DNA from: Liopterus haemorrhoidalis
Taxonomy: Eukaryota > Arthropoda > Insecta > Coleoptera > Dytiscidae
DNA: 64,000 nt
Assembly (NCBI GenBank): GCA_963971575.1
Contig: OZ020611.1
Location: 4,972,882-5,036,881 of the forward strand
Direction: 5' to 3'
Of this stretch, positions 1-64,000 are shown piece by piece. The position numbers and the translations under genes were made by a program. The first letter of the stretch is position 1; each line of letters opens with the position of its first letter. Below the pieces are notes generated by a model. It saw nothing but the letters and a program-made list of their open reading frames with translations. It was not told the DNA's origin and ran no database searches.

Positions 1-36
1 ACCCAAAATAACGAAATTTCCATTTAGTTCCGTCTA
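1..36. repeat. Edge fragment of the TA-MITE family M1
   Basis: The first bases match the inner part of the terminal repeat of the 407-bp MITE found whole at 1794-2200 (words CCATTTAGTTCCG and a following TAATCGTT). Only one end is inside the window, so the copy is either cut by the window edge or truncated by the repeat that starts near base 40. Confidence 0.5.
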
Positions 37-42
37 ATCGTT

Positions 43-498
43 AAAGTAAGACGAAATTTTGATTTCAATAATTTGCACCTTTGAAATTGTATGTCATGTT
101 GGTATTAAATTTTTTTTAAATTTTTCTCTTTCTTAATAATGATCATAACCAATAAATCTAATGTCGGTTTTACAACGTAAGGAATATTTTTAATTGACAT
201 TTAAAGTCCGTAATACACTATAAAAGTACTTTTACTACAAGTTGTTTCATTTTGTAATACGTATCTAGATTTGAAGATTTTGGTAACTTTTGTGGTGTAA
301 ACGGACTTTGACGTATCCGTGTGAACCAATACTATGATAATATTATAAATGTATTGTCAATATACAACATAAAAAATGAACTTTCCCTGTTAGTTACGAA
401 TCACAAAATGAGACAAATAATATTAAAAAAAATATTTACTATGTTTACTATAAAAGTAACCAAAAAAATCTGGTTTGTCCTTATAAAAGTGAACAGCA
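43..498. repeat. Diverged copy of MITE family M2
   Basis: The stretch aligns with the intact 330-bp MITE at 53882-54211: shared words include TTTGCACCTTTGAAA and TGTATGTCATGTT near the left end, AATACACTATAAAA in the middle, and a right end with TATAAAAGTGAACAGCA matching the M2 terminal inverted repeat. The left terminal repeat is missing. About 200 extra bases (about 240-470) are not in the intact copy. No coding content. Confidence 0.6.
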
Positions 499-659
499 TA
501 TACCATATATATATTTAATTATAAGAGCAGTTAACTAGGAAAATATTAGAAAGTTGGTTGGTAGCTGGGTTTGTACCAACTGTAAAGTGATTGTCTGTCA
601 AATGGCGACTTATTTTCAAGCCATCAAAAAAAAAAAAAAAAAACTGTAATTTATATATC

Positions 660-799
660 TTACATGTTACGTGTTAGTTATTTCGATATATCGAAAATAT
701 CGATATTTTTACTTCGATATATATATCGAATATCGATATCACACTTACGATATATCGAATTGCGCATATATCGATATTCAAAACTAAATTCCCATCCCT
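660..799. mobile_element. One end of a hAT-type element with ATATCGATAT subterminal repeats
   Basis: Between 680 and 785 the palindromic word ATATCGATAT and near variants recur several times, and the stretch ends in TTCCCATCCCTA, the reverse complement of a TAGGGATGGGAA hAT-like terminus. Clustered palindromic subterminal motifs next to such a terminus are typical of hAT elements. No matching left terminus was found, so this is a remnant. The same words contain the DREF-binding core TATCGATA, so a regulatory reading is possible but less likely. Confidence 0.5.
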
Positions 800-1149
800 A
801 CTAGTATCTGGCGTCAGTGTCTTGGTCGTCACCTTGTGGACTGATACGTGCAGCGGCTATGTTCCACTTCTTCCATATTCTGTTGCATCCATCTTTTTTG
901 TATCAAAGGTTTAACCCAGTTCCAATATTCATTCGTCTTGCCAAATATTTCCTCATTACGAAAATGCGGCGTATGCATTTCGTAATCAGGCCACATACGT
1001 CAGACGCTGACAAATAGTTTTTTAATCAGACAACTGAGCGTCTCAATGTCTAGATGTCGTAATCCTGACCTAGGATTACCTATGTGACAATATTTTGACG
1101 CCTGGAGCAGACATTCTTACGAGGCGCCTTTATACTGAGGTGATAAATT

Positions 1150-1432
1150 ATTTAGGCTGCCAACTTATTACTAGTGCAATGTACCTCCCAGTAAAATATT
1201 CCCGATTTATAAAATTCCTGATTTTTTGAAGAAAAAAATTGTTCAAGGGTTATTTTAACATGGTTCAAATCTCTAAGTGTCTTGTTTCTTAAAAATTGTT
1301 CCAGTGATTGAAATAAGTGATAGTCGGAAGGTCTGGTGATTAGGATGGGTATGGTAGAACCTCCCAACCAAACCCGGAAAATTTTTCACGTGTCTTTTTT
1401 GATGCAGGAAGTCGGGCATTGTTTTGTTGAAG
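1150..1432 (-). pseudogene. Mariner transposase, C-terminal fragment
   Basis: On the minus strand the frames show the end of a mariner DD34D transposase: an NAR segment following the second catalytic Asp, then GWEVLPYP, then PSDYHLFQSL carrying the third Asp, and a FFSSKNQEFYKSGI tail. A frameshift lies between GWEVLPYP and PSDYHLF. The piece is separated from its upstream part (2519-2635) by a retrotransposon whose poly(A) touches it at 1433-1446. Non-functional relic. Confidence 0.8.
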
Positions 1433-2518
1433 ATTTTTTTTTTTTAATTTATTATTTGGCCGGTTATTAAGTTGCTGAAACTATTGGCCAGACAATTAAT
1501 TTTTTTTTCTACATATCATACAATAAAATATACATAACATTATAAATTACATTCATATTTTTATATTAGAATTTTTTATAAAAGACCAAAGAGATTCCAG
1601 AATTTCTTGATTGTAAGTAGCCAGTAAGGTCGAAACGTTAAGAGGGAATTGAATGATCATGTAGAAAAGGTTTTGAAGAAAAATGTGTCTAGATCGGTCG
1701 TAAAGAAGACAGGAAAAAATTAAATGATTGGGTCGCCAATTACATTGTTCTCACAGATGCAAAAGGGGCTACTTCGCATATTAATTTTATGTACAGTCTG
1801 TTCCAAACGGTTAAGCGGAACTAGATTTTGAAATCTAGTTACTTTCATCGTTTAAATCGTGCCTTTCGGCCGTTTTGTTTAAGCTTTGTAAATCATACTT
1901 ACAATAAACATTTTTTGGTTAAGGTTAATATCATTTTAAAATGTCATTTTCTTTATATTTTGATTTTTTGTGTCATTCTTAATACAAATTTCCCATTTAT
2001 TTATTTTTTTGTCATTAAAATATCTAAAAAAAATATTTAATTTTGACATATGTCATTCGTTTCCATGGTTTCATTGTTGGAATTTTAAATTTTGACATCC
2101 CAACGTGAAAAATGAAATAACCCAAGCAAGGTCCCTTCTCGTGACAACCTAAAAGAACTAAATTCCCATTTAGTTCCGCTTAACCGTTTGGAACAGACTG
2201 TAGATGATATGGGGAGAAGTTATGATTGAATTTAAGGCGGCAAATTGTAGAAATAAAATTTCTGTTTTGGCTAGAATTGAACCATTGATTTAGAGGTAGA
2301 GAAGGATGAATTTGTCCGTAATGTGAACCCTTCTGAAGAATAGAGTCTAAATATTCTTCTTTCCAGTTATGGATAACTCTGCTTTTTACAATATAATTAA
2401 TTTCAATATTGGAGAGAGGGAAGTCTATTGTTGAACCTTGAATTGCAGCCGCTTCAGCAAGTAGATTATTATATTCAAAGTTGGAGTGAGCCTTAAGTGT
2501 TGAAGAATAACTCCTCTT
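1433..2518 (-). mobile_element. 3' end of an RNase H-bearing non-LTR retrotransposon, inserted in mariner and split by MITE M1
   Basis: Minus-strand translation of 2204-2500 gives an RNase H-like tail (AHSNFEYNNLLAEAAA) followed by a region with conserved W and a FISTICRLKFNHNFSPYH segment, as in R1/I/Jockey-type ORF2 C-termini. The reading resumes left of the MITE at 1793 with a cysteine-bearing tail, then a 3' UTR ending in a poly(A) run (T-run at 1433-1446). Several stops and a 5' truncation at about 2518 mark it as dead. Its flanks are the two halves of one mariner transposase. Confidence 0.7.
1794..2200. mobile_element. MITE family M1, full copy, TA target-site duplication
   Basis: Inverted termini CAGTCTGTTCCAAACGG...CCGTTTGGAACAGACTG are flanked by TA on both sides (1792-1793 and 2201-2202). 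The element is 407 bp with no coding capacity. TA duplications and a CAGT start fit a Tc1/mariner-mobilised MITE. Other copies lie at 25956-26364, 38525-38932, 39115-39722 and, decayed, at 26557-26735. Confidence 0.9.
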
Positions 2519-2635
2519 CTATTCACAATTTCTGGTAAAGTTCTGATTCAGTCGATCCAATTGTTCACAGTAGAGATCAGAATTAACACTTTGCCCCAGT
2601 TTTAACATCTCATAATAAATGATTCCGTTATAGGG
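2519..2635 (-). pseudogene. Mariner transposase, central fragment
   Basis: Minus-strand frame reads GIIYYEMLKLGQSVNSDLYCEQLDRLNQ, the segment of mariner transposase between the first and second catalytic Asp residues. It belongs to the same broken copy as 1150-1432. It is cut upstream by another element at 2636. Confidence 0.75.
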
Positions 2636-3453
2636 GAAAAATTTTAAGATCGTAGCGCCACGCGGATTTTTTTGAAACCATTCTAAATCAGATACCACTT
2701 GACATTTACTAGTAAATAATAGCGAAAAGTGTATCAAAAAACGACAAAAAATAAATAATTGTTTGGGATTTTCTGATTTTGTGAAGTGACAACACTTGTA
2801 AACATCTAACATACTACATTTTGTGATCTGGTTTTAAGTTATGGCGATTTTCAATTGTCGATTATTTTAACTATATTGGGGGAAATAATAATTCCCGTGT
2901 TGTTTACCAAGGGGTAGAAATCTACAATGCTGGGCATATAATATTGTGTGGAGTCACTGAAAAAAACAGAGAGTTCATAAAGATTTATGCATTATGACTA
3001 CAGACTTGTGCATTACAAACCCACACACAATAACAGGAATTTTCAAGATATGCGACAATAAATACAAAATTGAAAATATTTTTTGTAGTCACTATCATTA
3101 AAATGTAATGAGCAAACTTTGATATAAGGGCTCACTTTTTTTCCAATTTTTAAATTGTGTATCTAAACATCGCGTCGATTCCTAACCTCTTGCTTTCCCA
3201 ATTTTGTTTCGAACCGTACGGTGTCTGATATTAGTGGAAACAAATGAAACGATATTTCCGGGTTTCTACTTTTCAATGAATTGCACATAGGCACACAACA
3301 ATATGTATTATACATTTTTCAATGATTATAATAAAACTTTAAAAACAAACTTCATACAAAACCAATACACAAAACGAAATGTTATCTGATGTACACAAGT
3401 TCATGAAACGCTCACCAGATGGTAGGGTGCTTAGCTGCAAATCCCTATAGGGC
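2636..3453. repeat. Dispersed element with TATAGGG ends (long form)
   Basis: The ends read TATAGGGGAAAAA and, inverted, TATAGGGATTT. The outer ~175 bases on the left and ~95 on the right are the reverse complement of a 275-bp repeat at 40511-40785, which lacks the middle. I see no convincing coding region in the middle ~550 bases. Class unknown; it interrupts the mariner relic. Confidence 0.55.
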
Positions 3454-3793
3454 CTTTCAAATCGGGGTTCATCATTTTGGGTTCATCAAGCATAAATTTG
3501 CTGATCTAAATTTTTTAAACCACCTTTGACATGTGCTTACACTTAGTTAATCACCAAAAACAGTGCAAATGTTTTTTGTAGTAACTGTAGCAGAATTTTT
3601 TGTATGGTAACTCATGAAACATTAAACAGCGTAAAAATGTTTTGTTGGAAATTCTTCCGCCATTTTAAAAAGTAAGGGTTTAAAATGAAACGAAAACAAT
3701 AATTAGATACTCAAAGGCACAGAGTTTAACCAAAACGCAAAAGACGTCTGTTCCAATCAGCGAACTAGTTCGCATACTGCACTAATAATAAAA
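3454..3793. other. No gene seen
   Basis: AT-rich intergenic DNA without open frames, repeats or signals I can recognise. Confidence 0.5.
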
Positions 3794-4924
3794 ATTGATG
3801 TGAAGTGTGAATTTTCACACATTGCAGGGTTTCGCAGGTATATAATAAGTGAAGGCGGCATGCTGAGTGTGCAGGACAAATTTTGCTTTGTAGTAACCAC
3901 GGCAAAATGAACGATCTTTTTAAAATAATTTATCGTCTGTTAATCTCAGAGCTTTAAAAAAAAATTTTATGTTAAAATATTTTTTTGTTAATTTTAATTC
4001 GAATACCTAATATCATTATTTAGGTTTCTAAATAAGTGCAGTATTTTTTTTATATAACAAGGTTCATTAAGATTTTGAAAATTGGGCCTATGGCTTTCAT
4101 TGGTTGTTTTAAATCATACGCTCCGCCCCTCTGGCTTCGTATAAATGACACAGAATGAAAATATAATTCCATTTGGTTATTAAATTTACGCTCTTGAAAA
4201 TTAAATTCAAAATGTGCTAAAATATAACTAGAATTTTAACAAATTAATTTAAACATAATAAATATGAAAAAAAAAAAAACAAAAAATAAAATTGACTCCA
4301 CAAGCCAGGAACGAACCTGTGTAGTGAATAACGATCCTGTGTGGTTGTCGAGCAACTGAGCCACTAGACCACCAAACGCTTATCAACTTAGTGTGTTATA
4401 AGAGTATAACATGTATGCATCGTCAACCAAAAAACACAAAAAATGCGTTATTTTCCGAAAACATAATCTGATCAAAAATTCCTGTTGTACTATTCCGGTT
4501 CACACCATTATACATTACTTAGAATTTTTTCACATTTTTAGTTTAAACCATCTGGGCTACAGGGTGTGGGACAAAAATTTTTTTGTACAATTTTGGCAAA
4601 AATCGCCTCAAAATAATTTATTTTGCAAAAATTTTGATCGTTAATCCACGTACTAAGGGCTTTCATTTGATAACCTACTCAGAATTTAAAAAAAAAATTT
4701 TTTTTTTCGATGAGCACATATTTGTTTATATTTTTAGGGGGATATGTTTTTTAGATGTTTTAGTATTTTTCGTATGTGCGGGTCAAAAAGTTGTACAAGC
4801 ATGTCAATTTTCAACTCTTTAGGTTTAGCCGTTTGGCTACAATTTTTACCGAACAGACAGACAGACAGACGACAAAATGACGGTATAAGGGTTTTTTGGT
4901 CATACCTACAAAACCCTAAAAACG
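3794..4924 (-). repeat. Family A composite repeat, copy 1 (about 1.1 kb)
   Basis: In the likely sense direction (minus) the unit has, in order: a 5' hairpin (AGGGTTTT...AAAACCCT, 4885-4920), a CAGA/TCTG microsatellite (about 4852-4870), about 450 bp of conserved body, a tRNA-like module (4296-4376) with A-box-like TGGCTCAGTTGCTCGA and B-box-like GGTTCGTTCC, an A-rich stretch (4266-4290), another ~450 bp, and a 3' end with GTGTGAATTTTCACAC. No protein is encoded. Full or partial copies recur at 6940, 24090, 26788, 30571, 31343, 40140, 44480 and 62726. A SINE-like or chimeric non-autonomous retroelement is the best guess. Confidence 0.7.
4296..4376 (-). ncRNA. tRNA-like module inside family A copy 1
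   Basis: Read on the minus strand, GGTCTAGTGGCTCAGTTGC resembles a tRNA D-arm/A box and CAGGTTCGTTCCTG a T-arm/B box about 45 nt later. No perfect cloverleaf is evident, so this is a tRNA-derived pol III promoter-like module rather than a tRNA gene. Confidence 0.5.
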
Positions 4925-5940
4925 AACAAACTTTCCAGTACACCTAATATATTTACCATTCATTCTCCCCCAGTTTCTGTGTGATACACGCCCTCGAGTA
5001 CAGTTTTCGAATATCCATGTTCTTGTGGATTCTTCCAAAACTCAGTGTTGCAAAAGAGTTTCATAATAATTCTCTAATGAATGCAAAATAAAAAAAATAA
5101 TTTAATACTACCCCGAAATTTAGACTATTATTATTCGATTAATAAAAAACTTTCTTTTTGTACTAAGATTATAATAAAACACAAAAACAAATTGTTGTAA
5201 ACTTTGAATATAAATATAATTTAAAAGTATTTTTCCGGATGGTAAATGGTAAATATTGTAAATAATAAATGTGTTAAATAAAGCCCCATTTTTGATAAGA
5301 AAACTCATAGTTAGTATATAATTTAATGAATGCTCACCAAGTGCATTAGAAGAAACAACTGTAAAATATTGTATGTAATAGATTGTGAGAGGTGAGGAGC
5401 CCGGAGAATAATGCCATCCTCCGGGCAATACTCCGGGCTCCGGACACCCATGTTAAACTGTTGATGTAAATATTCTTTGTTTTGATTATAGTGTAGGTTA
5501 TTTAAATTACTTTAGTTTTTTAATGTATAGATATTATTTTTGTACATAATTTGTGTGTTTTTAGTCAAAGTTTAGAACTCATTGGTTGTGCTTAAGTATT
5601 TGCTAATTTTTCATATTTCAAAACTGGTTTATATTGTCTTCATTATGTCTTCAAATATCAAAACAATAAATTCCAAAAAAAATGTCTCCTAAATAAAAAT
5701 TAAATTAAATATACAATAAATTGGCTATTTATTTTACAATTATTTTTAAATTAACTCCTTAGAAATATTAACGTCATTCTTGAGTCACTTCAGTGTTTAT
5801 GTGTGTATTTAGGACTTTTTTAGGATTTCGTAGGTGTATACCTAATACTATCATTTAGACCTTGATCAGTGTTTGAAAACTGGTACCGGTCCGTAGTAAA
5901 ATCCACTTTGTGAAAACATTAAAAATATATAGCTGATAAT
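4925..5940. other. No gene seen; one GC-rich hairpin
   Basis: AT-rich DNA with short chance frames. The only structure is an inverted repeat GAGCCCGGAG...CTCCGGGCTC (5397-5440) with a 24-nt loop that itself contains CTCCGGGC. Confidence 0.5.
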
Positions 5941-6690
5941 ATTTTTTTTTTAATTTGAAGGCTTAAAAAATACATAAATGTATGTAGCGCGCGAAAACCA
6001 CGTGTGACGTTAGAACCTAGCTAGTGTACAGCGTACAGCCTACCCAGTCTACAACGTACAGCCTACACAGTCTGTTGTGAACTTATTTGCTTGTATAACT
6101 TTTATAGATTGTGTAAAGTTAGTGTGATTTTAATTAAAATAAACTTATTCTACATGTTAACCGAATTAAATTATATATTAAAATATATAAAACATGGAAT
6201 CCAGGGCCCAGTACTTCGAAACATCGAAAATATTGTTTAGTACCGATGTGAACAAATACTTTGTGTAGAATTCCCCAAAAACAATTTATTTCATCAACTA
6301 ATGGTGAAAAACAAAAGAAAAGGAAGAAAAGAATCAATGTTGGGTAAATTGTCACTCTGAGCCCTAACAAAATCTTTTTCTGCCATTTTAATAATAAATG
6401 CGTGAAAAATTGTTTAAAAACAAATACAAAACTCTCGAACAATACAATATACACACGTAAAAATTATATTGTGGTCTGGGCCGTCTAGGGTTGGACGTCA
6501 TGCTCAGTCGTATTTACTCGGCAACTTTCGCGCTGTGGTCGGCTTATTTCAAATTTATAAAATTTTAAATATTAATTAAAATGTGATTTTTGTTTTGTTA
6601 GGTGACATAACTAACATTAACATATCAAAAAAAAATGTAGTTTTAAGAAAATATAAATTTTATGCGTATCCCCTATTGGCTTTTTTTCAG
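5941..6690 (-). repeat. Family B repeat, copy 1 (carries a decayed first exon)
   Basis: The block is the reverse complement of 19664-20510. On the minus strand it starts with the ATAGGGGATACGCATAAAA box (near 6675) and contains an ATG-led frame [18 protein letters not shown], matching the exon of the plus-strand copy, but the frame then breaks. Downstream are the repeated words GTACAGCCTAC. See 19664-20510. Confidence 0.7.
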
Positions 6691-6939
6691 TTTCTAAAAC
6701 GTATTTCTCACTATTAACAATGTGTTATTTGATTTATCAGTATTTCACTACTATAAATGATTTATTGCTCTTTGTTAACTTAAAAACAAAAAACTAAAAT
6801 AATTCAAACAATTGGTTGAATCAAGACAGTCCGCCTTGAATCAAGCTACTTACACACGTGACTCAAGAGGCACTATCTTAGCCATAAATACAAAAAATCC
6901 ATAACATTATTAACCATAATTTAGTCATGAATTAAAAAA

Positions 6940-7463
6940 ATAATTAATTTTGTCAAAAACACGAAAACTGTAATATTTTCCAAAATCGCAATCTGATTAA
7001 AAATTTCTTTTGTATGAGTTTCCGTGATCGCATTAAGAGGTTTCTTTTTATATTCCACTCAAATTTAAAAAAAAATAGTTATTTTTTCATTGAATACATA
7101 TTTGTTTATACCATGAGTTCAAAAAGTAATTACATAAGGGTTGGCTGTGGAAAAATAAAATAATGTCTACTGCAAGCTTTAGAATTAATTAACTGTAAAG
7201 TTATCTGTTGTTATATAAAGCTTGCAGTAGACATTATTTTATTTTTCCATACCCAACCCTTATGTAATTACTTTTGAATGAACTCATGGTATATATCGTG
7301 CGATGTGTTTTTTGAACTTTCAGTATTTTTCTTATATGTGGGTCAAAGAGTTGTACAAGCATGCCAAATTTCAGCCGTTTAGCTACATTTTCTACCGAAC
7401 AGACATCCAAAAGAAAGAATATCCATAAGAATTTTTTGGTAGTCATACCTACAAAATCTAAAA
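6940..7463 (-). repeat. Family A repeat, partial copy interrupted by a foldback MITE
   Basis: Body words of family A (TGTGGGTCAAAGAGTTGTACAAG, TACCGAACAGACA, CATACCTACAAAATC) run from about 6940 to 7463. The tRNA-like module is absent. At TTTGTTTATA the copy is interrupted by the palindromic element 7111-7289. Confidence 0.65.
7111..7289. mobile_element. Foldback MITE, near-perfect ~75-bp arms
   Basis: Left arm begins CCATGAGTTCA and right arm ends TGAACTCATGG. The arms run about 75 bp with few mismatches around a ~30-bp AT-rich spacer. TA flanks both sides (7109-7110, 7290-7291). RNA from either strand would form a long hairpin. Non-coding. Confidence 0.85.
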
Positions 7464-8180
7464 ATGGTCAGTGACATTATTTTACTACGTCACTGGAAAG
7501 TAGGACTGGAAATCGTTTAAAAACTGTTTAACCGTTTTTTTTTTTTTTTACTTTTTCGTTAACCGTAACTGAATCCGTTTTTGAAAATTAAGATGGTCAT
7601 ATTCAAGGAGGTAACATTTAAAAATAAAAGTAAGTACATTATAAGTATTAAAAATAGCATTGACATTGCAATGCGTACCACTGATTTACGTTAAAAACAA
7701 ATGAATTATCAGTTTTTGAAAAAATACACTTTTAACACTCAAAACTTTGATTAAAAAGATTTTTTTCTTTTTCACTCAATGATTAATTAGCTGTTTAGCT
7801 AATGAAGACAGTATAAACTTAATAATTGTGTGCTTCAGTGTACAGTAGACAATTATTATCGACAAAAAAACTTGTTTACAAAATTGTATAAAAAAATTAC
7901 AAATTCTAATTGATATGTTATCAATGAGATAGTTATAAAAAATATCATTTTCTTTAGGACAGATCGGTTTATAGATTTTTTTAAAAGTTATGTATAGATT
8001 GTTTTAAGGTACACCATTATTAAATGTATTACAAAAAGTAATTATAAATATTGTAAACTTAATGTAGTCATTATTAGTTTTTATCAAATGAATTCAATAT
8101 TCGAAAAATGTTTTATTTCAAACTGTGTCTTATTTCAAAACACCCTCTCTTACTAGCGATCACTTCCAGATTGTAGCAAC
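7464..8180. other. No gene seen
   Basis: AT-rich sequence with homopolymer runs and no supported feature. Confidence 0.5.
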
Positions 8181-10190
8181 AATGGGTGCGTTTTGTTGTG
8201 CCAATTCTGGTTTCGGTTTAATCAGAATACGCGTTTTGTTGCGACTGTATTCTCATTTTATTCATTCTACTCATTCGATGACTCGAGGTCGGACGACTGG
8301 AATGAATGAGTGTGGTGGGGGTGAAAAGTAATATTTGAATGCAGTTGTTTTCATTTGGTTTTTAAATGTTCTAGTACATTTAAAAATTTTAAATTTTGGT
8401 ATTACAGCTTCAAAATAATTTTCACTTTTAGGTATTTTCTCATTTTGTGTCCTAACATAAATATATACCTATTGGGTACAACAATGCCCGATGGCGGCGC
8501 TACGAGCGCTGTGAACAGCTGATTGAAACGAGTAATGTAAAAGTTGTCCATATTTATTTATATGTTAAATCATCGATTTGCAATGGATAATAAACAGCTA
8601 TCTTTATTAAATTATTTTAATTTTTTAAGTGCAACACCTTCTTCTAGGTGTGTAGTTGAAGGAGAGGAGTTGTTAAACGCCGGAAATCTTATGTTCTGCT
8701 GAATTTTGGACAAAAATGATGAGCATGTCGACATATGTGGGTTATGTTTACAAACAAGCAGTTTAAGAACACCACCTCACGAAGTTACTGGGAAATTAAA
8801 ATTTAGTAATGATGTTGAAGTTTTAAATATGTCCTGCACATGTAAAGCAGGAACTACATGCAAACACATTTCAGCTATCCTATTATTTTGTGCCAGGTGG
8901 TTAACAAACCAAAATGAAAGAAGCCAAGATCAGGGGATTGATTGATTGTAATATTTGATTTTTCTTTTTTTTTTTTGTGCGGTTTCTGTTTGTTTTTCTT
9001 TTTGTTCCAGAAACAATATATTGAGTATGGAAATATTAACCAGCACAGATTTAAAATGCCTGTGGTCTACTTTTAAAAAACCTGTCTTACAACGGTATGA
9101 ACCGCAACCTCTGTTAGAAACTCCTTGCCTAAATAAATTGATTAAAAACAAAAACAGGCACTGAAGGTTCAGTGAAAATGTATTAGAAAAGCTGCGTACA
9201 GAATTTGAGACCGCTTGCCCTAATTCTGCATTAAAATTACACGGGTAGATATTTAATTATGTTCGAGAAGGATTTTTATAATTTAGTGTTTGTTTTTTAT
9301 TTAATTTGTTTAATAAATACTAGTTTGTTATTATCTCTTCCATAACACCAAATTTATTAACAGTTCACAAATTGTTTCTCATTTGGAAAATAGTGGAAGT
9401 AAATATTTTTGTTACTTCCTTTTCTTGAGTGACAGCCAAATACACCAATTTGTGTTATAATAACTCATTATAACATAAAGTAATATAAAAAATAATAATA
9501 TATATATATATATAAAATATTTTATTGCCAGGCAATTAAAGTACAAATTTTAAAAAAAAATAAAATTACATAGTGGTTATACATATGCCTAATTGTATTT
9601 CTATGTATTCAAGTATAAATATTTTATTATTTTTTAACAATAGTGTTTAATACTATGTTACCACACACAATTAGTTACGCCGGGAAAAAGGGCAAAACCC
9701 AGCACTTTGAAAAAATAATAATAATTGCTATCAAAAGTTAATATAACAAACAAACTGCAACACTAACTTTTAAAAGCAATACAAACTACACGAGAAAACT
9801 CATGTAAACCAGATGTAAACAATAAACTATTACTCCTTTCGCCTAGTTCAGTTTTAGTCCGCTTGGCGTCACTTCATAGCGCTGTTGAGCCCAATATGAT
9901 TTTAATATAGTATTGTTAAATCTAAACTTAAAATATATGTACAATTCAATTACTCGTTCTAAAACATTACGTTCTAGAATATTTGCTTCAATTATAAACT
10001 TTTCTTATTCTGCATTTATTATTAAGTTTATCCATTTGGCTGAAATATGTTCGTTATTTGTTCTACAACCATATGACTTAACTTCCATGCAAATGTCATT
10101 CCATGTTTATTTACTTCACGAACAAAATTATCGTTTTCTTGCGCATCAATTCAAGTAATTCTAACCAGCCACCAACAAAACGCACCCAGT
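8181..10190. mobile_element. Possible TIR element carrying the SWIM pseudogene
   Basis: TGGGTGCGTTTTGTTG near 8183 and its inverted match CAACAAAACGCACCCA near 10172 could be the termini of a 2-kb element. No clear target-site duplication is visible, so the boundaries are tentative. Inside lie the SWIM-type pseudogene (8583-9248) and, on the minus strand near 9900-10150, a decayed helical stretch with spaced W residues suggestive of a Myb/SANT-like domain. (TA)n lies at 9500-9516. Confidence 0.35.
8583..9248 (+). pseudogene. SWIM-type zinc-finger protein, partial and broken
   Basis: Exon 1 runs from an ATG at 8583 to a GT donor at 8897. Exon 2 begins after a TTCCAG acceptor at 9011, and the joined frame is continuous across the splice. 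The protein shows LQTSS..PHEV, then CTCKAG..CKHISAILLF, the CxC...CxH signature of a SWIM zinc finger, then a conserved LKCLWS and YEPQPL segment. This is the N-terminal half of a multi-copy arthropod protein type that often precedes a YqaJ-like nuclease domain; no nuclease is seen here. Two in-frame stops (TGA at 8700-8702 and 9162-9164) make it non-functional. The frame ends at CACGG|GTAG (about 9244), which may be a further donor. Homology is from memory of the family. Confidence 0.7.
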
Positions 10191-10374
10191 GACGGCTGGT
10201 CAGGTGGGCAAAGGGAGGCGATACCTTTGCTATGTATGTTTATGAAGGAAAATATTGCGATTCTTATTTTACATTGATTCAATGATGAATTAGTTCATGT
10301 AGCGTTGGCATCTACTTACGCTTTAACACTTGAATTTCTCGTTGTTTGGTAATAGATCATTATATGACTGAGAT

Positions 10375-10680
10375 CGAGTAAGAATTATTGTATCATCAGC
10401 ATATAAAAATGAGATAAATTGTCGATAGAACAAGGGAAATCATTTATATAAATTAAGAACAGCAGCGAGCCTAAAAAAGAGTCTTGCGGAACACCACAGT
10501 TGACATAAAGCGGATCTGATATTGTGTCATTAATTTTTACGTATTGCATTTGATTAATTAAATATGACATTATGACAGCGCAACTGTCTTCTTCAAAACC
10601 ATACTTTTTTAGTTTTATCCTACCATATTGTATGGGAAAGAGAGTCAAACGCTTTATTCAGGTCTAAAAAGGTTGGGTTT
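10375..10680 (-). pseudogene. Non-LTR reverse transcriptase fragment
   Basis: The minus strand encodes the palm of a Jockey/CR1-like RT: KKYGFEEDS, a CGVPQ..S.LG segment and LFLIYINDFP, then, after a frameshift, FLYADDTIIL with the YADD catalytic motif. Only about 100 residues remain, with at least one frameshift and a Q-D change after GVPQ. No 3' end or poly(A) is visible. Confidence 0.8.
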
Positions 10681-10848
10681 TCTTATATACTTATGCCCTG
10701 TTGTACCAGCATTCCTCAAATTTTAAGCACTCCTTAAATCGCAAAAATACGTTATTACTTATTTTTGATTGTGTGAGTAGTTTATTTAATTCATTCACAC
10801 AACTGAATTAGTTCCGTACTTCGTTCTTCGTCGTATATAAAATGTTTA

Positions 10849-12135
10849 CCAGGTCTACAAGTATGAAATGCGGATTTTTTTTTTTTTTTAAAACACATTT
10901 AACTCAAAAGAACAGTAAAAGTTTAATTATTCAAAGTATGCTCCATTAGAAGTTATACATTTTTCCCATCCTTCAGGCAATTTGTGAATACCTCGCCAGT
11001 AGAACTCTTTCCCTTACCCCGCAAACCATTCATCTACCCATTCTTTCACATTATTTTCACAAAAGTGCTGCTCGCCAAGTGCGTGACCCATCGATGCGAA
11101 CAAGTGGTAATGTGAAGGGGCCAAGTCTGGTGAGTAAGCGGCTGTGGTAGCACTTCCCACTTGAGTGCCTCCAATGTGTTGCAAACTGCTTTTGCCTTAT
11201 ACGATGAAACGTTATCGTGAAGAAAGATTACCTTGTGCTGTCTTCTTTCGTATTCTTGTCGTTTTATGAGCAGCGAATGGTTTAATTCGATCAGTTGTTG
11301 TTGGTAGCGTTGGGTATTAACTGTTTCGCCAGGTTTTAACAATTCATAATAGACCACACCCTTTTGGTCCAACCAAGTACAGAGCATTGTCTTTTTGCCA
11401 AAGCGATTCGGTCTTGCAGTTGATGTAGATGGTGAGCCTGGGTTCACCCATGATTTTTTGCGTTTGGCATTTTCAAAATAAGTCCATTTTTCATCGCCAG
11501 TAATGATACGATGCAAAAAACTCTTTCTTTTGTATCGTGCAAGCAAAATTTCACAAGTGTTTTTGCGTTTTTCCATCTGCCTCTCATTCAATGCATGTGG
11601 AACCCATCTGCCGACTTTCTAGATCTTACCCATCTCTCGTAGGCGATTGGAAACAGCTTGTTGACTAACGCCTAACTGCTCTGCTAGTTGTTTTTGTGAT
11701 TGACTATCGTCTTCCTGTAGCATTGTTTCCAATTTTGTATCTTCATATTTTTTTGGAGGTTTTCCATGTTCTTTGTCTGTAAGATCATAGTCACCACTTT
11801 TGAAACGCCGAAACCATCGTTCACACGTATCTTGCGATGGAGCATATTCACCATAAGCTTCTCGAAGCAGTCGGTATGATTCAGCAGCAGTTTTTTTCAA
11901 ATGAAAACAAAACAGTACATAGTACAGTCCGCGAATGCTCTTTATTTGGCACAAAATTTGACATTTTTAACACAGTAAAACAAAACTATATGATCACTTT
12001 TCAAATTATAACCTATACGCATTTGTCTCTTGATGATAACTTAACAAAACGCCATATGTGTTGAAACTTTGAACTATACACTCTGTTTGCGCGGCAAGTT
12101 TGAAAAAAATCCGCATTTAATACTTGTAGACCTGG
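10849..12135 (-). mobile_element. Full-length mariner element (1287 bp)
   Basis: Inverted termini CCAGGTCTACAAGTATGAAA and, on the right, TTAATACTTGTAGACCTGG are flanked by TA on both sides (10847-10848, 12136-12137). The length is that of a complete mariner. It contains one transposase frame on the minus strand with several lesions. Confidence 0.93.
10927..11964 (-). pseudogene. Mariner transposase, nearly full length, inactivated
   Basis: The frame begins MSNFVPNKEH at 11964 and ends AYFE-stop at 10927-10929, 345 residues, the usual mariner size. N-terminal helix-turn-helix parts (LKKTAAESYRLLREAYGE, QLAEQLGVSQQAVS) precede WVPH, the first-Asp region TGDEKW, a YYELLKPGETVN block, and the second Asp in FLHDN. 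Lesions seen: a frameshift near 11930, a TAG after REMGKI (11619-11621), loss of the usual residues after HDN, and a frameshift before the third Asp. Decayed copy; it cannot make transposase. Confidence 0.88.
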
Positions 12136-13164
12136 TATATATCCACTTTGTATGCTTTATTTTTATATTTTTATTATGTTACAGAAAAAAATTGAGTGCT
12201 CTCAATATTGAATTTTTCATTTTATTTTGTTATTAATTACTGATACTATATTAACAGTTTTTAAATACTTGTTTTTAGCAATTTCTTATCGTTATTTCCT
12301 CGTTTCAGAAATTAATTTTTTGCAGCCATTTATTGTTTTCTTACATTATTTTTAAAAATATCTTCAGCAATGAATCCACCTTATGATATTCAAATAATAA
12401 ACACATATAAAATTTGCACCAATGAAAGAAATATGAATTAATTTAATTTATAAAAAGTGATTTTAAATAAAATTTAATTTATTTTTGTATGTTCAAAAAT
12501 CTGTCCAACACGGAAATAGGTCAGGCTTTAAACGCTTATATCTCAAAAGTATACGACAAAGGTGGAAGTTAATGGTGGACTACTCATTTGCAATTCCCAC
12601 TGGCACATGACCAATTTTCGAGCAGTGTTATCAAAGACAATATCATCTACAAACTTAAATGAAAATGGTAGGAAGGTTAAATTCAATAAAATAAAAAATA
12701 GAATGGTAGTATTTTGCCGACATTTATTAATACTTGACCTTGTACAAAATGCTAATGCATATCACAGTATTGTAATCTTCAATAAAATGTATGTTTTAAA
12801 ATATTCCGAGTTTTTGTAACGATAGTACGTAAAATTTTTATCAATATGCACCAACAGCACTTAAACTTAAATTAAAACTTAAAAAAATTAAGTACTTTTT
12901 CATCACTTAAAACTTAAAAATAATGTATGCTTTTTGATATGTTAGTTCTGGAACTCCGAAGTAAACAAATTAGTTAGTTTTAATTTCTGGCACATACGTC
13001 TACGGCTATTAGAGCCATCCGACGTTAACTACACAATTAGGTTAAGTTAAATTTCAATATTTTGAATCGGACGCCTAACTATACAAAATACTTATTAACT
13101 ATTCATTAATAATTGATAGGCGATTGAATTTAGTGTTTTTTCGTGTTTTAAGTAATTTACATTC
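12136..13164. other. No gene; dispersed repeat D at about 12485-12570
   Basis: AT-rich. The stretch TGTTCAAAAATCTGTCC...CTTATATCTCAAAAGTATACGAC shares most bases with 50338-50460, so it is a low-copy dispersed repeat of unknown type. Nothing else is recognisable. Confidence 0.5.
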
Positions 13165-13648
13165 CTAAAGTCCGTTTACCATAACTATGAAATGACGTCA
13201 CAGTTGAAAAACTCACCTTGTTGCCAATTCGTAAACTCTCAAAAAAAGTTAGGTTCTATCGAACAACTTCTAAAAATATATTGAAACCTATATTTTGTGT
13301 CTCTTTCTATCCCATAGAAATTGCAGTGAGCTCGAAACAATAATGGGTGTGGCCTTTCATGTTTTTTCTCATTCCAATTTACATGTGTTAAAAAGAGATG
13401 AAAATTACATATTTTGTGTCTCTTTCTATCCCATAGAAATTGAAGTGAGCTCGAAACAATAATGGGTGTGGCCTTAACAACGATTGAACAATCCAATTGC
13501 AAACTGGCAACATTGAAAAAATGTACCAACATTAAATAAATAAATGTACTGAGTTATGGATTGATGTTGATTAAAACATATCATAACGTTGGTACTTCAA
13601 TTAACCAAGTGTGACGTCATCTCATAGTTATCGTTAACCAACTTTAGT
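13165..13648. mobile_element. TIR element with TGACGTCA in both ends and an internal duplication
   Basis: Left end CTAAAGTCCGTTTACCATAA and the inverted right end CTAAAGTTGGTTAACGATAA continue with ACTATGARATGACGTCACA on each side. Inside, a ~60-bp block (GTGTCTCTTTCTATCCCATA...ATGGGTGTGGCC) is duplicated at 13295-13354 and 13413-13473. No coding capacity; no clear target-site duplication. Confidence 0.6.
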
Positions 13649-14094
13649 CAGTTGTATATGCTGTGCAAATTTTCCACCATTTTTAAATACTCTGTATGTA
13701 CATATTTTTGGAGCGTTTATTTTTTTTTTTCGAATTCTCAATATATTTCCTATATATTGCTGAAACAACTGTATATGCATGCCAAATTATAACTTTCAAT
13801 GACCACAATTTTTACTGTACAAACACAAGAGTATAAATATTTTTGCAAATCCGTTACGAAATATTAACATTTCTTTATTATTTTGAATATCAAAATGGCA
13901 CCCATTTCCACACTTAAACCTTCATTTCCTAACTAATTAGGAAATAAATAAAACAAATGCTTCTTTGTTGAAACAGCAATGACAGTACTGTTTATAAAAC
14001 AATCGGTTTTTCCATGGTAACGAACTCTCAGATGTCTGTCACTTCTAGGTAAATGTATTATCAAAACTTTTCATTTCTGATTATTTTATAAGTT

Positions 14095-15103
14095 GGTTAA
14101 TGTTCCGTATAAGTCCACCAGGCATAACTCGTCAGAGAGAACGTGTATGCTAGTTGGAATGAGATTTGGTCTTGACGAAGCGCCGCCCCTTTCTTTCAAA
14201 ATATAACATTTACGATTCTGAAATCTAAATAAGTACTTGATAGTTATACATTTTGAAATCCAAGCAATTATTTACTAAGTGTTTGTTAACATTTAGCTCG
14301 TATTAAGGTTTTTAAAGAAAAACTTGAATAACGAAATTTCAGTATTTATACGCTTAAAGTCATATTTAAATAGTTTGAATGAGATTTATAGTATACATAT
14401 GTTGAAAAACACTAACTTTATTAAAAGAGAGAATCTTCAAATTATCAATATATTCCGACCTACCAATTTTATGTCTAAAATAGGACATTCCGTTTTTCAT
14501 CGCATTCATACATACCAAATTATGTAAATGTATTAAAAATGTATAAAGCATTTATATATCTTCACTATATGCAAACAAACAATGATAAAACTAGTAGGCA
14601 AATCCAGAGCCGTGAAAATCGCCACAGAATACCTTTTTATATAAAATTATCCATCCTTTTTATAACTCTTTGAAGTTGTACGCGATAAAATTTAGCTATC
14701 ACATTTTGGGTTTAAATTTGGGAAAAAATGGATAGCATTTAGATCACATTGCAATTATATAAATCAGGGGTCTGGAAACTTTTTGGGACATTTACATTCA
14801 GACACAATCAGACCCTCATTCATACACCACCTTAACACCTCTTTCATATCCTTATTCTCCATATTACTTCAAAAATTGAAATAATTATCAGCCATTTTCC
14901 AAGTTTCAGGAACTAACTATGTAAATAACACCTGTGTAGACACCGTCCTCCCTTGATTCTAAATTGCACAAAAGTTGTGTCTGATTACACCGAGCACATA
15001 TGCAAGAATGATTACTATTGGTTCCCCACTCTTACATATATTCTATTCTAAACATACAGCCTAGTTCTAATTTGACGCGGTGGACTTATACGGAACATTA
15101 ACC
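14095..15103. mobile_element. Family E8 element, copy 1 (1009 bp), 8-bp target-site duplication
   Basis: Termini GGTTAATGTTCCGTATAAGT...ACTTATACGGAACATTAACC are flanked by the perfect 8-bp duplication TATAAGTT (14087-14094 and 15104-15111). The longer relative at 51277-52975 lies in the opposite orientation, so this is an internally deleted, non-autonomous copy. A segment at 14324-14527 is shared with that copy. The 8-bp duplication with GG...CC ends does not fit ordinary hAT CAG termini; Merlin-like is one possibility. Confidence 0.8.
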
Positions 15104-15529
15104 TATAAGTTTTTATTTTCTAAGTTTTTCAACGAAATTACAAAAAGCCTTGTGTATCACGCGTTACGAAATGGCAGGTTTTTTTACACACGACGTGTTG
15201 AAACATTCGCTACGCTCGTGTTCCAATTCTTATGTCTGGGGTAAAAAAGCCGCTCATTCCGTAACTTGTAATACAATTAGCTATTCTTGATCAATATCTA
15301 CGAAAATTTGGCCTTTTATAAAATGTTCCTTCATAAATTATGACACGCGTATCGCTTATTTACCTAGTAAATAATTTAATGTGTGTTTATTTGTACTTAA
15401 AAATACCGAATCTTATTGACTAATAATTTATGTCCGAGTTCCAGATTGGTTAAATAAAATTTAAAACTGATAAAAATCTAATCTTTTTACAAAAGTTTTC
15501 CTTATTATCTAAATATTTAACATGTTATT

Positions 15530-15700
15530 CTACGTAGGTCCTATTGTGTCCCAATTAGATATGGCTTTCAGATCTACGTGCTCAAAACGCCATTTCTGAG
15601 TCATAGATTTTGCGTCACAAGTCGTGACGTATAAAGTCTTTTTAGCTGGATCACAGTCCAGGCAACGTGGATTCTTTCCATGTATTACCCACTGTTTGTC
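15530..15700 (-). CDS. GALNT10: GALNT10 exon 10 (C-terminus of lectin domain)
   Basis: Acceptor TTTTTCAG precedes [16 protein letters not shown]. The exon carries the last lectin repeat ([12 protein letters not shown]) and ends GPT-TAG at 15530-15532. Confidence 0.93.
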   Translation of the reverse strand, partial: DKQWVIHGKNPRCLDCDPAKKTLYVTTCDAKSMTQKWRFEHVDLKAISNWDTIGPT

Positions 15701-18700
15701 CTGAAAAAAAAAATATACAGTTAAAATCGTCTGTTTTATATTATCTACACTATCGGCCATAAGTAGAGAAACAAAACTAGTTTTTAAATTATAAGTTCAT
15801 AAATTCCAATTTTAGTGTCACACATGTTATTGAATTATTGCGGACACCTTTATTTTGGACGTTTGCCACTGCTGATAGTACTAGGCTAGAATAGTACAAT
15901 ATAATGAGTATTAGTATCAAAAAGATATAATACTTCAAGAGTAGTATAAAAAATAAATTCGGACGTTTCGGAAACTGCTCAACAATCTGTTTCCGTCTTC
16001 AGCGATCACGAGAAGTGATAAACATTTCAGTTTTCTTCGAGTTTTTATACCGAGTATTGTAAGAGTGGGAGCAGGTTATAGGTGCGTTTCTATTGGTTGG
16101 GTGGTTGGGATCAGGTATGGGTAGGGACGGGACTACCTGCGGAGGATTAACGACCGGATTAAGGTTGTTTGTCACATTATTGTGTGGTAATGAGTTGTTT
16201 GTTACCGGATTAGTAACTTGAGGATTAAAAGGATTGTTTTGAATAATGGAAAGCCAGAGTTGAGGAAATTCTATGCTGACTTGGCTGACAGCATCTCCAG
16301 AGTTTTCGATCAAAGCAGACTCTTTCAATTTTCTCTTGAACTTGTTTTCCTCATACATTAAGGGTTTAGCATCTTTCCATTGAAAATGGTGTTCATTTTC
16401 CCAAGCATGTTCAGCCAGTTTGGAACTGTAAATTTCGCCCTGCTGAACTTTCTTCTTATGCTCGTTTACCCTAACATGTAGAGGTCTGCAAGTCTCGCCA
16501 ATATATTGTTTCCCGCACTGGCAGGGAATAGAGTAGACACAATTTTTGTTTAGGACAGATTTGGGTTTTGTACATGATAGGATAGATCTTAAAGTCGAAC
16601 TCGATTTGAAGGCTACTTGGATATTATGCTTCTTTAGTATCTTACCAATTTTCTCAGATACTCCTTTATAATAGGGCATAGAGACATATCTCACTTCGTC
16701 AGTTCTAGGTTGCGTCATTTTTCTTATGATTGATAGCATCATTAATAATTTATGCTATACATTAGCTAAATACTTAGTGTCAATAATAACACCTCTAGCC
16801 GGCAAGAGTGAGAGCTTTGTAAAAAACTCGGAGCATTTTGTTAGTGTTATAAAGAATTTACAACTAAAACGTAATGAGATTCTGGTAAGCTTTGACGTTG
16901 ACAGTCTAATTTACTCGATAAGCGACGATTTTTATAATCGACAAGTGCGGCAAAATGCCTTACCATATAAAAACGAGTCGCGAAGCGACGAGTTTTGTCA
17001 ACGTAGGGGGAGAAGCCCGGCGTAACTGGGCTGAGGCCCCTAATATAAATATATTGGAATGTGATATGTTACTATTTATCGAGGAAAACATGTCCCTAAA
17101 GTGGATTTTCCAGCATGACAACGACGCGAAACACCTGCAGAGTTGTCAAAGATTAGTTTAGGGTCAATAAAATGAATGTGTTTAAGTGGCCAGCTCAAAG
17201 ACCTGATTTAAATACCAAAAAGAACATCTGGGATGAAGTTGATCGAAAAATAAGAGTAAAAAAATACATAAAGACGAATTAATTTTAGCCAGAATTTTTA
17301 TAGCACATTTTTTGCTAAAATTGTTGTACTTACCACATCGTATTTCCAATACTGATTTCCTCCCATCCCGTGACAATTGTAAGGAACGATCTCCGCCTTG
17401 TCATTGGGATTGGAGACGTCCCAGCACATGCGCTTGCCCTTCGGCCGGATGTCCTTGTGCCAGGTAAGTGTGAAGTTCTGCTCCCCAATCTTGTGTTTCG
17501 TGTCCTTCTGACACTCTGATATACCGACAGGAGAACTGTCCTTGTGATGTCCATCTGCGCACATCTCTGGCACCCCTATGTTACGGATCTAAAACAATAC
17601 AAGTGTAAGTTACCATTTAAAAAACAAAAAAAGGTCTTTATCCACTGCACGGGGTTCAAATTTATTTATTTAAAAAAGCATACCAAAATAACAAATGCAT
17701 TTCGTTGTTTGTCAGCCAATATAAGCAAGATCTTTTGTAGAAAGTTATTAGAGAAAACGATACAATAAAAAAACAATTTTGAAATACATTTAATTTTCAT
17801 TTTGAGTCCAATTATCATATGAATTATTATCTTTTTATTATGTTTGCAAAATGAATGAAACTGACCTCTCCATATGCAAAGTCTGGTGGTTCAATTGGTG
17901 GATACTTGAGTGGAAGATCAAAGGCCACCTTCTCCATGAACCACTTGAACGGTTTACACTGCAGCTTCTCCCTGAGGGCCTTCTGCCTGCTGATGTCACC
18001 CGTGTCTATGTTCCTGTAGTGCGGCCTTCTCAGGTACAAATATTCCGCATACTCGTCCATCCACACCTCGGCAACACGCCTGTAATTCTTACCTAATAAC
18101 GAAAATTAATTAAATTAATACATAAGAGGTTGTCAATACCTTGGTAGCGAGTAAGGGCAGAGAAGGTAAATTCTAATTTAATAAAATATACGGAAAACCG
18201 CTCTGTTTTAACATAAATAAAGTGAATTCACGATAAGAATGAGATGACGTCACAGTTGAAAAACTTGATTTGTTGTCAATTCATTAATTTTCAAACAAGT
18301 TAGGTTATATACAACTACTTTAACCTCGTTTTTTACGTATATCTAGTGTGCTATGCATTTTATCAAAACAAACAGTGTCACTCAAATTTAATAGTTATAC
18401 GGATCTATTCTGTATCTTTTGTGGTTAAAAAGTAACATATTAACTAATTTTATCGTTGTTTCTTATTTTGAATCTCAGGTTATAACCCAAGCGTTATAAC
18501 TTTTGAACCATATGGTTAAAAGTATATTCTGAAATTATCTACAAGGCGACATATTTTGCTTGTGTAAGTGTGGATTTAATGTGAACGAGTGTTGAATCGT
18601 GAATGAACAACGTTCAAATATAATAAATCTATATTGCGGAAATGTACAATATTTATATATAAATAATTATGGGTGCAGAAAGTAAATAATATAATATTAC

Positions 18701-21700
18701 CATAACATGCAAATGTATCAATATTTTCTTTCTTTCTTCTATACTAAGACACTTTTATTTTCAGGTTATATTTACCTTATTTTTATTTTGAAACAAACGA
18801 GAAAGAAATTAAAATTTTTAAATGTATCACAGTTTTAAATATTTACTTGCAATATATCGGGAAACGGGAAATCTTTTGATTCTTCTCGGATTTGATTTTT
18901 TCTGGCTATTTGACGTTTAGAGTTTAGAATTACAGCTGGTTAAAAGTTAACACCATGTATTTGGCTGGAGTTAAAATTCCAAATATAACCTACTAAATTA
19001 ACCACATGGAAGTTAAGATTTTAACGCCGTAGAGTTACAGAATAACAAAATATTCTAAAGCGTGGTTAAATTTTTTTAACTTCGACCTTGAGGTTAATTT
19101 TTAACTTTTTAAGATACAGAATAGACCCGATTGAGTGATAATTTGGCCCTATATTACCAAAGTCGTATATCTTGTAGTATTTGAGATCCCCATACATTTT
19201 CGGTTAATTGGGACAACCGGTACTTCTATACTAGTTCTCAAATTCATTTCTTACCTATGAAATCGTTCTTTCTCGGGTTGGGGAAAGGAGCAAATTTCCT
19301 GTATATATGCCCCACCCTGGAGCAGGGGGCGTCATACATCTGTCCGCCACACTGCCAGATCTTGAAACTGAGCTCATACTGTTCCCCTCCCCAGATATCG
19401 AGACCATCGTCGTACCCTCCCAGCTCCCAGAAGAATTTAGTACTTATAGCAAACAGACCTCCCGCCATCACAGGACTCCTGCAAATTATTTTAAAAAAAT
19501 GTTTACACTCATAAATTTTATTTTTCCTAAAATATTTATATATTCAAATCTGTAAAGGAGGTCTTTTCAATCGAGTGTGAAATTGGTAGCACGAGATTGA
19601 ACAGAGTCCTTTACACACGTACTGTATGCAACATTTTTTTAACACAGTAAATATTAATAAAAATAGGGGATACGCATAAAATTTATATTTCCTTAAAACT
19701 ACATGTTATTGATATGTTAATGTTTGTTATGTCACCTAACAAAACAAAAATTACATTTTAATTAATATTACAGCCAAATTTTTTAATTTAAATATTGTAA
19801 ATTTGAAATAAGCCGACGACAGCGCGAAGGTTGCCGAGTAAATACGACTGAGCATGACGTCAAGCCCTAGACGGCCCAGAATACAACATAATCTTTACGT
19901 GTGTATATTGTATTTGTTTTGTATGGAGTTTTGTATTTGTTTTTAAACAATTTTTCACGCATTTATTATTAAAATGGCAGATAAAGATTTTGTTAGGGCT
20001 CAGAGTGATAATTTACCCAACATTGATGCTTTTATGCTCATGGAATATATGAAAAATAATGAATGCTACAATGCTGAAGAAATACGTGGTGTCAAAACAG
20101 ACTTGTAAGTAAACCATTTATGTATTCTATAACTTTATGTAAACAATAAACGCTGCAACTCTGTAAAATGTAAATATTTATGTAATTTAGATGTCAGAAT
20201 TTTACTACATTGTTTACATGAAGTTACAAAACGTTAGAAGCATAATTGAAATACTGCAATATAGGTTATATATTTTAATATAAAATTTAATTCGGTAAAC
20301 ATGTATAAATTGTTTTTATAGAATTAAACTTTATTTTAATTAAAATCACTCTAACTTTATACAATCTATAAACGTTATACAAGCAAATAAGTTCACGACA
20401 GACTGTGTAGGCTGTACGCTGTAGACTGGGTAGGCTGTAGGGTATGACGACACACGTGATTTCGCGCGCTACATACATTTATGATTTTTTTAAGCCTTCA
20501 AATTAAAAAAAATATGCAAAACTGTTTTTTATGTTTATATGCAACAAGAGGAATATAATAAAAAAAAATGTCTATCCCCTATTCAAAAGATTTGGATCAA
20601 ATATTTAATAACATTTCACCAGTTTGGTATTTAGTACCAAAATTACACAAAAGATGGCAGACCAATGTCCATTATGTATGAGATAAAAGTAATAAATTAT
20701 TCGGTACAATTCTACATCGGCAAACCCACCTTATTGCGCATGCAGTGTTACCAATAGTAAAATGTAATATATCAATTTTAATCATTTATATTGATAAATT
20801 AAAGACTTAATTTCTGAAGTAAAGAATCGAATTTTTTCTCTACTGTACATAAATGTAATCTTACTTGAATGGTTCGGTAGGATGCTGCAGATCCTCTGGC
20901 AATAATGGCAGTCTTTTGTAGAAGAATTCCCAGTCAAAGGCTCCCCTAGCTCCTTCATCTTGAGCACGATATTCGAATGTTTCAAAAGCAACCACATCGA
21001 TGAATGGACACACACAAGTCTTATAATCCTCCTGTATTGGCTCTGGAATTCATAATTCATATTTTTATAATAAAAATAAACAACTATAACAAAATGTAAT
21101 TGTCCAAATTAATTTATTGGGCTCTAAATACTAGTCCAGTAACCTAGTACATCATAAGTTGCATCAAGTGGGGGTAGTTAGTTTCGTTTTTTTTTCTTGT
21201 ATGGGTTGTGCCTGAGATGCAAAATCCAAGTTTTCGACCTCGGCAGCCTTCCGGAACACTTTTGAATTTCGCAAAAACTGCTAAATTTTCGCACTCTTTT
21301 CGGTTTCTGCCCATTTCGACCATAAAGGAGCATGTTTTCGACAAACACCATTCTATGCATTTTTAAACTAGATTAAATTTTCTACAATTTGAGACCAAAA
21401 TGGGCTCGGTAGTCTTAATAGTTTCCGAGATACAGCTTTTCAAAGTTTGAAATAATCTCCAAACTTGAAAATTGTATGCTATATCATGCTCATGGGCACT
21501 GTTTATTTTTAGAAGTGAAAACTACTCCTTATTGTCAAAAATTATAAAATAACATTGCAAAACCTTATATTGCTGCCGAAAATACTGGTTATGTAGATGT
21601 TTCGAATAAAAATTTATTGGTTTTTTAAACATAGCTCCTTCATTTTTAGTGATTTAAAGTTTTTTCAAAAACGATTTTGTAGGGCTTTTCAAGAGCTATA

Positions 21701-24700
21701 AGACTGTGTAAATTAAATTCCTTAAGATCCCTTAGTTTTTAAATGGGGTGAGTTTGAAGGGCTCGAATAAGGTGGTGTTCGCTTGTAAATAGAGGTTTTA
21801 AACGGCTATATCTCGCCAAATATTCACTGTACAGAAAATATATGTACAGGGAAATTTAAGTCATTAAAAAAGCTACAATTTAGTGCTCTATCATTTTTTT
21901 CGTATCTCCAGTAATTTCGGAGATATTTTGAAGAAAAGGGTGAAAAATACGAAATCGCAAAAAATGGTTTTTTCTTTAAACTCCATTTTTTCTAAAATTA
22001 GGCATTTTAAATTGGTCAAACTTCTTGGGTGTACTCAAAATACATATATGAAGAGAACCACAGAAGGGTGAGGATCAATTTTAATTAGGGGGGTAAATAG
22101 GGGTTGTTTTCACTGATTTTTTCGTATAAAAAAGTAGGTACCGACCTTATTTTGATCATAAGTCGCTTAATTTTTATACTAGAGACTTTTTTTTTTTTTT
22201 TTGTTTGAAAGGTCTAATCAAATACTTTAAAAAAGATTCAATGAGTTTTCTTCGAAAAATGCAAATTTTTCCTGTTATTTGACTTTGAATCTTTCAAATT
22301 ATGCATTTGGCGAAAAAAAGTTAACCATTAACATGCCGTATCTCGGTTCGTATTGGTCGTAGAAAAATAATAAAAAAAAGTATTTTGTTTGTTTTTTTAA
22401 AAGCTACAATTTTGCTTTCTACAGTTTTTTTGATAAAATGCATATTTTTCGAGTTATTCGCAAAAAACTTTTTAAAAACATCGATTTTTTCGTCGAAAAA
22501 CTGTTACACTCGTATTGTAGTTGAAAGTTACCATTATTTATAATAATTAATTCTTACCCACATGCTATAGATACCATTACTTCTATTTATTAATGCTTAC
22601 CAACTTTCATGTGCGGTGTATTTATATTATGACAAGGTTTTACCTTGGAACATTGAATATATAATTTTTCATTTCAGGCGATTGAGGACGATGAAGAAAA
22701 CGGTGAACAGTGACTTCCCTAAATGTAATTGTCAAATTAATTTAATGGGCTCTAAATACATGTAAACGACGTAAATTGTTTGGAAGGAATAACACGTACG
22801 CGCGTGTTGTCCAATCTATTAGAGATTTCACAAGTAAGCTATTGAACATTTATTTTAGACTTACCTAATAACGGCGGTAACCAGTTGACATTAGCCTCCG
22901 TGTGGGAATCTAAGAATATGAGTACATCTCCCGTGGCGACTTTGGCGCCCGCTATTCGAGCTAAGATCAGACCTTTTCTCTCTGGCAAATGTACAACTCG
23001 CACCTTTGTCATATTTACTCTTACGTATTCATCTAGTGGCTTTTTAGTAAAGTCTAAAACAAATCAACTCACTGTATATCACTTTCTGTAATATGTATGA
23101 GGGTAATTTCCAATTACCTTTTGTACTACAGTCGTCTACAAGGATGATCTCCTTGAGTAGAGAGGGAGGGGATCTATTTATGACACTATATGCTGTACGT
23201 AACAAGGTACTCCAGTGTTCGTTGTGGAAAGGAACTATAACGCTCACTGTTGGCAGCTTCTTTAAATATTTCTTCTCTTGACATCTAAAAAACAAAAAAA
23301 TAACATCAACATTCCATGTAATTCTTTTAAACAAAATAGGGGATACGCATAAAATTTATATTTTCTTAAAACTACATTTTTACTTGCCCGACCTTAATAT
23401 ATAAGGGGCAAGTATTGTAATCGCGAAAATTTTCGATGTCGAGATTTTGACTGATGACCACGTTTCATGGTCCAGAGAATCCAAAAAACCTATTTTCGAA
23501 GTGCCATCCGTATGTGTGTGTGTCTGTGTGTGTGTCTGTGTGTATACACGATAACTCAAAAACGATTTAACTTAAAGAGTTCGTTCTGGTACTAAAAAAT
23601 TCTCCTAATAATTGGGAAGAACCCTATTGTTTTTTATTAAAATCCGAAACCGGAACCGGAAGTTATTGAACTTAAAAATTTTAAAAAATTCGTAACTAGT
23701 AAACCAAGCCTTGAACAAAAATTTGTATAGGACATAATTTGATGTATTTTTGAAGATTTACCTAAATCTTCTATTAGATTAAAAAAAAAAAAAAAAATTA
23801 TGTATTTTTTTTTATTATTATTTTTTTTATGTGAGGGCAAGTCTAGCGGAGGTCTCCCTTCGCCACTGGTTTTGATATGTTAATGTTAGTTATGTCACCT
23901 AACAAAACAAAAATCACATTTTAATTAATATTACAGCTAAATTTTTTAATTAAAATATTGTAAATTTGAAATAAGCCGACCACAGCGGGAAGGTTGCCGA
24001 GTAAATACGACGGAGCATGACGTCAAACCCTAAACGGCCCAGACTACAACATACGTATTTAATAAATACAAATACATATGTATTTAATAAAATAATTATT
24101 TTTTTCAAAAATGCCATATTTTCCAAAAATTCCTCTCGTACGTTTCCGGCTCAGATCAATATACATTACTTATAATTTTTTCAGGTTTTTGGCAAAAGGG
24201 TGCGGGACAAGAACTTTTGCACATTTTTGGCTAAATTCGTGTTAAAAGAAACGAATTTCAACGACACAAAAAAATCGACATTTTTCGAAAAATTTATCTG
24301 AAATTCCTGTTGAACTATTTCGGTTCCCATCAATGTTCATTACGGAGATTTTTTTTTAGATTTTTAGATCAATCCCTTTGGGAGATAGGGTGGGAAATCC
24401 AATAAAAAAAATTGATTTTTAAAATAAAAAAATAAAAATTTGTTGATCCGCGCATTAAGAGGTTACATTTGGTATGCAAATCAAAATTTAAAAAAAAAAT
24501 ATTAATTTTTTTACTAAATATTTGTTTATATTTATTCCGCGCTGTATTTTTTTGAACTCTCTATAGTTTTGCTATATGTGGGTCAAAAAGTTGTACAAGT
24601 ATGCCAAATTTCAACTTTCTATGTTCAGCCGTTTGGCTACAATTTCTACCGTACAGACAGGCAGCACATGAGTGACGTTATAAAGGTTTTTTTGTGGTCA

Positions 24701-27189
24701 TACCTACAAAACCCTAAAAAGAATCAAAGCTTGTAGAAATTTCATATAATGTAAAATATAATCGTAACTTATATTTTTCTAATTGGAAATACCATCCTTT
24801 TTCATCACCAAAAAATACAGTATAAGACCCCTGCGGCAACATGTGGATTCGGAGCCGCATGCGGCTCTTTTAGAAAATTTTGTGGCTCTTTGAAAATTGG
24901 CTGGTTTTTATTTTAATATAATTTATTTTTTAATTTTCAACTTTCTGCCTGTACTATACAGGTTTTGTATTGTTCAGAATGTTTTACGGTGCAATTCACG
25001 CCCGGTAATACCCCAAGTTACTGTATATTCCTTTTTAGAAGAAGTTATTTGTTTCGAAAAAAAGTTATCTGTATATGTGAATGTTTTAAGTGCAGAAACA
25101 TTTTTAAATTTTATTAATTTACAAAAACATACGGACAATAACAACGTTATTAATGGAATTTTTTTTTTGCACAAACTATTGTTAACATGCAAGAAGCTTT
25201 TGGAGATAGATTTAAAGAGTTTAGAAAATATAAAGCTACACTAGCTTTTTTGACAAAACCAAATGAAGCAGATATGCAGCAATTACATTTATCACCATTC
25301 CCATTGATTATGTTGACTTTTAGAGAGCGCAAACAGATTTTAATAACCAGATTTTAATAAGAGAAGAATTAAAGGATTTTATTCTATTTTATTTTTATAA
25401 TAACACAACTAAAAATATATTTGAGATTACTACATAAATTCATTTTCCATAGCAACTTCATGTTTTCATAGGGTGCTTGATATATTAAATTGCATACTCA
25501 ACAGATTAATCAGGCTCAATTTGAACTTCAATTATTGCATTTGAAATCCAAAGATTTATGGAATAATATATTCTTAAAACTTAATTCTAAACTGGAAAGT
25601 TTAGAAAGAGAAAAGTGCATTTTATCTTCCCAGAATAAGTGGACCGATATTCACAATCTTCAAAATGTAGATACAGTTAGTTTCGAAGCTTGGAACAGAC
25701 TTCCAAAATCGTGCAATCATTTAAAAAATTAAGCTTTTGGTCTACTGACAATTTTCGGATCCACGTATTACTGTGCGCAGGTCTTTTCACATATGAAATT
25801 AATAAAGAGTCAGTTAAGAAGTTATCTTACTGACCTGAAACTAGAGTGCTGCCTTAAGCTAAAGATTACTGAATATTCACCAAATATTGAAGTCTTATCG
25901 AACACTATGCAGGAGCAATCGTCCCATTGTAATATACTGGCAAGTGCAATAGATACACTTTGTTCCAAACGGTTAGGCGGAACTAAGTAGGCATTTTGTT
26001 CTTTTAGGTTGTCACGAGAAGGGACCTGGCTTGGGTTATTTCATTTTTCACATTGGAATGTCAAAATTTAAAATTCCAACAATGAAACCATGGAAACGAA
26101 TGACATATGTCAAAATTAAATTATTTTTTTTTACATATTTTAATGACAAAAAAATAAATAAATGGGAAATTTGTATTAAGAATGACACAAAAAATTTAAA
26201 TATAAAGAAAATGACATTTTAAAATGATATTAACCTTAATCAAAAAATGTTTATTGTAAGTATGATTTACAAAGCTTAAACAAAACGGCCGAAAAGCACG
26301 ATTTAAACGATGAAAGTAATTAGATTGCAAAATCTAGTTCCGCTTAACCGTTTGGAACAGACTTTATCACAAGCTAAATGTATAAGTAAATATTAATTTA
26401 TTGTAATACTTGATTATTTTAAAATAAATAAACAATTTATAAGTTTTTTTATTAAATATAGCATATATTTTTTAGCGGCTCTTCCATGTTATTGCATTTC
26501 TTTTTCAATATAGATTTTGCTCTTTGTCACCGAAAGGTTGCCGACCAAAGGTACAAGCTATACCAAACCTTTAAGCGGAACTAAATAGAATTTTTATTTT
26601 AGTAAGTTGTCACGAGCTCACTTTTTAATAATTGAAGTGGACTTTTGCTAAACAAAATTATCAAAAGCCTCATTTAAACCTTAAAAGTTATTAGTCTTCA
26701 AAATCTAGCTTAGCTTAAACCAAAGAAACAGACTATATTTTTTCTACTTCTCAATGGTGTATAATTTAGTATATTTATTTTTATAAAAATTGATGTGAAG
26801 TGTGAATTTTCACACATTTCAGGGTTTTGCAGGTATTTAGTAAGTGAATGATGATTATTTTGGATGCGAAAACAAATTTTATATTAAAATATTTTTTTTG
26901 TTAATTTTAATTCGAACGCCTAATACCATTATTTAGGTTTCTAAATATGTGCAGTATTTTTTTTTTTTTATATAGCAAGGTTCATTAAGAATTTTAAAAT
27001 TGCGCCTATGGCTTCCATTGGTTGTTATAAGTTCCGCCCCTCTGATTTCGTGTACATTGAAACAGAATTAAATTATAATTTAAACAATTTCCACTGGCTA
27101 TTAAATTTACGCTTTTAAAAATTAAATGCAACATTTGCCAAAATATAATTACAATTTTGAAAAAATAATTTAAACAACATAGAAATTTA

Positions 27190-27244
<55 letters not shown>

Positions 27245-28757
27245 CTCCAGGGTTCGATCCCTATCGGATCGGGTTACATGGGTGAAAAGTCAGCGTCAAA
27301 TACCACTAGACCAGCACACACGTTAGAGTGTTGCTTGTTACAAAGCTATAACTTGTGTACATTATTAGCCAAAAATCACAAAAAATGCGTTTTTTTCCAA
27401 AAACCTAATCTGATCAAAAATTCCTGTTGAACTATTCCGGTTCACACCAATGTACATTACTTAAAATTTTTTCAGATTTTTAGTTTAAACCATCTGGGCT
27501 ACAGGGTGTGGGACAAAAAATTTTTTGCACAATTTTGGCAAAAATCGCTTCAAAATAATTTATTTTGCAAAAATAAAAATTTGATCGTTAATCCACGTAC
27601 CAAGGGCTTTCATTTGATACCCTACTCAGAATTATAAAAAAATATTTTTTTTTTTCGATGATCACATATTTGTTTATATTTTTAGGGGGATATGTTTTTT
27701 AGATGTTTTAGTATTTTTCCTATGTGCGGGTCAAAGAGTTGTATAAGCATGCCAAATTTCAACTCTCTAGGTTTAGCCGTTTGGCTACAATTTTTACCGA
27801 ACAGACAGACAGACAGAAGACAAAATGACGGTATAAGGGTTTTTTGGTCATACCTACAAAACCCTAAAAATGAAATAAGTTGACCAATCCTTTTATCCCT
27901 CTAAATTTTTGTGTTTTGATCCTATTTTTTTTTCTTCCTCAAAATTTGAAACCGGAACAAGTTAAAATCGGGACTGTCCCTGCCAAACCATAATATCTCA
28001 TCTTCTATAAATAAAACTTGGACACTGAATTAAAAGCAGTACTGGTAAGTTTAAAATTATGATTATAGAAAACTTTGCCACAAGTTCAAAATTGACATTT
28101 CAAGTAATTAAACAGCCACATCAGCTAATCAACTCAAGATAAACAAAATCGTTCTAATTAAAAAAAATAATATTTAATAAACCTTATTTCTATTTTAAGT
28201 ACAGAAATTTATTAAAGTAAAAAATTAATTTACGAACCCTTTATGTCTTATATCCGGAATAGCTCTTTCAACAGATATTAAATCACTGAGCGCAGCATTA
28301 AAACCGTTAACACTATATAATTTATCGTACTGATCACTTTCTTTTGCAGTGAGATGAGCTGGCACTCCGTGTTCTCCGATACCTTTAAAAAAAATAACGT
28401 TTTAATACATTTTCAAATTAAAATCAAATATACACAATTCATAAAAAAATTACCTTTCCGGCTCTTTTCTTTTATAATTAATGCATAATCATGCCAATCA
28501 ATTTTTTCATTATCACTAATTTCATTTTCTATATCCTGAAATTAAAAATAATGTAACGTAAAATTAATTTTTTTTTTTAAACGTACCTTTAAGAAATCCA
28601 TTCTAGGTAATGGCACTGGTTCTTTGCCAAAAGGCGACTGTTTTTCATACTCCCCATGTTCTAAATGTCTTATTATTTTAAAAAATACTATCGTAAAACC
28701 TATTGTAACTCCGGAGAGTATAGAAAATTTCAAAATACTTTTAGTACTTCGTCTCAT
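15530..28757 (-). CDS. GALNT10: Polypeptide N-acetylgalactosaminyltransferase, GALNT10 type, complete, 10 exons
   Basis: Transfers GalNAc from UDP-GalNAc to Ser/Thr, starting mucin-type O-glycans in the Golgi lumen. Exons (transcript order): 28757-28587, 28535-28454, 28382-28238, 23284-23118, 23053-22865, 21042-20865, 19478-19255, 18092-17866, 17588-17334, 15700-15530; 1809 nt, 602 residues, as expected for the family. Seen: short basic N-terminus (MRRSTK), one membrane segment (about 8-29), GT-A domain opening [11 protein letters not shown] (about 147), DSH metal motif (237-239), WGGEQ (340-344), [10 protein letters not shown] with the third metal His (about 368), and a ricin-type lectin domain (about 462-602) with [12 protein letters not shown] and TQKWRFEH. 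The [11 protein letters not shown] and WHKDIRP segments point to GALNT10 rather than GALNT1/5. The start is the first in-frame ATG; the upstream frame begins only with TTG. All junctions are GT-AG; intron 3 has a weak donor (GTTCGT). Symbol by homology only. Confidence 0.95.
15966..16002 (-). other. Hammerhead-like CTGAAGA/GAAA hairpin at the Penelope-like 3' end
   Basis: On the minus strand CTGAAGA is followed by one extra nucleotide, a 6-bp stem GGAAAC/GTTTCC with a 13-nt loop, then GAAA. The strands resemble hammerhead ribozyme core boxes, but the extra base and the unverified stems I and III argue against an active ribozyme. Similar motifs lie at 33475-33501 and 36876-36898. Confidence 0.35.
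15999..16742 (-). pseudogene. Penelope-like element: C-terminal GIY-YIG endonuclease region
   Basis: An uninterrupted 247-residue minus-strand frame lies in GALNT10 intron 9. It contains a cysteine-rich start of the nuclease ([17 protein letters not shown]), [10 protein letters not shown] and a downstream [12 protein letters not shown] segment, the GIY-YIG nuclease characteristic of Penelope-like retroelements. The N-terminal part (about 1-60) is the linker after the RT. The RT that should precede it on the same strand is absent; instead an RT fragment lies back-to-back on the plus strand from 16738. The intact frame suggests recent arrival or chance survival. As a partial copy it cannot be autonomous. 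Confidence 0.85.
16738..16920 (+). pseudogene. Penelope-like RT fragment, inverted relative to the GIY-YIG part
   Basis: Plus-strand frame reads [27 protein letters not shown]...[10 protein letters not shown], the N-terminal RT region of Penelope-like elements up to the FDV catalytic segment. Homology stops at about 16920. The opposite orientation to 15999-16742, with the switch at about 16740, shows an internal inversion or two abutting 5'-truncated copies. Confidence 0.75.
16965..17044 (+). other. Compact GC-rich nested hairpins after the RT fragment
   Basis: In AT-rich surroundings this 80-base block has a GTCGC/GCGAC stem with GAA loop (about 16979-16991), flanked by AAAAC/GTTTT beyond two G-A/A-G mismatches, and then a TAGGGG/CCCCTA outer stem enclosing a GCCC/GGGC hairpin (about 17005-17043). 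Function unknown; structured RNA of the retroelement is one possibility. Confidence 0.45.
17041..17280 (+). pseudogene. Tc1-like transposase C-terminal fragment
   Basis: Frames give [20 protein letters not shown] (second catalytic Asp), then KWPAQ-like RPDLN and [14 protein letters not shown], with stops and a frameshift between. The Glu of the usual NPIENLW is replaced (NTKKNIW). A dead scrap in intron 9 ending about 50 bases before the exon 9 donor. Confidence 0.75.
17334..17588 (-). CDS. GALNT10: GALNT10 exon 9 (lectin domain)
   Basis: Starts [13 protein letters not shown] after a GTTTTAG acceptor, ends QYWKYDV at donor GTAAGT. Codes most of the ricin-type lectin domain, including WHKDIRP and CHGMGGNQ. 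Phase 0 on both sides. Confidence 0.95.
17866..18092 (-). CDS. GALNT10: GALNT10 exon 8
   Basis: Codes [20 protein letters not shown], the end of the catalytic domain, and the linker to the lectin domain ([12 protein letters not shown]). The first codon is split with exon 7. Confidence 0.95.
18215..18320. repeat. Relative of the TGACGTCA TIR element (one end)
   Basis: ATGAGATGACGTCACAGTTGAAAAACTTGATTTGTTG here resembles 13185-13225. Only one end is seen, just upstream of another TIR element. Confidence 0.5.
18399..19131. mobile_element. Non-coding TIR element (~730 bp) in GALNT10 intron 7
   Basis: Left GGATCTATTCTGTATCTTT and right AAGATACAGAATAGACCC are inverted matches, and the inner words GTTAAAAAGTAAC/GTTAATTTTTAAC extend the similarity to about 35 bp. 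No open frame. No clean target-site duplication. Confidence 0.6.
19255..19478 (-). CDS. GALNT10: GALNT10 exon 7 (Gal/GalNAc-transferase motif)
   Basis: Codes [23 protein letters not shown] and [10 protein letters not shown], the substrate-binding block and third metal ligand. Split codons at both ends join to exons 6 and 8. Confidence 0.96.
19664..20510 (+). repeat. Family B repeat, copy 2, with an intact first exon
   Basis: Begins at ATAGGGGATACGCATAAAA and shares its whole length, inverted, with 5941-6690; its first ~220 bases recur at 23337-24050. It contains the ATG exon 19974-20104 and, further on, CTGTGTAGGCTGTACG repeats. It looks like the 5' part of a multi-copy gene carried by a mobile element. 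No terminal repeats were recognised. Confidence 0.65.
19974..20104 (+). CDS. Putative first exon of a multi-copy YqaJ/SWIM-type gene
   Basis: ATG frame [20 protein letters not shown] followed by MLMEYMKNN and AEEIRGVKT, ending at a consensus donor GTAAGT (20105). The pattern resembles the N-terminus of arthropod proteins with SWIM and YqaJ-like nuclease domains (F-V, LP-id-FM, E-RG-K). No second exon was found in the window, so this is an isolated, probably non-functional fragment in GALNT10 intron 6, in antisense orientation to that gene. Confidence 0.5.
20865..21042 (-). CDS. GALNT10: GALNT10 exon 6
   Basis: Codes [32 protein letters not shown] and [12 protein letters not shown]. Flanked by AG at 21043-21044 and donor GTAAG. 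Confidence 0.94.
21094..22761. repeat. ~1.6-kb block flanked by ~37-bp direct repeats in GALNT10 intron 5
   Basis: AATGTAATTGTCCAAATTAA...GGGCTCTAAATAC occurs at about 21094-21131 and again at 22724-22760 in the same direction. Between them is low-complexity DNA with recurring phrases (AGCTACAATTT, TATCTCG, AAAAACGATTTT). Near the right side TTTTTCATTTCAG precedes a short frame [15 protein letters not shown] (22678-22713) that looks like a terminal exon, but nothing supports it further. Confidence 0.45.
22865..23053 (-). CDS. GALNT10: GALNT10 exon 5 (DxH motif)
   Basis: Codes [28 protein letters not shown] and [17 protein letters not shown], including the Asp-Ser-His manganese/UDP site. Confidence 0.96.
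23118..23284 (-). CDS. GALNT10: GALNT10 exon 4 (start of GT-A fold)
   Basis: Codes [20 protein letters not shown] and [12 protein letters not shown], the first strand of the nucleotide-binding fold and the DD nucleotide-contact site. Confidence 0.96.
23337..24050 (+). repeat. Family B repeat, copy 3 (5' part), split by an insertion
   Basis: ATAGGGGATACGCATAAAA to AACTACAT (23337-23370) resumes at TTGATATGTTAATG (23873) through CTAAACGGCCCAGA (about 24045). It stops before the exon seen in copy 2. Confidence 0.7.
23371..23872 (+). repeat. Inserted ~500-bp repeat with 5' hairpin and TG/TCTG tract
   Basis: Starts TTTTTACTTGCCC, folding with GGGCAAGT 17 bases on, includes a (TG)n/TCTG tract (23513-23545), and ends AGGGCAAGTC...CGCCACTGG. 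It disrupts family B copy 3. The layout (T-run, hairpin, TGTC microsatellite) parallels the sense start of family A, though the sequences differ. Confidence 0.55.
24090..24722 (-). repeat. Family A repeat, diverged copy
   Basis: Carries family A phrases (AAAATTCCTCTCGTACG, GGTCAAAAAGTTGTACAAG, CAGCCGTTTGGCTACAA, CATACCTACAAAACCC) with heavy divergence. No tRNA-like module. Confidence 0.6.
25170..25930 (+). pseudogene. hAT transposase, C-terminal remnant
   Basis: Plus-strand frames show [17 protein letters not shown], then a helical stretch [17 protein letters not shown], and finally [20 protein letters not shown] followed by [16 protein letters not shown], the hAT dimerisation (hATC) segment. 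Several frameshifts and stops separate the pieces. A vertebrate-style ZBED5/SCAND3-like transposase is the closest type. Confidence 0.75.
25956..26364. mobile_element. MITE family M1 copy in the hAT element
   Basis: Ends CACTTTGTTCCAAACGG...CCGTTTGGAACAGACTT, TA on both sides (25954-25955, 26365-26366). 409 bp, non-coding. Confidence 0.88.
26557..26735. repeat. Decayed, internally deleted MITE M1 copy
   Basis: CCAAACCTTTAAGCGGAACT at the left and AAATCTAGCTTAGCTTAAAC at the right correspond to the M1 ends; the middle is shortened. Confidence 0.6.
26788..27878 (-). repeat. Family A composite repeat, copy 4
   Basis: Full-length relative of 3794-4924 inside GALNT10 intron 3, from GATGTGAAGTGTGAATTTTC to CATACCTACAAAACCC. 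An (AT)n tract (27193-27237) separates the A-rich part from the tRNA-like module (27238-27316). A TCTG microsatellite lies at 27800-27817. Confidence 0.75.
27238..27316 (-). ncRNA. tRNA-like module inside family A copy 4
   Basis: On the minus strand CTGGTCTAGTGGTATTTGA (A-box-like) is followed about 50 nt on by GGGATCGAACCCTGG (B box matching GWTCRANNC). Flanks match copy 1 closely but the module itself is very different from that copy. Confidence 0.55.
28238..28382 (-). CDS. GALNT10: GALNT10 exon 3
   Basis: Codes [37 protein letters not shown] and IRHKG. The donor is GTTCGT, a weak site, starting the longest intron (4953 bp). Confidence 0.93.
28454..28535 (-). CDS. GALNT10: GALNT10 exon 2
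   Basis: Codes [20 protein letters not shown] and KEKSRK, part of the stem region. Confidence 0.92.
28587..28757 (-). CDS. GALNT10: GALNT10 exon 1 (start, signal anchor)
   Basis: ATG at 28755-28757; [11 protein letters not shown] then a hydrophobic run to about residue 29, then a charged stem ending LPRMDFLK at donor GTACGT. The upstream in-frame TTG (28794-28796) is not a likely start. Confidence 0.92.
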
Positions 28758-29371
28758 TGTTATCTTACTATTAACATCTGTAAAATTCAAAGCCAAATTA
28801 CTAACTAATTAAAACATCCACGTTTCAAGCGGTAAATAAAATATTGTGTTGTATCAGTATTTTGCGAGATAAGATAACCTTCAAAATTTATACTAGAGTT
28901 TATACGTATCGTATACTTACATTATACGTAGGTTTTTTTGTTCTATTTTATCAATATATGCTTTCACAGCATTTTATTAAATTAAAAATGTAATATTTGG
29001 CACTTAATATACGTGTTTGTTTTCTTATGCCATGTACACAACCACAGAACATATAAGAAGAACGGACAGTCCCAGCAAGAAAATTTAGTACGTCTAACAG
29101 CGCTCCTACGAACCAGCCAAATACTAAAAAACTGAACCGCCAAATTTGAATTACACTATCAGTTTTAGGTTTATAATTATTGTATGAAATATATATTTTT
29201 TTGTGTATTGCAACATTTTGTTATTTATATTAACAAAAGTTTTACAATAAACAAAAAAATACATATATTTAAAAACCTGTAATAATATATATAAGGAATC
29301 TAAATAAATAAATTTAAATAAAAGATCTAAGCTATTTATTTTTGGAACACAAAATTACATTATAATTACTG
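28758..29371. other. Presumed 5' UTR/promoter side of GALNT10; no motif fixed
   Basis: Upstream DNA of GALNT10 on the minus strand. AT-rich; no TATA or initiator can be assigned with confidence. Confidence 0.4.
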
Positions 29372-29522
29372 AGAAATAAAATAACTTTCTTTTGGACTGT
29401 CAATATTTATTTTAGAAACAAAACTTTTCACTGTTAGAAATACAGCTGTTTATCTAACAGCGAAACGTTGTGATTCGAAAATAAATACTGACTGTCCAAA
29501 AGTAGAGTTATTTTATTTTTCA
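29372..29522. mobile_element. Foldback element, ~43-bp arms with inner stem
   Basis: GAAATAAAATAACTTTCTTT...ATTTATTTT pairs with AAAATAAATACTGACTG...GTTATTTTATTTTTC. The ~60-nt centre has a second stem CTGTTAGA/TCTAACAG. Non-coding palindrome. Confidence 0.75.
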
Positions 29523-30570
29523 TATACTATTATCTGGACATTAACATAATTTACAAAAGAAAACACAAAACACAATATCAAAATAAACAAAACTAATTAA
29601 CTCCAAACTAAAAATAATGGCAGTTACTCAGCGACTTAAAAACAACACAACACGAAGCTACTGGTCGTTCGAAGTCGGCTACGTTCGTAATATATCTATT
29701 TATTTTGCATTCTCTCGCCATCTCTGAACCGGTCAAAAACTAAAACAGTTGTCCAAGGTCGGTCCATAAGAGTGTCACCCGGGTGTACACAACTAACTTC
29801 TTTCAGTTTTGATGTCGGCTACATCACTTATTAGCATACACGCACAACAGGTTTCTAAAAATTAATGATCAAATCTAAACATCAAACTAATACCGTTATT
29901 TTTATCTTATAACATTTTTTGGATATTTATCTGAGAATTTTGGAAAAGGTCGCCCACCTCACAAAAACCTGCTTACCTTTGATGTTGTTTGGTTAATTTT
30001 GCAATGTTTTCTAAATCAACACAACAATTGAACATAACAAATAACAATGAATAAAATTTTATTTATTTTAAACTAATTTGAAAAATACGAAACGTCAAAT
30101 GTCAAAATGACGCCTGCGCAAAATTTTTATTTAAAATTTATTTTAGGTGGGTGTTAATTAAAATTACCACCCACAAATTAATTTACATTATTACCTTACA
30201 ACAAACAAGTCGCTGATGTTGTTCTAGATAAGTAACTAGGACAAAATTATTGCTAAGAACTGATGTGAGCTGTGAATTATCACACATTTTAGCACTAAAT
30301 AAGTGAAAGTATATTTTTTTAGTAAAAAATCGCGCCAAAATAACAGTTATTTATACAAGGAGTGCGCAAAATGTCATTTATGTATGAGTGGGAAGTTTAT
30401 TACGAGCAGCAAACGAGTGATGATAAACTTACGTTATATACAATATTTTTTCTACGACCACAATTCCGTTAACAATCAATTATGAAAAATATATAAAAAA
30501 TGCAATGACAGTTCTATTTTTATATTTTTAAACATCAAAATTATAACAAGCTAAATGGTATTTAAAAAAA
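29523..30570. other. No gene; short family A 3'-end fragment at about 30255-30310
   Basis: GATGTGAGCTGTGAATTATCACAC (30260) followed by AATAAGTGAA resembles the 3' end of family A. Nothing else is recognised. Confidence 0.45.
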
Positions 30571-30636
30571 TATTGATGTGAAGTGTAAATTTTCACACAT
30601 TTCAGGGTTTTGTAGGTATTTAATAAGTGTAAGAAG
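30571..30636 (-). repeat. Family A 3'-end fragment
   Basis: TTGATGTGAAGTGTAAATTTTCACAC through TTTAATAAGTG matches family A and is then cut by the hAT MITE at 30637. Confidence 0.7.
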
Positions 30637-30933
30637 CAGTGGTGGCGGTAGCTTTTAATATATGGTGGGCCAGGAAATATTGGAAGGGGGGGGTCATTTT
30701 TTATAGTTATAAATATTAATGAAAATATGATGGTTTTGAATTTTCAAAAGATGAAAGCCCTTGATCCACTTCTATCTTTCACAATTCGAAATATTCCCAA
30801 AAACGAACCGGGCAGTTAGTTTTATCTAAAATTTTAAAATTTCTCCAAACATATCTGGGGGGGGGGCAGCTGGAGGCCAGAACAATATTTAAGAAGGCCT
30901 GGGCCCCCCGGATCGCCGCTGGCGTCACCACTG
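30637..30933. mobile_element. hAT MITE (297 bp)
   Basis: CAGTGGTGGCGGTAGC and GGCGTCACCACTG are inverted hAT-type ends, flanked by imperfect 8-bp repeats GTAAGAAG / GTAATAAA. Contains G- and C-runs, no frame. Confidence 0.7.
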
Positions 30934-31067
30934 GTAATAAACCAATAGAATACTTGAAGTCTAGTAGAGTGCTTTTCTCAGGAGTTGGGGCCAGGGGCGT
31001 TTTCGTATATGCGCCAAACCATGACGTAAAACCAATCGCAATGCAGTTTACAGCCTGATCTACATCC

Positions 31068-31080
31068 GTTGCTTAGCAAC
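31068..31080. promoter_or_regulatory. Perfect X-box (RFX-type) palindrome
   Basis: GTTGCTTAGCAAC is a perfect X-box with a 1-nt spacer. CCAAT words (31030 and 31121 areas) and TGACGTAA (31022) lie near, but no adjacent gene is seen, so a function is not supported. Confidence 0.3.
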
Positions 31081-31375
31081 CGAGCGACTGTACGAATCCA
31101 GGTTTCTGCGCTTAATGGCCAATAAAACAATATTATTAAAGAAAAATGTTTCTGCGCAGGTGACGCCTCATCTCGTGGGCAAAGCATTCTATAATATTTC
31201 TTCTATAATCACGTCAAAATCAACAAGTTTTAATAATCATATTTATTCGATATTTGATTAATAAGAGCTTTCCTTTAATTTTTTAAACTAAATTTAAATA
31301 ATTTGCAAACATTTCGTTAAAATAAAATTTAAATAAAAAAAATTATGTGAAGTGTGAATTTTCACACATCAGGGT

Positions 31376-31596
31376 ATTTTTTTTTTTTTTTCAATATTCA
31401 ATGGATTTTTTATTTTAATACTGTTGAATCAAAAAATGCTGTTATCGCTGCCTTATCCTACCCACGATTTAAAAATAAATGGTTTCCTTGTGTGGAATCT
31501 TTTTACCACGAAGAGCTGTTAAGTCATTTCAAACAGGCAACTGTAGTAGAAATTACTTCAAGGAGTTCAAAAAATAACGATGCAGAGGCTCTAGTA
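31376..31596 (+). pseudogene. hAT/ZBED-like transposase scrap with direct-repeat flanks
   Basis: Begins with a T-run and encodes SKNAVIAALSYPRFKNKWF, like the SHPRFK segment of ZBED-type hAT proteins. CACATCAGGG lies on both sides, as if a target-site duplication had formed on insertion into family A. Confidence 0.5.
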
Positions 31597-31928
31597 CACA
31601 TCAGGGTTTCGCAGGTATAGTAAATGATGATTATTTGAGATGCCAAAACAAATTTTATGTTTTTATTATTATTTTTTTTTAATTTTAAATTTAGCAATGT
31701 TCAAGATTTTGAAAATTGCGCCTATGGCTTCCATTGGTTGTTTTAAGTCATAACTCCGCCCCTCTGATTTCGTATATTCAATTTCAACAATTTCCACTGG
31801 TTATTAAATTTACGCTTTAAAAAATTAAATGCAACATTTGCCCAAATATAACTAAAATTCTGAAAAAATAATTTAAACAAAATAAAAATGCAAAAAAAAA
31901 CAGAAAAAATATTTTTTTTAGTTTAAAC

Positions 31929-32387
31929 CAGGGCTTCGAACTGGAACTGAACCGGAAACCGAACACCGAAAAAAACCGTTATTTATTGTCGTTTATGTGA
32001 GTGAATATAAAATACATTTTATTTAAGATTAATTTTTAAACTGATGAGCAGAAAAAAATCGTTATTCGTAATTTTTTAACTAATGCGCTACTATTATTTC
32101 GGAAGAGGGGAGTTGAACGCACAGAACCCCCCCCCCCCCCCACTGGCAGCGATCTTGGTATGATTATCAGAGAATAAGGAATAAAATGTTCTTCTAAATT
32201 ATAGTAGAAAATAAATTTCTAATACAAATAAAAGCATTTAAAAATTTATCACTCGACTCGGAACTGAACCGAAAACCGAAAACCGTTATTTTTGCCGGAA
32301 CGAAAACCGGAACCGAACCGATATATATATTTTTTAATTGAACCGGAACGAAAACCGAAACGAAAAAAATAACGGTTCGAAGCCCTG
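31929..32387. mobile_element. hAT MITE (459 bp) with exact 8-bp duplication
   Basis: Ends CAGGGCTTCGAAC...GTTCGAAGCCCTG; perfect duplication GTTTAAAC at 31921-31928 and 32388-32395. Subterminal ACCGGAAC/ACCGAAC words are repeated many times near both ends. No frame. A C-run lies at 32128-32142. Confidence 0.92.
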
Positions 32388-32959
32388 GTTTAAACCATCT
32401 GGGCTACAGGGTGTGGGACAAAATTTTTTTTGCACAATTTTGGCAAAAATCGCTTCGAAATAATTTATTTTGCAAAAATAAAATTTTGATCGTTAATCCA
32501 CATACTAAGGACTTTCATTGATACCCTCTCAGAATTTAAAAAAAATATATATTTTTTTAAATTCTGCAGATCCATTTTATTAATATATTCTCAAATTAAT
32601 GTATCGTTGTTAATTCTATGACCGCCACTGTATTTGTTTATATTTTTAGGGGGATATGTTTTTTAGATGTTTTAGTATTTTTCCTATGTGCGGGTCAAAG
32701 AGTTGTATAAGCATGCCAAATTTCAACTCTCTAGATTTAACCGTTTGGCTACAATTTTAACCGAACAGACAGACAGACAGACAGTCAGATAAACAAATAT
32801 ACAGACAGACGACAAAATGACGGTATAAGGGTTTTTTGGTCATACCTACAAAACCCTAAAAATACTCCTAAACAAACTCCGCGGTCATCGACCCATGCTA
32901 TTCTACCCTAATCATGTCTCTGCAGGTTCCTTCACTATTCTCATCTCTTCTATCTAACA

Positions 32960-33219
32960 GCCAACGTGGTGGCCGAGCGCATTTAGTCGTGTAGTTTGTA
33001 CTGGTGGAAACCCAGTACGACTGTCCGGTCTGTGGTTCGAGACTGCTTCGTTGGTGATATTATTCGGGCGAGAATAATATGTTTACATTACTCTTATTTT
33101 CACAATCATTCACCCTTCATCCAGGTGTAGGATGAAGGGCTCGCCCCCTGGCATCGGCGATTAGCCTCGTTGCAGAAATAAAGGCCGATGTAAAATAAAT
33201 AATATAATAATAATAATAA
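32960..33219 (+). mobile_element. tRNA-derived SINE with 14-bp target-site duplication
   Basis: Head GTGGTGGCCGAGCGCATTTAG (A box) and GTGGTTCGAGACTGC (B box), spaced as in a Leu/Ser-type tRNA with long variable arm, then a tRNA-unrelated body and an AATAAT tail. TCTTCTATCTAACA flanks both sides (32946-32959 and 33220-33233). Likely mobilised in trans by a non-LTR element and transcribed by pol III. Complete. Confidence 0.92.
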
Positions 33220-33233
33220 TCTTCTATCTAACA

Positions 33234-33677
33234 CTACAATCTCCATCTCGCCACACTTTCGTCGATACCTATTTATTTTAACTAATGTGTAACGTTATTT
33301 TTTACTTTTTTTTACTGTTTATTTCTTATTTATTTCTAACTTATTTATTTATATTTTAATTATTGACTTATTGCTTTTACATAATGATTTTTTCACACTT
33401 ATTTTAATAATTTTACAATGACTTTTAGAACAGGTATAATTTTTAACACTGTATAACCGCCTTTTTGTGTAACTCTGATGAAGAAATAAACTATTTCGAA
33501 ATTGGTCAACTAGATCTATTATAGTTGCTTTATTTATGTTCGCAACCCGTACAACCTTTTCCACAAATACTCATTTACGGACATAACCAACTCCACATTA
33601 AAAAATACCAACTATTTTTTCTGCATCTGTTTCGTATCTAAGTTTTCATTAAATTAATAAGAAATATATTGATAATA
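33234..33677. other. No gene; hammerhead-like motif at 33475-33501
   Basis: AT-rich. CTGATGA (33475), one extra base, a GAAAT/ATTTC stem with 5-nt loop, then GAAA. The same plan is seen at the Penelope-like 3' end (15966-16002). Confidence 0.4.
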
Positions 33678-34979
33678 CAAGGTGTCTCAAAAGAAATTTT
33701 ATATTTAGTGGATCGATTAAAAAAAAAGTAAGCCGTATATAGAAAAAATGTTTATTAATTATTAAAATACACTTTTTGGGGATTTATTTCTTAAAAATAA
33801 TATCGTCTAAATGTAGACCCTCGCGTACTCATTTAATCGAACAGTAAAATTACTTATGACGTCTCGGCAGGTGGACTCAGGGATGGCTGCCATTTCGTGA
33901 CGGATATTTTCTTTCAAATGCGCCAGTGAAGTAGGTTTATTGGGGTAAACTTTAGATTTAAGATAACCCTATAGGAAAAAGTCCATAGGGGTTAAATCTG
34001 GACTGCGTGGAGGCCAATTTATGTCACCTCTCCGGGAGATCAATTTGCCTGAGAAAATTTCACGAACACGTGGCAGAGACATATTGGACGTGTGTGAAGT
34101 TGCTCCGTCCTGTTGGAACCATGTTCTTTGGTTATAGCCAGGAAAGTTTTGCAGTTCAAGTACCAAGAAGTTGTCTAACATCTCCACATAACGCTCTGAA
34201 TTCACTGTAACTGCACGCCCCTTTCGTCTTCAAAAAAGTAAGGGCCGATAATTCCTCGCGCCGACATCGCAGCCCATACGGTCACTTTAGGCGAATGTAG
34301 GGGTTTCTGATGTTTGCGTTTCGGATTCGTTGCACTCCAGTAGCGGCAGTTCTGCTTATTTACGTGGCCATTAAGATGAAAATGAGCTTCATCCGAAAAC
34401 AAAATGTTGGTAAACGTTGAAAATCGCTCAATCACCTGATTTACGAAATTAAGCCTCTGTCTGGCATCTTGGGGCTTTAATTCTTGCACCAATTGAATTT
34501 TGTAGGGGTGCAGCTTTAGGTCTTTGTGCATACTGCGATGTAATGATGATCTATGCACATTTAAAGCACTTGCGCGCTTCCGAATTGAAAGGTTCGGGTC
34601 GTCACGAACAGACTGATTAACATTCTCCACGTTTTCTACCGTTCTTGATGACCTAGGTCGCCCGGATTTTGATTTATTCAGCGTTGTATTAGTCTCTTCA
34701 AACTTTTTAACCCAATGTCGAATGAGAGGAATGCTTGGCGCATCATTTAAGTGTCGAAAACCTCGAATACTGCCGAATTTTCTACGCGCTACAGTTCCCG
34801 AATCACCGTTTTTGTAAAACTCTCGCACGCATAACGCGCGGTCTGCTCCCGAGAAACGCTCCATAGCGACTGAATTTCCAAGAGCCAGGCTACCGATTGA
34901 CATAACCCCCGCGCCCCTCGGATACGTTGCGTTCACGCAGTAAGCTAAATAAATATAAAATTTCTTTTGAGACACCTTG
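33678..34979 (-). mobile_element. DD41D Tc1/mariner element, copy 1
   Basis: Ends CAAGGTGTCTCAAAAGAAAT...ATTTCTTTTGAGACACCTTG. TA precedes the left end; the right is followed by AT rather than TA, so the duplication has changed or ATAATA flanks reflect simple sequence. 1302 bp. Nearly identical to 42071-43384 in the other orientation. Confidence 0.88.
33784..34903 (-). pseudogene. DD41D transposase, broken copy
   Basis: Starts at MSIGSLALGN (34903) or the nearby MERFSGADRALC. Shows an HTH-like part (SIRKRASALNVHRSSLHR), FSDEAHF (first Asp), WFQQDGATSHT (second Asp) and PRSPDLTPMDFF with the third Asp 41 residues later, hence DD41D. Lesions against copy 2: a frameshift at DERG (about 34205), a stop after MDFFL, and a small deletion shifting the last residues. 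Confidence 0.85.
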
Positions 34980-35096
34980 ATAATAATGATATAATGAAGT
35001 TTTATGTCGAAATACTGTTGAAATTTATAAAAAACAAAAAATTGGTAGCAAAGTACAAAAATTTGGTTGGCAAATTCTTTTATTGACTTTTCTTGA

Positions 35097-35357
35097 TATC
35101 GCTGGTGACCTGGCAATACCTCCTATCTACAATTTTTAGCGAAAATAAGCTCTTAGTTTGCGTTGTAACCCACGTATTATTGCACAATTTGTGATAATAC
35201 TTCTTAAACAAGAAAAATATTTAAGGTCTAAACTTCGTACAAAGCATTACCTTTTATCTTAAACTACGGAAAAACGGCTGATATAAAGCAGTTTTTTACC
35301 TCTCCTTTAAATTTATATTTATGCAGATAGAAGGTATTGCCAGGTCACCCACGATAT
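35097..35357. mobile_element. Short TIR MITE (~260 bp)
   Basis: GGTGACCTGGCAATACCT (35103) and AGGTATTGCCAGGTCACC (35333) are inverted; similarity extends outward to GATATCG/CGATATG. No frame. Confidence 0.65.
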
Positions 35358-35382
35358 GCTGTTTTAGCCGTGTAGAGTAATA

Positions 35383-35591
35383 CAAAGTGATTATTTAATG
35401 GCGAGACGACGTCACCGAATTTTACGTGCCTTCTAGCAGAAATACTGGTGAATACTATGACTATAATAACTATGATTATGAAGAAAAAAAGATTATGCGC
35501 ATGCGCGCATAATCGCCTGCTACGATGTGTATGAAACGGCAAATTATTAAAACTTCCAGTGACGTCGTCTCGCCATTAAATAATCACTCTG
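35383..35591. mobile_element. TIR MITE (209 bp) with TA duplication and central NRF-1-type palindrome
   Basis: Termini AGTGATTATTTAATGGCGAG (35387) and CTCGCCATTAAATAATCACT, TA on both sides (35381-35382, 35592-35593). The inner part GATTATGCGC-ATGC-GCGCATAATC (35491-35514) is a perfect palindrome that contains GCGCATGCGC, the NRF-1/ewg consensus core. Confidence 0.85.
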
Positions 35592-35793
35592 TAGATGCGC
35601 AAAGCGAATTTTACATCGTCTCAATTTATCTTATTTTATCTTATTATTGAATATGAATAAAGTTGTAAAATTTGAGAGATTTCTGTTTCACAAAATAAGG
35701 ATGGATAAGTAATATAGAGAACATTGTGTTTAATAAACTTTTTTGCAGTGTAACCATTTTATCTTTTTGTACCTTGGAAACTCTACCTCAACC

Positions 35794-35929
35794 CAGTGGC
35801 GTAGGGACAACCAGGTAAATAAGCCCCTCTAATTGAAAATCACCTTATATTTCTTAATTTCGGCGCCCACTGAATACCGGCGTCCAGGTAATTTGTCCCT
35901 CCTGCCCCCCCTCTAACGCTACGTCACTG
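35794..35929. mobile_element. hAT MITE (136 bp) with exact 8-bp duplication
   Basis: CAGTGGCGTAGGGAC...CTACGTCACTG, flanked by CCTCAACC at 35786-35793 and 35930-35937. Confidence 0.88.
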
Positions 35930-36284
35930 CCTCAACCTATCAAACTACATACTGACTGTACTAAGCCATAACAAAAGATTTTTAATTTATCAGTTGGTAT
36001 TACATTTCTCAACTTCTTAAAGCAGTGGCGAACTGGCTCGCCGGGACTCCAGGAAATGTCCCGGTTGGCCGATCCCAATAGGACTGAGGGGTGGGGCGGA
36101 ATTAATATATATATATACATTATCATGCATAAACTTAAACTCACCGCCAATAAATGAAGCAAAAGGGATTACATGCTTAACACATCTGTACATATCTAGC
36201 AGCAATCATTGCCTCCATTAACAACCACTAATTGTGTGTGGATCTCCATAATAAGCTCTTTCCATAACATGATACTACCACCAC

Positions 36285-37812
36285 CAGTGTTGTAATGTAT
36301 CTAGATATTTGTATCTAGATACAGTAACTAGATACTGTGCAAGTATCTAGTTACTGTATCTAGGTACATTTTAAAATATGTATCTGTATCTGTATCTAGA
36401 TATTTAAATCAGTATCTAAGTATCTGTATTTCAGGTACTTTTTTCAGATACTTTCCTATTTTGTCTTTTTCAAGGTCTTTTTACAAAATATGTCCTTACG
36501 ATTTTTCAAACCTGTGATCAAAATAAAACAATTTATGGAGGGATTTTTTTTTATTGTTGTTTATAAAAAAAAAACTACAGTATGTTGCATATTTGTAACA
36601 ATATGAAAGTTAACTCAAATTTTAACAGGAGTTTAATTTAAATGAAATTTATGGAAGGTTTTTATCTTTGTTAGACAAAGATGTACACCACATGTTTCGC
36701 ATTTGAAATACGTATAACCCTTGCAGCATGGCAATTTACTTTGCAAAATTATCTTTGCAAACTATAATAATAATAATTATAAAAAAAACACGTTTAGTAA
36801 CTATATTTAAAGGTTGTTTGGGCAACCGTTGTTAATAAAATTATTTCATTAAAAAAAAAAATTAATAGCTAACTAGTTTCGGCGTAAGCCATTTTCAGAG
36901 CTGGAAATACAATTACATTTTATTAAAATTTTATAGATAAAAATAAATTAAATAAATAAATTATAAGTTTGAGAATTATGATAAAATACAAGTTCTATAT
37001 GTAATTAATTAAATTTTGGAAAACATTCTTTTATTTTTTATTTTTTTTTATTTTTTATTTAAAAAAAAAGTTAAAAAAATTAAATTTTATCCAAAATTTA
37101 ATTAATTATATATAGAACTTGAATTTTATCATAATTCTAAAACTTATAATTTATTTATTTATTTAATTTATTTTTATCTATAAAATTTTAATAAAGTGTA
37201 ATTGTATTTCCAGCTCCGAATAAATTTAAAAAAATAATAAATAAACAAAAATTAATTAATTTTATTAACAACGTTAAGTAAAACAACCATTAACTAATTA
37301 TCTAATCTAAGAATAAGAATTAATTTTATAAATGTGAATTAATTAAAGAAAAATATAATAAATAAAATTGTTGTTTTATTTTTGTCATCCTAAATACTCA
37401 TTTAATAATCAGTAATTTATTAGCGAACAAAAAATGTTCGAGATATCCGCTGAAAAGGAATAAAAAAGTGATTTTTTTAAAGATTACATAGGTATATAGT
37501 TAGTTAATATTTCTGACACACAGCTTCAAAGGCTATTTGTGTTTATTTTAAGAGTAATAATAATGCATAACTTATTTTTTATTGTGAACAAATATATTCC
37601 TTGCTCTAGTTATTTCTTATTTTTGTGGTGTTTTCATTTTTCCGAAAGTATCTTAAAGGCACCTTGAAGTATCTAGATACATTGTAAAAAAAATGTATCT
37701 GTATCTAGATACTTTTTAAAATTTGTATCTGTATCTGCATCTAGATACATTTTTCCTTAAGTATCTGTATCTCTATCTAGATATATTTTCAAATGTATCT
37801 ATTACAACACTG
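36285..37812. mobile_element. hAT-like element with TATCTAGATA subterminal arrays
   Basis: Ends CAGTGTTGTAATGTATC...ATCTATTACAACACTG. GTATCTAGATAC and variants (GTATCTGTATCT) are packed into the outer ~200 bases on both sides. The flanks carry a 14-bp direct repeat GATACTACCACCAC (36271-36284, 37813-37826), longer than the 8 bp usual for hAT. No transposase seen; it contains a foldback element. Confidence 0.8.
36834..37275. mobile_element. Foldback element with ~200-bp arms inside the hAT-like element
   Basis: The arm TTAATAAAATTA...GCTGGAAATACAATTACA...TTAAATTTTGG is repeated inverted as CCAAAATTTAATTAATTA...GTATTTCCAGC...ATTTTATTAA. Most of the 440 bp can fold on itself. The left arm carries the CTGA...GCCGAAAC motif (36876-36898, minus). 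Confidence 0.8.
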
Positions 37813-38524
37813 GATACTACCACCACCATAATTAGGTCTACCAGATGGTATCCAAAAGGATGATATTCCCTATAAATCCTGTCTCCTCCATTCAGCCTAA
37901 AAAGTCATCCTTTTGTGTTACTTGTACTATTTTGAACATTTATACAAATTAAATTAAATATGTCAGGATGGTAAGCGAGAGACGACGGTTCATTTGACAC
38001 GATGACATGCGCATGCTTAACCCCCACTATTACTCAGTCACGCGGTCTGATCTTCATTCTCTTCATTATTAAAAATATGCGTGATGTTCTTTGCAATATG
38101 CGATTCTTATTTTTGCAGCGCTGCTCGCAACGCTAACCTGGAAGGAACTTTTTCTTGAATAAATACTCAATGAAGTAAAGAGCAGAATAGACTTTGCTTA
38201 GATTCAGCTAGTTAATTATTAATAAATTATGACGTAATATAATTTTAAAGAAATGATTTGCGATAATTTTTTCAATTATATCTTTTGCAAAAATAATAAC
38301 TTCTAGCAAAGATAAATAGTTCAGAAAAGCATGAATAATTATTTATTATAATAATTAATAAATAAATAACTAATTATTTTTTTGTGATGCCTACTCTAAC
38401 TTATCAAACCAAAAATTTTATATGTGATTAACTATTTATATACTTATGCATTTATTTAAATTTTATGTTTACATGTTTTTGTTATTGATTATTTTGTTGT
38501 TATTGAATATTATATTTATAAATA

Positions 38525-38932
38525 CAGTCTGTTCCAAACGGTTAAGCGGAACTAAATGGGAATTTAGTTCTTTTAGGTTGTCAGGACAAGAGACATTTCT
38601 TGGGTTATTTCATTTTTCATGTTGGAATGTCAAAATTTAAAATTACAACAATGAAACCATGGAAACGAATGACCTATGTCAAAATTAAATTATTTTTTTA
38701 TATATTTTAATGACAAAAAAATAAATAAATGGGAAATTTGTATTAAGAATTACACAAAAAATCAAAATATAAAGAAAATGATATTTTAAAATGATATTAA
38801 CCTTAACCAAAAAATGTTTATTGTAAGTATGATTTACAAAGCTTAAACAAAACGGCCGAAAAGTACGATTTAAGCGATGAAAGTAACTAAATTGCAAAAT
38901 CTAGTTCCGCCTAAGCGTTTGAAACAGACTGT
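38525..38932. mobile_element. MITE family M1 copy
   Basis: CAGTCTGTTCCAAACGG...CGTTTGAAACAGACTG with TA on both sides (38523-38524, 38933-38934); 408 bp. Confidence 0.88.
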
Positions 38933-39114
38933 ATGTTTTAATTTATAAATATCTAAGAAAATTGTTTTTTTTTTTATGCGAATAAAAATAATTTTTCATA
39001 ATAATTAATTTTAAAATGTTGCTGTCTCCGTTTCCACTCATTTCCCTCCATTATAATTTTAATGCTAAATGTCCTCTTTTTCATTTTTACATCTGGTAAC
39101 CCTAATCATAATTA

Positions 39115-39722
39115 CAGTCTGTTTCAAACGGTTAGGCGGAACTAAATGGAAATTTTGTTCTTTTAGGTTGTCACGAGAAGGGACCTTGCTAGGGTTATTT
39201 AATTATTCACGTTGGAATGTCAAAATTTAAAATTCCAACAATGAAACCATGGAAACGTATGATATATGTCAATGTCAATTATTTTTTTTATATATTTTAA
39301 TGACAAAAATATAAATACAGTCTGTTCCAAACGGTTAAGCGGAACTAAATTTTGCAATCTAGTTACTTTCATCGTTTAAATCGTGCTTTTCGACCGTTTT
39401 GTTTAAGCTTTGTAAATCATACTTACAATACACATTTTTTGTTAAGGTTAATATCATTTTAAATTTTCATTTTCTTTATATTTTGATTTTTTGTGTCATT
39501 CTTAATACAAATTTCCCATTTATTAATTTTTTTGTCATTAAAATATATTAAAAAAATAATTTAATTTTGACATAGGTCATTCGTTTCCATGGTTTCATTG
39601 TTGTAATTTTAAATTTTGACATTGCAACGTGAAAAATGAAATAACCCAAGCAAGGTCCCTTGTCGTGACAACCTAAAAGAACGAAATTCCCATTTAGTTC
39701 CGCCTAAGCGTTTGAAACAGAC
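39115..39722. mobile_element. Two M1 copies in inverted tandem with an 18-bp flanking repeat
   Basis: A truncated M1 (39115-39315) is followed at an internal TA by a full M1 in the opposite orientation (39316-39722). The composite is flanked by TAACCCTAATCATAATTA on the left (39097-39114) and the same 18 bases on the right (39723-39740). Confidence 0.8.
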
Positions 39723-40139
39723 TGTAACCCTAATCATAATTAGCAGTCATATTAACTGTTGGAATAATGTTGCACTGGGCATATTTCTCATCAGCCCGGC
39801 GCTACAATTTTTGACGATCAATTTTAATAAATACTTTAATACGATAAACTAAATTCACATACTTACTTATCTGGTTACCTAATACAATCATTTCAAAAGT
39901 AAATTGATCAATTAATCAATAATATTTATATTTATTTCCTATTTCATGTGTTATTTGCTTTTTATCTACTGATTTTAAAATTGGCCAATTAGAAAAATGT
40001 GTAGGTAATATTAATAAGCACGTTATTTGTGCAATTAGACTAACAATTAAAAACATATATATTTTTATCAGTTTTTGGTAAGACCATGACAATCTAGTAG
40101 GTACATTGTAAGTTCTAAACAAATGTACGTCAATAATAA

Positions 40140-40300
40140 TAAACTATCTCTAAAACAGGCTAAAATCAATGTACATTACCTGTAATATTTCAGATTTTTA
40201 GTTTAACCCCTTTGTGTGAAAAGGGGCGGGACAAGAACTTTTTTTACCACATTTTGGACTAAAATCGTGTTAAAATGAACTAATTTTTCTAAAATAAATA
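40140..40300 (-). repeat. Family A fragment
   Basis: AATGTACATTACCTGTAATATTTCAGATTTTTAG and GGGACAAGAACTTTTT match the family A body. Confidence 0.5.
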
Positions 40301-40510
40301 ATGATTTGACAGTACTCATTTTTTAAACCTATTGTTTTATAATCTAAAATACGAAACGTATTTGTTAAGTTAAGATACTTATATAAATTAAGCCTACACC
40401 ATACTATGGTAGAAGGCTTTTAGATATATATATATATATATATAAATTAAAAAGAAAAAGTTAGAAAATACTAATTATTAATACCTACCTAAACAATAAA
40501 TTATTAGAGA

Positions 40511-40785
40511 TAGTATAGGGATTTGCAGCTAAGCACCCTACCATCTGGTGAGCGTTTCATGAACTTGTGTACATCAGATAACATTTCGTTTTGTATGAGT
40601 ATTTTAGATGTTTACAAGTAATGTCACTTCACAAAATCAGAAAATCCCAAACAATTATTTATTTTTTGTCGTTTTTTGATACACTTTTCGCTATTATTTA
40701 CTAGTAAATGTCAAGTGGTATCTGATTCAGAATGGTTTCAAAAAATCCGCGTGGCGCTACGATCTTAAAATTTTTCCCCTATAGG
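40511..40785. repeat. Deletion derivative of the 2636-3453 element
   Basis: Both ends match the long form inverted (TATAGGGATTTGCAGC...GCGCTACGATCTTAAAA...CCCCTATA), but about 540 internal bases are missing. Confidence 0.65.
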
Positions 40786-42070
40786 TATAGCGATTTCAGT
40801 TACGATAAATAAATACATTCAATAATTTCATAGTACTGTGATTACTGTTATTGTGACGCTAACAGCATTCTAGCTCCGATCCCCACCAATTTATCACTAC
40901 TGCCTACGCACCGCTGGCCCTTTACAAGCCAACATTTACACTTTCCTTGACGCTAGGCTATAAGCAGCGCGACGTAGACTTATTCAAAGGAAACTTGTAA
41001 ATATTTATGAAGCAACAGCATTCAATGTTCAAAATATATTTTAAAAAAAGCATTTTCACACCACAGTTACTATGTTAAATGCATTTTGAGTTCAAAAAAA
41101 AGATTATTATTTTTTTATTATTTTCAAGTAAGAGCTGCAGCGCGTACTCAGGAGCCGCCACTGGGGCCTACGAATGCAATATTAATTATTTATTTTTTAT
41201 TTATTCATGATAAGTATTTACAGGTCGGAACCCAACTAATACAATAAATATATAACAATAAGTGTAAATTAACAAATATAAAAAGAAGATGGTATTAATT
41301 TACAAAAAAAGAAGAAAAAAAATAATACTAATATTAAAAATATAAATACAAATATCAAAATATGAATTGGGCGTGGAGAGTCGAGACAAGCTTTTTAATT
41401 GACCCCAAAATCACATCAAATATATCTATGGAACTCTGACTCTTCCCGCATAGCGAATTGAACAGATGGCATATCCTGTCAATTGATGCATTATCGCCAT
41501 ATATAGTCCTATGCTGAGGGATCTGGAACGTGCTATTACTCCTTGTGGCTCTACTGGGCACCCTAATTGGAATTTTGCTCAGGAGTTCAGGCGAAGGTAT
41601 TGTGCCGTTTAATATTTTGTGCAGGAAACATACCCCGCTTACATCTCGTCTCAAACAAAGTGACTGTATGCCTACCAACGTCCTTCTTTGTTCAGCTGAC
41701 AACATGGTGCGGTCAATATGCAATATTGTAAAGCAAGTATTTTACAAATTTGCTCTGCACATTCTCTAATCTTTTAACGCACGTTGATTGGTGTGGATTC
41801 CACACCACGCTCGCATATTCTAAATGACTTCTAACAAATGCAAAGTACATCGTCTTTATAGCATTTATGTTTGTGAAATTAGCACTATTTCGCTTTATAA
41901 AGCCTAACATCTTCAATGATTTTTTACATATAGTGTCTATATGTTTTTCGAATGAAACGCTACTTGTAAATATAACGCAAAGATCTTTTACTTCACTCAC
42001 TACTTTAAGTCTTGTGTCATTAATTGAGTAGGGAAATGATGATGCATTCATTGTTTTGGAAAAACATATA

Positions 42071-43384
42071 CAAGGTGTCTCAAAAGAAATTTTATATTTA
42101 TTTAGCTTACTGCGTGAACGCAACGTATCCAAGGGGCGCGGGGGTTATGTCAATTGGTAGCCTGGCTCTTGGGAATTTAGTCGCTATGGAGCGTTTCTCG
42201 GGAGCAGACCGCGCGTTATGCGTGCGAGAGTTTTACAAAAACGGTGATTCGGCGACTGTAGCGCGTAGAAAATTCTGCAGTATTCGAGGTTTTCGCCACT
42301 TAAATGATGCGCCAAGCATTCCTCTCTTTCGACATTGGGTTAAAAAGTTTGAAGAGGTACAACGGTACAACGCTGGATAAATCAAAATCCGGGCGACCTA
42401 GGTCATCAAGAACGGTAGAAAACGTGGATAATGTTAATCAGTCTGTTCGTGACGACCCGAACCTTTCAATTCGGAAGCGCGCAAGTGCTTTAAATGTGCA
42501 TAGATCATCATTACATCGCATTATGCACAAAGACCTAAAGCTGCACCCCTACAAAATTCAATTGGTGCAAGAATTAAAGCCCCAAGATGCCAGTCAAAAG
42601 CTTAATTTCGTAAATCAGGTGATTGAGCGATTTTCAACGTTTACCAACATTTTGTTTTCGGACGAAGCTCATTTTCATCTTAATGGCCACGTAAATAAGC
42701 AGAACTGCCGCTACTGGAGTGCAACGAATCCGAAACGCAAACATCAGAAACCCCTACATTCGCCTAAAGTGACCGTATGGGCTGCGATGTGGGCGCGAGG
42801 AATTATCGGCCCTTACTTTTTTGAAGACGAAAGGGGGCGTGGAGTTACAGTGAATTCAGAGCGTTATGTGGAGATGTTAGACAACTTCTTGGTACCTGAA
42901 CTGCAAAACTTTCCTGGCTATAACCAAAGAACATGGTTCCAACAGGACGGAGCAACTTCACACACGTCCAATATGTCTCTGCCACGTGTTCGTGAAATTT
43001 TCTCAGGCAAATTGATCTCCCGGAGAGGTGACATAAATTGGCCTCCACGCAGTCCAGATTTAACCCCTATGGACTTTTTCCTATGGGGTTATCTTAAATC
43101 TAAAGTTTACGCCAATAAACCGACTTCACTGGCGCATTTGAAAGAAAATATCCGTCACGAAATGGCAGCCATCCCTGAGTCCACCTGCCGAGACGTCATA
43201 AGTAATTTTACTGTTCGATTAAATGAGTGCCGAGAACGCGAGGGTCTACATTTAGACGATATTATTTTTAAGAAATAAATCCCCAAAAAGTGTATTTTAA
43301 TAATTAATAAACATTTTTTCTATATACGGCTTACTTTTTTTTTAATCGATCCACTAAATATAAAATTTCTTTTGAGACACCTTG
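42071..43384 (+). mobile_element. DD41D Tc1/mariner element, copy 2, inserted in the Jockey-like ORF
   Basis: Ends CAAGGTGTCTCAAAAGAAAT...ATTTCTTTTGAGACACCTTG with TA on both sides (42069-42070, 43385-43386). 1314 bp. Confidence 0.92.
42147..43278 (+). pseudogene. DD41D transposase, one frameshift from intact
   Basis: From MSIGSLALGN to IIFKK-stop. A single disruption near 42355 (the copy reads KKFEEVQRYN where copy 1 reads KKFEETNTTLNKS; an extra duplicated AACGGTAC-like piece) shifts the frame; after it, 324 residues are open. First Asp in FSDEAHFHLNGH, second in WFQQDGATSHT, third in LTPMDFFLWGYLKSKVY; 41 residues between second and third, as in rosa/Visitor-type elements. Confidence 0.88.
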
Positions 43385-43789
43385 TACTACAGCATTTATC
43401 CTCATTAAGGGCCAGAAAGTTGTTGCTGAACCATTCTGTTATTGCGTCTAAGTTATGCTGGATGTTAAAACGTTAAACTTTCGTCGGCAAACAACAGATA
43501 TTTGCTTGTCCGTATGTCTTTGTTAATATCATTAATGAATAGAGTAAACAAGACAGGTCCCAGATGCGAGCCTTGAGGTACTCCAGATGTGAAATTAATG
43601 ATCTTGGATAGATAGTTGTTGATTCTGACCTTTTGATAGCGGTTAGTGAGGTAGGATCTCAACCACAGCAACAGGCATGACTTTAAACCATATGCTTCTA
43701 ATTTTGCCAGCAATACATCGTGGTTTATGCAAAAATGCCTAGGGCCTACGACGATCCTAAAACGGCCCTGCACTAGAAACACTAAAAAC

Positions 43790-44479
43790 AGTGATAATTG
43801 TTACTGCACATCAATGTTTTCTAATTATATTTCATTCAAGTTAAGTCAGTTGCTTATCTACGGCGCTGTTGTGAACCGTTTATTCGTTACCTAATCATTA
43901 TTAATTAAAGTTCAGCAAGGAAAATACATTCTCATCAGAATTCTCAATGATCACAGCATCTTCACATTGTTAAATGTTGTGAAAGTGAAGGTCAATAACC
44001 CTGTTATGTTGAATTAACACTTTAACAGCAATCTTTTAAATATTAGCCATAATAACAACTATTGATTTCAACACAAACAGGTAACGCCACTTTAAAACCG
44101 CATTGAAAGTGTTAAAAAAAACTAGTTCATACTTAAAAAAATTAAAACTTTTTTTTCAATGTCAATGGCTTGCATTTTTTAGATTACAAAACTATTTTTA
44201 AATTAGCTATAGAAATTAATTTTGAATAGTTTAAATTTTTTTAATATACACTAATTAAATTAAGAAAGAAAAAAATAATGGAGAAACATTATTTTTATGG
44301 TTTTGTAGAAATAATCTGCAGATCATAAAACTGGTATCTGTGTGAACTAATAAAATAAAACTTTTTTAATAACATATCATTTTATATTTAAATTATCAAA
44401 ATAGAAATTCTGCCCTTCTGTTTTGAAACAATAATCTGTTTTTATTTTCACCTTTTTTAAAATGTTTCAATGAGAGCCT
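43790..44479. other. No gene seen
   Basis: AT-rich spacer with no recognised feature. Confidence 0.45.
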
Positions 44480-44722
44480 TCAACTAATTCAATTAATATT
44501 TTTAAAATAAATATTTCTTTTTTTTATTAAATACATAATTATTTATATTTATTTCGGGTTGTGATTTTTTGAACTCTCAGTATTTTTCCTATATGTGGGT
44601 TAAAGAGTTGTATAAACATTCTATGTTAAGTCGTCTAGCCACAATTTCTACCGTACAGACAGACGCAAGAGACGTTGTAAGGGTTTTGTTAGTGGTCATA
44701 CCTATAAGACCTTAAAAAATGG
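44480..44722 (-). repeat. Family A 5'-part fragment
   Basis: TATGTGGGTTAAAGAGTTGTATAA, TACCGTACAGACAGAC and CATACCTATAAGACC match the hairpin end of family A. Confidence 0.6.
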
Positions 44723-44754
44723 GGTGCTACATAAGAAGCCTGCCCAGAAAATTA

Positions 44755-46142
44755 CACTGGTCAACACAATTTTTGCTGACTTACATCTAAGACTTGTTTC
44801 TTACTAATTTGGTGCTGCTGAACTCAAATATCACGTCAGTTTTTGCGTATCACATCAGATTTTTGCTCTACAACAAATACATATTTTCGGCCAAATAATC
44901 CTTCTATCGTTTAATTTTAGACGTCGATAATGAAATTGGTACAAATTTGGCGAACAATAAGGACTAAATAATTAGAAAATATTCTTAAAATTTTATTTAT
45001 AGGGAAAGAAAGAAAATGAGAACAGTATTAACTACATTTTAATGCATTAAAGTGTTAAAATAAAAATACAAAATAATTTAAGGATTAAATGGTCGTTTGT
45101 AAGATCTTCTGGAGTGCACCATTCCCGATAAGTCTCTTTTAATACTCAAACAGTAGTCAGCCATCATGTGAGTATCCCACCTTCCTTGATAACGTCTCTC
45201 CATCTCTTTTAAATCCTGATGGAAACGTACACCCTGTTCATCACTAACATCTCCAAGAATGACAGGAAATTTGTCAAGATGACATTAAAAAATAAAGTTT
45301 CACGCTTATGTTGCACCCCAGATGATGATAATTTACAAATTTTCAACGACCTCCACATAGTTTTGGGCTTTTTTATTCCCAAGAAAATTTTTGATGAGCG
45401 CCACGAAAGACTGCTATGCATTCTTCTCCATATCATCCATATGTACAGTGAAATGTGGATCATTCACTCATTTTCTAATTTGTGGTCCGTCAAAAATGCC
45501 AGCTTCTAGCTTCTCATTACTGAGCTTTTGAAATGTTTCAAATATATATATGAAACAGTCACCATCTTTGTTCAACGGTTTTACAAACTGCTTCATTAGA
45601 CCCAGTTTAACATGAAGAGGGGGGAAAATGATTTTTGTTCGCTCCACCAAAGGTTCGTGTATTGAGAAGTGACATTACCGTTGGCGGAGCTGTAATTCAT
45701 GGTAAAATGGCTGAATTGTCTAGTATTCAGCTGTCAATATATAACAGGGAAAAAGTTAATTTAAGCACAGTACATTTTTATTTTATGAAAATGTATCTAT
45801 GGACGTTCTAACAAAAAATCAACACCAGAACATATGTAATAATTTCAAACAGTACTACAGTCGCGTAGTACAATATTTCACCACCAGACTGCGTATCCGA
45901 GCGTGTCAGTTCTCAATTATGTTTGGGTCTCCAACATTTAAATCTATTCTCACCGGCCAATTTTTCCTCTCCAGTCCAATGCTTATCTCTCGCTCTGCTG
46001 TCCCTGTCAAAATACGATAGAACAAAAATTTGACGTGATAGGCAGAAACTGTTAACATTTTTGAAATCAGCACCCCAAAATTAGTTAAAAACAAGTATCA
46101 GATCTAAGTCAGCAAAAAAAAGTTTAAATTTGTTGACCAGTG
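44755..46142. mobile_element. TIR element (1388 bp) carrying the PPLH..LGLMK pseudogene
   Basis: Left CACTGGTCAACACAATTT and right (inverted) CACTGGTCAACAAATTT begin imperfect inverted repeats of about 70 bp (both go on to TTTTTGCTGACTTA and AGGTGCTGA-like words). TTA flanks both sides (44752-44754, 46143-46145). The 3-bp duplication and CACTGG start are compatible with CACTA/EnSpm-like or another 3-bp-TSD superfamily. The only coding content is the minus-strand pseudogene 45078-45660. Confidence 0.75.
45078..45660 (-). pseudogene. C-terminal part of an uncharacterised multi-copy arthropod protein (PPLH..LGLMK type)
   Basis: Minus-strand frames read IFPPLHVKLGLMKQFVKPL, LEAGIFDGPQIRK, then across stops NFLGNKK, VILGDVSDEQGVRFHQDL, MERRYQGRWDTHMMADYC and end KRPFNP-stop at 45078. 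I recognise the pattern from large families of uncharacterised arthropod proteins; its biochemical role is unknown. At least four stops or frameshifts occur. Conserved His, Asp and Glu (PPLH, SDEQG.RFHQD) could form a metal site, which is inference. It lies inside a TIR element. Confidence 0.7.
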
Positions 46143-46145
46143 TTA

Positions 46146-46744
46146 TCTTAGTCCGGCCCTGGGTAAGGATTTTTTGTTTTTACCTACGAAATTCTGAAAA
46201 CATAAAAATTACAGATAGTTCAGCTAGCAATTCAATAAAAACACAATATTAATACAAAATTTTATTGTCTGATATTAAAAAAATTGTACAAAAGTACTTT
46301 GCGTTCAAAAATTGTTCTATAAATTGTCAAAATAAGTCTAAATGTTAATAAGATATATTATTAAACTATATTTTAAATTAAACTATGAATATATTGTCGT
46401 TTTCCAAAAGAATAAACATAGCAAAGTCTTAAAAAAATACTAAAATATTACGAAAAACTTATTTTAAATAAATAACTGTACAGTAGAATGCCGAATAGAA
46501 AGTGTAATGGTAAAACAATTTATATAAATTTTCTAAATTCAACAACTTTGAACCTGGAATTCAATAACTATTTTTTTTTTAAATCATAACAGTTTTCGAT
46601 ACATTTGTAATGATGATATAATATTAACAATGTATTTTACAAATGTATGAAGTGTACTGCTGCCCAAGTGCCATGTTTTAAGAATATAATACAACGCAGT
46701 AATAAGCAACATTCGTCAAGATAAGTTTCAACAACTCGACATTG
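46146..46744. other. No gene seen
   Basis: AT-rich; no feature recognised. Confidence 0.45.
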
Positions 46745-46900
46745 TTTGTGCGGACGCTGTAGTGCTTTGTATGCCCTGCCTAAGTTGTACATCCTGCCAA
46801 GTAGGTTTTTATGTTCCGCCGAAGTGTATCCCGCAGGGATTGATTATGTAGCCGCGGTGGTTATTTTTGTAGACCACCGAGATTGCGCATCCCATTATAT
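46745..46900. repeat. Minisatellite, left block
   Basis: Degenerate ~21-bp units of the type GTTGTNNNTCCNGCCGAAG, same family as 48056-49090, more diverged. Confidence 0.6.
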
Positions 46901-47031
46901 ATATATAAAAGCCCTAATTCCTGTGTGTCTTAACGTAACGCTAAGTTCCGGGGTGCTAGCAGGTGTTGAGGTGTGCGGTCGGTCACGAACTCAGTGGTGG
47001 GGAACAACGGATTCCGACAGCAGCTCACTTA

Positions 47032-47687
47032 GGCTAAGCACATAGTGAAGCAGAGAGCATAGCAGCGATAAAAGCGGAGAGTAAAACAGCGAAAGAATAT
47101 CGCGCTTATAAAAGAGTGTGTACACATAATAACGCGTTTAAAATCGAGCAGAAAGTTCACAAAATTATAATGGATTTTTTACTAACAGAAAACTCTTCCC
47201 TGAAAATTTGGTATTTACTAAAAAATAAAAATACACTAGAAGGTGCAATGTTCACAGAATAAATAAAAGTAGACATATACATGGAGAATTTCAACATTTC
47301 TATATGCAACTCCGCGAACATCCAGAAAAGTTTCATTCTTATTTTCGCATGAGTATTTCAACGTTTGATTATATTTTGGAAAAAATCAACATAAATTGGT
47401 AAAAAATTGGACAAATTTTAATCGGAACCTACTATAAATGCCTCTTATAAATGAAAACTACTTATAAATGCCTCAATATCTATTTTAAACAACTATTTTA
47501 GCAACGATGATAGTAAAGAAATCAAAAATTTTTGAACGCATCGCTTTGCTCGACTATAACAGCGATATAACCTCGCTGCAGTACACTCCACTATGCGCGT
47601 GTTAACAGGAATTCATTTATTTAATTTCGCCGCTTTGCTCTCCGGTTTCATCGCTGCTTTGCTCTCTGCTTCACTATGTGTTTAGCC
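47032..47687 (+). mobile_element. PIF/Harbinger element, deletion derivative
   Basis: Ends GGCTAAGCACATAGTGAAGC...GCTTCACTATGTGTTTAGCC, TTA on both sides (47029-47031, 47688-47690). About 47280-47400 encodes LREHPEKFHSYFRMSISTFD and YILEKIN, the N-terminal segment of a Harbinger transposase, with frameshifts; the DDE domain is deleted. Flanked by minisatellite blocks. Confidence 0.9.
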
Positions 47688-47759
47688 TTAGCGAGAATAT
47701 AGCTCTTAGCTCTCCAGTCAGTATATACCTTGGCTTAATTAAAGAATGTTGTGTCAATT

Positions 47760-47950
47760 AACGTTATGCCCGTGGGCCGTATCCGGCCCGATACTTATTT
47801 TTAAACGACACGTATTGAGCGGCTTTTTAGGATTTCCTAGGTATAATCAGAAACAGCTATACCATTGAGGTCCAGCATATGGCTCGCGGGCCGTACCCGG
47901 CCCGATATTAATTTTTAAACGACACGCATTAAGCAGCTTTTTAGGATCAA
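47760..47950. repeat. Tandem duplication of a ~117-bp unit
   Basis: GGGCCGTATCCGGCCCGATA...AACGACACG...CTTTTTAGGA occurs at about 47771-47833 and 47889-47946. GGCCCG/CGGGCC words resemble hAT subterminal motifs. Confidence 0.6.
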
Positions 47951-48055
47951 GAAACGTTTTTGTTTTGTTAATATACGCTGAATCATGCAAATTTTAATAA
48001 TTGATTCCTGCCTATATCGATTTTTATTCGATATCAGTTTGCCAACGTTGTTGGC

Positions 48056-49090
48056 AACGGGTCTGCTAGTAAAAGTTATATTGTCCGACGAGATTGTTTG
48101 TATGACCCGGCAAAGTTGATTGTGCATTCCGCCGAAGGTATACGCCTTGCTGTGGTTGGTTGTGCGGGCTGCAGTGTTCTTTTTTGTACCCCACGGAGAC
48201 TGTGCGTCACACAAAGGTTGTTGTATTGCCCACTGAAGCTGTTTGTCCATCCCGTCGGGTTTGTTGCGTGTTCCATGGCAATTATGCGTCCCACGGAAGT
48301 TGATTTTGCGACTAGCATGTTGTTTTTCCTGCCGAAATTGTGCGTCTCACAAAAGTTGTTGTATGGCCCATCGAAGCTGTTTGTTTGTCCAGTATGGTTT
48401 GTGAGTTCCATGGCAATTATGCGTCCCAATGAGGTTGCTTTGCGACTCGCAGTGGTTTTTTTTCCCGCCGAAATTGCGCGTCCCACAAAGTTGCTATATG
48501 GCCCACCGATACTGTTCGTCTGTCTCGCCAGGGTTGTCGTGCGTTCCACGGCAATTGTGCGTTCACCAAGGTTGATTTCGTGACCCGTAAAAGTTGATTT
48601 TTTAGCAGAGATTGTGCGTCCCACAAAAGTTGTTGTATGGCCCACCGAAATTGTTAGTCCGTCCTGCCGGGGTTATTGTGCATTCCACCGCAGTTGTGCG
48701 TCCACCGATTTTGATTATGTGACCCGTAAAAGTTGATTTTTTAGCTGAGTTTGTGCGTCCCACAGAGGTTGTTGTATGGCCCACCGAAATTGTCTGTTCG
48801 TTCCGCCAAAGTTGTGCGTTTCAAAGAGGTTGATTGTAGTTGTTTTTCCAATAGGGATTAAGCAGCCCACAAAATTTGTTGTATGACCCACCGAAGTTGT
48901 TTGTCCATCCCGCTGAGGCTGTTATAAGTTCCACCGCAATAGTACGTTCCACCGAAGTTTTACGACGAAATTGTATGGCCTACCGAAGTTGTGTGTGTGG
49001 CCATCCCAGGTTGTTTAATGGCCCGCCGAAATTATGCGTTCCAAAAAGGTTATTGTGTTGTGCTCGCTTATTTATACGAGCCATCCCGAT
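48056..49090. repeat. Minisatellite with higher-order organisation
   Basis: About 21-bp subunits (GTTGT..GTCCGTCCCGCCGAA type) are grouped into higher-order units: the marker GTTGTTGTATGGCCCACCGAA recurs near 48207, 48353, 48489, 48628, 48767 and 48878, mostly 136-146 bp apart. The block is GC-richer than its surroundings and stays open on both strands (189 and 161 codons), a by-product of the repeat rather than genes. Confidence 0.85.
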
Positions 49091-49576
49091 TGAATAGTGT
49101 CAGAAATATTTTCGTTCTCCGAAAAGAAATAAAATGGAAAGAAAACGCTGACCAATAATTGCCGGTTTTAAAATAATTATTACCAATAAAATAACTATTT
49201 GATTTGGACCACACCGAGTTTTTGTGACCAGTCTTGCGATTATTAAAAAATCCTCAATAAAACAAAAAGGCATCATCCAACAAAAAGATAATAAAAATTT
49301 TCGATGTACACCAACGATGTTTCCTTGTGACTACTACAGCCATCTATTAGACGGAACAAAAATGGGGAATACAGAGTAGGCTAAGGATCACACACGGTTT
49401 GTTTTAGTAGCCAAGTGGATGCAGTTTTTTGACCGCCTTGAATGGAGCACATTGTGTGAGCAAAAGCCGCGGAAGTTTAAAGAATCACCAAAGCAAAACC
49501 TTCGGAGATGAGATCCTAAATAAAAATATCGCAGGTCTCAATAGACATACATGGAAATTGGATAAATGATGTGTTA

Positions 49577-49640
49577 AACCAGTGTTTCTCAAAGTATGAA
49601 AAATTTCAGGGGTTCCGCAAGATAAGGTATCCTTTAATAA
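49577..49640. repeat. Single hAT-type end
   Basis: CAGTGTTTCTCAAAGTATG...GGGGTTCCGCAAG is a familiar hAT terminus; the partner end was not found. Confidence 0.45.
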
Positions 49641-49669
49641 TGGATAAGATTACTTAAATTATATTTTAA

Positions 49670-50052
49670 CCGCTTAAGGACTATGCCCGAGAATTCTAGG
49701 GCGGTTATTATGTGCGAAAATTTCCCCACCCGAGATAACTCGGGCAAGCTTTACCTGCAGAAAAGATTACTCCCGAATGTACTCGGGCGAAAATAAATAC
49801 GATTCATGGTTTGTGGAAGCGAGATATAAGACAGCTACGATGATTCAAACGAGGTACAAGAGAAAATGAATATTTTTTTATGAATTTCTTTTATTTCTCG
49901 ACCCACACTATGCACCATAATATCAACTTTCAATCCCATTTTGGGCCCGAAATGGCTTTTATGAAGGATATATATGTTCAGTAAATAAAATTCATTCATA
50001 AAAAAAATTGTTTTTTTTCCATTTTTAAATTTTTTAATGATTACTGAAGGGG
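49670..50052. mobile_element. piggyBac-like MITE with TTAA duplication and three palindromes
   Basis: TTAA on both sides (49666-49669, 50053-50056); ends CCGCTTAAGGACTATG and, inverted, CCCCTTCAGTAATC. Within the first 120 bases three short palindromes follow one another: CCCGAGAATTCTAGGGC, CCCGAGATAACTCGGG and CCCGAATGTACTCGGG. No frame. Confidence 0.75.
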
Positions 50053-50056
50053 TTAA

Positions 50057-51268
50057 TGGTGAAAAATATTGTATGTTCGTCTAAATAAAGTAACATTTCA
50101 GGATAAAATTATTGACGTCTATTATACCAAAATATTCGCAAAAAGAAATTAATGCTTTTTCTGGCGAGTAGTATAAATATTGTTGATTTTATTCCTCCTA
50201 GTTTATAAATAGCTAGTACTATTATAAGATAAATGGGACGAGTGCGAGTTCCAATTGTGCCGTTGTGTCAGAAAACAAAGAAAATAAAAATTATTTTGAC
50301 AGTAATACGTCTTTAAATCGGTCCGAGGTATAGGCTGCATGTTCAAAAATCTAACCCATCACGAAAATAGGACATAATTTAAACGGTTATATCTCAGAAA
50401 GTATACGACGCAGGTGGAAATTTATGGTGTTAATGTATTGAGAACAAATGTAAGATTTATTTAGACTGAATCAGCGTTGGAAAAAATTTAAAAAACCAAC
50501 CAATTTATTTATTTTGGTTGAATTTATATGTTTGACTCAAAAGGGTTGCTTTAAATTTCAAAGTCTCCTAAGATTTAATTCGACGTTGTACATAACACTT
50601 GAGCATACGATTTTTTTTTTCGATTTTTTCTTTCCTCAAATTATTCTATTTCATGGTCAAAGAGTAAAAAGGTTGCTCATATTATGATGGGCAAACAAAA
50701 TACTTGTGGCTTAAAAAAATCCATTTTTTTATTGATGGAAAATTCAACTAACAATCTGCAATTTTTTTTCAGGTGGCACAATTATTGCAACATTTCTCCT
50801 GTAACCATAATTGCTTCTGCAATTATTTTTTATAAAAATATTCTAATGCGTCTAAGAAAACAAAAAATCTCGAAATAATGAATTTAAAAACTTTTAGGCG
50901 GGGTTCGGTCCAAGCAATCGACGACCATAGTACCCAACCATATTAAATAAAAGCAATATATACAAATTTAACTGATTCGTATTTATACTTATTATAAATG
51001 TATAGGTATTATATATAATACTTATATTATTACTATTTACAATACAATTTTTTGAACATAATACCGTGGATCGTATTTAAGAAGTTAATTGTACTTACAA
51101 AATAAACACAGCGATGTACCCACTGTGGGCTTTGTTTACTTAAACGCACTCATCTCAATTTTAATAATTGCATGCTACTCAGCCAGTACAAAAAAAAAAA
51201 TCTTGCTATATTTTTAATACTTTAATAATTTTGTTTAATACTTATGACGTTTCTTTCAATACATAATT
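50057..51268. other. No gene; dispersed repeat D at 50338-50460
   Basis: ATGTTCAAAAATCTAACCCATCACG...TATATCTCAGAAAGTATACGACG matches 12485-12570. The remainder is AT-rich without features. Confidence 0.45.
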
Positions 51269-51276
51269 GCTAACAA

Positions 51277-52975
51277 GGTTAATGTTCCGTATTATTCCAC
51301 CACAACTAGGCTTGTATGCTTCGAATGAATTATATTATAACGTTAGAAACGAGAAGGCATGGTCGTAAGAGTGGGGAGCCAATAGTAATCATTCATGCAT
51401 CTGTAGTTGGCTATTCGCGACTATAATTACCGAAACGGCGCCAGTATCGCCTTGTGAACTTTTGACACGAAAAAGGATAGTCATCTGTCAACGTATGTAA
51501 ACAGTATTGGTTTATAATCAATTTTTGGTCTAATTTACGTTTTCTTGCTGTATACAGTATATTTAAATTATAACCGAGTATTAAAAAAGTGTATAAATAT
51601 ATGTGAATCCATTTTATGATAAAATTTGCTGCTTATAAATGAATAATTTCAGAGGTTATATATTGTATGTTGGTGCCGGCTTATACTCACAGAGAAAATA
51701 AAATGTTATACTTTGAATTTAAAACATTTATTTGAATACTTAATATCTACAGATATCTCAAGAAATTTTATAGAAAGAGAACTTGTAATTTATTCTACAT
51801 AAGAAAACTCTCAAATATTTGCAAAATAACACAGTTATGGAACACTCCCATGAAATAACAAGGGGTTTTAATTATATTAACAATAATTTACACAACATTA
51901 AACGATTTTCTTGCACATGTGAGACAGGGAAAATGAAAAATTCAACGTTAAAAACTTGTTTAAAATCATCTGAACAGTATAAATTCCCTTCAATAGAAAC
52001 AAAATTTTAGAATCACTGATCATCTTTCAATCTAATATTCGAAGATGTTCTTCCTGTGATTGACTACCATACACACAAGGAGTATTTAATCTTTTTTTCT
52101 TAAATTTATCACTTTTTTCGCTGTAAAAATGGAGTGAGAATGGACAGAAACAATAAAACACATGGTGAATTATACGTAAACAATGACAGTAACCTTTTTC
52201 GAAGTGTTCGCTTTTGCCCATAGATGAAAGTTCTTAGGTACTTGATAGTCTCTTGTTAGTTGGCAGAGAAATACGCGTTTTTAACACGAGAATACATCCA
52301 AATATAATTGATATTTTTTTAACTCTTTATGAAGTTTGTTTTTCAAAATACGTATACTATAAATCTTATTGGAAACTCCTCATGAGAACCTGGTTATATA
52401 CGTCTAGCAAGTTTAATTTTTTTGTCTAAAATTTTTGCTAACTAAACCTAACCTAATTAGTTTTATCATTGATTGTTTGCATATAGTGAAGATATATACA
52501 TTCTTTATACAGTTTTAATACAGTTACATAATTTAGCATCTATGAATGCGACGAAAAACGTAATGTTCTATTTCAGACATAAAATTGGTAGGTCGGAATA
52601 TATTGATATTTTTGAGGATTCTCTTTTTAATGATGTTAATATCCTTGAAAATATGTATATTATAAAACTCATTTGAACTATTTAAATGTGACTTAAAGCG
52701 TATAAACACTGACATTTTATTATTCAAGTTTTTCTTTAAAAACGTTAATGGGAGCTAAATGTTAACACTTATTAAATAATTGCTTGGATTTCAGAACGGA
52801 TAACTATCAAGTATACTTATTTAGATTTCAGTTTTGAATAAAAATATTGGAAGTGAATCGTGAATGTTATGTTTTGAAAGAAAGGGGCGGCGCTTCAAGA
52901 CCAAATCTCATTCCAACTAGCATACACGTTCTGCCTGACGAGTTATGTGTGGTGGACTTATACGGAACATTAACC
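51277..52975. mobile_element. Family E8 element, copy 2 (1699 bp)
   Basis: GGTTAATGTTCCGTATTATT...ACTTATACGGAACATTAACC, flanked by GCTAACAA / GCTAACAT. Same family as 14095-15103 in opposite orientation but ~690 bp longer. No transposase-like frame is apparent, so it is also non-autonomous. Confidence 0.8.
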
Positions 52976-53129
52976 GCTAACATTTTTTTCTGCGTTCGAA
53001 ACACCATACTAGCGCAATTTCTTAATAGCTTTGGCTTGCAATTTTTCCTGTTAAATTAAATTACTATATTTGACTTGTGTTTAATAATTATTTAAGAAAA
53101 TTATTACTTTCTTCAATTTTTCTATGACT

Positions 53130-54715
53130 AGGACGGTTCTCTTAACAATTCTTGCAAAAAAAATGCAAGAATATTTTCTGTTCAGTAATTATGCTAGTTC
53201 CTTAGCAATTTTTCTTGCTATGTTTTTTGTGCAAGAAAAATAATTGCTGCAATTTCTTTTAAAAATGAGATGTATAAAAAAATATACCTGGTTACAATTT
53301 TTGGAATTTTTACGTGCAATTGTTTCATCAAATTTATTGTATTAAATCTTGCAATTTTTGCGGGAAAATCGAAAATGACTTGTTGTGCAGTAATAATTGT
53401 TGCAGTAATTTTGGAATGAAAATTGAAAGTTTACTTCTAAAATTATTATTCGTTCAAGAAATAATGCTCCAATTGCATGCAATATAATTTGCTAGATAAA
53501 CTGCCAATATTTGTTCCATCAAATTGTAATTATTGTAGCAAATTTTGCGTGTAAATTAAAAGTCGGACTTCTATTTTTTCTATTTTAAGAATAAAAGCAC
53601 CAAATGCATGCATTTGCAAGAAAAATTGCTGCAATTATTCCATCAAATTGCACTTGATTTGTCGTAGCATATTTTATGTAAAAATTGAATGTATTCCCTC
53701 TGAAATTTTTTCTGTTCAAAAAATAATACTTTAATTGCATGCAATACAATTTGCAAGAAAAATTGTTGCAATAATTGTCCCATCTAATTGCACTTGATGT
53801 TGCAATTATTGCAGCACATTTTGCATGAAAATTGAACCTTATGATTTTTTTTTATGATAAAAAAAAAATGTTACAATTATAAGCAGTTCACTTTTGTAAG
53901 AACAAACTAAGAGGAAATTTTGTTTTCAACAGTTTGCACCTTTGAAACTGTATGTCATGTTAGTATTACAGAAAAATAATTTGGTCAGATTACAAATATG
54001 TCATTTAAAAAAATATCATTTGTCATATTTCATTTTGAATAGCGACATCTTAAATATTTTGTAAATATAATACTAACCTAAAATAATACAAACATAACCC
54101 AAAACTGTAAAGACTTTTTTACAATATAACCAAGTTTCTAAAAGTCAGTAATACACTATAAAAATCGCCAAAATAACCAGATCTAATTTGTTCTTACAAA
54201 AGTGAACTGCTTATACAAGCAATGGAATTTGCAATAAAAGTTTATGCAATAATGTTCCATCAAATTGCATTTGATTTTCCAATTATTGCAGCAAATTTTT
54301 CGTAAAATTGTACTCCTGAAATTTTCTCAAAAGAAATAATGCTCCCAATTGCACGCAATAAAATTTGCAACAAAATTGCACTTGATCTGACAATTATTGC
54401 AACATATCTTGCATGAAAATTGATGGTCTTCTAAAATGTTCAAAAAATTATTCTACAATTACAGGCAAGGGAATTTGCAAGAAAAAAAAAAAAAAAAACT
54501 GCAATAAATGTTTAATTATATTACCTTAGGTGTTACTATTATTGCAGCAACTTTTGCATGAAAATTGAAAGCACTTCTGCAATGTATTCTATTAAAAAAA
54601 AAAAATCTTGAATTTAAGCAAATTCGCAAGATAAATTACTTTGTTAATTGTTGCATTAAATTGTATTAAGTGTAGCATTTATTGCTAAAATGTATTCCTA
54701 CAATATTTAATTATA
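53130..54715. repeat. ~130-bp satellite-like tandem array
   Basis: Units share AATAATGCTCCAATTGCATG, ATTTGCAAGAAAAATTGC, CATCAAATTGCACTTGAT and GCAAATTTTGCATGAAAATTGAA. Marker starts near 53455, 53587, 53716, 53853, 54326, 54440 and 54586 give a 115-145 bp period after removing the MITE at 53882-54211. About nine diverged units. Confidence 0.8.
53882..54211. mobile_element. MITE family M2, full copy, in the satellite array
   Basis: Ends AGCAGTTCACTTTTGTAAG...CTTACAAAAGTGAACTGCT, TA on both sides (53880-53881, 54212-54213). 330 bp, no frame. A diverged relative is at 43-498. Confidence 0.92.
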
Positions 54716-54724
54716 AGTTTGTAC

Positions 54725-54868
54725 TAGTGTTGAAAATTAAAACCTGTTATTTGGAAACCCGCTTCCTGTTTGCGAGTAAATTCAGGTTCGTAATTTTTGA
54801 GTAACCGGGTAAATCTGGAACAGGTTCTTTTTTTTAAACCGGTTCCGGCATGATTTCTGACAGCACTA
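54725..54868. mobile_element. hAT MITE (144 bp)
   Basis: TAGTGTTGAAAAT...CTGACAGCACTA flanked by GTTTGTAC / GTTCGTAA (6 of 8 matching). GAACAGGTTC and ACCGGTTCCGG words inside. Confidence 0.6.
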
Positions 54869-55019
54869 GTTCGTAATATTTTTTAAGAATGTATTAAGTT
54901 TCTGTAAAAATTATTTTAAATAAAATTGTGGAGCTAAGCAATTAATGGTATTATTCTGGACACAACTAGTTCACTATAACAGAGTTATAAACTTCCAAGG
55001 TCGACCGGGGTTATACATA

Positions 55020-56674
55020 CAGTGCTGTGCAAAACATTTGCAATTGAACCTATATGTTAAAATATTGTTGCCTTTTTTTTAATTAAATTAAATCAGAATT
55101 TTTGTTTATTATTATTTTTATTATTAATAGTTATTGGCTAGTTTACCACAAAAACAAAAATAATTAAAATTAATTGTTTAGGCAAAAAAGAAAAAAAATA
55201 TATAACAATTAGGTATAATTTGGCTGAGCAAAACAATTGCAACTCATGTCATTATTCGTTTACTTACGTGAATTGTCGTGCATTTTCGTACGAATTCGGA
55301 ATATTTGCGGGATTTATCGAGTTTTTTTATTAGTTGTTTTTTTAAAAGTTTATTTAAAATATGAAGGTAGTATTTAAAATAATTTAAAAAATGGGAGGTG
55401 TTAAGTATAATTCTGAAATAAAATCAAAAATTCTACTTGAATACAAGAACGGCATGACATAGAAAGAAATTTCTGAGAAGTATAAGATCCATAAATCTAC
55501 AATTTACAGCGTGTGAAGAGTGGAAGAGTTGAACCTTACCATAAGGGAGGACGACCTGTACAATAACGCCACGAGAGGACCGTGAAATACTAAAATTAAT
55601 TTAAAAAAATCGTCAAATATTTTCCAAAGATATCAAAGACAGCCTAGGACTAGATTTAAATATATCAAATATAAGGCGACGGGCGATAGACAATAATCTA
55701 CGCAGCTACAAAATAGCAAAAAACACTGTTTCAAATAAAAGTCGGTTAGTTTGCAAAAACCGGAGTCAACACAAATGGGGAACAGTATTATTTTCAGATG
55801 AAACAAAATTCAATTTGGAAGTGATGGCAAACCGAATGTCAGAAGGCCTAGAAATGAAAGATTTAATCCGAGATATACAAAAGGGACAGTTAAATTTGGA
55901 GGTGGAAACGTTATGGCCTGGGGATGCTTCTCGGCACAAGGAATAGGTCCACTAAGACGAATTTATGGCAACATGAATGCTTTGGATTATAGAGATATTT
56001 TGCAAAATACAATGCTTCCGTACGCAGACTGGAATATGCCACTTGTTTGGAGGTATCAGCATGATAACGATCCAACGCATACGGCCAGGATCGTCAAAGA
56101 TCGAATCGAAGAGCAAAATATTGATGTTATTAAGTGGCCGGCACAGTTCCTAGACTTCAACCCCATCGAAAATCTTTGGGAGATTGTCAAACGCCGAATA
56201 GGCAATCAGAGATTCAAATACCCAGACGATTAGTTTGAGGAAGCAAAAACGCAATGGGGGGTCATTCCAGTTACCATAATTAATAATTTAATTCAATCAA
56301 TGTGCCGCGCCGATGTGCCTTAGTCAATAAACAGAAAGGTTTCCCTATAAAATATTAATTATTTAATATGAAATTTATTTAATATGTATGCAGGTTGCAA
56401 ACGTTTTGCACATGCTAATTATTAATAATTTTAGTTAGTTAAAATTTTTGGCGCACATCAACAAAGGCTATTTGCGCCTTATTAATAATTTTCTATTTTT
56501 CTATTGTTCTTATATAAAATATAGTTTATATCTATTATTATCTATGTATTTTATTTGCGAATAATTAGTAATAATAAAAATAATAATAAATAAAATTTCT
56601 GATCGAATTTAATTTAAAAAAGGCAATAATATTCAAACATATATGTTCAGTTGCAAATGTGTTGCACAGCACTG
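55020..56674 (+). mobile_element. Tc1-like element (1655 bp)
   Basis: Ends CAGTGCTGTGCAAAACATTT...GTGTTGCACAGCACTG with TA on both sides (55018-55019, 56675-56676). Second, internal copies of the terminal motif (GCAAAACAATTGCAAC at 55229; GCAAACGTTTTGCACA at 56396) suggest an inner repeat, as in Tc1 elements with IR/DR-type ends. Confidence 0.92.
55391..56323 (+). pseudogene. Tc1 DD34E transposase, inactivated
   Basis: Starts MGGVKYNSEIKSKILLEY with helix-turn-helix EISEKYKIHKSTIYSV. LFSDETKFNL holds the first Asp, YQHDNDPTHTA the second, NPIENLWEIV the Glu, with 34 residues between second Asp and Glu. Stops (in NGMT-stop and after YSV) and frameshifts near 55530 and 55820 break the frame; the last 107 residues from MAWGCFSAQG are open to YPDD-stop. 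Confidence 0.88.
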
Positions 56675-57008
56675 TATATTAAGTAACATGTACATATTTT
56701 CATAAGTATGCCTGTTAACGTGGCTATGAGTTAAAATCGCTGTTGCCCTTATTTACAACTCTGTTAAATTAACAGCTGTGTTCATAATAACACCATTAGG
56801 CTATTAACGCTGGTACTAAGAAACTGTTGCTATAATTGCACCTACTAAAAATATTTCATTAAAAAGCCAAAATATATTTGTCTATTTCGGCTTAAAAATA
56901 ATTTCTTTTATGACTATAAACTGAAATTATAGAATTTTTCAATTCATCGTTAAACACATGAACTGTTCAAACTGTCCAATCGGCAAATATTCCTTATAAA
57001 GGAAAGTT

Positions 57009-57305
57009 TTATTCATTCGTTTCACTCTTGGGTAGCAGCATCGCTACATGCTGGTATTTATTAGATTTGTATTTTTCCTGGATGGCTTGTTGTTGCATTG
57101 TGGGGGCGCTGGCGTAGGTGGTCTGGAGGTATTTTATGCATGAAGTAAGATGTCGCTCGTTGTAGTATGTTACCTCTTCTAGTTCTGTTGTCCATGGTTC
57201 CAGTTCTAGAGTATCGCGTGCTACGTATACGGATGATGCGGCTAATGTTGATGGAAGGAATTGAAGATACGGTTCCGCTTCAAGCATTGATAATTCACAC
57301 AGATA
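57009..57305 (-). CDS. CycA: CycA last exon
   Basis: Acceptor [25 protein letters not shown] begins fold 2, and the exon ends at TAA 57009-57011. An AATAAA-like signal on the minus strand may overlap the stop region, not proven. Confidence 0.95.
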   Translation of the reverse strand, partial: YLCELSMLEAEPYLQFLPSTLAASSVYVARDTLELEPWTTELEEVTYYNERHLTSCIKYLQTTYASAPTMQQQAIQEKYKSNKYQHVAMLLPKSETNE

Positions 57306-60300
57306 CTAAAAGAAAAATAATAATAAATTATTAATAAACTTTTTAGACAAGATTTTTGTTAAAAATATTTCCCAAAAAATAAAAAATGGTATCACACTCA
57401 GTTATTTTACTTCTCAGTACACTTTCAAACTTTTAAAACCACCTTCTGAAGTAAAAAGTGACTAAATCAACAAGTCGGGGGACTGCCTGGTGTTGCAAAA
57501 AGAATTAAACAGTGCAGCGAAGCGGTGCGAAAAAAAAAAAAAAAAAAAAACTTAAAATGAACATCAACAAATGCAAAGTAATATCCTTTACACGTAGTAC
57601 CGTGTGATCATAATTTCTTGTCAGTTACATAACAGTAAACAATGACCTTAAAAATATCAAAACTGTATTCTATCTCATATCTCATAATTCCAATTTAACA
57701 AAGAACCAATCAGATTTCTTTGTTTGTCCGATCTCACCCGAGCAGTAACGATATTGTATTGATAACTTCATGTTGTTCGTTAACTCAATGGCGTGTAGAG
57801 AAAAAGTAGTGTTCATTTCATAATTAATTGGTTTTTGTTAAGATATATTATTGTTTTTTTTTTTTCGTTATTTTTGTTGTTGTTGATATTATTGTTATTA
57901 ATATTGTAATTGGAAGACGATTGTTGATCGAGGTTAGCTCTTAGAAGTAGGTAAGTGAAATATTGAACATACATAACCCAATATAAAAATCGAATCTACG
58001 TCTATGTGTGCATGTCCTTGGAAATAAATTTGATAACAAAATGTTTCTGTCAACTATTGCATAACTGACAAAAAATTATGACCGCTCTGTATAAACAAAA
58101 TAACCCACGATTACCATATTGATAATATAGTGCTCCTGACAGTAAAGTGAAAGATTAAAGCCGCATTCAGAGCTCTTAAATCAATAGCTTATGCACTGTA
58201 GCTTATAGACTATTCACTGTCACCAGAAAGTTTGTCATATGGTAAGACGTGAAACCGTTCAGACCTCCAAATTTAATACGTTGTTGTGGATTGTGAATAA
58301 TTTTCTAAACTTTGTAGTTGGTCAGTTGTCTTAATGAGACAGACATATAAACACATTGGCTATCGCATTCTATCAGTGACACCGTAGTTTTCGTATGTCT
58401 TTACATAACCTAACATAATGTCATCATTAACAAATCTTACTCAAAATTACAAAGACGGACAGTAAATATGATCAATTTAGGTAATTAGGTTAGATTTAGT
58501 TAGTTAAAATCTAAGACAACAGAATTATAAAAACGATAATACATAGAATTAATTTTACGAAGCTATATAGTTGGTTGGTAAACACACAGATGGCGGACTA
58601 TTCGTAACACGTTAATTTCTAACTAGCTGTGAACGGTGTTTAGAACGTTAAAACTATCCATAGAAACATAACTCAGAGCGTAACAACGTACAGTCTATAA
58701 CGTATTAATTTAAAGAGGTCGGAATGCGACTTTAGGTGTACTATTTAAACACGATTTTAATTTTAGTGACCGTATAGACAATATAGTGAATAGTGCCCTA
58801 AAAAGTTCACGATTTATACTAAGAAACAGTGGTAGTTTTAAGATATCTACAACTTGGTTACTGTACTGTGCACTAGTTCGACCTAAATTGGAGTACACGA
58901 AAATCAAATAGAAAAAATGGAAAAGAGATTTGTAAGAAACCTGACCCTGAAATTAACCGGAACATATCCTTTTCGCATCTCTTATGCAAACCAGTTAAAA
59001 AACTTAGCTCTCAATAATAGCAAGAAATTTCAAACATTAGAATGGAGACGCAACATCCACACTTTGAATTTAGCGTTTAAATTATTTAATAATAAACTAG
59101 ATGCTCCAGAATTTCTTCAAAATTTAAATATTCGAGTCCCGGACATAATATTGAGAATTAAAAATGATCACTTTTTCAAAATTTCAGAATCTATGTCACC
59201 ACTGAACAAAATGCTCAGTCTAGTAAACAAACAAGTCTCTTATATGGTGGGTTTAGTCAACACTTAGCGATAGCTTTAGTTTTACTCCTATATTTTAATT
59301 TTATCCTTAAAAGATAAACTATCATATCGCTACGAGCAAGTTCATACAACACATTTCTTTAATTTTAGTCCTATGGTTCTGGCCTTGAAATATAACTAAA
59401 TTCTAACTTTCCTACGGCTGGGAGTAAATCACGTTAAAACCGCACCATGCGCGTTCGCGCACCCCGATTTAAATTCTAAAAGCACCCATCGTGGCCAACA
59501 TAAGGCCATAAATAGCAGCAACACTTCTAGACTTATTTCGGTACATGTTTACACACAATGTTATATTTGTCAATAACCAAAAATTTTAATTTTTTGACAT
59601 TTAGAAAAATGATACTATGCGCGTGCGTTAAACTCGACGTCTCATTGGTTACTTGTTAAAAGTTAAAACTCGTTAAAACATTGTATAAACCCGTACTCAT
59701 TCAAGACGATGAAAGCCAAGACTAAAACTAAGAGTAAGATTCAAATTAACGCAGCAGCTATCGCTAAGTGTTGACTAAACTCACCATCATTCAAGACGAT
59801 TAAAGCCAAGACTAAAACTAAGAGTAAGATTCAAATTAACGCAACATCTATCGCTAAGCGTTGCCTAAACCCACCAATAGAGATGTAGATATCTTTTACG
59901 ACAATTATAGAGTTTGTTAATATAAAAATAAATTAGACTAGTTATATTGTATTTTATTGTACGTTTGATTATATTGTGTTTTATTCTTTATTTTATTTAT
60001 TATTGACGGGTTCGATTCCCGGTGAGGCAGTATTTTGATATTTAATTGCTACATTTAATTACAGTAACCATTAGCCAAGATATATTTTATTTATAAGACC
60101 AAATCTCAAGCAGGATTATTAAAAATGTCATAAAAAGTAAAACAGTACACCATAAAAATAAACGTAAATTTGGTAAGCCTGACTAAATCTAGTTTGAAAA
60201 GTTGGGTAGTATGTTGCATAGCATTGAAAATTTGAAGAAAGTATTGTGTTTCACATTATACTTTTTTCGTCAATACTACGCAAAAAATAAGTAGTGCTAC

Positions 60301-62690
60301 GGAGTAAAGTATAATATCGAACAGACTTAATGTACATTGATATTAATCGAAATATAGTCCTAAATATGTATATTTACCATTGCAAGGAACATAATTTTCT
60401 CAGTCTGTTCACTGGCAACGCAGTATTTTGTGAGGAATGACAGTGGTGTTGGAATGGACAAGTCAAAAGCTAATACTTTGAGTATGAGCTGCTCCATACG
60501 CAGCACCTGCTTCTTGTTGTACGTATCATCTGTGATGTAAACAAACTCACCCACATCTGGAGGATAGATTTCTTCATATTTTCTGTAAAAAAAAAAAAAA
60601 TAATTATTATCTGTTTAATATGCTTACTTTTAACTGATATACTAAATCGCCATCAGGTCTCGATGGCGATTTTGATGAGTTGTACAGTGACATTATTTCT
60701 ATCAGGTGATAGCAAAAATTCGTGCCCGATTTGAAATAAAATTAAATAAAACACATTTTCGTGGAAAAACATTTTTATTAATCAATAATGTACTCCCCAT
60801 CATTTTCTATAACTGTCTCCCAACGTTTTACAAGTTTTTGAATTCCTTCTTTGTAGAAACTGGGTGGTTTATCTTCAAAGAAAGTAGTAAGGTAGTTTTT
60901 GACTTTTTCCACAGAAACAATTTATTTGCCATTCAAATTATTTTGCAGAGAACGAAACAGATGAAAATCTGAAGGGGCAAGGTCAGGGGAATACGGCGTT
61001 TGCTGGAGGATTTCCCATTTTAAATCCCTAAGTTTTTGCAGTGTCTGTTGAGCGACATGTGGTCTAGCGTTGTCGTGGTGAAAGATGATGCCTTTTCGAT
61101 TAACCAAACTTGGACGTTTTGCTTGGATTTCCATATTGCGTTGGGTGAGTTGCTCACAGCACTTCTCCGCAGTTATTGTTTTGTCTATTGTTTGAAATAA
61201 AGTATTCCTCTGAAATCCCACCAGACACATAACAACACTTTCATTGGATGCAATTCATCTTTAGCCAAAGATTCTGCTCGTTCACTCCCATACTTCCAGC
61301 TTCTTTTTCTTTTTATGTTGTGATACATAATCCATTTTTTATCTCCAGTTATTACTCGATCCAAGAAAGGTTCATTTTATTGACGGGCAAGGAAACACGT
61401 TTCAGTTTGTTCTGTTCTGTCAAAATGTGCGGAACCCATATATCGATTTTCGAAGTATAGCCAAGTTTTCTTAAACGGCGAAATGCTGTCGATTTGTCAA
61501 CATTTAACTTCTCAGCAATCTCTTCAGTCGAAATCCGTGGATGACTATTCACCAAATCACGGATACAGTCATTATTATACGGGCACGAACTTTTGCAATC
61601 ACCTGATATCTTAGGTAAATCCAATTTTCCCAATAAACGACGCATCCATTCAGAAATAATAGAACCGAAGCTGCAGTCAAATAATTATATAATGAAATTT
61701 TAGATACAGTTTGCAACCAAATGGATATTCGTTTTAAAAAACTAGAATCCTTGAAATTTTTTGAACACTTTAATTTTAATTTTGTTCACGACTATCAGAA
61801 AAAAATTCCACATGATTGTTTACATTTTTTTATGGGAATCTTATGGTAAATATTTCGATACTACCAAACTTAGAATGAATTACACATATTGCACCACTCA
61901 GAGTCTTATTAAAACAAATGTATTTGATTTAATAAAACATATATAAGATCATGATTCAAAAGACTGAACTTACGAAGCAATAAACATAGCAGCGGTCCCA
62001 ACTAATTGCAGCTTTGCCCTGACGACAGACATGTAACTGAGGAATCTGTCGATATAAGAGACAGCGAGGTAAAGGGTTTCAGTCTGCAGGCGATACTCTT
62101 CAGCGACCTCCACCAGCCAGTCCACCAGGATAGTACGCATCGAATGTGTTATATCAGGCTGTTTCTTCATGTAACCAGCCTTTGGACGATTACGTAACTG
62201 AAAAAAATAATAAATATTAATAAAAATAAATAATCTCTGTTATCATCTGAACAAGAATATAATTTTATTTTGGTTATAAACATTGAACGATATTTACCTC
62301 AGCTTCACGTAAATATTTATGGATATTTTTCCTATATTCCGGAACTTCAAAAAATATCTCCCTCTCCTGACGATGACTAATCGGTCTGCTGGGTACAGTC
62401 AATACCAGAGACTTATCCACACTCATCGGTGAATCTTGCAAGCTGTCTTCTGACATACTCTTATCAATCTGATTCTTGGTCTCTGGAACCGAAGGTTTCG
62501 GAGCGAATAATGCCTCTTTGGCATTTTTGATATTTTTAGTTGCAACTTCAGATTTCTCCTCTTGTTTATCTTCGTAGACTTTAAAAGCTTCGAACTGTGC
62601 CACTGGCACAGGAGGAATTGGTTTACGAAATTGTTTAGCATATGCATTTTCATCATTTATTTTTATATCGGCGAACGCTTGAGCAGAAAC
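57009..62690 (-). CDS. CycA: Cyclin A, 3' four exons (N-terminus beyond the window)
   Basis: Activates CDK1/CDK2 in S phase and at mitotic entry; nuclear. Exons (transcript order): 62690-62298, 62197-61974, 60582-60378, 57305-57009; 1119 nt, 372 residues plus stop, in frame through GT-AG sites. The first exon in view ends in the pre-fold helix [18 protein letters not shown]. The second holds [18 protein letters not shown] (MRAIL-type substrate patch and conserved Trp), [14 protein letters not shown] and KLQLVGTAA of cyclin fold 1. The third has [20 protein letters not shown] and [12 protein letters not shown] leading into fold 2. The last ends PKSETNE-TAA. Upstream coding (destruction box) is not in 62691-64000, where only a family A repeat and AT-rich DNA are seen. 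Partial gene by window edge, not by damage. Confidence 0.97.
57306..58689. other. CycA intron, repeat-poor part
   Basis: A-run at 57531-57551 and no other recognised feature. Confidence 0.45.
58690..59273 (+). pseudogene. Jockey-like ORF2 C-terminal fragment in the CycA intron
   Basis: Plus-strand frames: [34 protein letters not shown], then after a frameshift [20 protein letters not shown] and [15 protein letters not shown] to [13 protein letters not shown] (59271-59273). This is the thumb/C-terminal region of Jockey-type ORF2. No RT core remains. Confidence 0.8.
59698..59876. repeat. Two tandem ~90-bp units, inverted relative to the RT 3' end
   Basis: CATTCAAGACGAT...GCTAAGTGTTGACTAAACTC and its second copy. 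Their ends are the reverse complement of the RT stop region (GTTTAGTCAACACTTAGCGA at 59255-59274). Confidence 0.75.
60378..60582 (-). CDS. CycA: CycA exon (end of fold 1, start of fold 2)
   Basis: [18 protein letters not shown]...MFLAM between a TTACAG acceptor and GTAAAT donor. Confidence 0.96.
60705..61650 (-). pseudogene. Mariner DD34D transposase fragment in the CycA intron
   Basis: Minus-strand pieces: HTH part [24 protein letters not shown], then [37 protein letters not shown] (second Asp) and [14 protein letters not shown] (third Asp, 34 residues on). A frameshift near 61240-61350 separates the halves. The extreme N-terminus and the right terminus are not recognisable; the left terminus is near 60705. 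A different mariner lineage from 10849-12135 by its [12 protein letters not shown] block and HTH. Confidence 0.82.
61974..62197 (-). CDS. CycA: CycA exon (cyclin box core)
   Basis: [46 protein letters not shown] and GTAAMFIAS; acceptor TTTTTTCAG, donor GTAAGT. Confidence 0.97.
62298..62690 (-). CDS. CycA: CycA exon (linker before the cyclin box)
   Basis: 131 codons, phase 0 at both ends. Ser/Lys-rich linker ([17 protein letters not shown]) with possible CDK sites (SP), then the helix before fold 1. Confidence 0.93.
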
Positions 62691-62725
62691 CTAAAAAAAA
62701 TTAAGTAATTATGCTAACATTTTAA

Positions 62726-63675
62726 TGAACGATATTTTTAAAATAATTTATCATCTGTTAATCTAATTCGAATGCCTAATCACATTACTGCACATATTTA
62801 GGTTTCTAAATATGTGCAGTATTTTTTTTATATAGCAAGGTTCATTAAGATTTTGGCTTCCATTGGTTGTTTTAAGTCATATGCTCCGCCCAGCTGATTT
62901 TATATACATTGAAACATAGAATTAAATTATAATTCCAACATTTCCCACTGGTTATTAAATTTACTCTTTTAAAAATTAAATGCAACATTTGCCAAAATAT
63001 AACTAAAATTTTGACAAAATAATTTAAACAAAATAAAAAAATGAAAAAAAAAAAAAAACAAAAAATAAAATTGTCTCCAGAGCAGAAGCGAATCCTAGTT
63101 TGCAGCTTAGGAATCGAGAAGGCTAACCATTAGACTATGAACGCTTAGCGGTTTACTATGTTGTGTAACGTATTAAATATTTTACATCGTCAACCAAAAC
63201 ATACAAAAAATGCGTTATTTTCCGAAAACATAATCTGATCAAAAATTCCTGTTGTACTATTCCTGTTCACACCAATGTTCATTAATTAGAATTTTTTCAG
63301 ATTTTTAGATTACCCCCTTTGGCTTACCGGGAGTGGGACAAAAAATTTGTTGCACATTTTTGGCAAAAATCGCGTTAAAATAATTTATTTTGCAAAAAAA
63401 AATTTGATCGTTAATCCCCGTACTAAGGGCTTTCATTTGATACCTTCACAGCATTTTAAAAAAATGTATTTTTTTTGATGAGCCCATATTTGTTTATATT
63501 TTTAGGGTGATATGTTTTTTAGATATTTTAGTATTTTTCCTTTGTGTGGGTCAAAGAGTTGTATAAGCATACCAAATTTCAACTCTTTAGGTTTAGCCGT
63601 TTGGCTACACCAAACAGACAGACGACAAAATGACGGTATGAGTTTTTTGATCATACCTACAAAACCCTAAAAATG
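62726..63675 (-). repeat. Family A composite repeat, copy 6, in CycA intron
   Basis: From ATTTTTAAAATAATTTATCA to CATACCTACAAAACCC. Carries a tRNA-like module at 63075-63150. Lacks the outermost 3' palindrome found in copies 1 and 4. Confidence 0.75.
63075..63150 (-). ncRNA. tRNA-like module inside family A copy 6
   Basis: On the minus strand AGTCTAATGGTTAGCCTTCT (A-box-like) and AGGATTCGCTTCTGC (weak B box). Diverged from the modules at 4296 and 27238 although flanks agree. Confidence 0.5.
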
Positions 63676-64000
63676 AACACCCTGTATAATAAGATTAGTT
63701 TGTGGTGCAAGACTTGTACCATTGTTGTCAAATAACTTCGCAATGCAGTGGGAAAACGAAGCAATATTAAAACCGAGTAATCCAATAATTTTATATTAAT
63801 TTCTTAAATGAAATATTTGGTAAAGTTTCAGAAAAGTTTTTGTGAAACTTTAAAGTATTTCATTAAATAATCTTTTACCTATATACTAGTTTCATCAAGT
63901 AAAACTATCTATTCAATATATCAAAACTTTTGGTTATTAAAAACGCCCAGTTAAAACAGTTACAATATATTGATACTCAAATTTATGTTAATAATTCCTA
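63676..64000. other. No exon seen at the right edge
   Basis: AT-rich; presumably CycA intron, judged from the open 5' side of the gene. Confidence 0.45.

Follow-up and report, generated by a model that had tools for sequence, protein, structure and literature searches.

An element in the window (the whole 64,000-nucleotide stretch of Liopterus haemorrhoidalis contig OZ020611.1 analysed here) very probably belongs to a Chapaev3-type (CACTA-Mirage-Chapaev, CMC) family of cut-and-paste transposons, as a dead copy with an internal deletion. The "PPLH" protein of which it carries a remnant looks like the tail of the transposon's own transposase. The element is of a known but little-studied kind.

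Structure of the element

The 12-mer CACTGGTCAACA was found at both extremities of the element (44755-44766 on the plus strand and 46131-46142 on the minus strand), its sole matches in the window at one mismatch or less, and TTA duplications were present at both flanks, as reported in an earlier note on this DNA (Table 1). The inverted repeats described in that note are also real, but longer than the ~70 bp it gave: the gapped alignment of the two arms spans ~116/125 bp with a score of 111 (best of 200 shuffled pairs = 30), and the ungapped one covers 101 nt with 79% identity.

The protein is encoded on the minus strand in a single frame (45078-45674) with six internal stops (two TGA, one TAG and three TAA), and contains the PPLHVKLGLMK, DVSDEQG and RFHQD blocks of the broken C-terminal half that had been noted. 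The C-terminal remnant holds the LH motif, the helical insertion domain, the DEQG region, where the last acidic residue lies, and the C-terminus; the frame of the upstream remnant is broken, as tblastn finds it in separate pieces. Seven long copies from the same genome give a majority sequence of 2551 bp, of which the window copy retains positions 1-137 and 1555-2551. The 1.4-kb deletion removed the N-terminal part and both aspartates assigned as catalytic, and among the motifs the LH region alone survives cleanly. As predicted from its sequence, the window copy, without these two aspartates, is unable to make an active transposase. A genome search for its empty site returned just its own two flanks.

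The insertion within the coding remnant carries near-inverted TTGAGAA..TTCTCAA at its ends, and a similar sequence occurs in one other locus (L028); it is possibly another small transposon.

Table 1. Features of the element and its flanks, in window coordinates.
Feature	Position	Strand	Description
Whole element	44755..46142	-	1388 bp; non-autonomous deletion derivative; transposase sense on the minus strand
Target-site duplication TTA	44752..44754		left flank; A outside
Target-site duplication TTA	46143..46145		right flank; T outside
Terminal inverted repeat, 3' end of the transposase gene	44755..44870	+	starts CACTGGTCAACACAA
Terminal inverted repeat, 5' end of the transposase gene	46018..46142	-	starts CACTGGTCAACAAATTT
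Kept 5' end	46006..46142	-	positions 1-137 of the majority sequence of the seven long copies
Internal-deletion junction	46004..46006		~1.4 kb of the long form gone, between 137 and 1555
Transposase remnant just past the C(2)C motif	45916..46004	-	tblastn, separate pieces
Later insertion within the coding remnant	45664..45915		~252 bp; absent from the majority of long copies
C-terminal transposase remnant	45078..45663	-	in-frame stops

Ends and protein across the genome

In the host genome (1.02 Gb, 91 contigs), CACTGGTCAACA occurred 2269 times (1136 + 1133) versus 78 (37 + 41) for the reversed control, and TTA directly preceded it at 808 places versus 2 for the control. End pairs were sampled from the first 100 of these places, all on contig C1, which yielded 28 facing pairs within 3 kb, the window's included; 44 of the 100 ends had no exact partner within 3 kb. 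A transposase remnant was detected by tblastn inside all 28 pairs, as part of the catalytic core in 27 and as the N-terminal part only, 43% identical, in the other (L074).

When the genome was searched with the protein tail, all 150 scored candidates (out of 6635) matched, and the 29 top loci besides the window had both ends in 24 cases and one end in five, with none lacking both. With the N-terminal half (150 scored of 2498 candidates), both ends were found at 11 of the top 30 loci, one end at eight and none at 11; the 19 closest of these loci had both ends in 11 cases, one in six and none in two, and the other 11 belonged to another lineage. The mean identity of 23 short copies was 94%. The earlier note had proposed that the protein is multi-copy, that it may be the transposase of a CACTA-like DNA transposon and that this role would explain its copy number. 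The first is borne out for this genome and the other two are supported, both when protein copies were examined for shared ends and when end pairs were examined for the protein, and the predicted fold (see below) agrees with the second.

The 3-bp flanks of the 28 end pairs were identical in 17 and different in 11 (random re-pairing of flanks: mean of 10.4 identical, at least 17 in 78 of 20000). TWA stood on both sides in 22 pairs; an A preceded the left flank in 25 of the 28, and a T came after the right flank in 25.

Protein-tail copies were enriched near contig ends, 91 of 115 lying within 10 Mb of them, a zone that makes up 28% of the contigs concerned; this count covers 115 of the 150 tail places, the other 35 being on other contigs. 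On contig C1 alone, 19 of 25 tail copies lay within 10 Mb of the ends, versus 8% of the contig.

Seven long copies with CACTGGTCAACA ends (2381-2926 bp, 95.6-98.3% identical to their own majority sequence) encode a Cys-rich N-terminal part and then a 453-residue core, the majority frame being broken between the two. No intact long reading frame was seen among the copies examined in a non-exhaustive search.

The other lineage, about 55-60% identical to the query, had a majority sequence of 2431 bp. Four of its 11 loci (L055, at 345-2769; L057; L060; L062), ~2.4 kb long and with a related transposase, ended in CACAGCCCAACA, which came from a scan demanding CAC..GTG and not that specific sequence. 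The 3-bp flanks were identical TWA in two of these four, and ends of this type were not found in the other seven loci. A third lineage (~50-51% identical) was represented by locus L070, whose element (516-2858) had ends CACTGGTCAACAAA versus TACTGGTCAGCAAA and TTA on both sides; recognisable ends were not found in the other four of the five loci fetched. The ends of L070 resemble the CACTGGTCAACA family.

Protein family and predicted fold

Database searches gave matches at E ≤ 0.001 for 1028 of 1037 candidates with the window fragment, and for 2882 of 5144 with a longer query, the second-lineage majority translation. Named matches among those listed include Tachypleus, Clavelina, Helobdella, Helicoverpa, Tribolium, Ranitomeya, Pyrocoelia, Callosobruchus, Rhineura, Hydra, Phyllobates, Schistocerca and Onthophagus. 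The presence of Hydra, Clavelina, Helobdella, Rhineura and Phyllobates contradicts the idea of an arthropod-specific protein put forward in the earlier note. Most of the 120 relatives listed are 540-600 aa long (~560 aa typical), and the N-terminus of the relatives is conserved and Cys-rich.

None of the best 120 matches of each search (240 in all) had a precomputed Pfam domain, and none of the names listed among them says transposase, all being of the 'uncharacterized', 'hypothetical' or 'unnamed' kinds. Pfam scans of the window pieces and relatives gave nothing above the cutoff, and no family was reached consistently across relatives. RAG1_imp_bd stayed below the cutoff (E = 0.08), and in a set of 33 members it came up in two, with E = 0.14 at best; weak zf-AD matches were seen in 17 of the 33, the best at E = 0.0029. 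SQS_PSY (E = 0.00067), a lone match in this set, was taken as chance. No relative was confirmed in viral contigs, and in a literature search on the protein motifs and the 12-mer none of the 20 papers listed, of 224 found, was about this element, judging by titles.

Across 50 relatives, C337-C340, L385-H386 and H494-H499 are conserved, and D264, D318 and E513 are invariant; from motif order and fold, the latter three are assigned as the predicted DDE catalytic triad. Structure prediction for homologues, which had been suggested as a check, gave a RAG1/Transib-like core, with a full-length relative aligning over residues 175-559 in a VIA-align run on Foldseek's own candidates. Foldseek by itself found no entry of the PDB or BFVD at E ≤ 0.001, and PDB searches by sequence yielded nothing useful for one relative and no match for a 59-sequence profile.

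The likeness to Transib and RAG1 comprises the predicted fold, the DDE triad, the C(2)C and H(4)H motifs and ends starting with CAC, as RSS and Transib ends do. In the structural alignments, however, identity is ~9-16%, and the duplication is a 3-bp TWA here, versus 5 bp for Transib. The aligned RAG1 range begins at ~460, past the nonamer-binding domain. The transposases of the P element and hAT (Hermes) differ more, with a weaker fold match and other ends, and the target-site duplication of both systems is 8 bp, versus 3 bp here.

These results also bear on whether the protein could be a captured or accessory gene, its ends being moved by another transposase. Such an origin is suggested by a window copy without catalytic Asp, by the retention of the tail only in most derivatives, and by antisense frames overlapping the gene in long copies (one of 176 aa, the only other frame of at least 100 aa in the majority sequence, and others in single copies that reach 212 aa). 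It is nonetheless highly improbable, as every one of the end pairs contains the protein, its fold is predicted to be that of a transposase, and the sense strand of the majority sequence has just one other frame above 60 aa (71 aa). A mere accessory role, which the earlier note had allowed for, is likewise not supported, as the relatives carry the DDE domain.

With the protein read as the element's own transposase, a family of thousands of database entries from distant animals is now tied to a transposase of predicted RAG1/Transib fold with defined ends, which makes it possible to name or mask such genes as transposons. An abundant family close to the ancestors of RAG1, the recombinase that rearranges our antibody genes, is also added.

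Classification

According to the excerpted text of PMC4079192, Chapaev3 elements begin with CAC, end with GTG and lie between TWA duplications preceded by A and followed by T. Their transposases contain C(2)C, LH and H(4)H motifs and are mostly encoded by one exon, and internally deleted derivatives are known. The same excerpts give 2,289-2,455 bp and proteins of 556-562 aa for Garfield_BM, Merrow_PM and Merrow_LC (Merrow, 2,451 bp and 78+484 aa; Garfield, 2,289 bp and 556 aa). Transib, RAG1, Chapaev and Chapaev3 are placed in one superfamily, Chapaev3 having a Chapa domain, in the excerpt of PMC4411706.

In the present family, CAC/GTG ends were found in the window element, the seven long copies and the second lineage (the 28 end pairs have them by selection), and a TWA duplication between A and T in the window and the 28 end pairs. 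The relatives showed C(2)C, LH, H(4)H and a predicted DDE triad in an RNase H-like core, the Transib/RAG1 core fold was recovered in the predicted structure, and the two majority sequences (2551 and 2431 bp) and the lengths of the relatives fit the size of ~2.3-2.5 kb and ~556-562 aa. The testable Chapaev3 marks, the Chapa domain apart, were thus present, and the family is therefore classed as very probably Chapaev3-type on the basis of published descriptions. For the N-terminal Chapa zinc-finger domain, which Chapaev3 shares with RAG1, there were hints only, namely the conserved Cys-rich N-terminus, the RAG1_imp_bd matches below the cutoff and the weak zf-AD matches. The likeness by description to Merrow, Garfield and Conan covers ends, TWA between A and T, motifs, element size and protein length, as well as internally deleted derivatives and a spread over distant animals (PMC4079192, excerpts). 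A difference is that the derivatives sampled here carry many different deletions and do not form one homogeneous MITE family.

C(2)C and H(3-4)H motifs are common to CMC (EnSpm, Mirage, Chapaev), Transib and RAG1, and fungal EnSpm elements have 5'-CAC..GTG-3' ends and 3-bp duplications (PMC12730594, excerpts). The present family resembles CACTA/EnSpm and Mirage, by description, in its CAC ends, short duplications, C(2)C and H(3-4)H, marks that are CMC-wide and cannot separate CACTA from Chapaev3. A strictly CACTA/EnSpm-type element, to which these shared features would equally belong, is unlikely, as the A-TWA-T site, the ~2.4-2.5-kb majority sequences and the ~560-aa relatives fit Chapaev3 (PMC4079192, excerpts).

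It is very unlikely that the family stands apart as a superfamily not yet described within the RAG1/Transib/CMC clade, with these marks in common through descent only. The absence of a precomputed Pfam domain and of a transposase name among the 240 listed relatives, together with the few papers that mention Chapaev3, would suit such a superfamily; the published marks, all recovered where testable except for the Chapa domain, argue for Chapaev3. The new superfamily that the earlier note had considered is thereby not upheld, and its wording 'poorly described' is a fair one for a group so seldom mentioned.

TWA (TTA/TAA) target duplications and inverted repeats are also marks of PIF/Harbinger elements, and the 3-bp TWA duplication was observed here. 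The probability of such an affiliation is negligible in view of the CAC ends, the C(2)C, LH and H(4)H residues and the RAG1/Transib-like predicted fold, and no match to the PIF/Harbinger Pfam transposase was obtained at E ≤ 1 in six relatives or among the families listed for 33 members.

Internal deletions

Twenty-six of the 28 end pairs map to both ends of the long form and are internal deletions that retain 61-398 bp on the 5' side and 442-1654 bp on the 3' side. The middle piece lost in most sampled end pairs measures 0.7-1.8 kb, mostly 1.2-1.8 kb. The transposase tail is so common because the derivatives retain both ends and the 3' part of the gene. Among 102 loci and the window, a clean junction was present in 47 copies (49 locus entries), and 32 of these junctions were distinct. 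Clean junctions overlapped by 1-10 bp in 25 of the 32 (all loci), which is consistent with microhomology joining after interrupted gap repair, chance giving short overlaps too.

In the mechanism envisaged, the transposase would bind the element ends, cut beside 5'-CAC, perhaps via hairpins as in RAG1 and Transib, and insert the element at A-TWA-T sites. Repair of the donor gap would stop early and join at microhomology, producing deletion derivatives that may then be mobilised in trans.

Deletion sizes of 22 of the 32 distinct junctions fell at 1222-1244 bp (nine), 1398-1412 bp (eight), 1582-1592 bp (three) and 1740-1751 bp (two), i.e. classes of ~1235, 1405, 1590 and 1745 bp with steps of roughly 160-180 bp, and 10 of the 32 junctions lay outside. 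Breakpoints inside one size class slide by ~100 bp or more, and nine copies of 1289-1330 bp had eight different junctions (checked by eye). Pairs of distinct junctions equal in size within 8 bp numbered 36, versus 9.7 ± 3.2 expected (0 of 5000 re-pairings). A hand-made set of 31 junctions gave 35 equal-size pairs versus 10.1 expected, 12 of the 31 coming from loci picked for a long protein match, which restricts the breakpoints visible. The best period of deletion sizes was 176-181 bp, a value that depends on roughly four classes defined post hoc; in raw element lengths the periodicity was weak (best 193 bp, P = 0.036). Loci showing shared deletion sizes with differing junctions include L018, L032, L025, L038, L026, L017, L031, L015 and L019.

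A single founder MITE was ruled out, as junctions differ among copies, and no clear diagnostic substitutions for one founder per size class were seen among 36 informative columns. Direct repeats were rejected as the source of the equal deletion sizes, identity at those offsets being within about 2-3 sd of background.

That the internal deletions are size-quantised is a tentative proposal and somewhat doubtful. If true, deletion formation or later survival would be set by DNA length in register, e.g. by nucleosome-repeat spacing between the joined sites or by a preferred end-to-end distance in the transpososome. More modestly, junctions may have migrated at constant size, the copying strand switching between end-aligned long and deleted copies. 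The size classes raise the question, which can be tested directly, of how non-autonomous transposons arise or come under selection.

Selection on the retained tail

The ratio of nonsynonymous to synonymous changes (N/S) relative to neutral was 1.88 for private changes in end-pair copies (26 of 26) and 1.18 in protein loci (29 of 29, biased to open frames); for all distinct changes, the values were 1.59 and 0.93, respectively. Changes common to at least three copies were few and gave 0.46 in end-pair copies (3 N, 2 S) and 0.76 in protein loci (5 N, 2 S). As private changes showed no sign of purifying selection on the kept frames, the retained transposase tail is probably a passenger. A role of the tail as a repressor or domesticated protein was not supported by the N/S values.

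Other features of the window

The left flank of the element (44655-44718) is the end of another repeat, ending near GGTCATACCTACAAAACCCTAAAAA, which is also found in the window at 4861-4922, 24653-24720, 27809-27870, 32801-32862 and 63614-63673. Two similar long reading frames, at 34202-35122 (minus strand) and 42304-43278 (plus strand), presumably encode mariner-type transposases, and further frames at 11046-11618 (minus), 41713-42144 (minus) and 55802-56233 (plus) look like mariner/Tc1 transposase and reverse-transcriptase fragments. A tandem array at 48196-48815 consists of ~4.5 copies of a 139-bp unit, with open frames overlapping on both strands.
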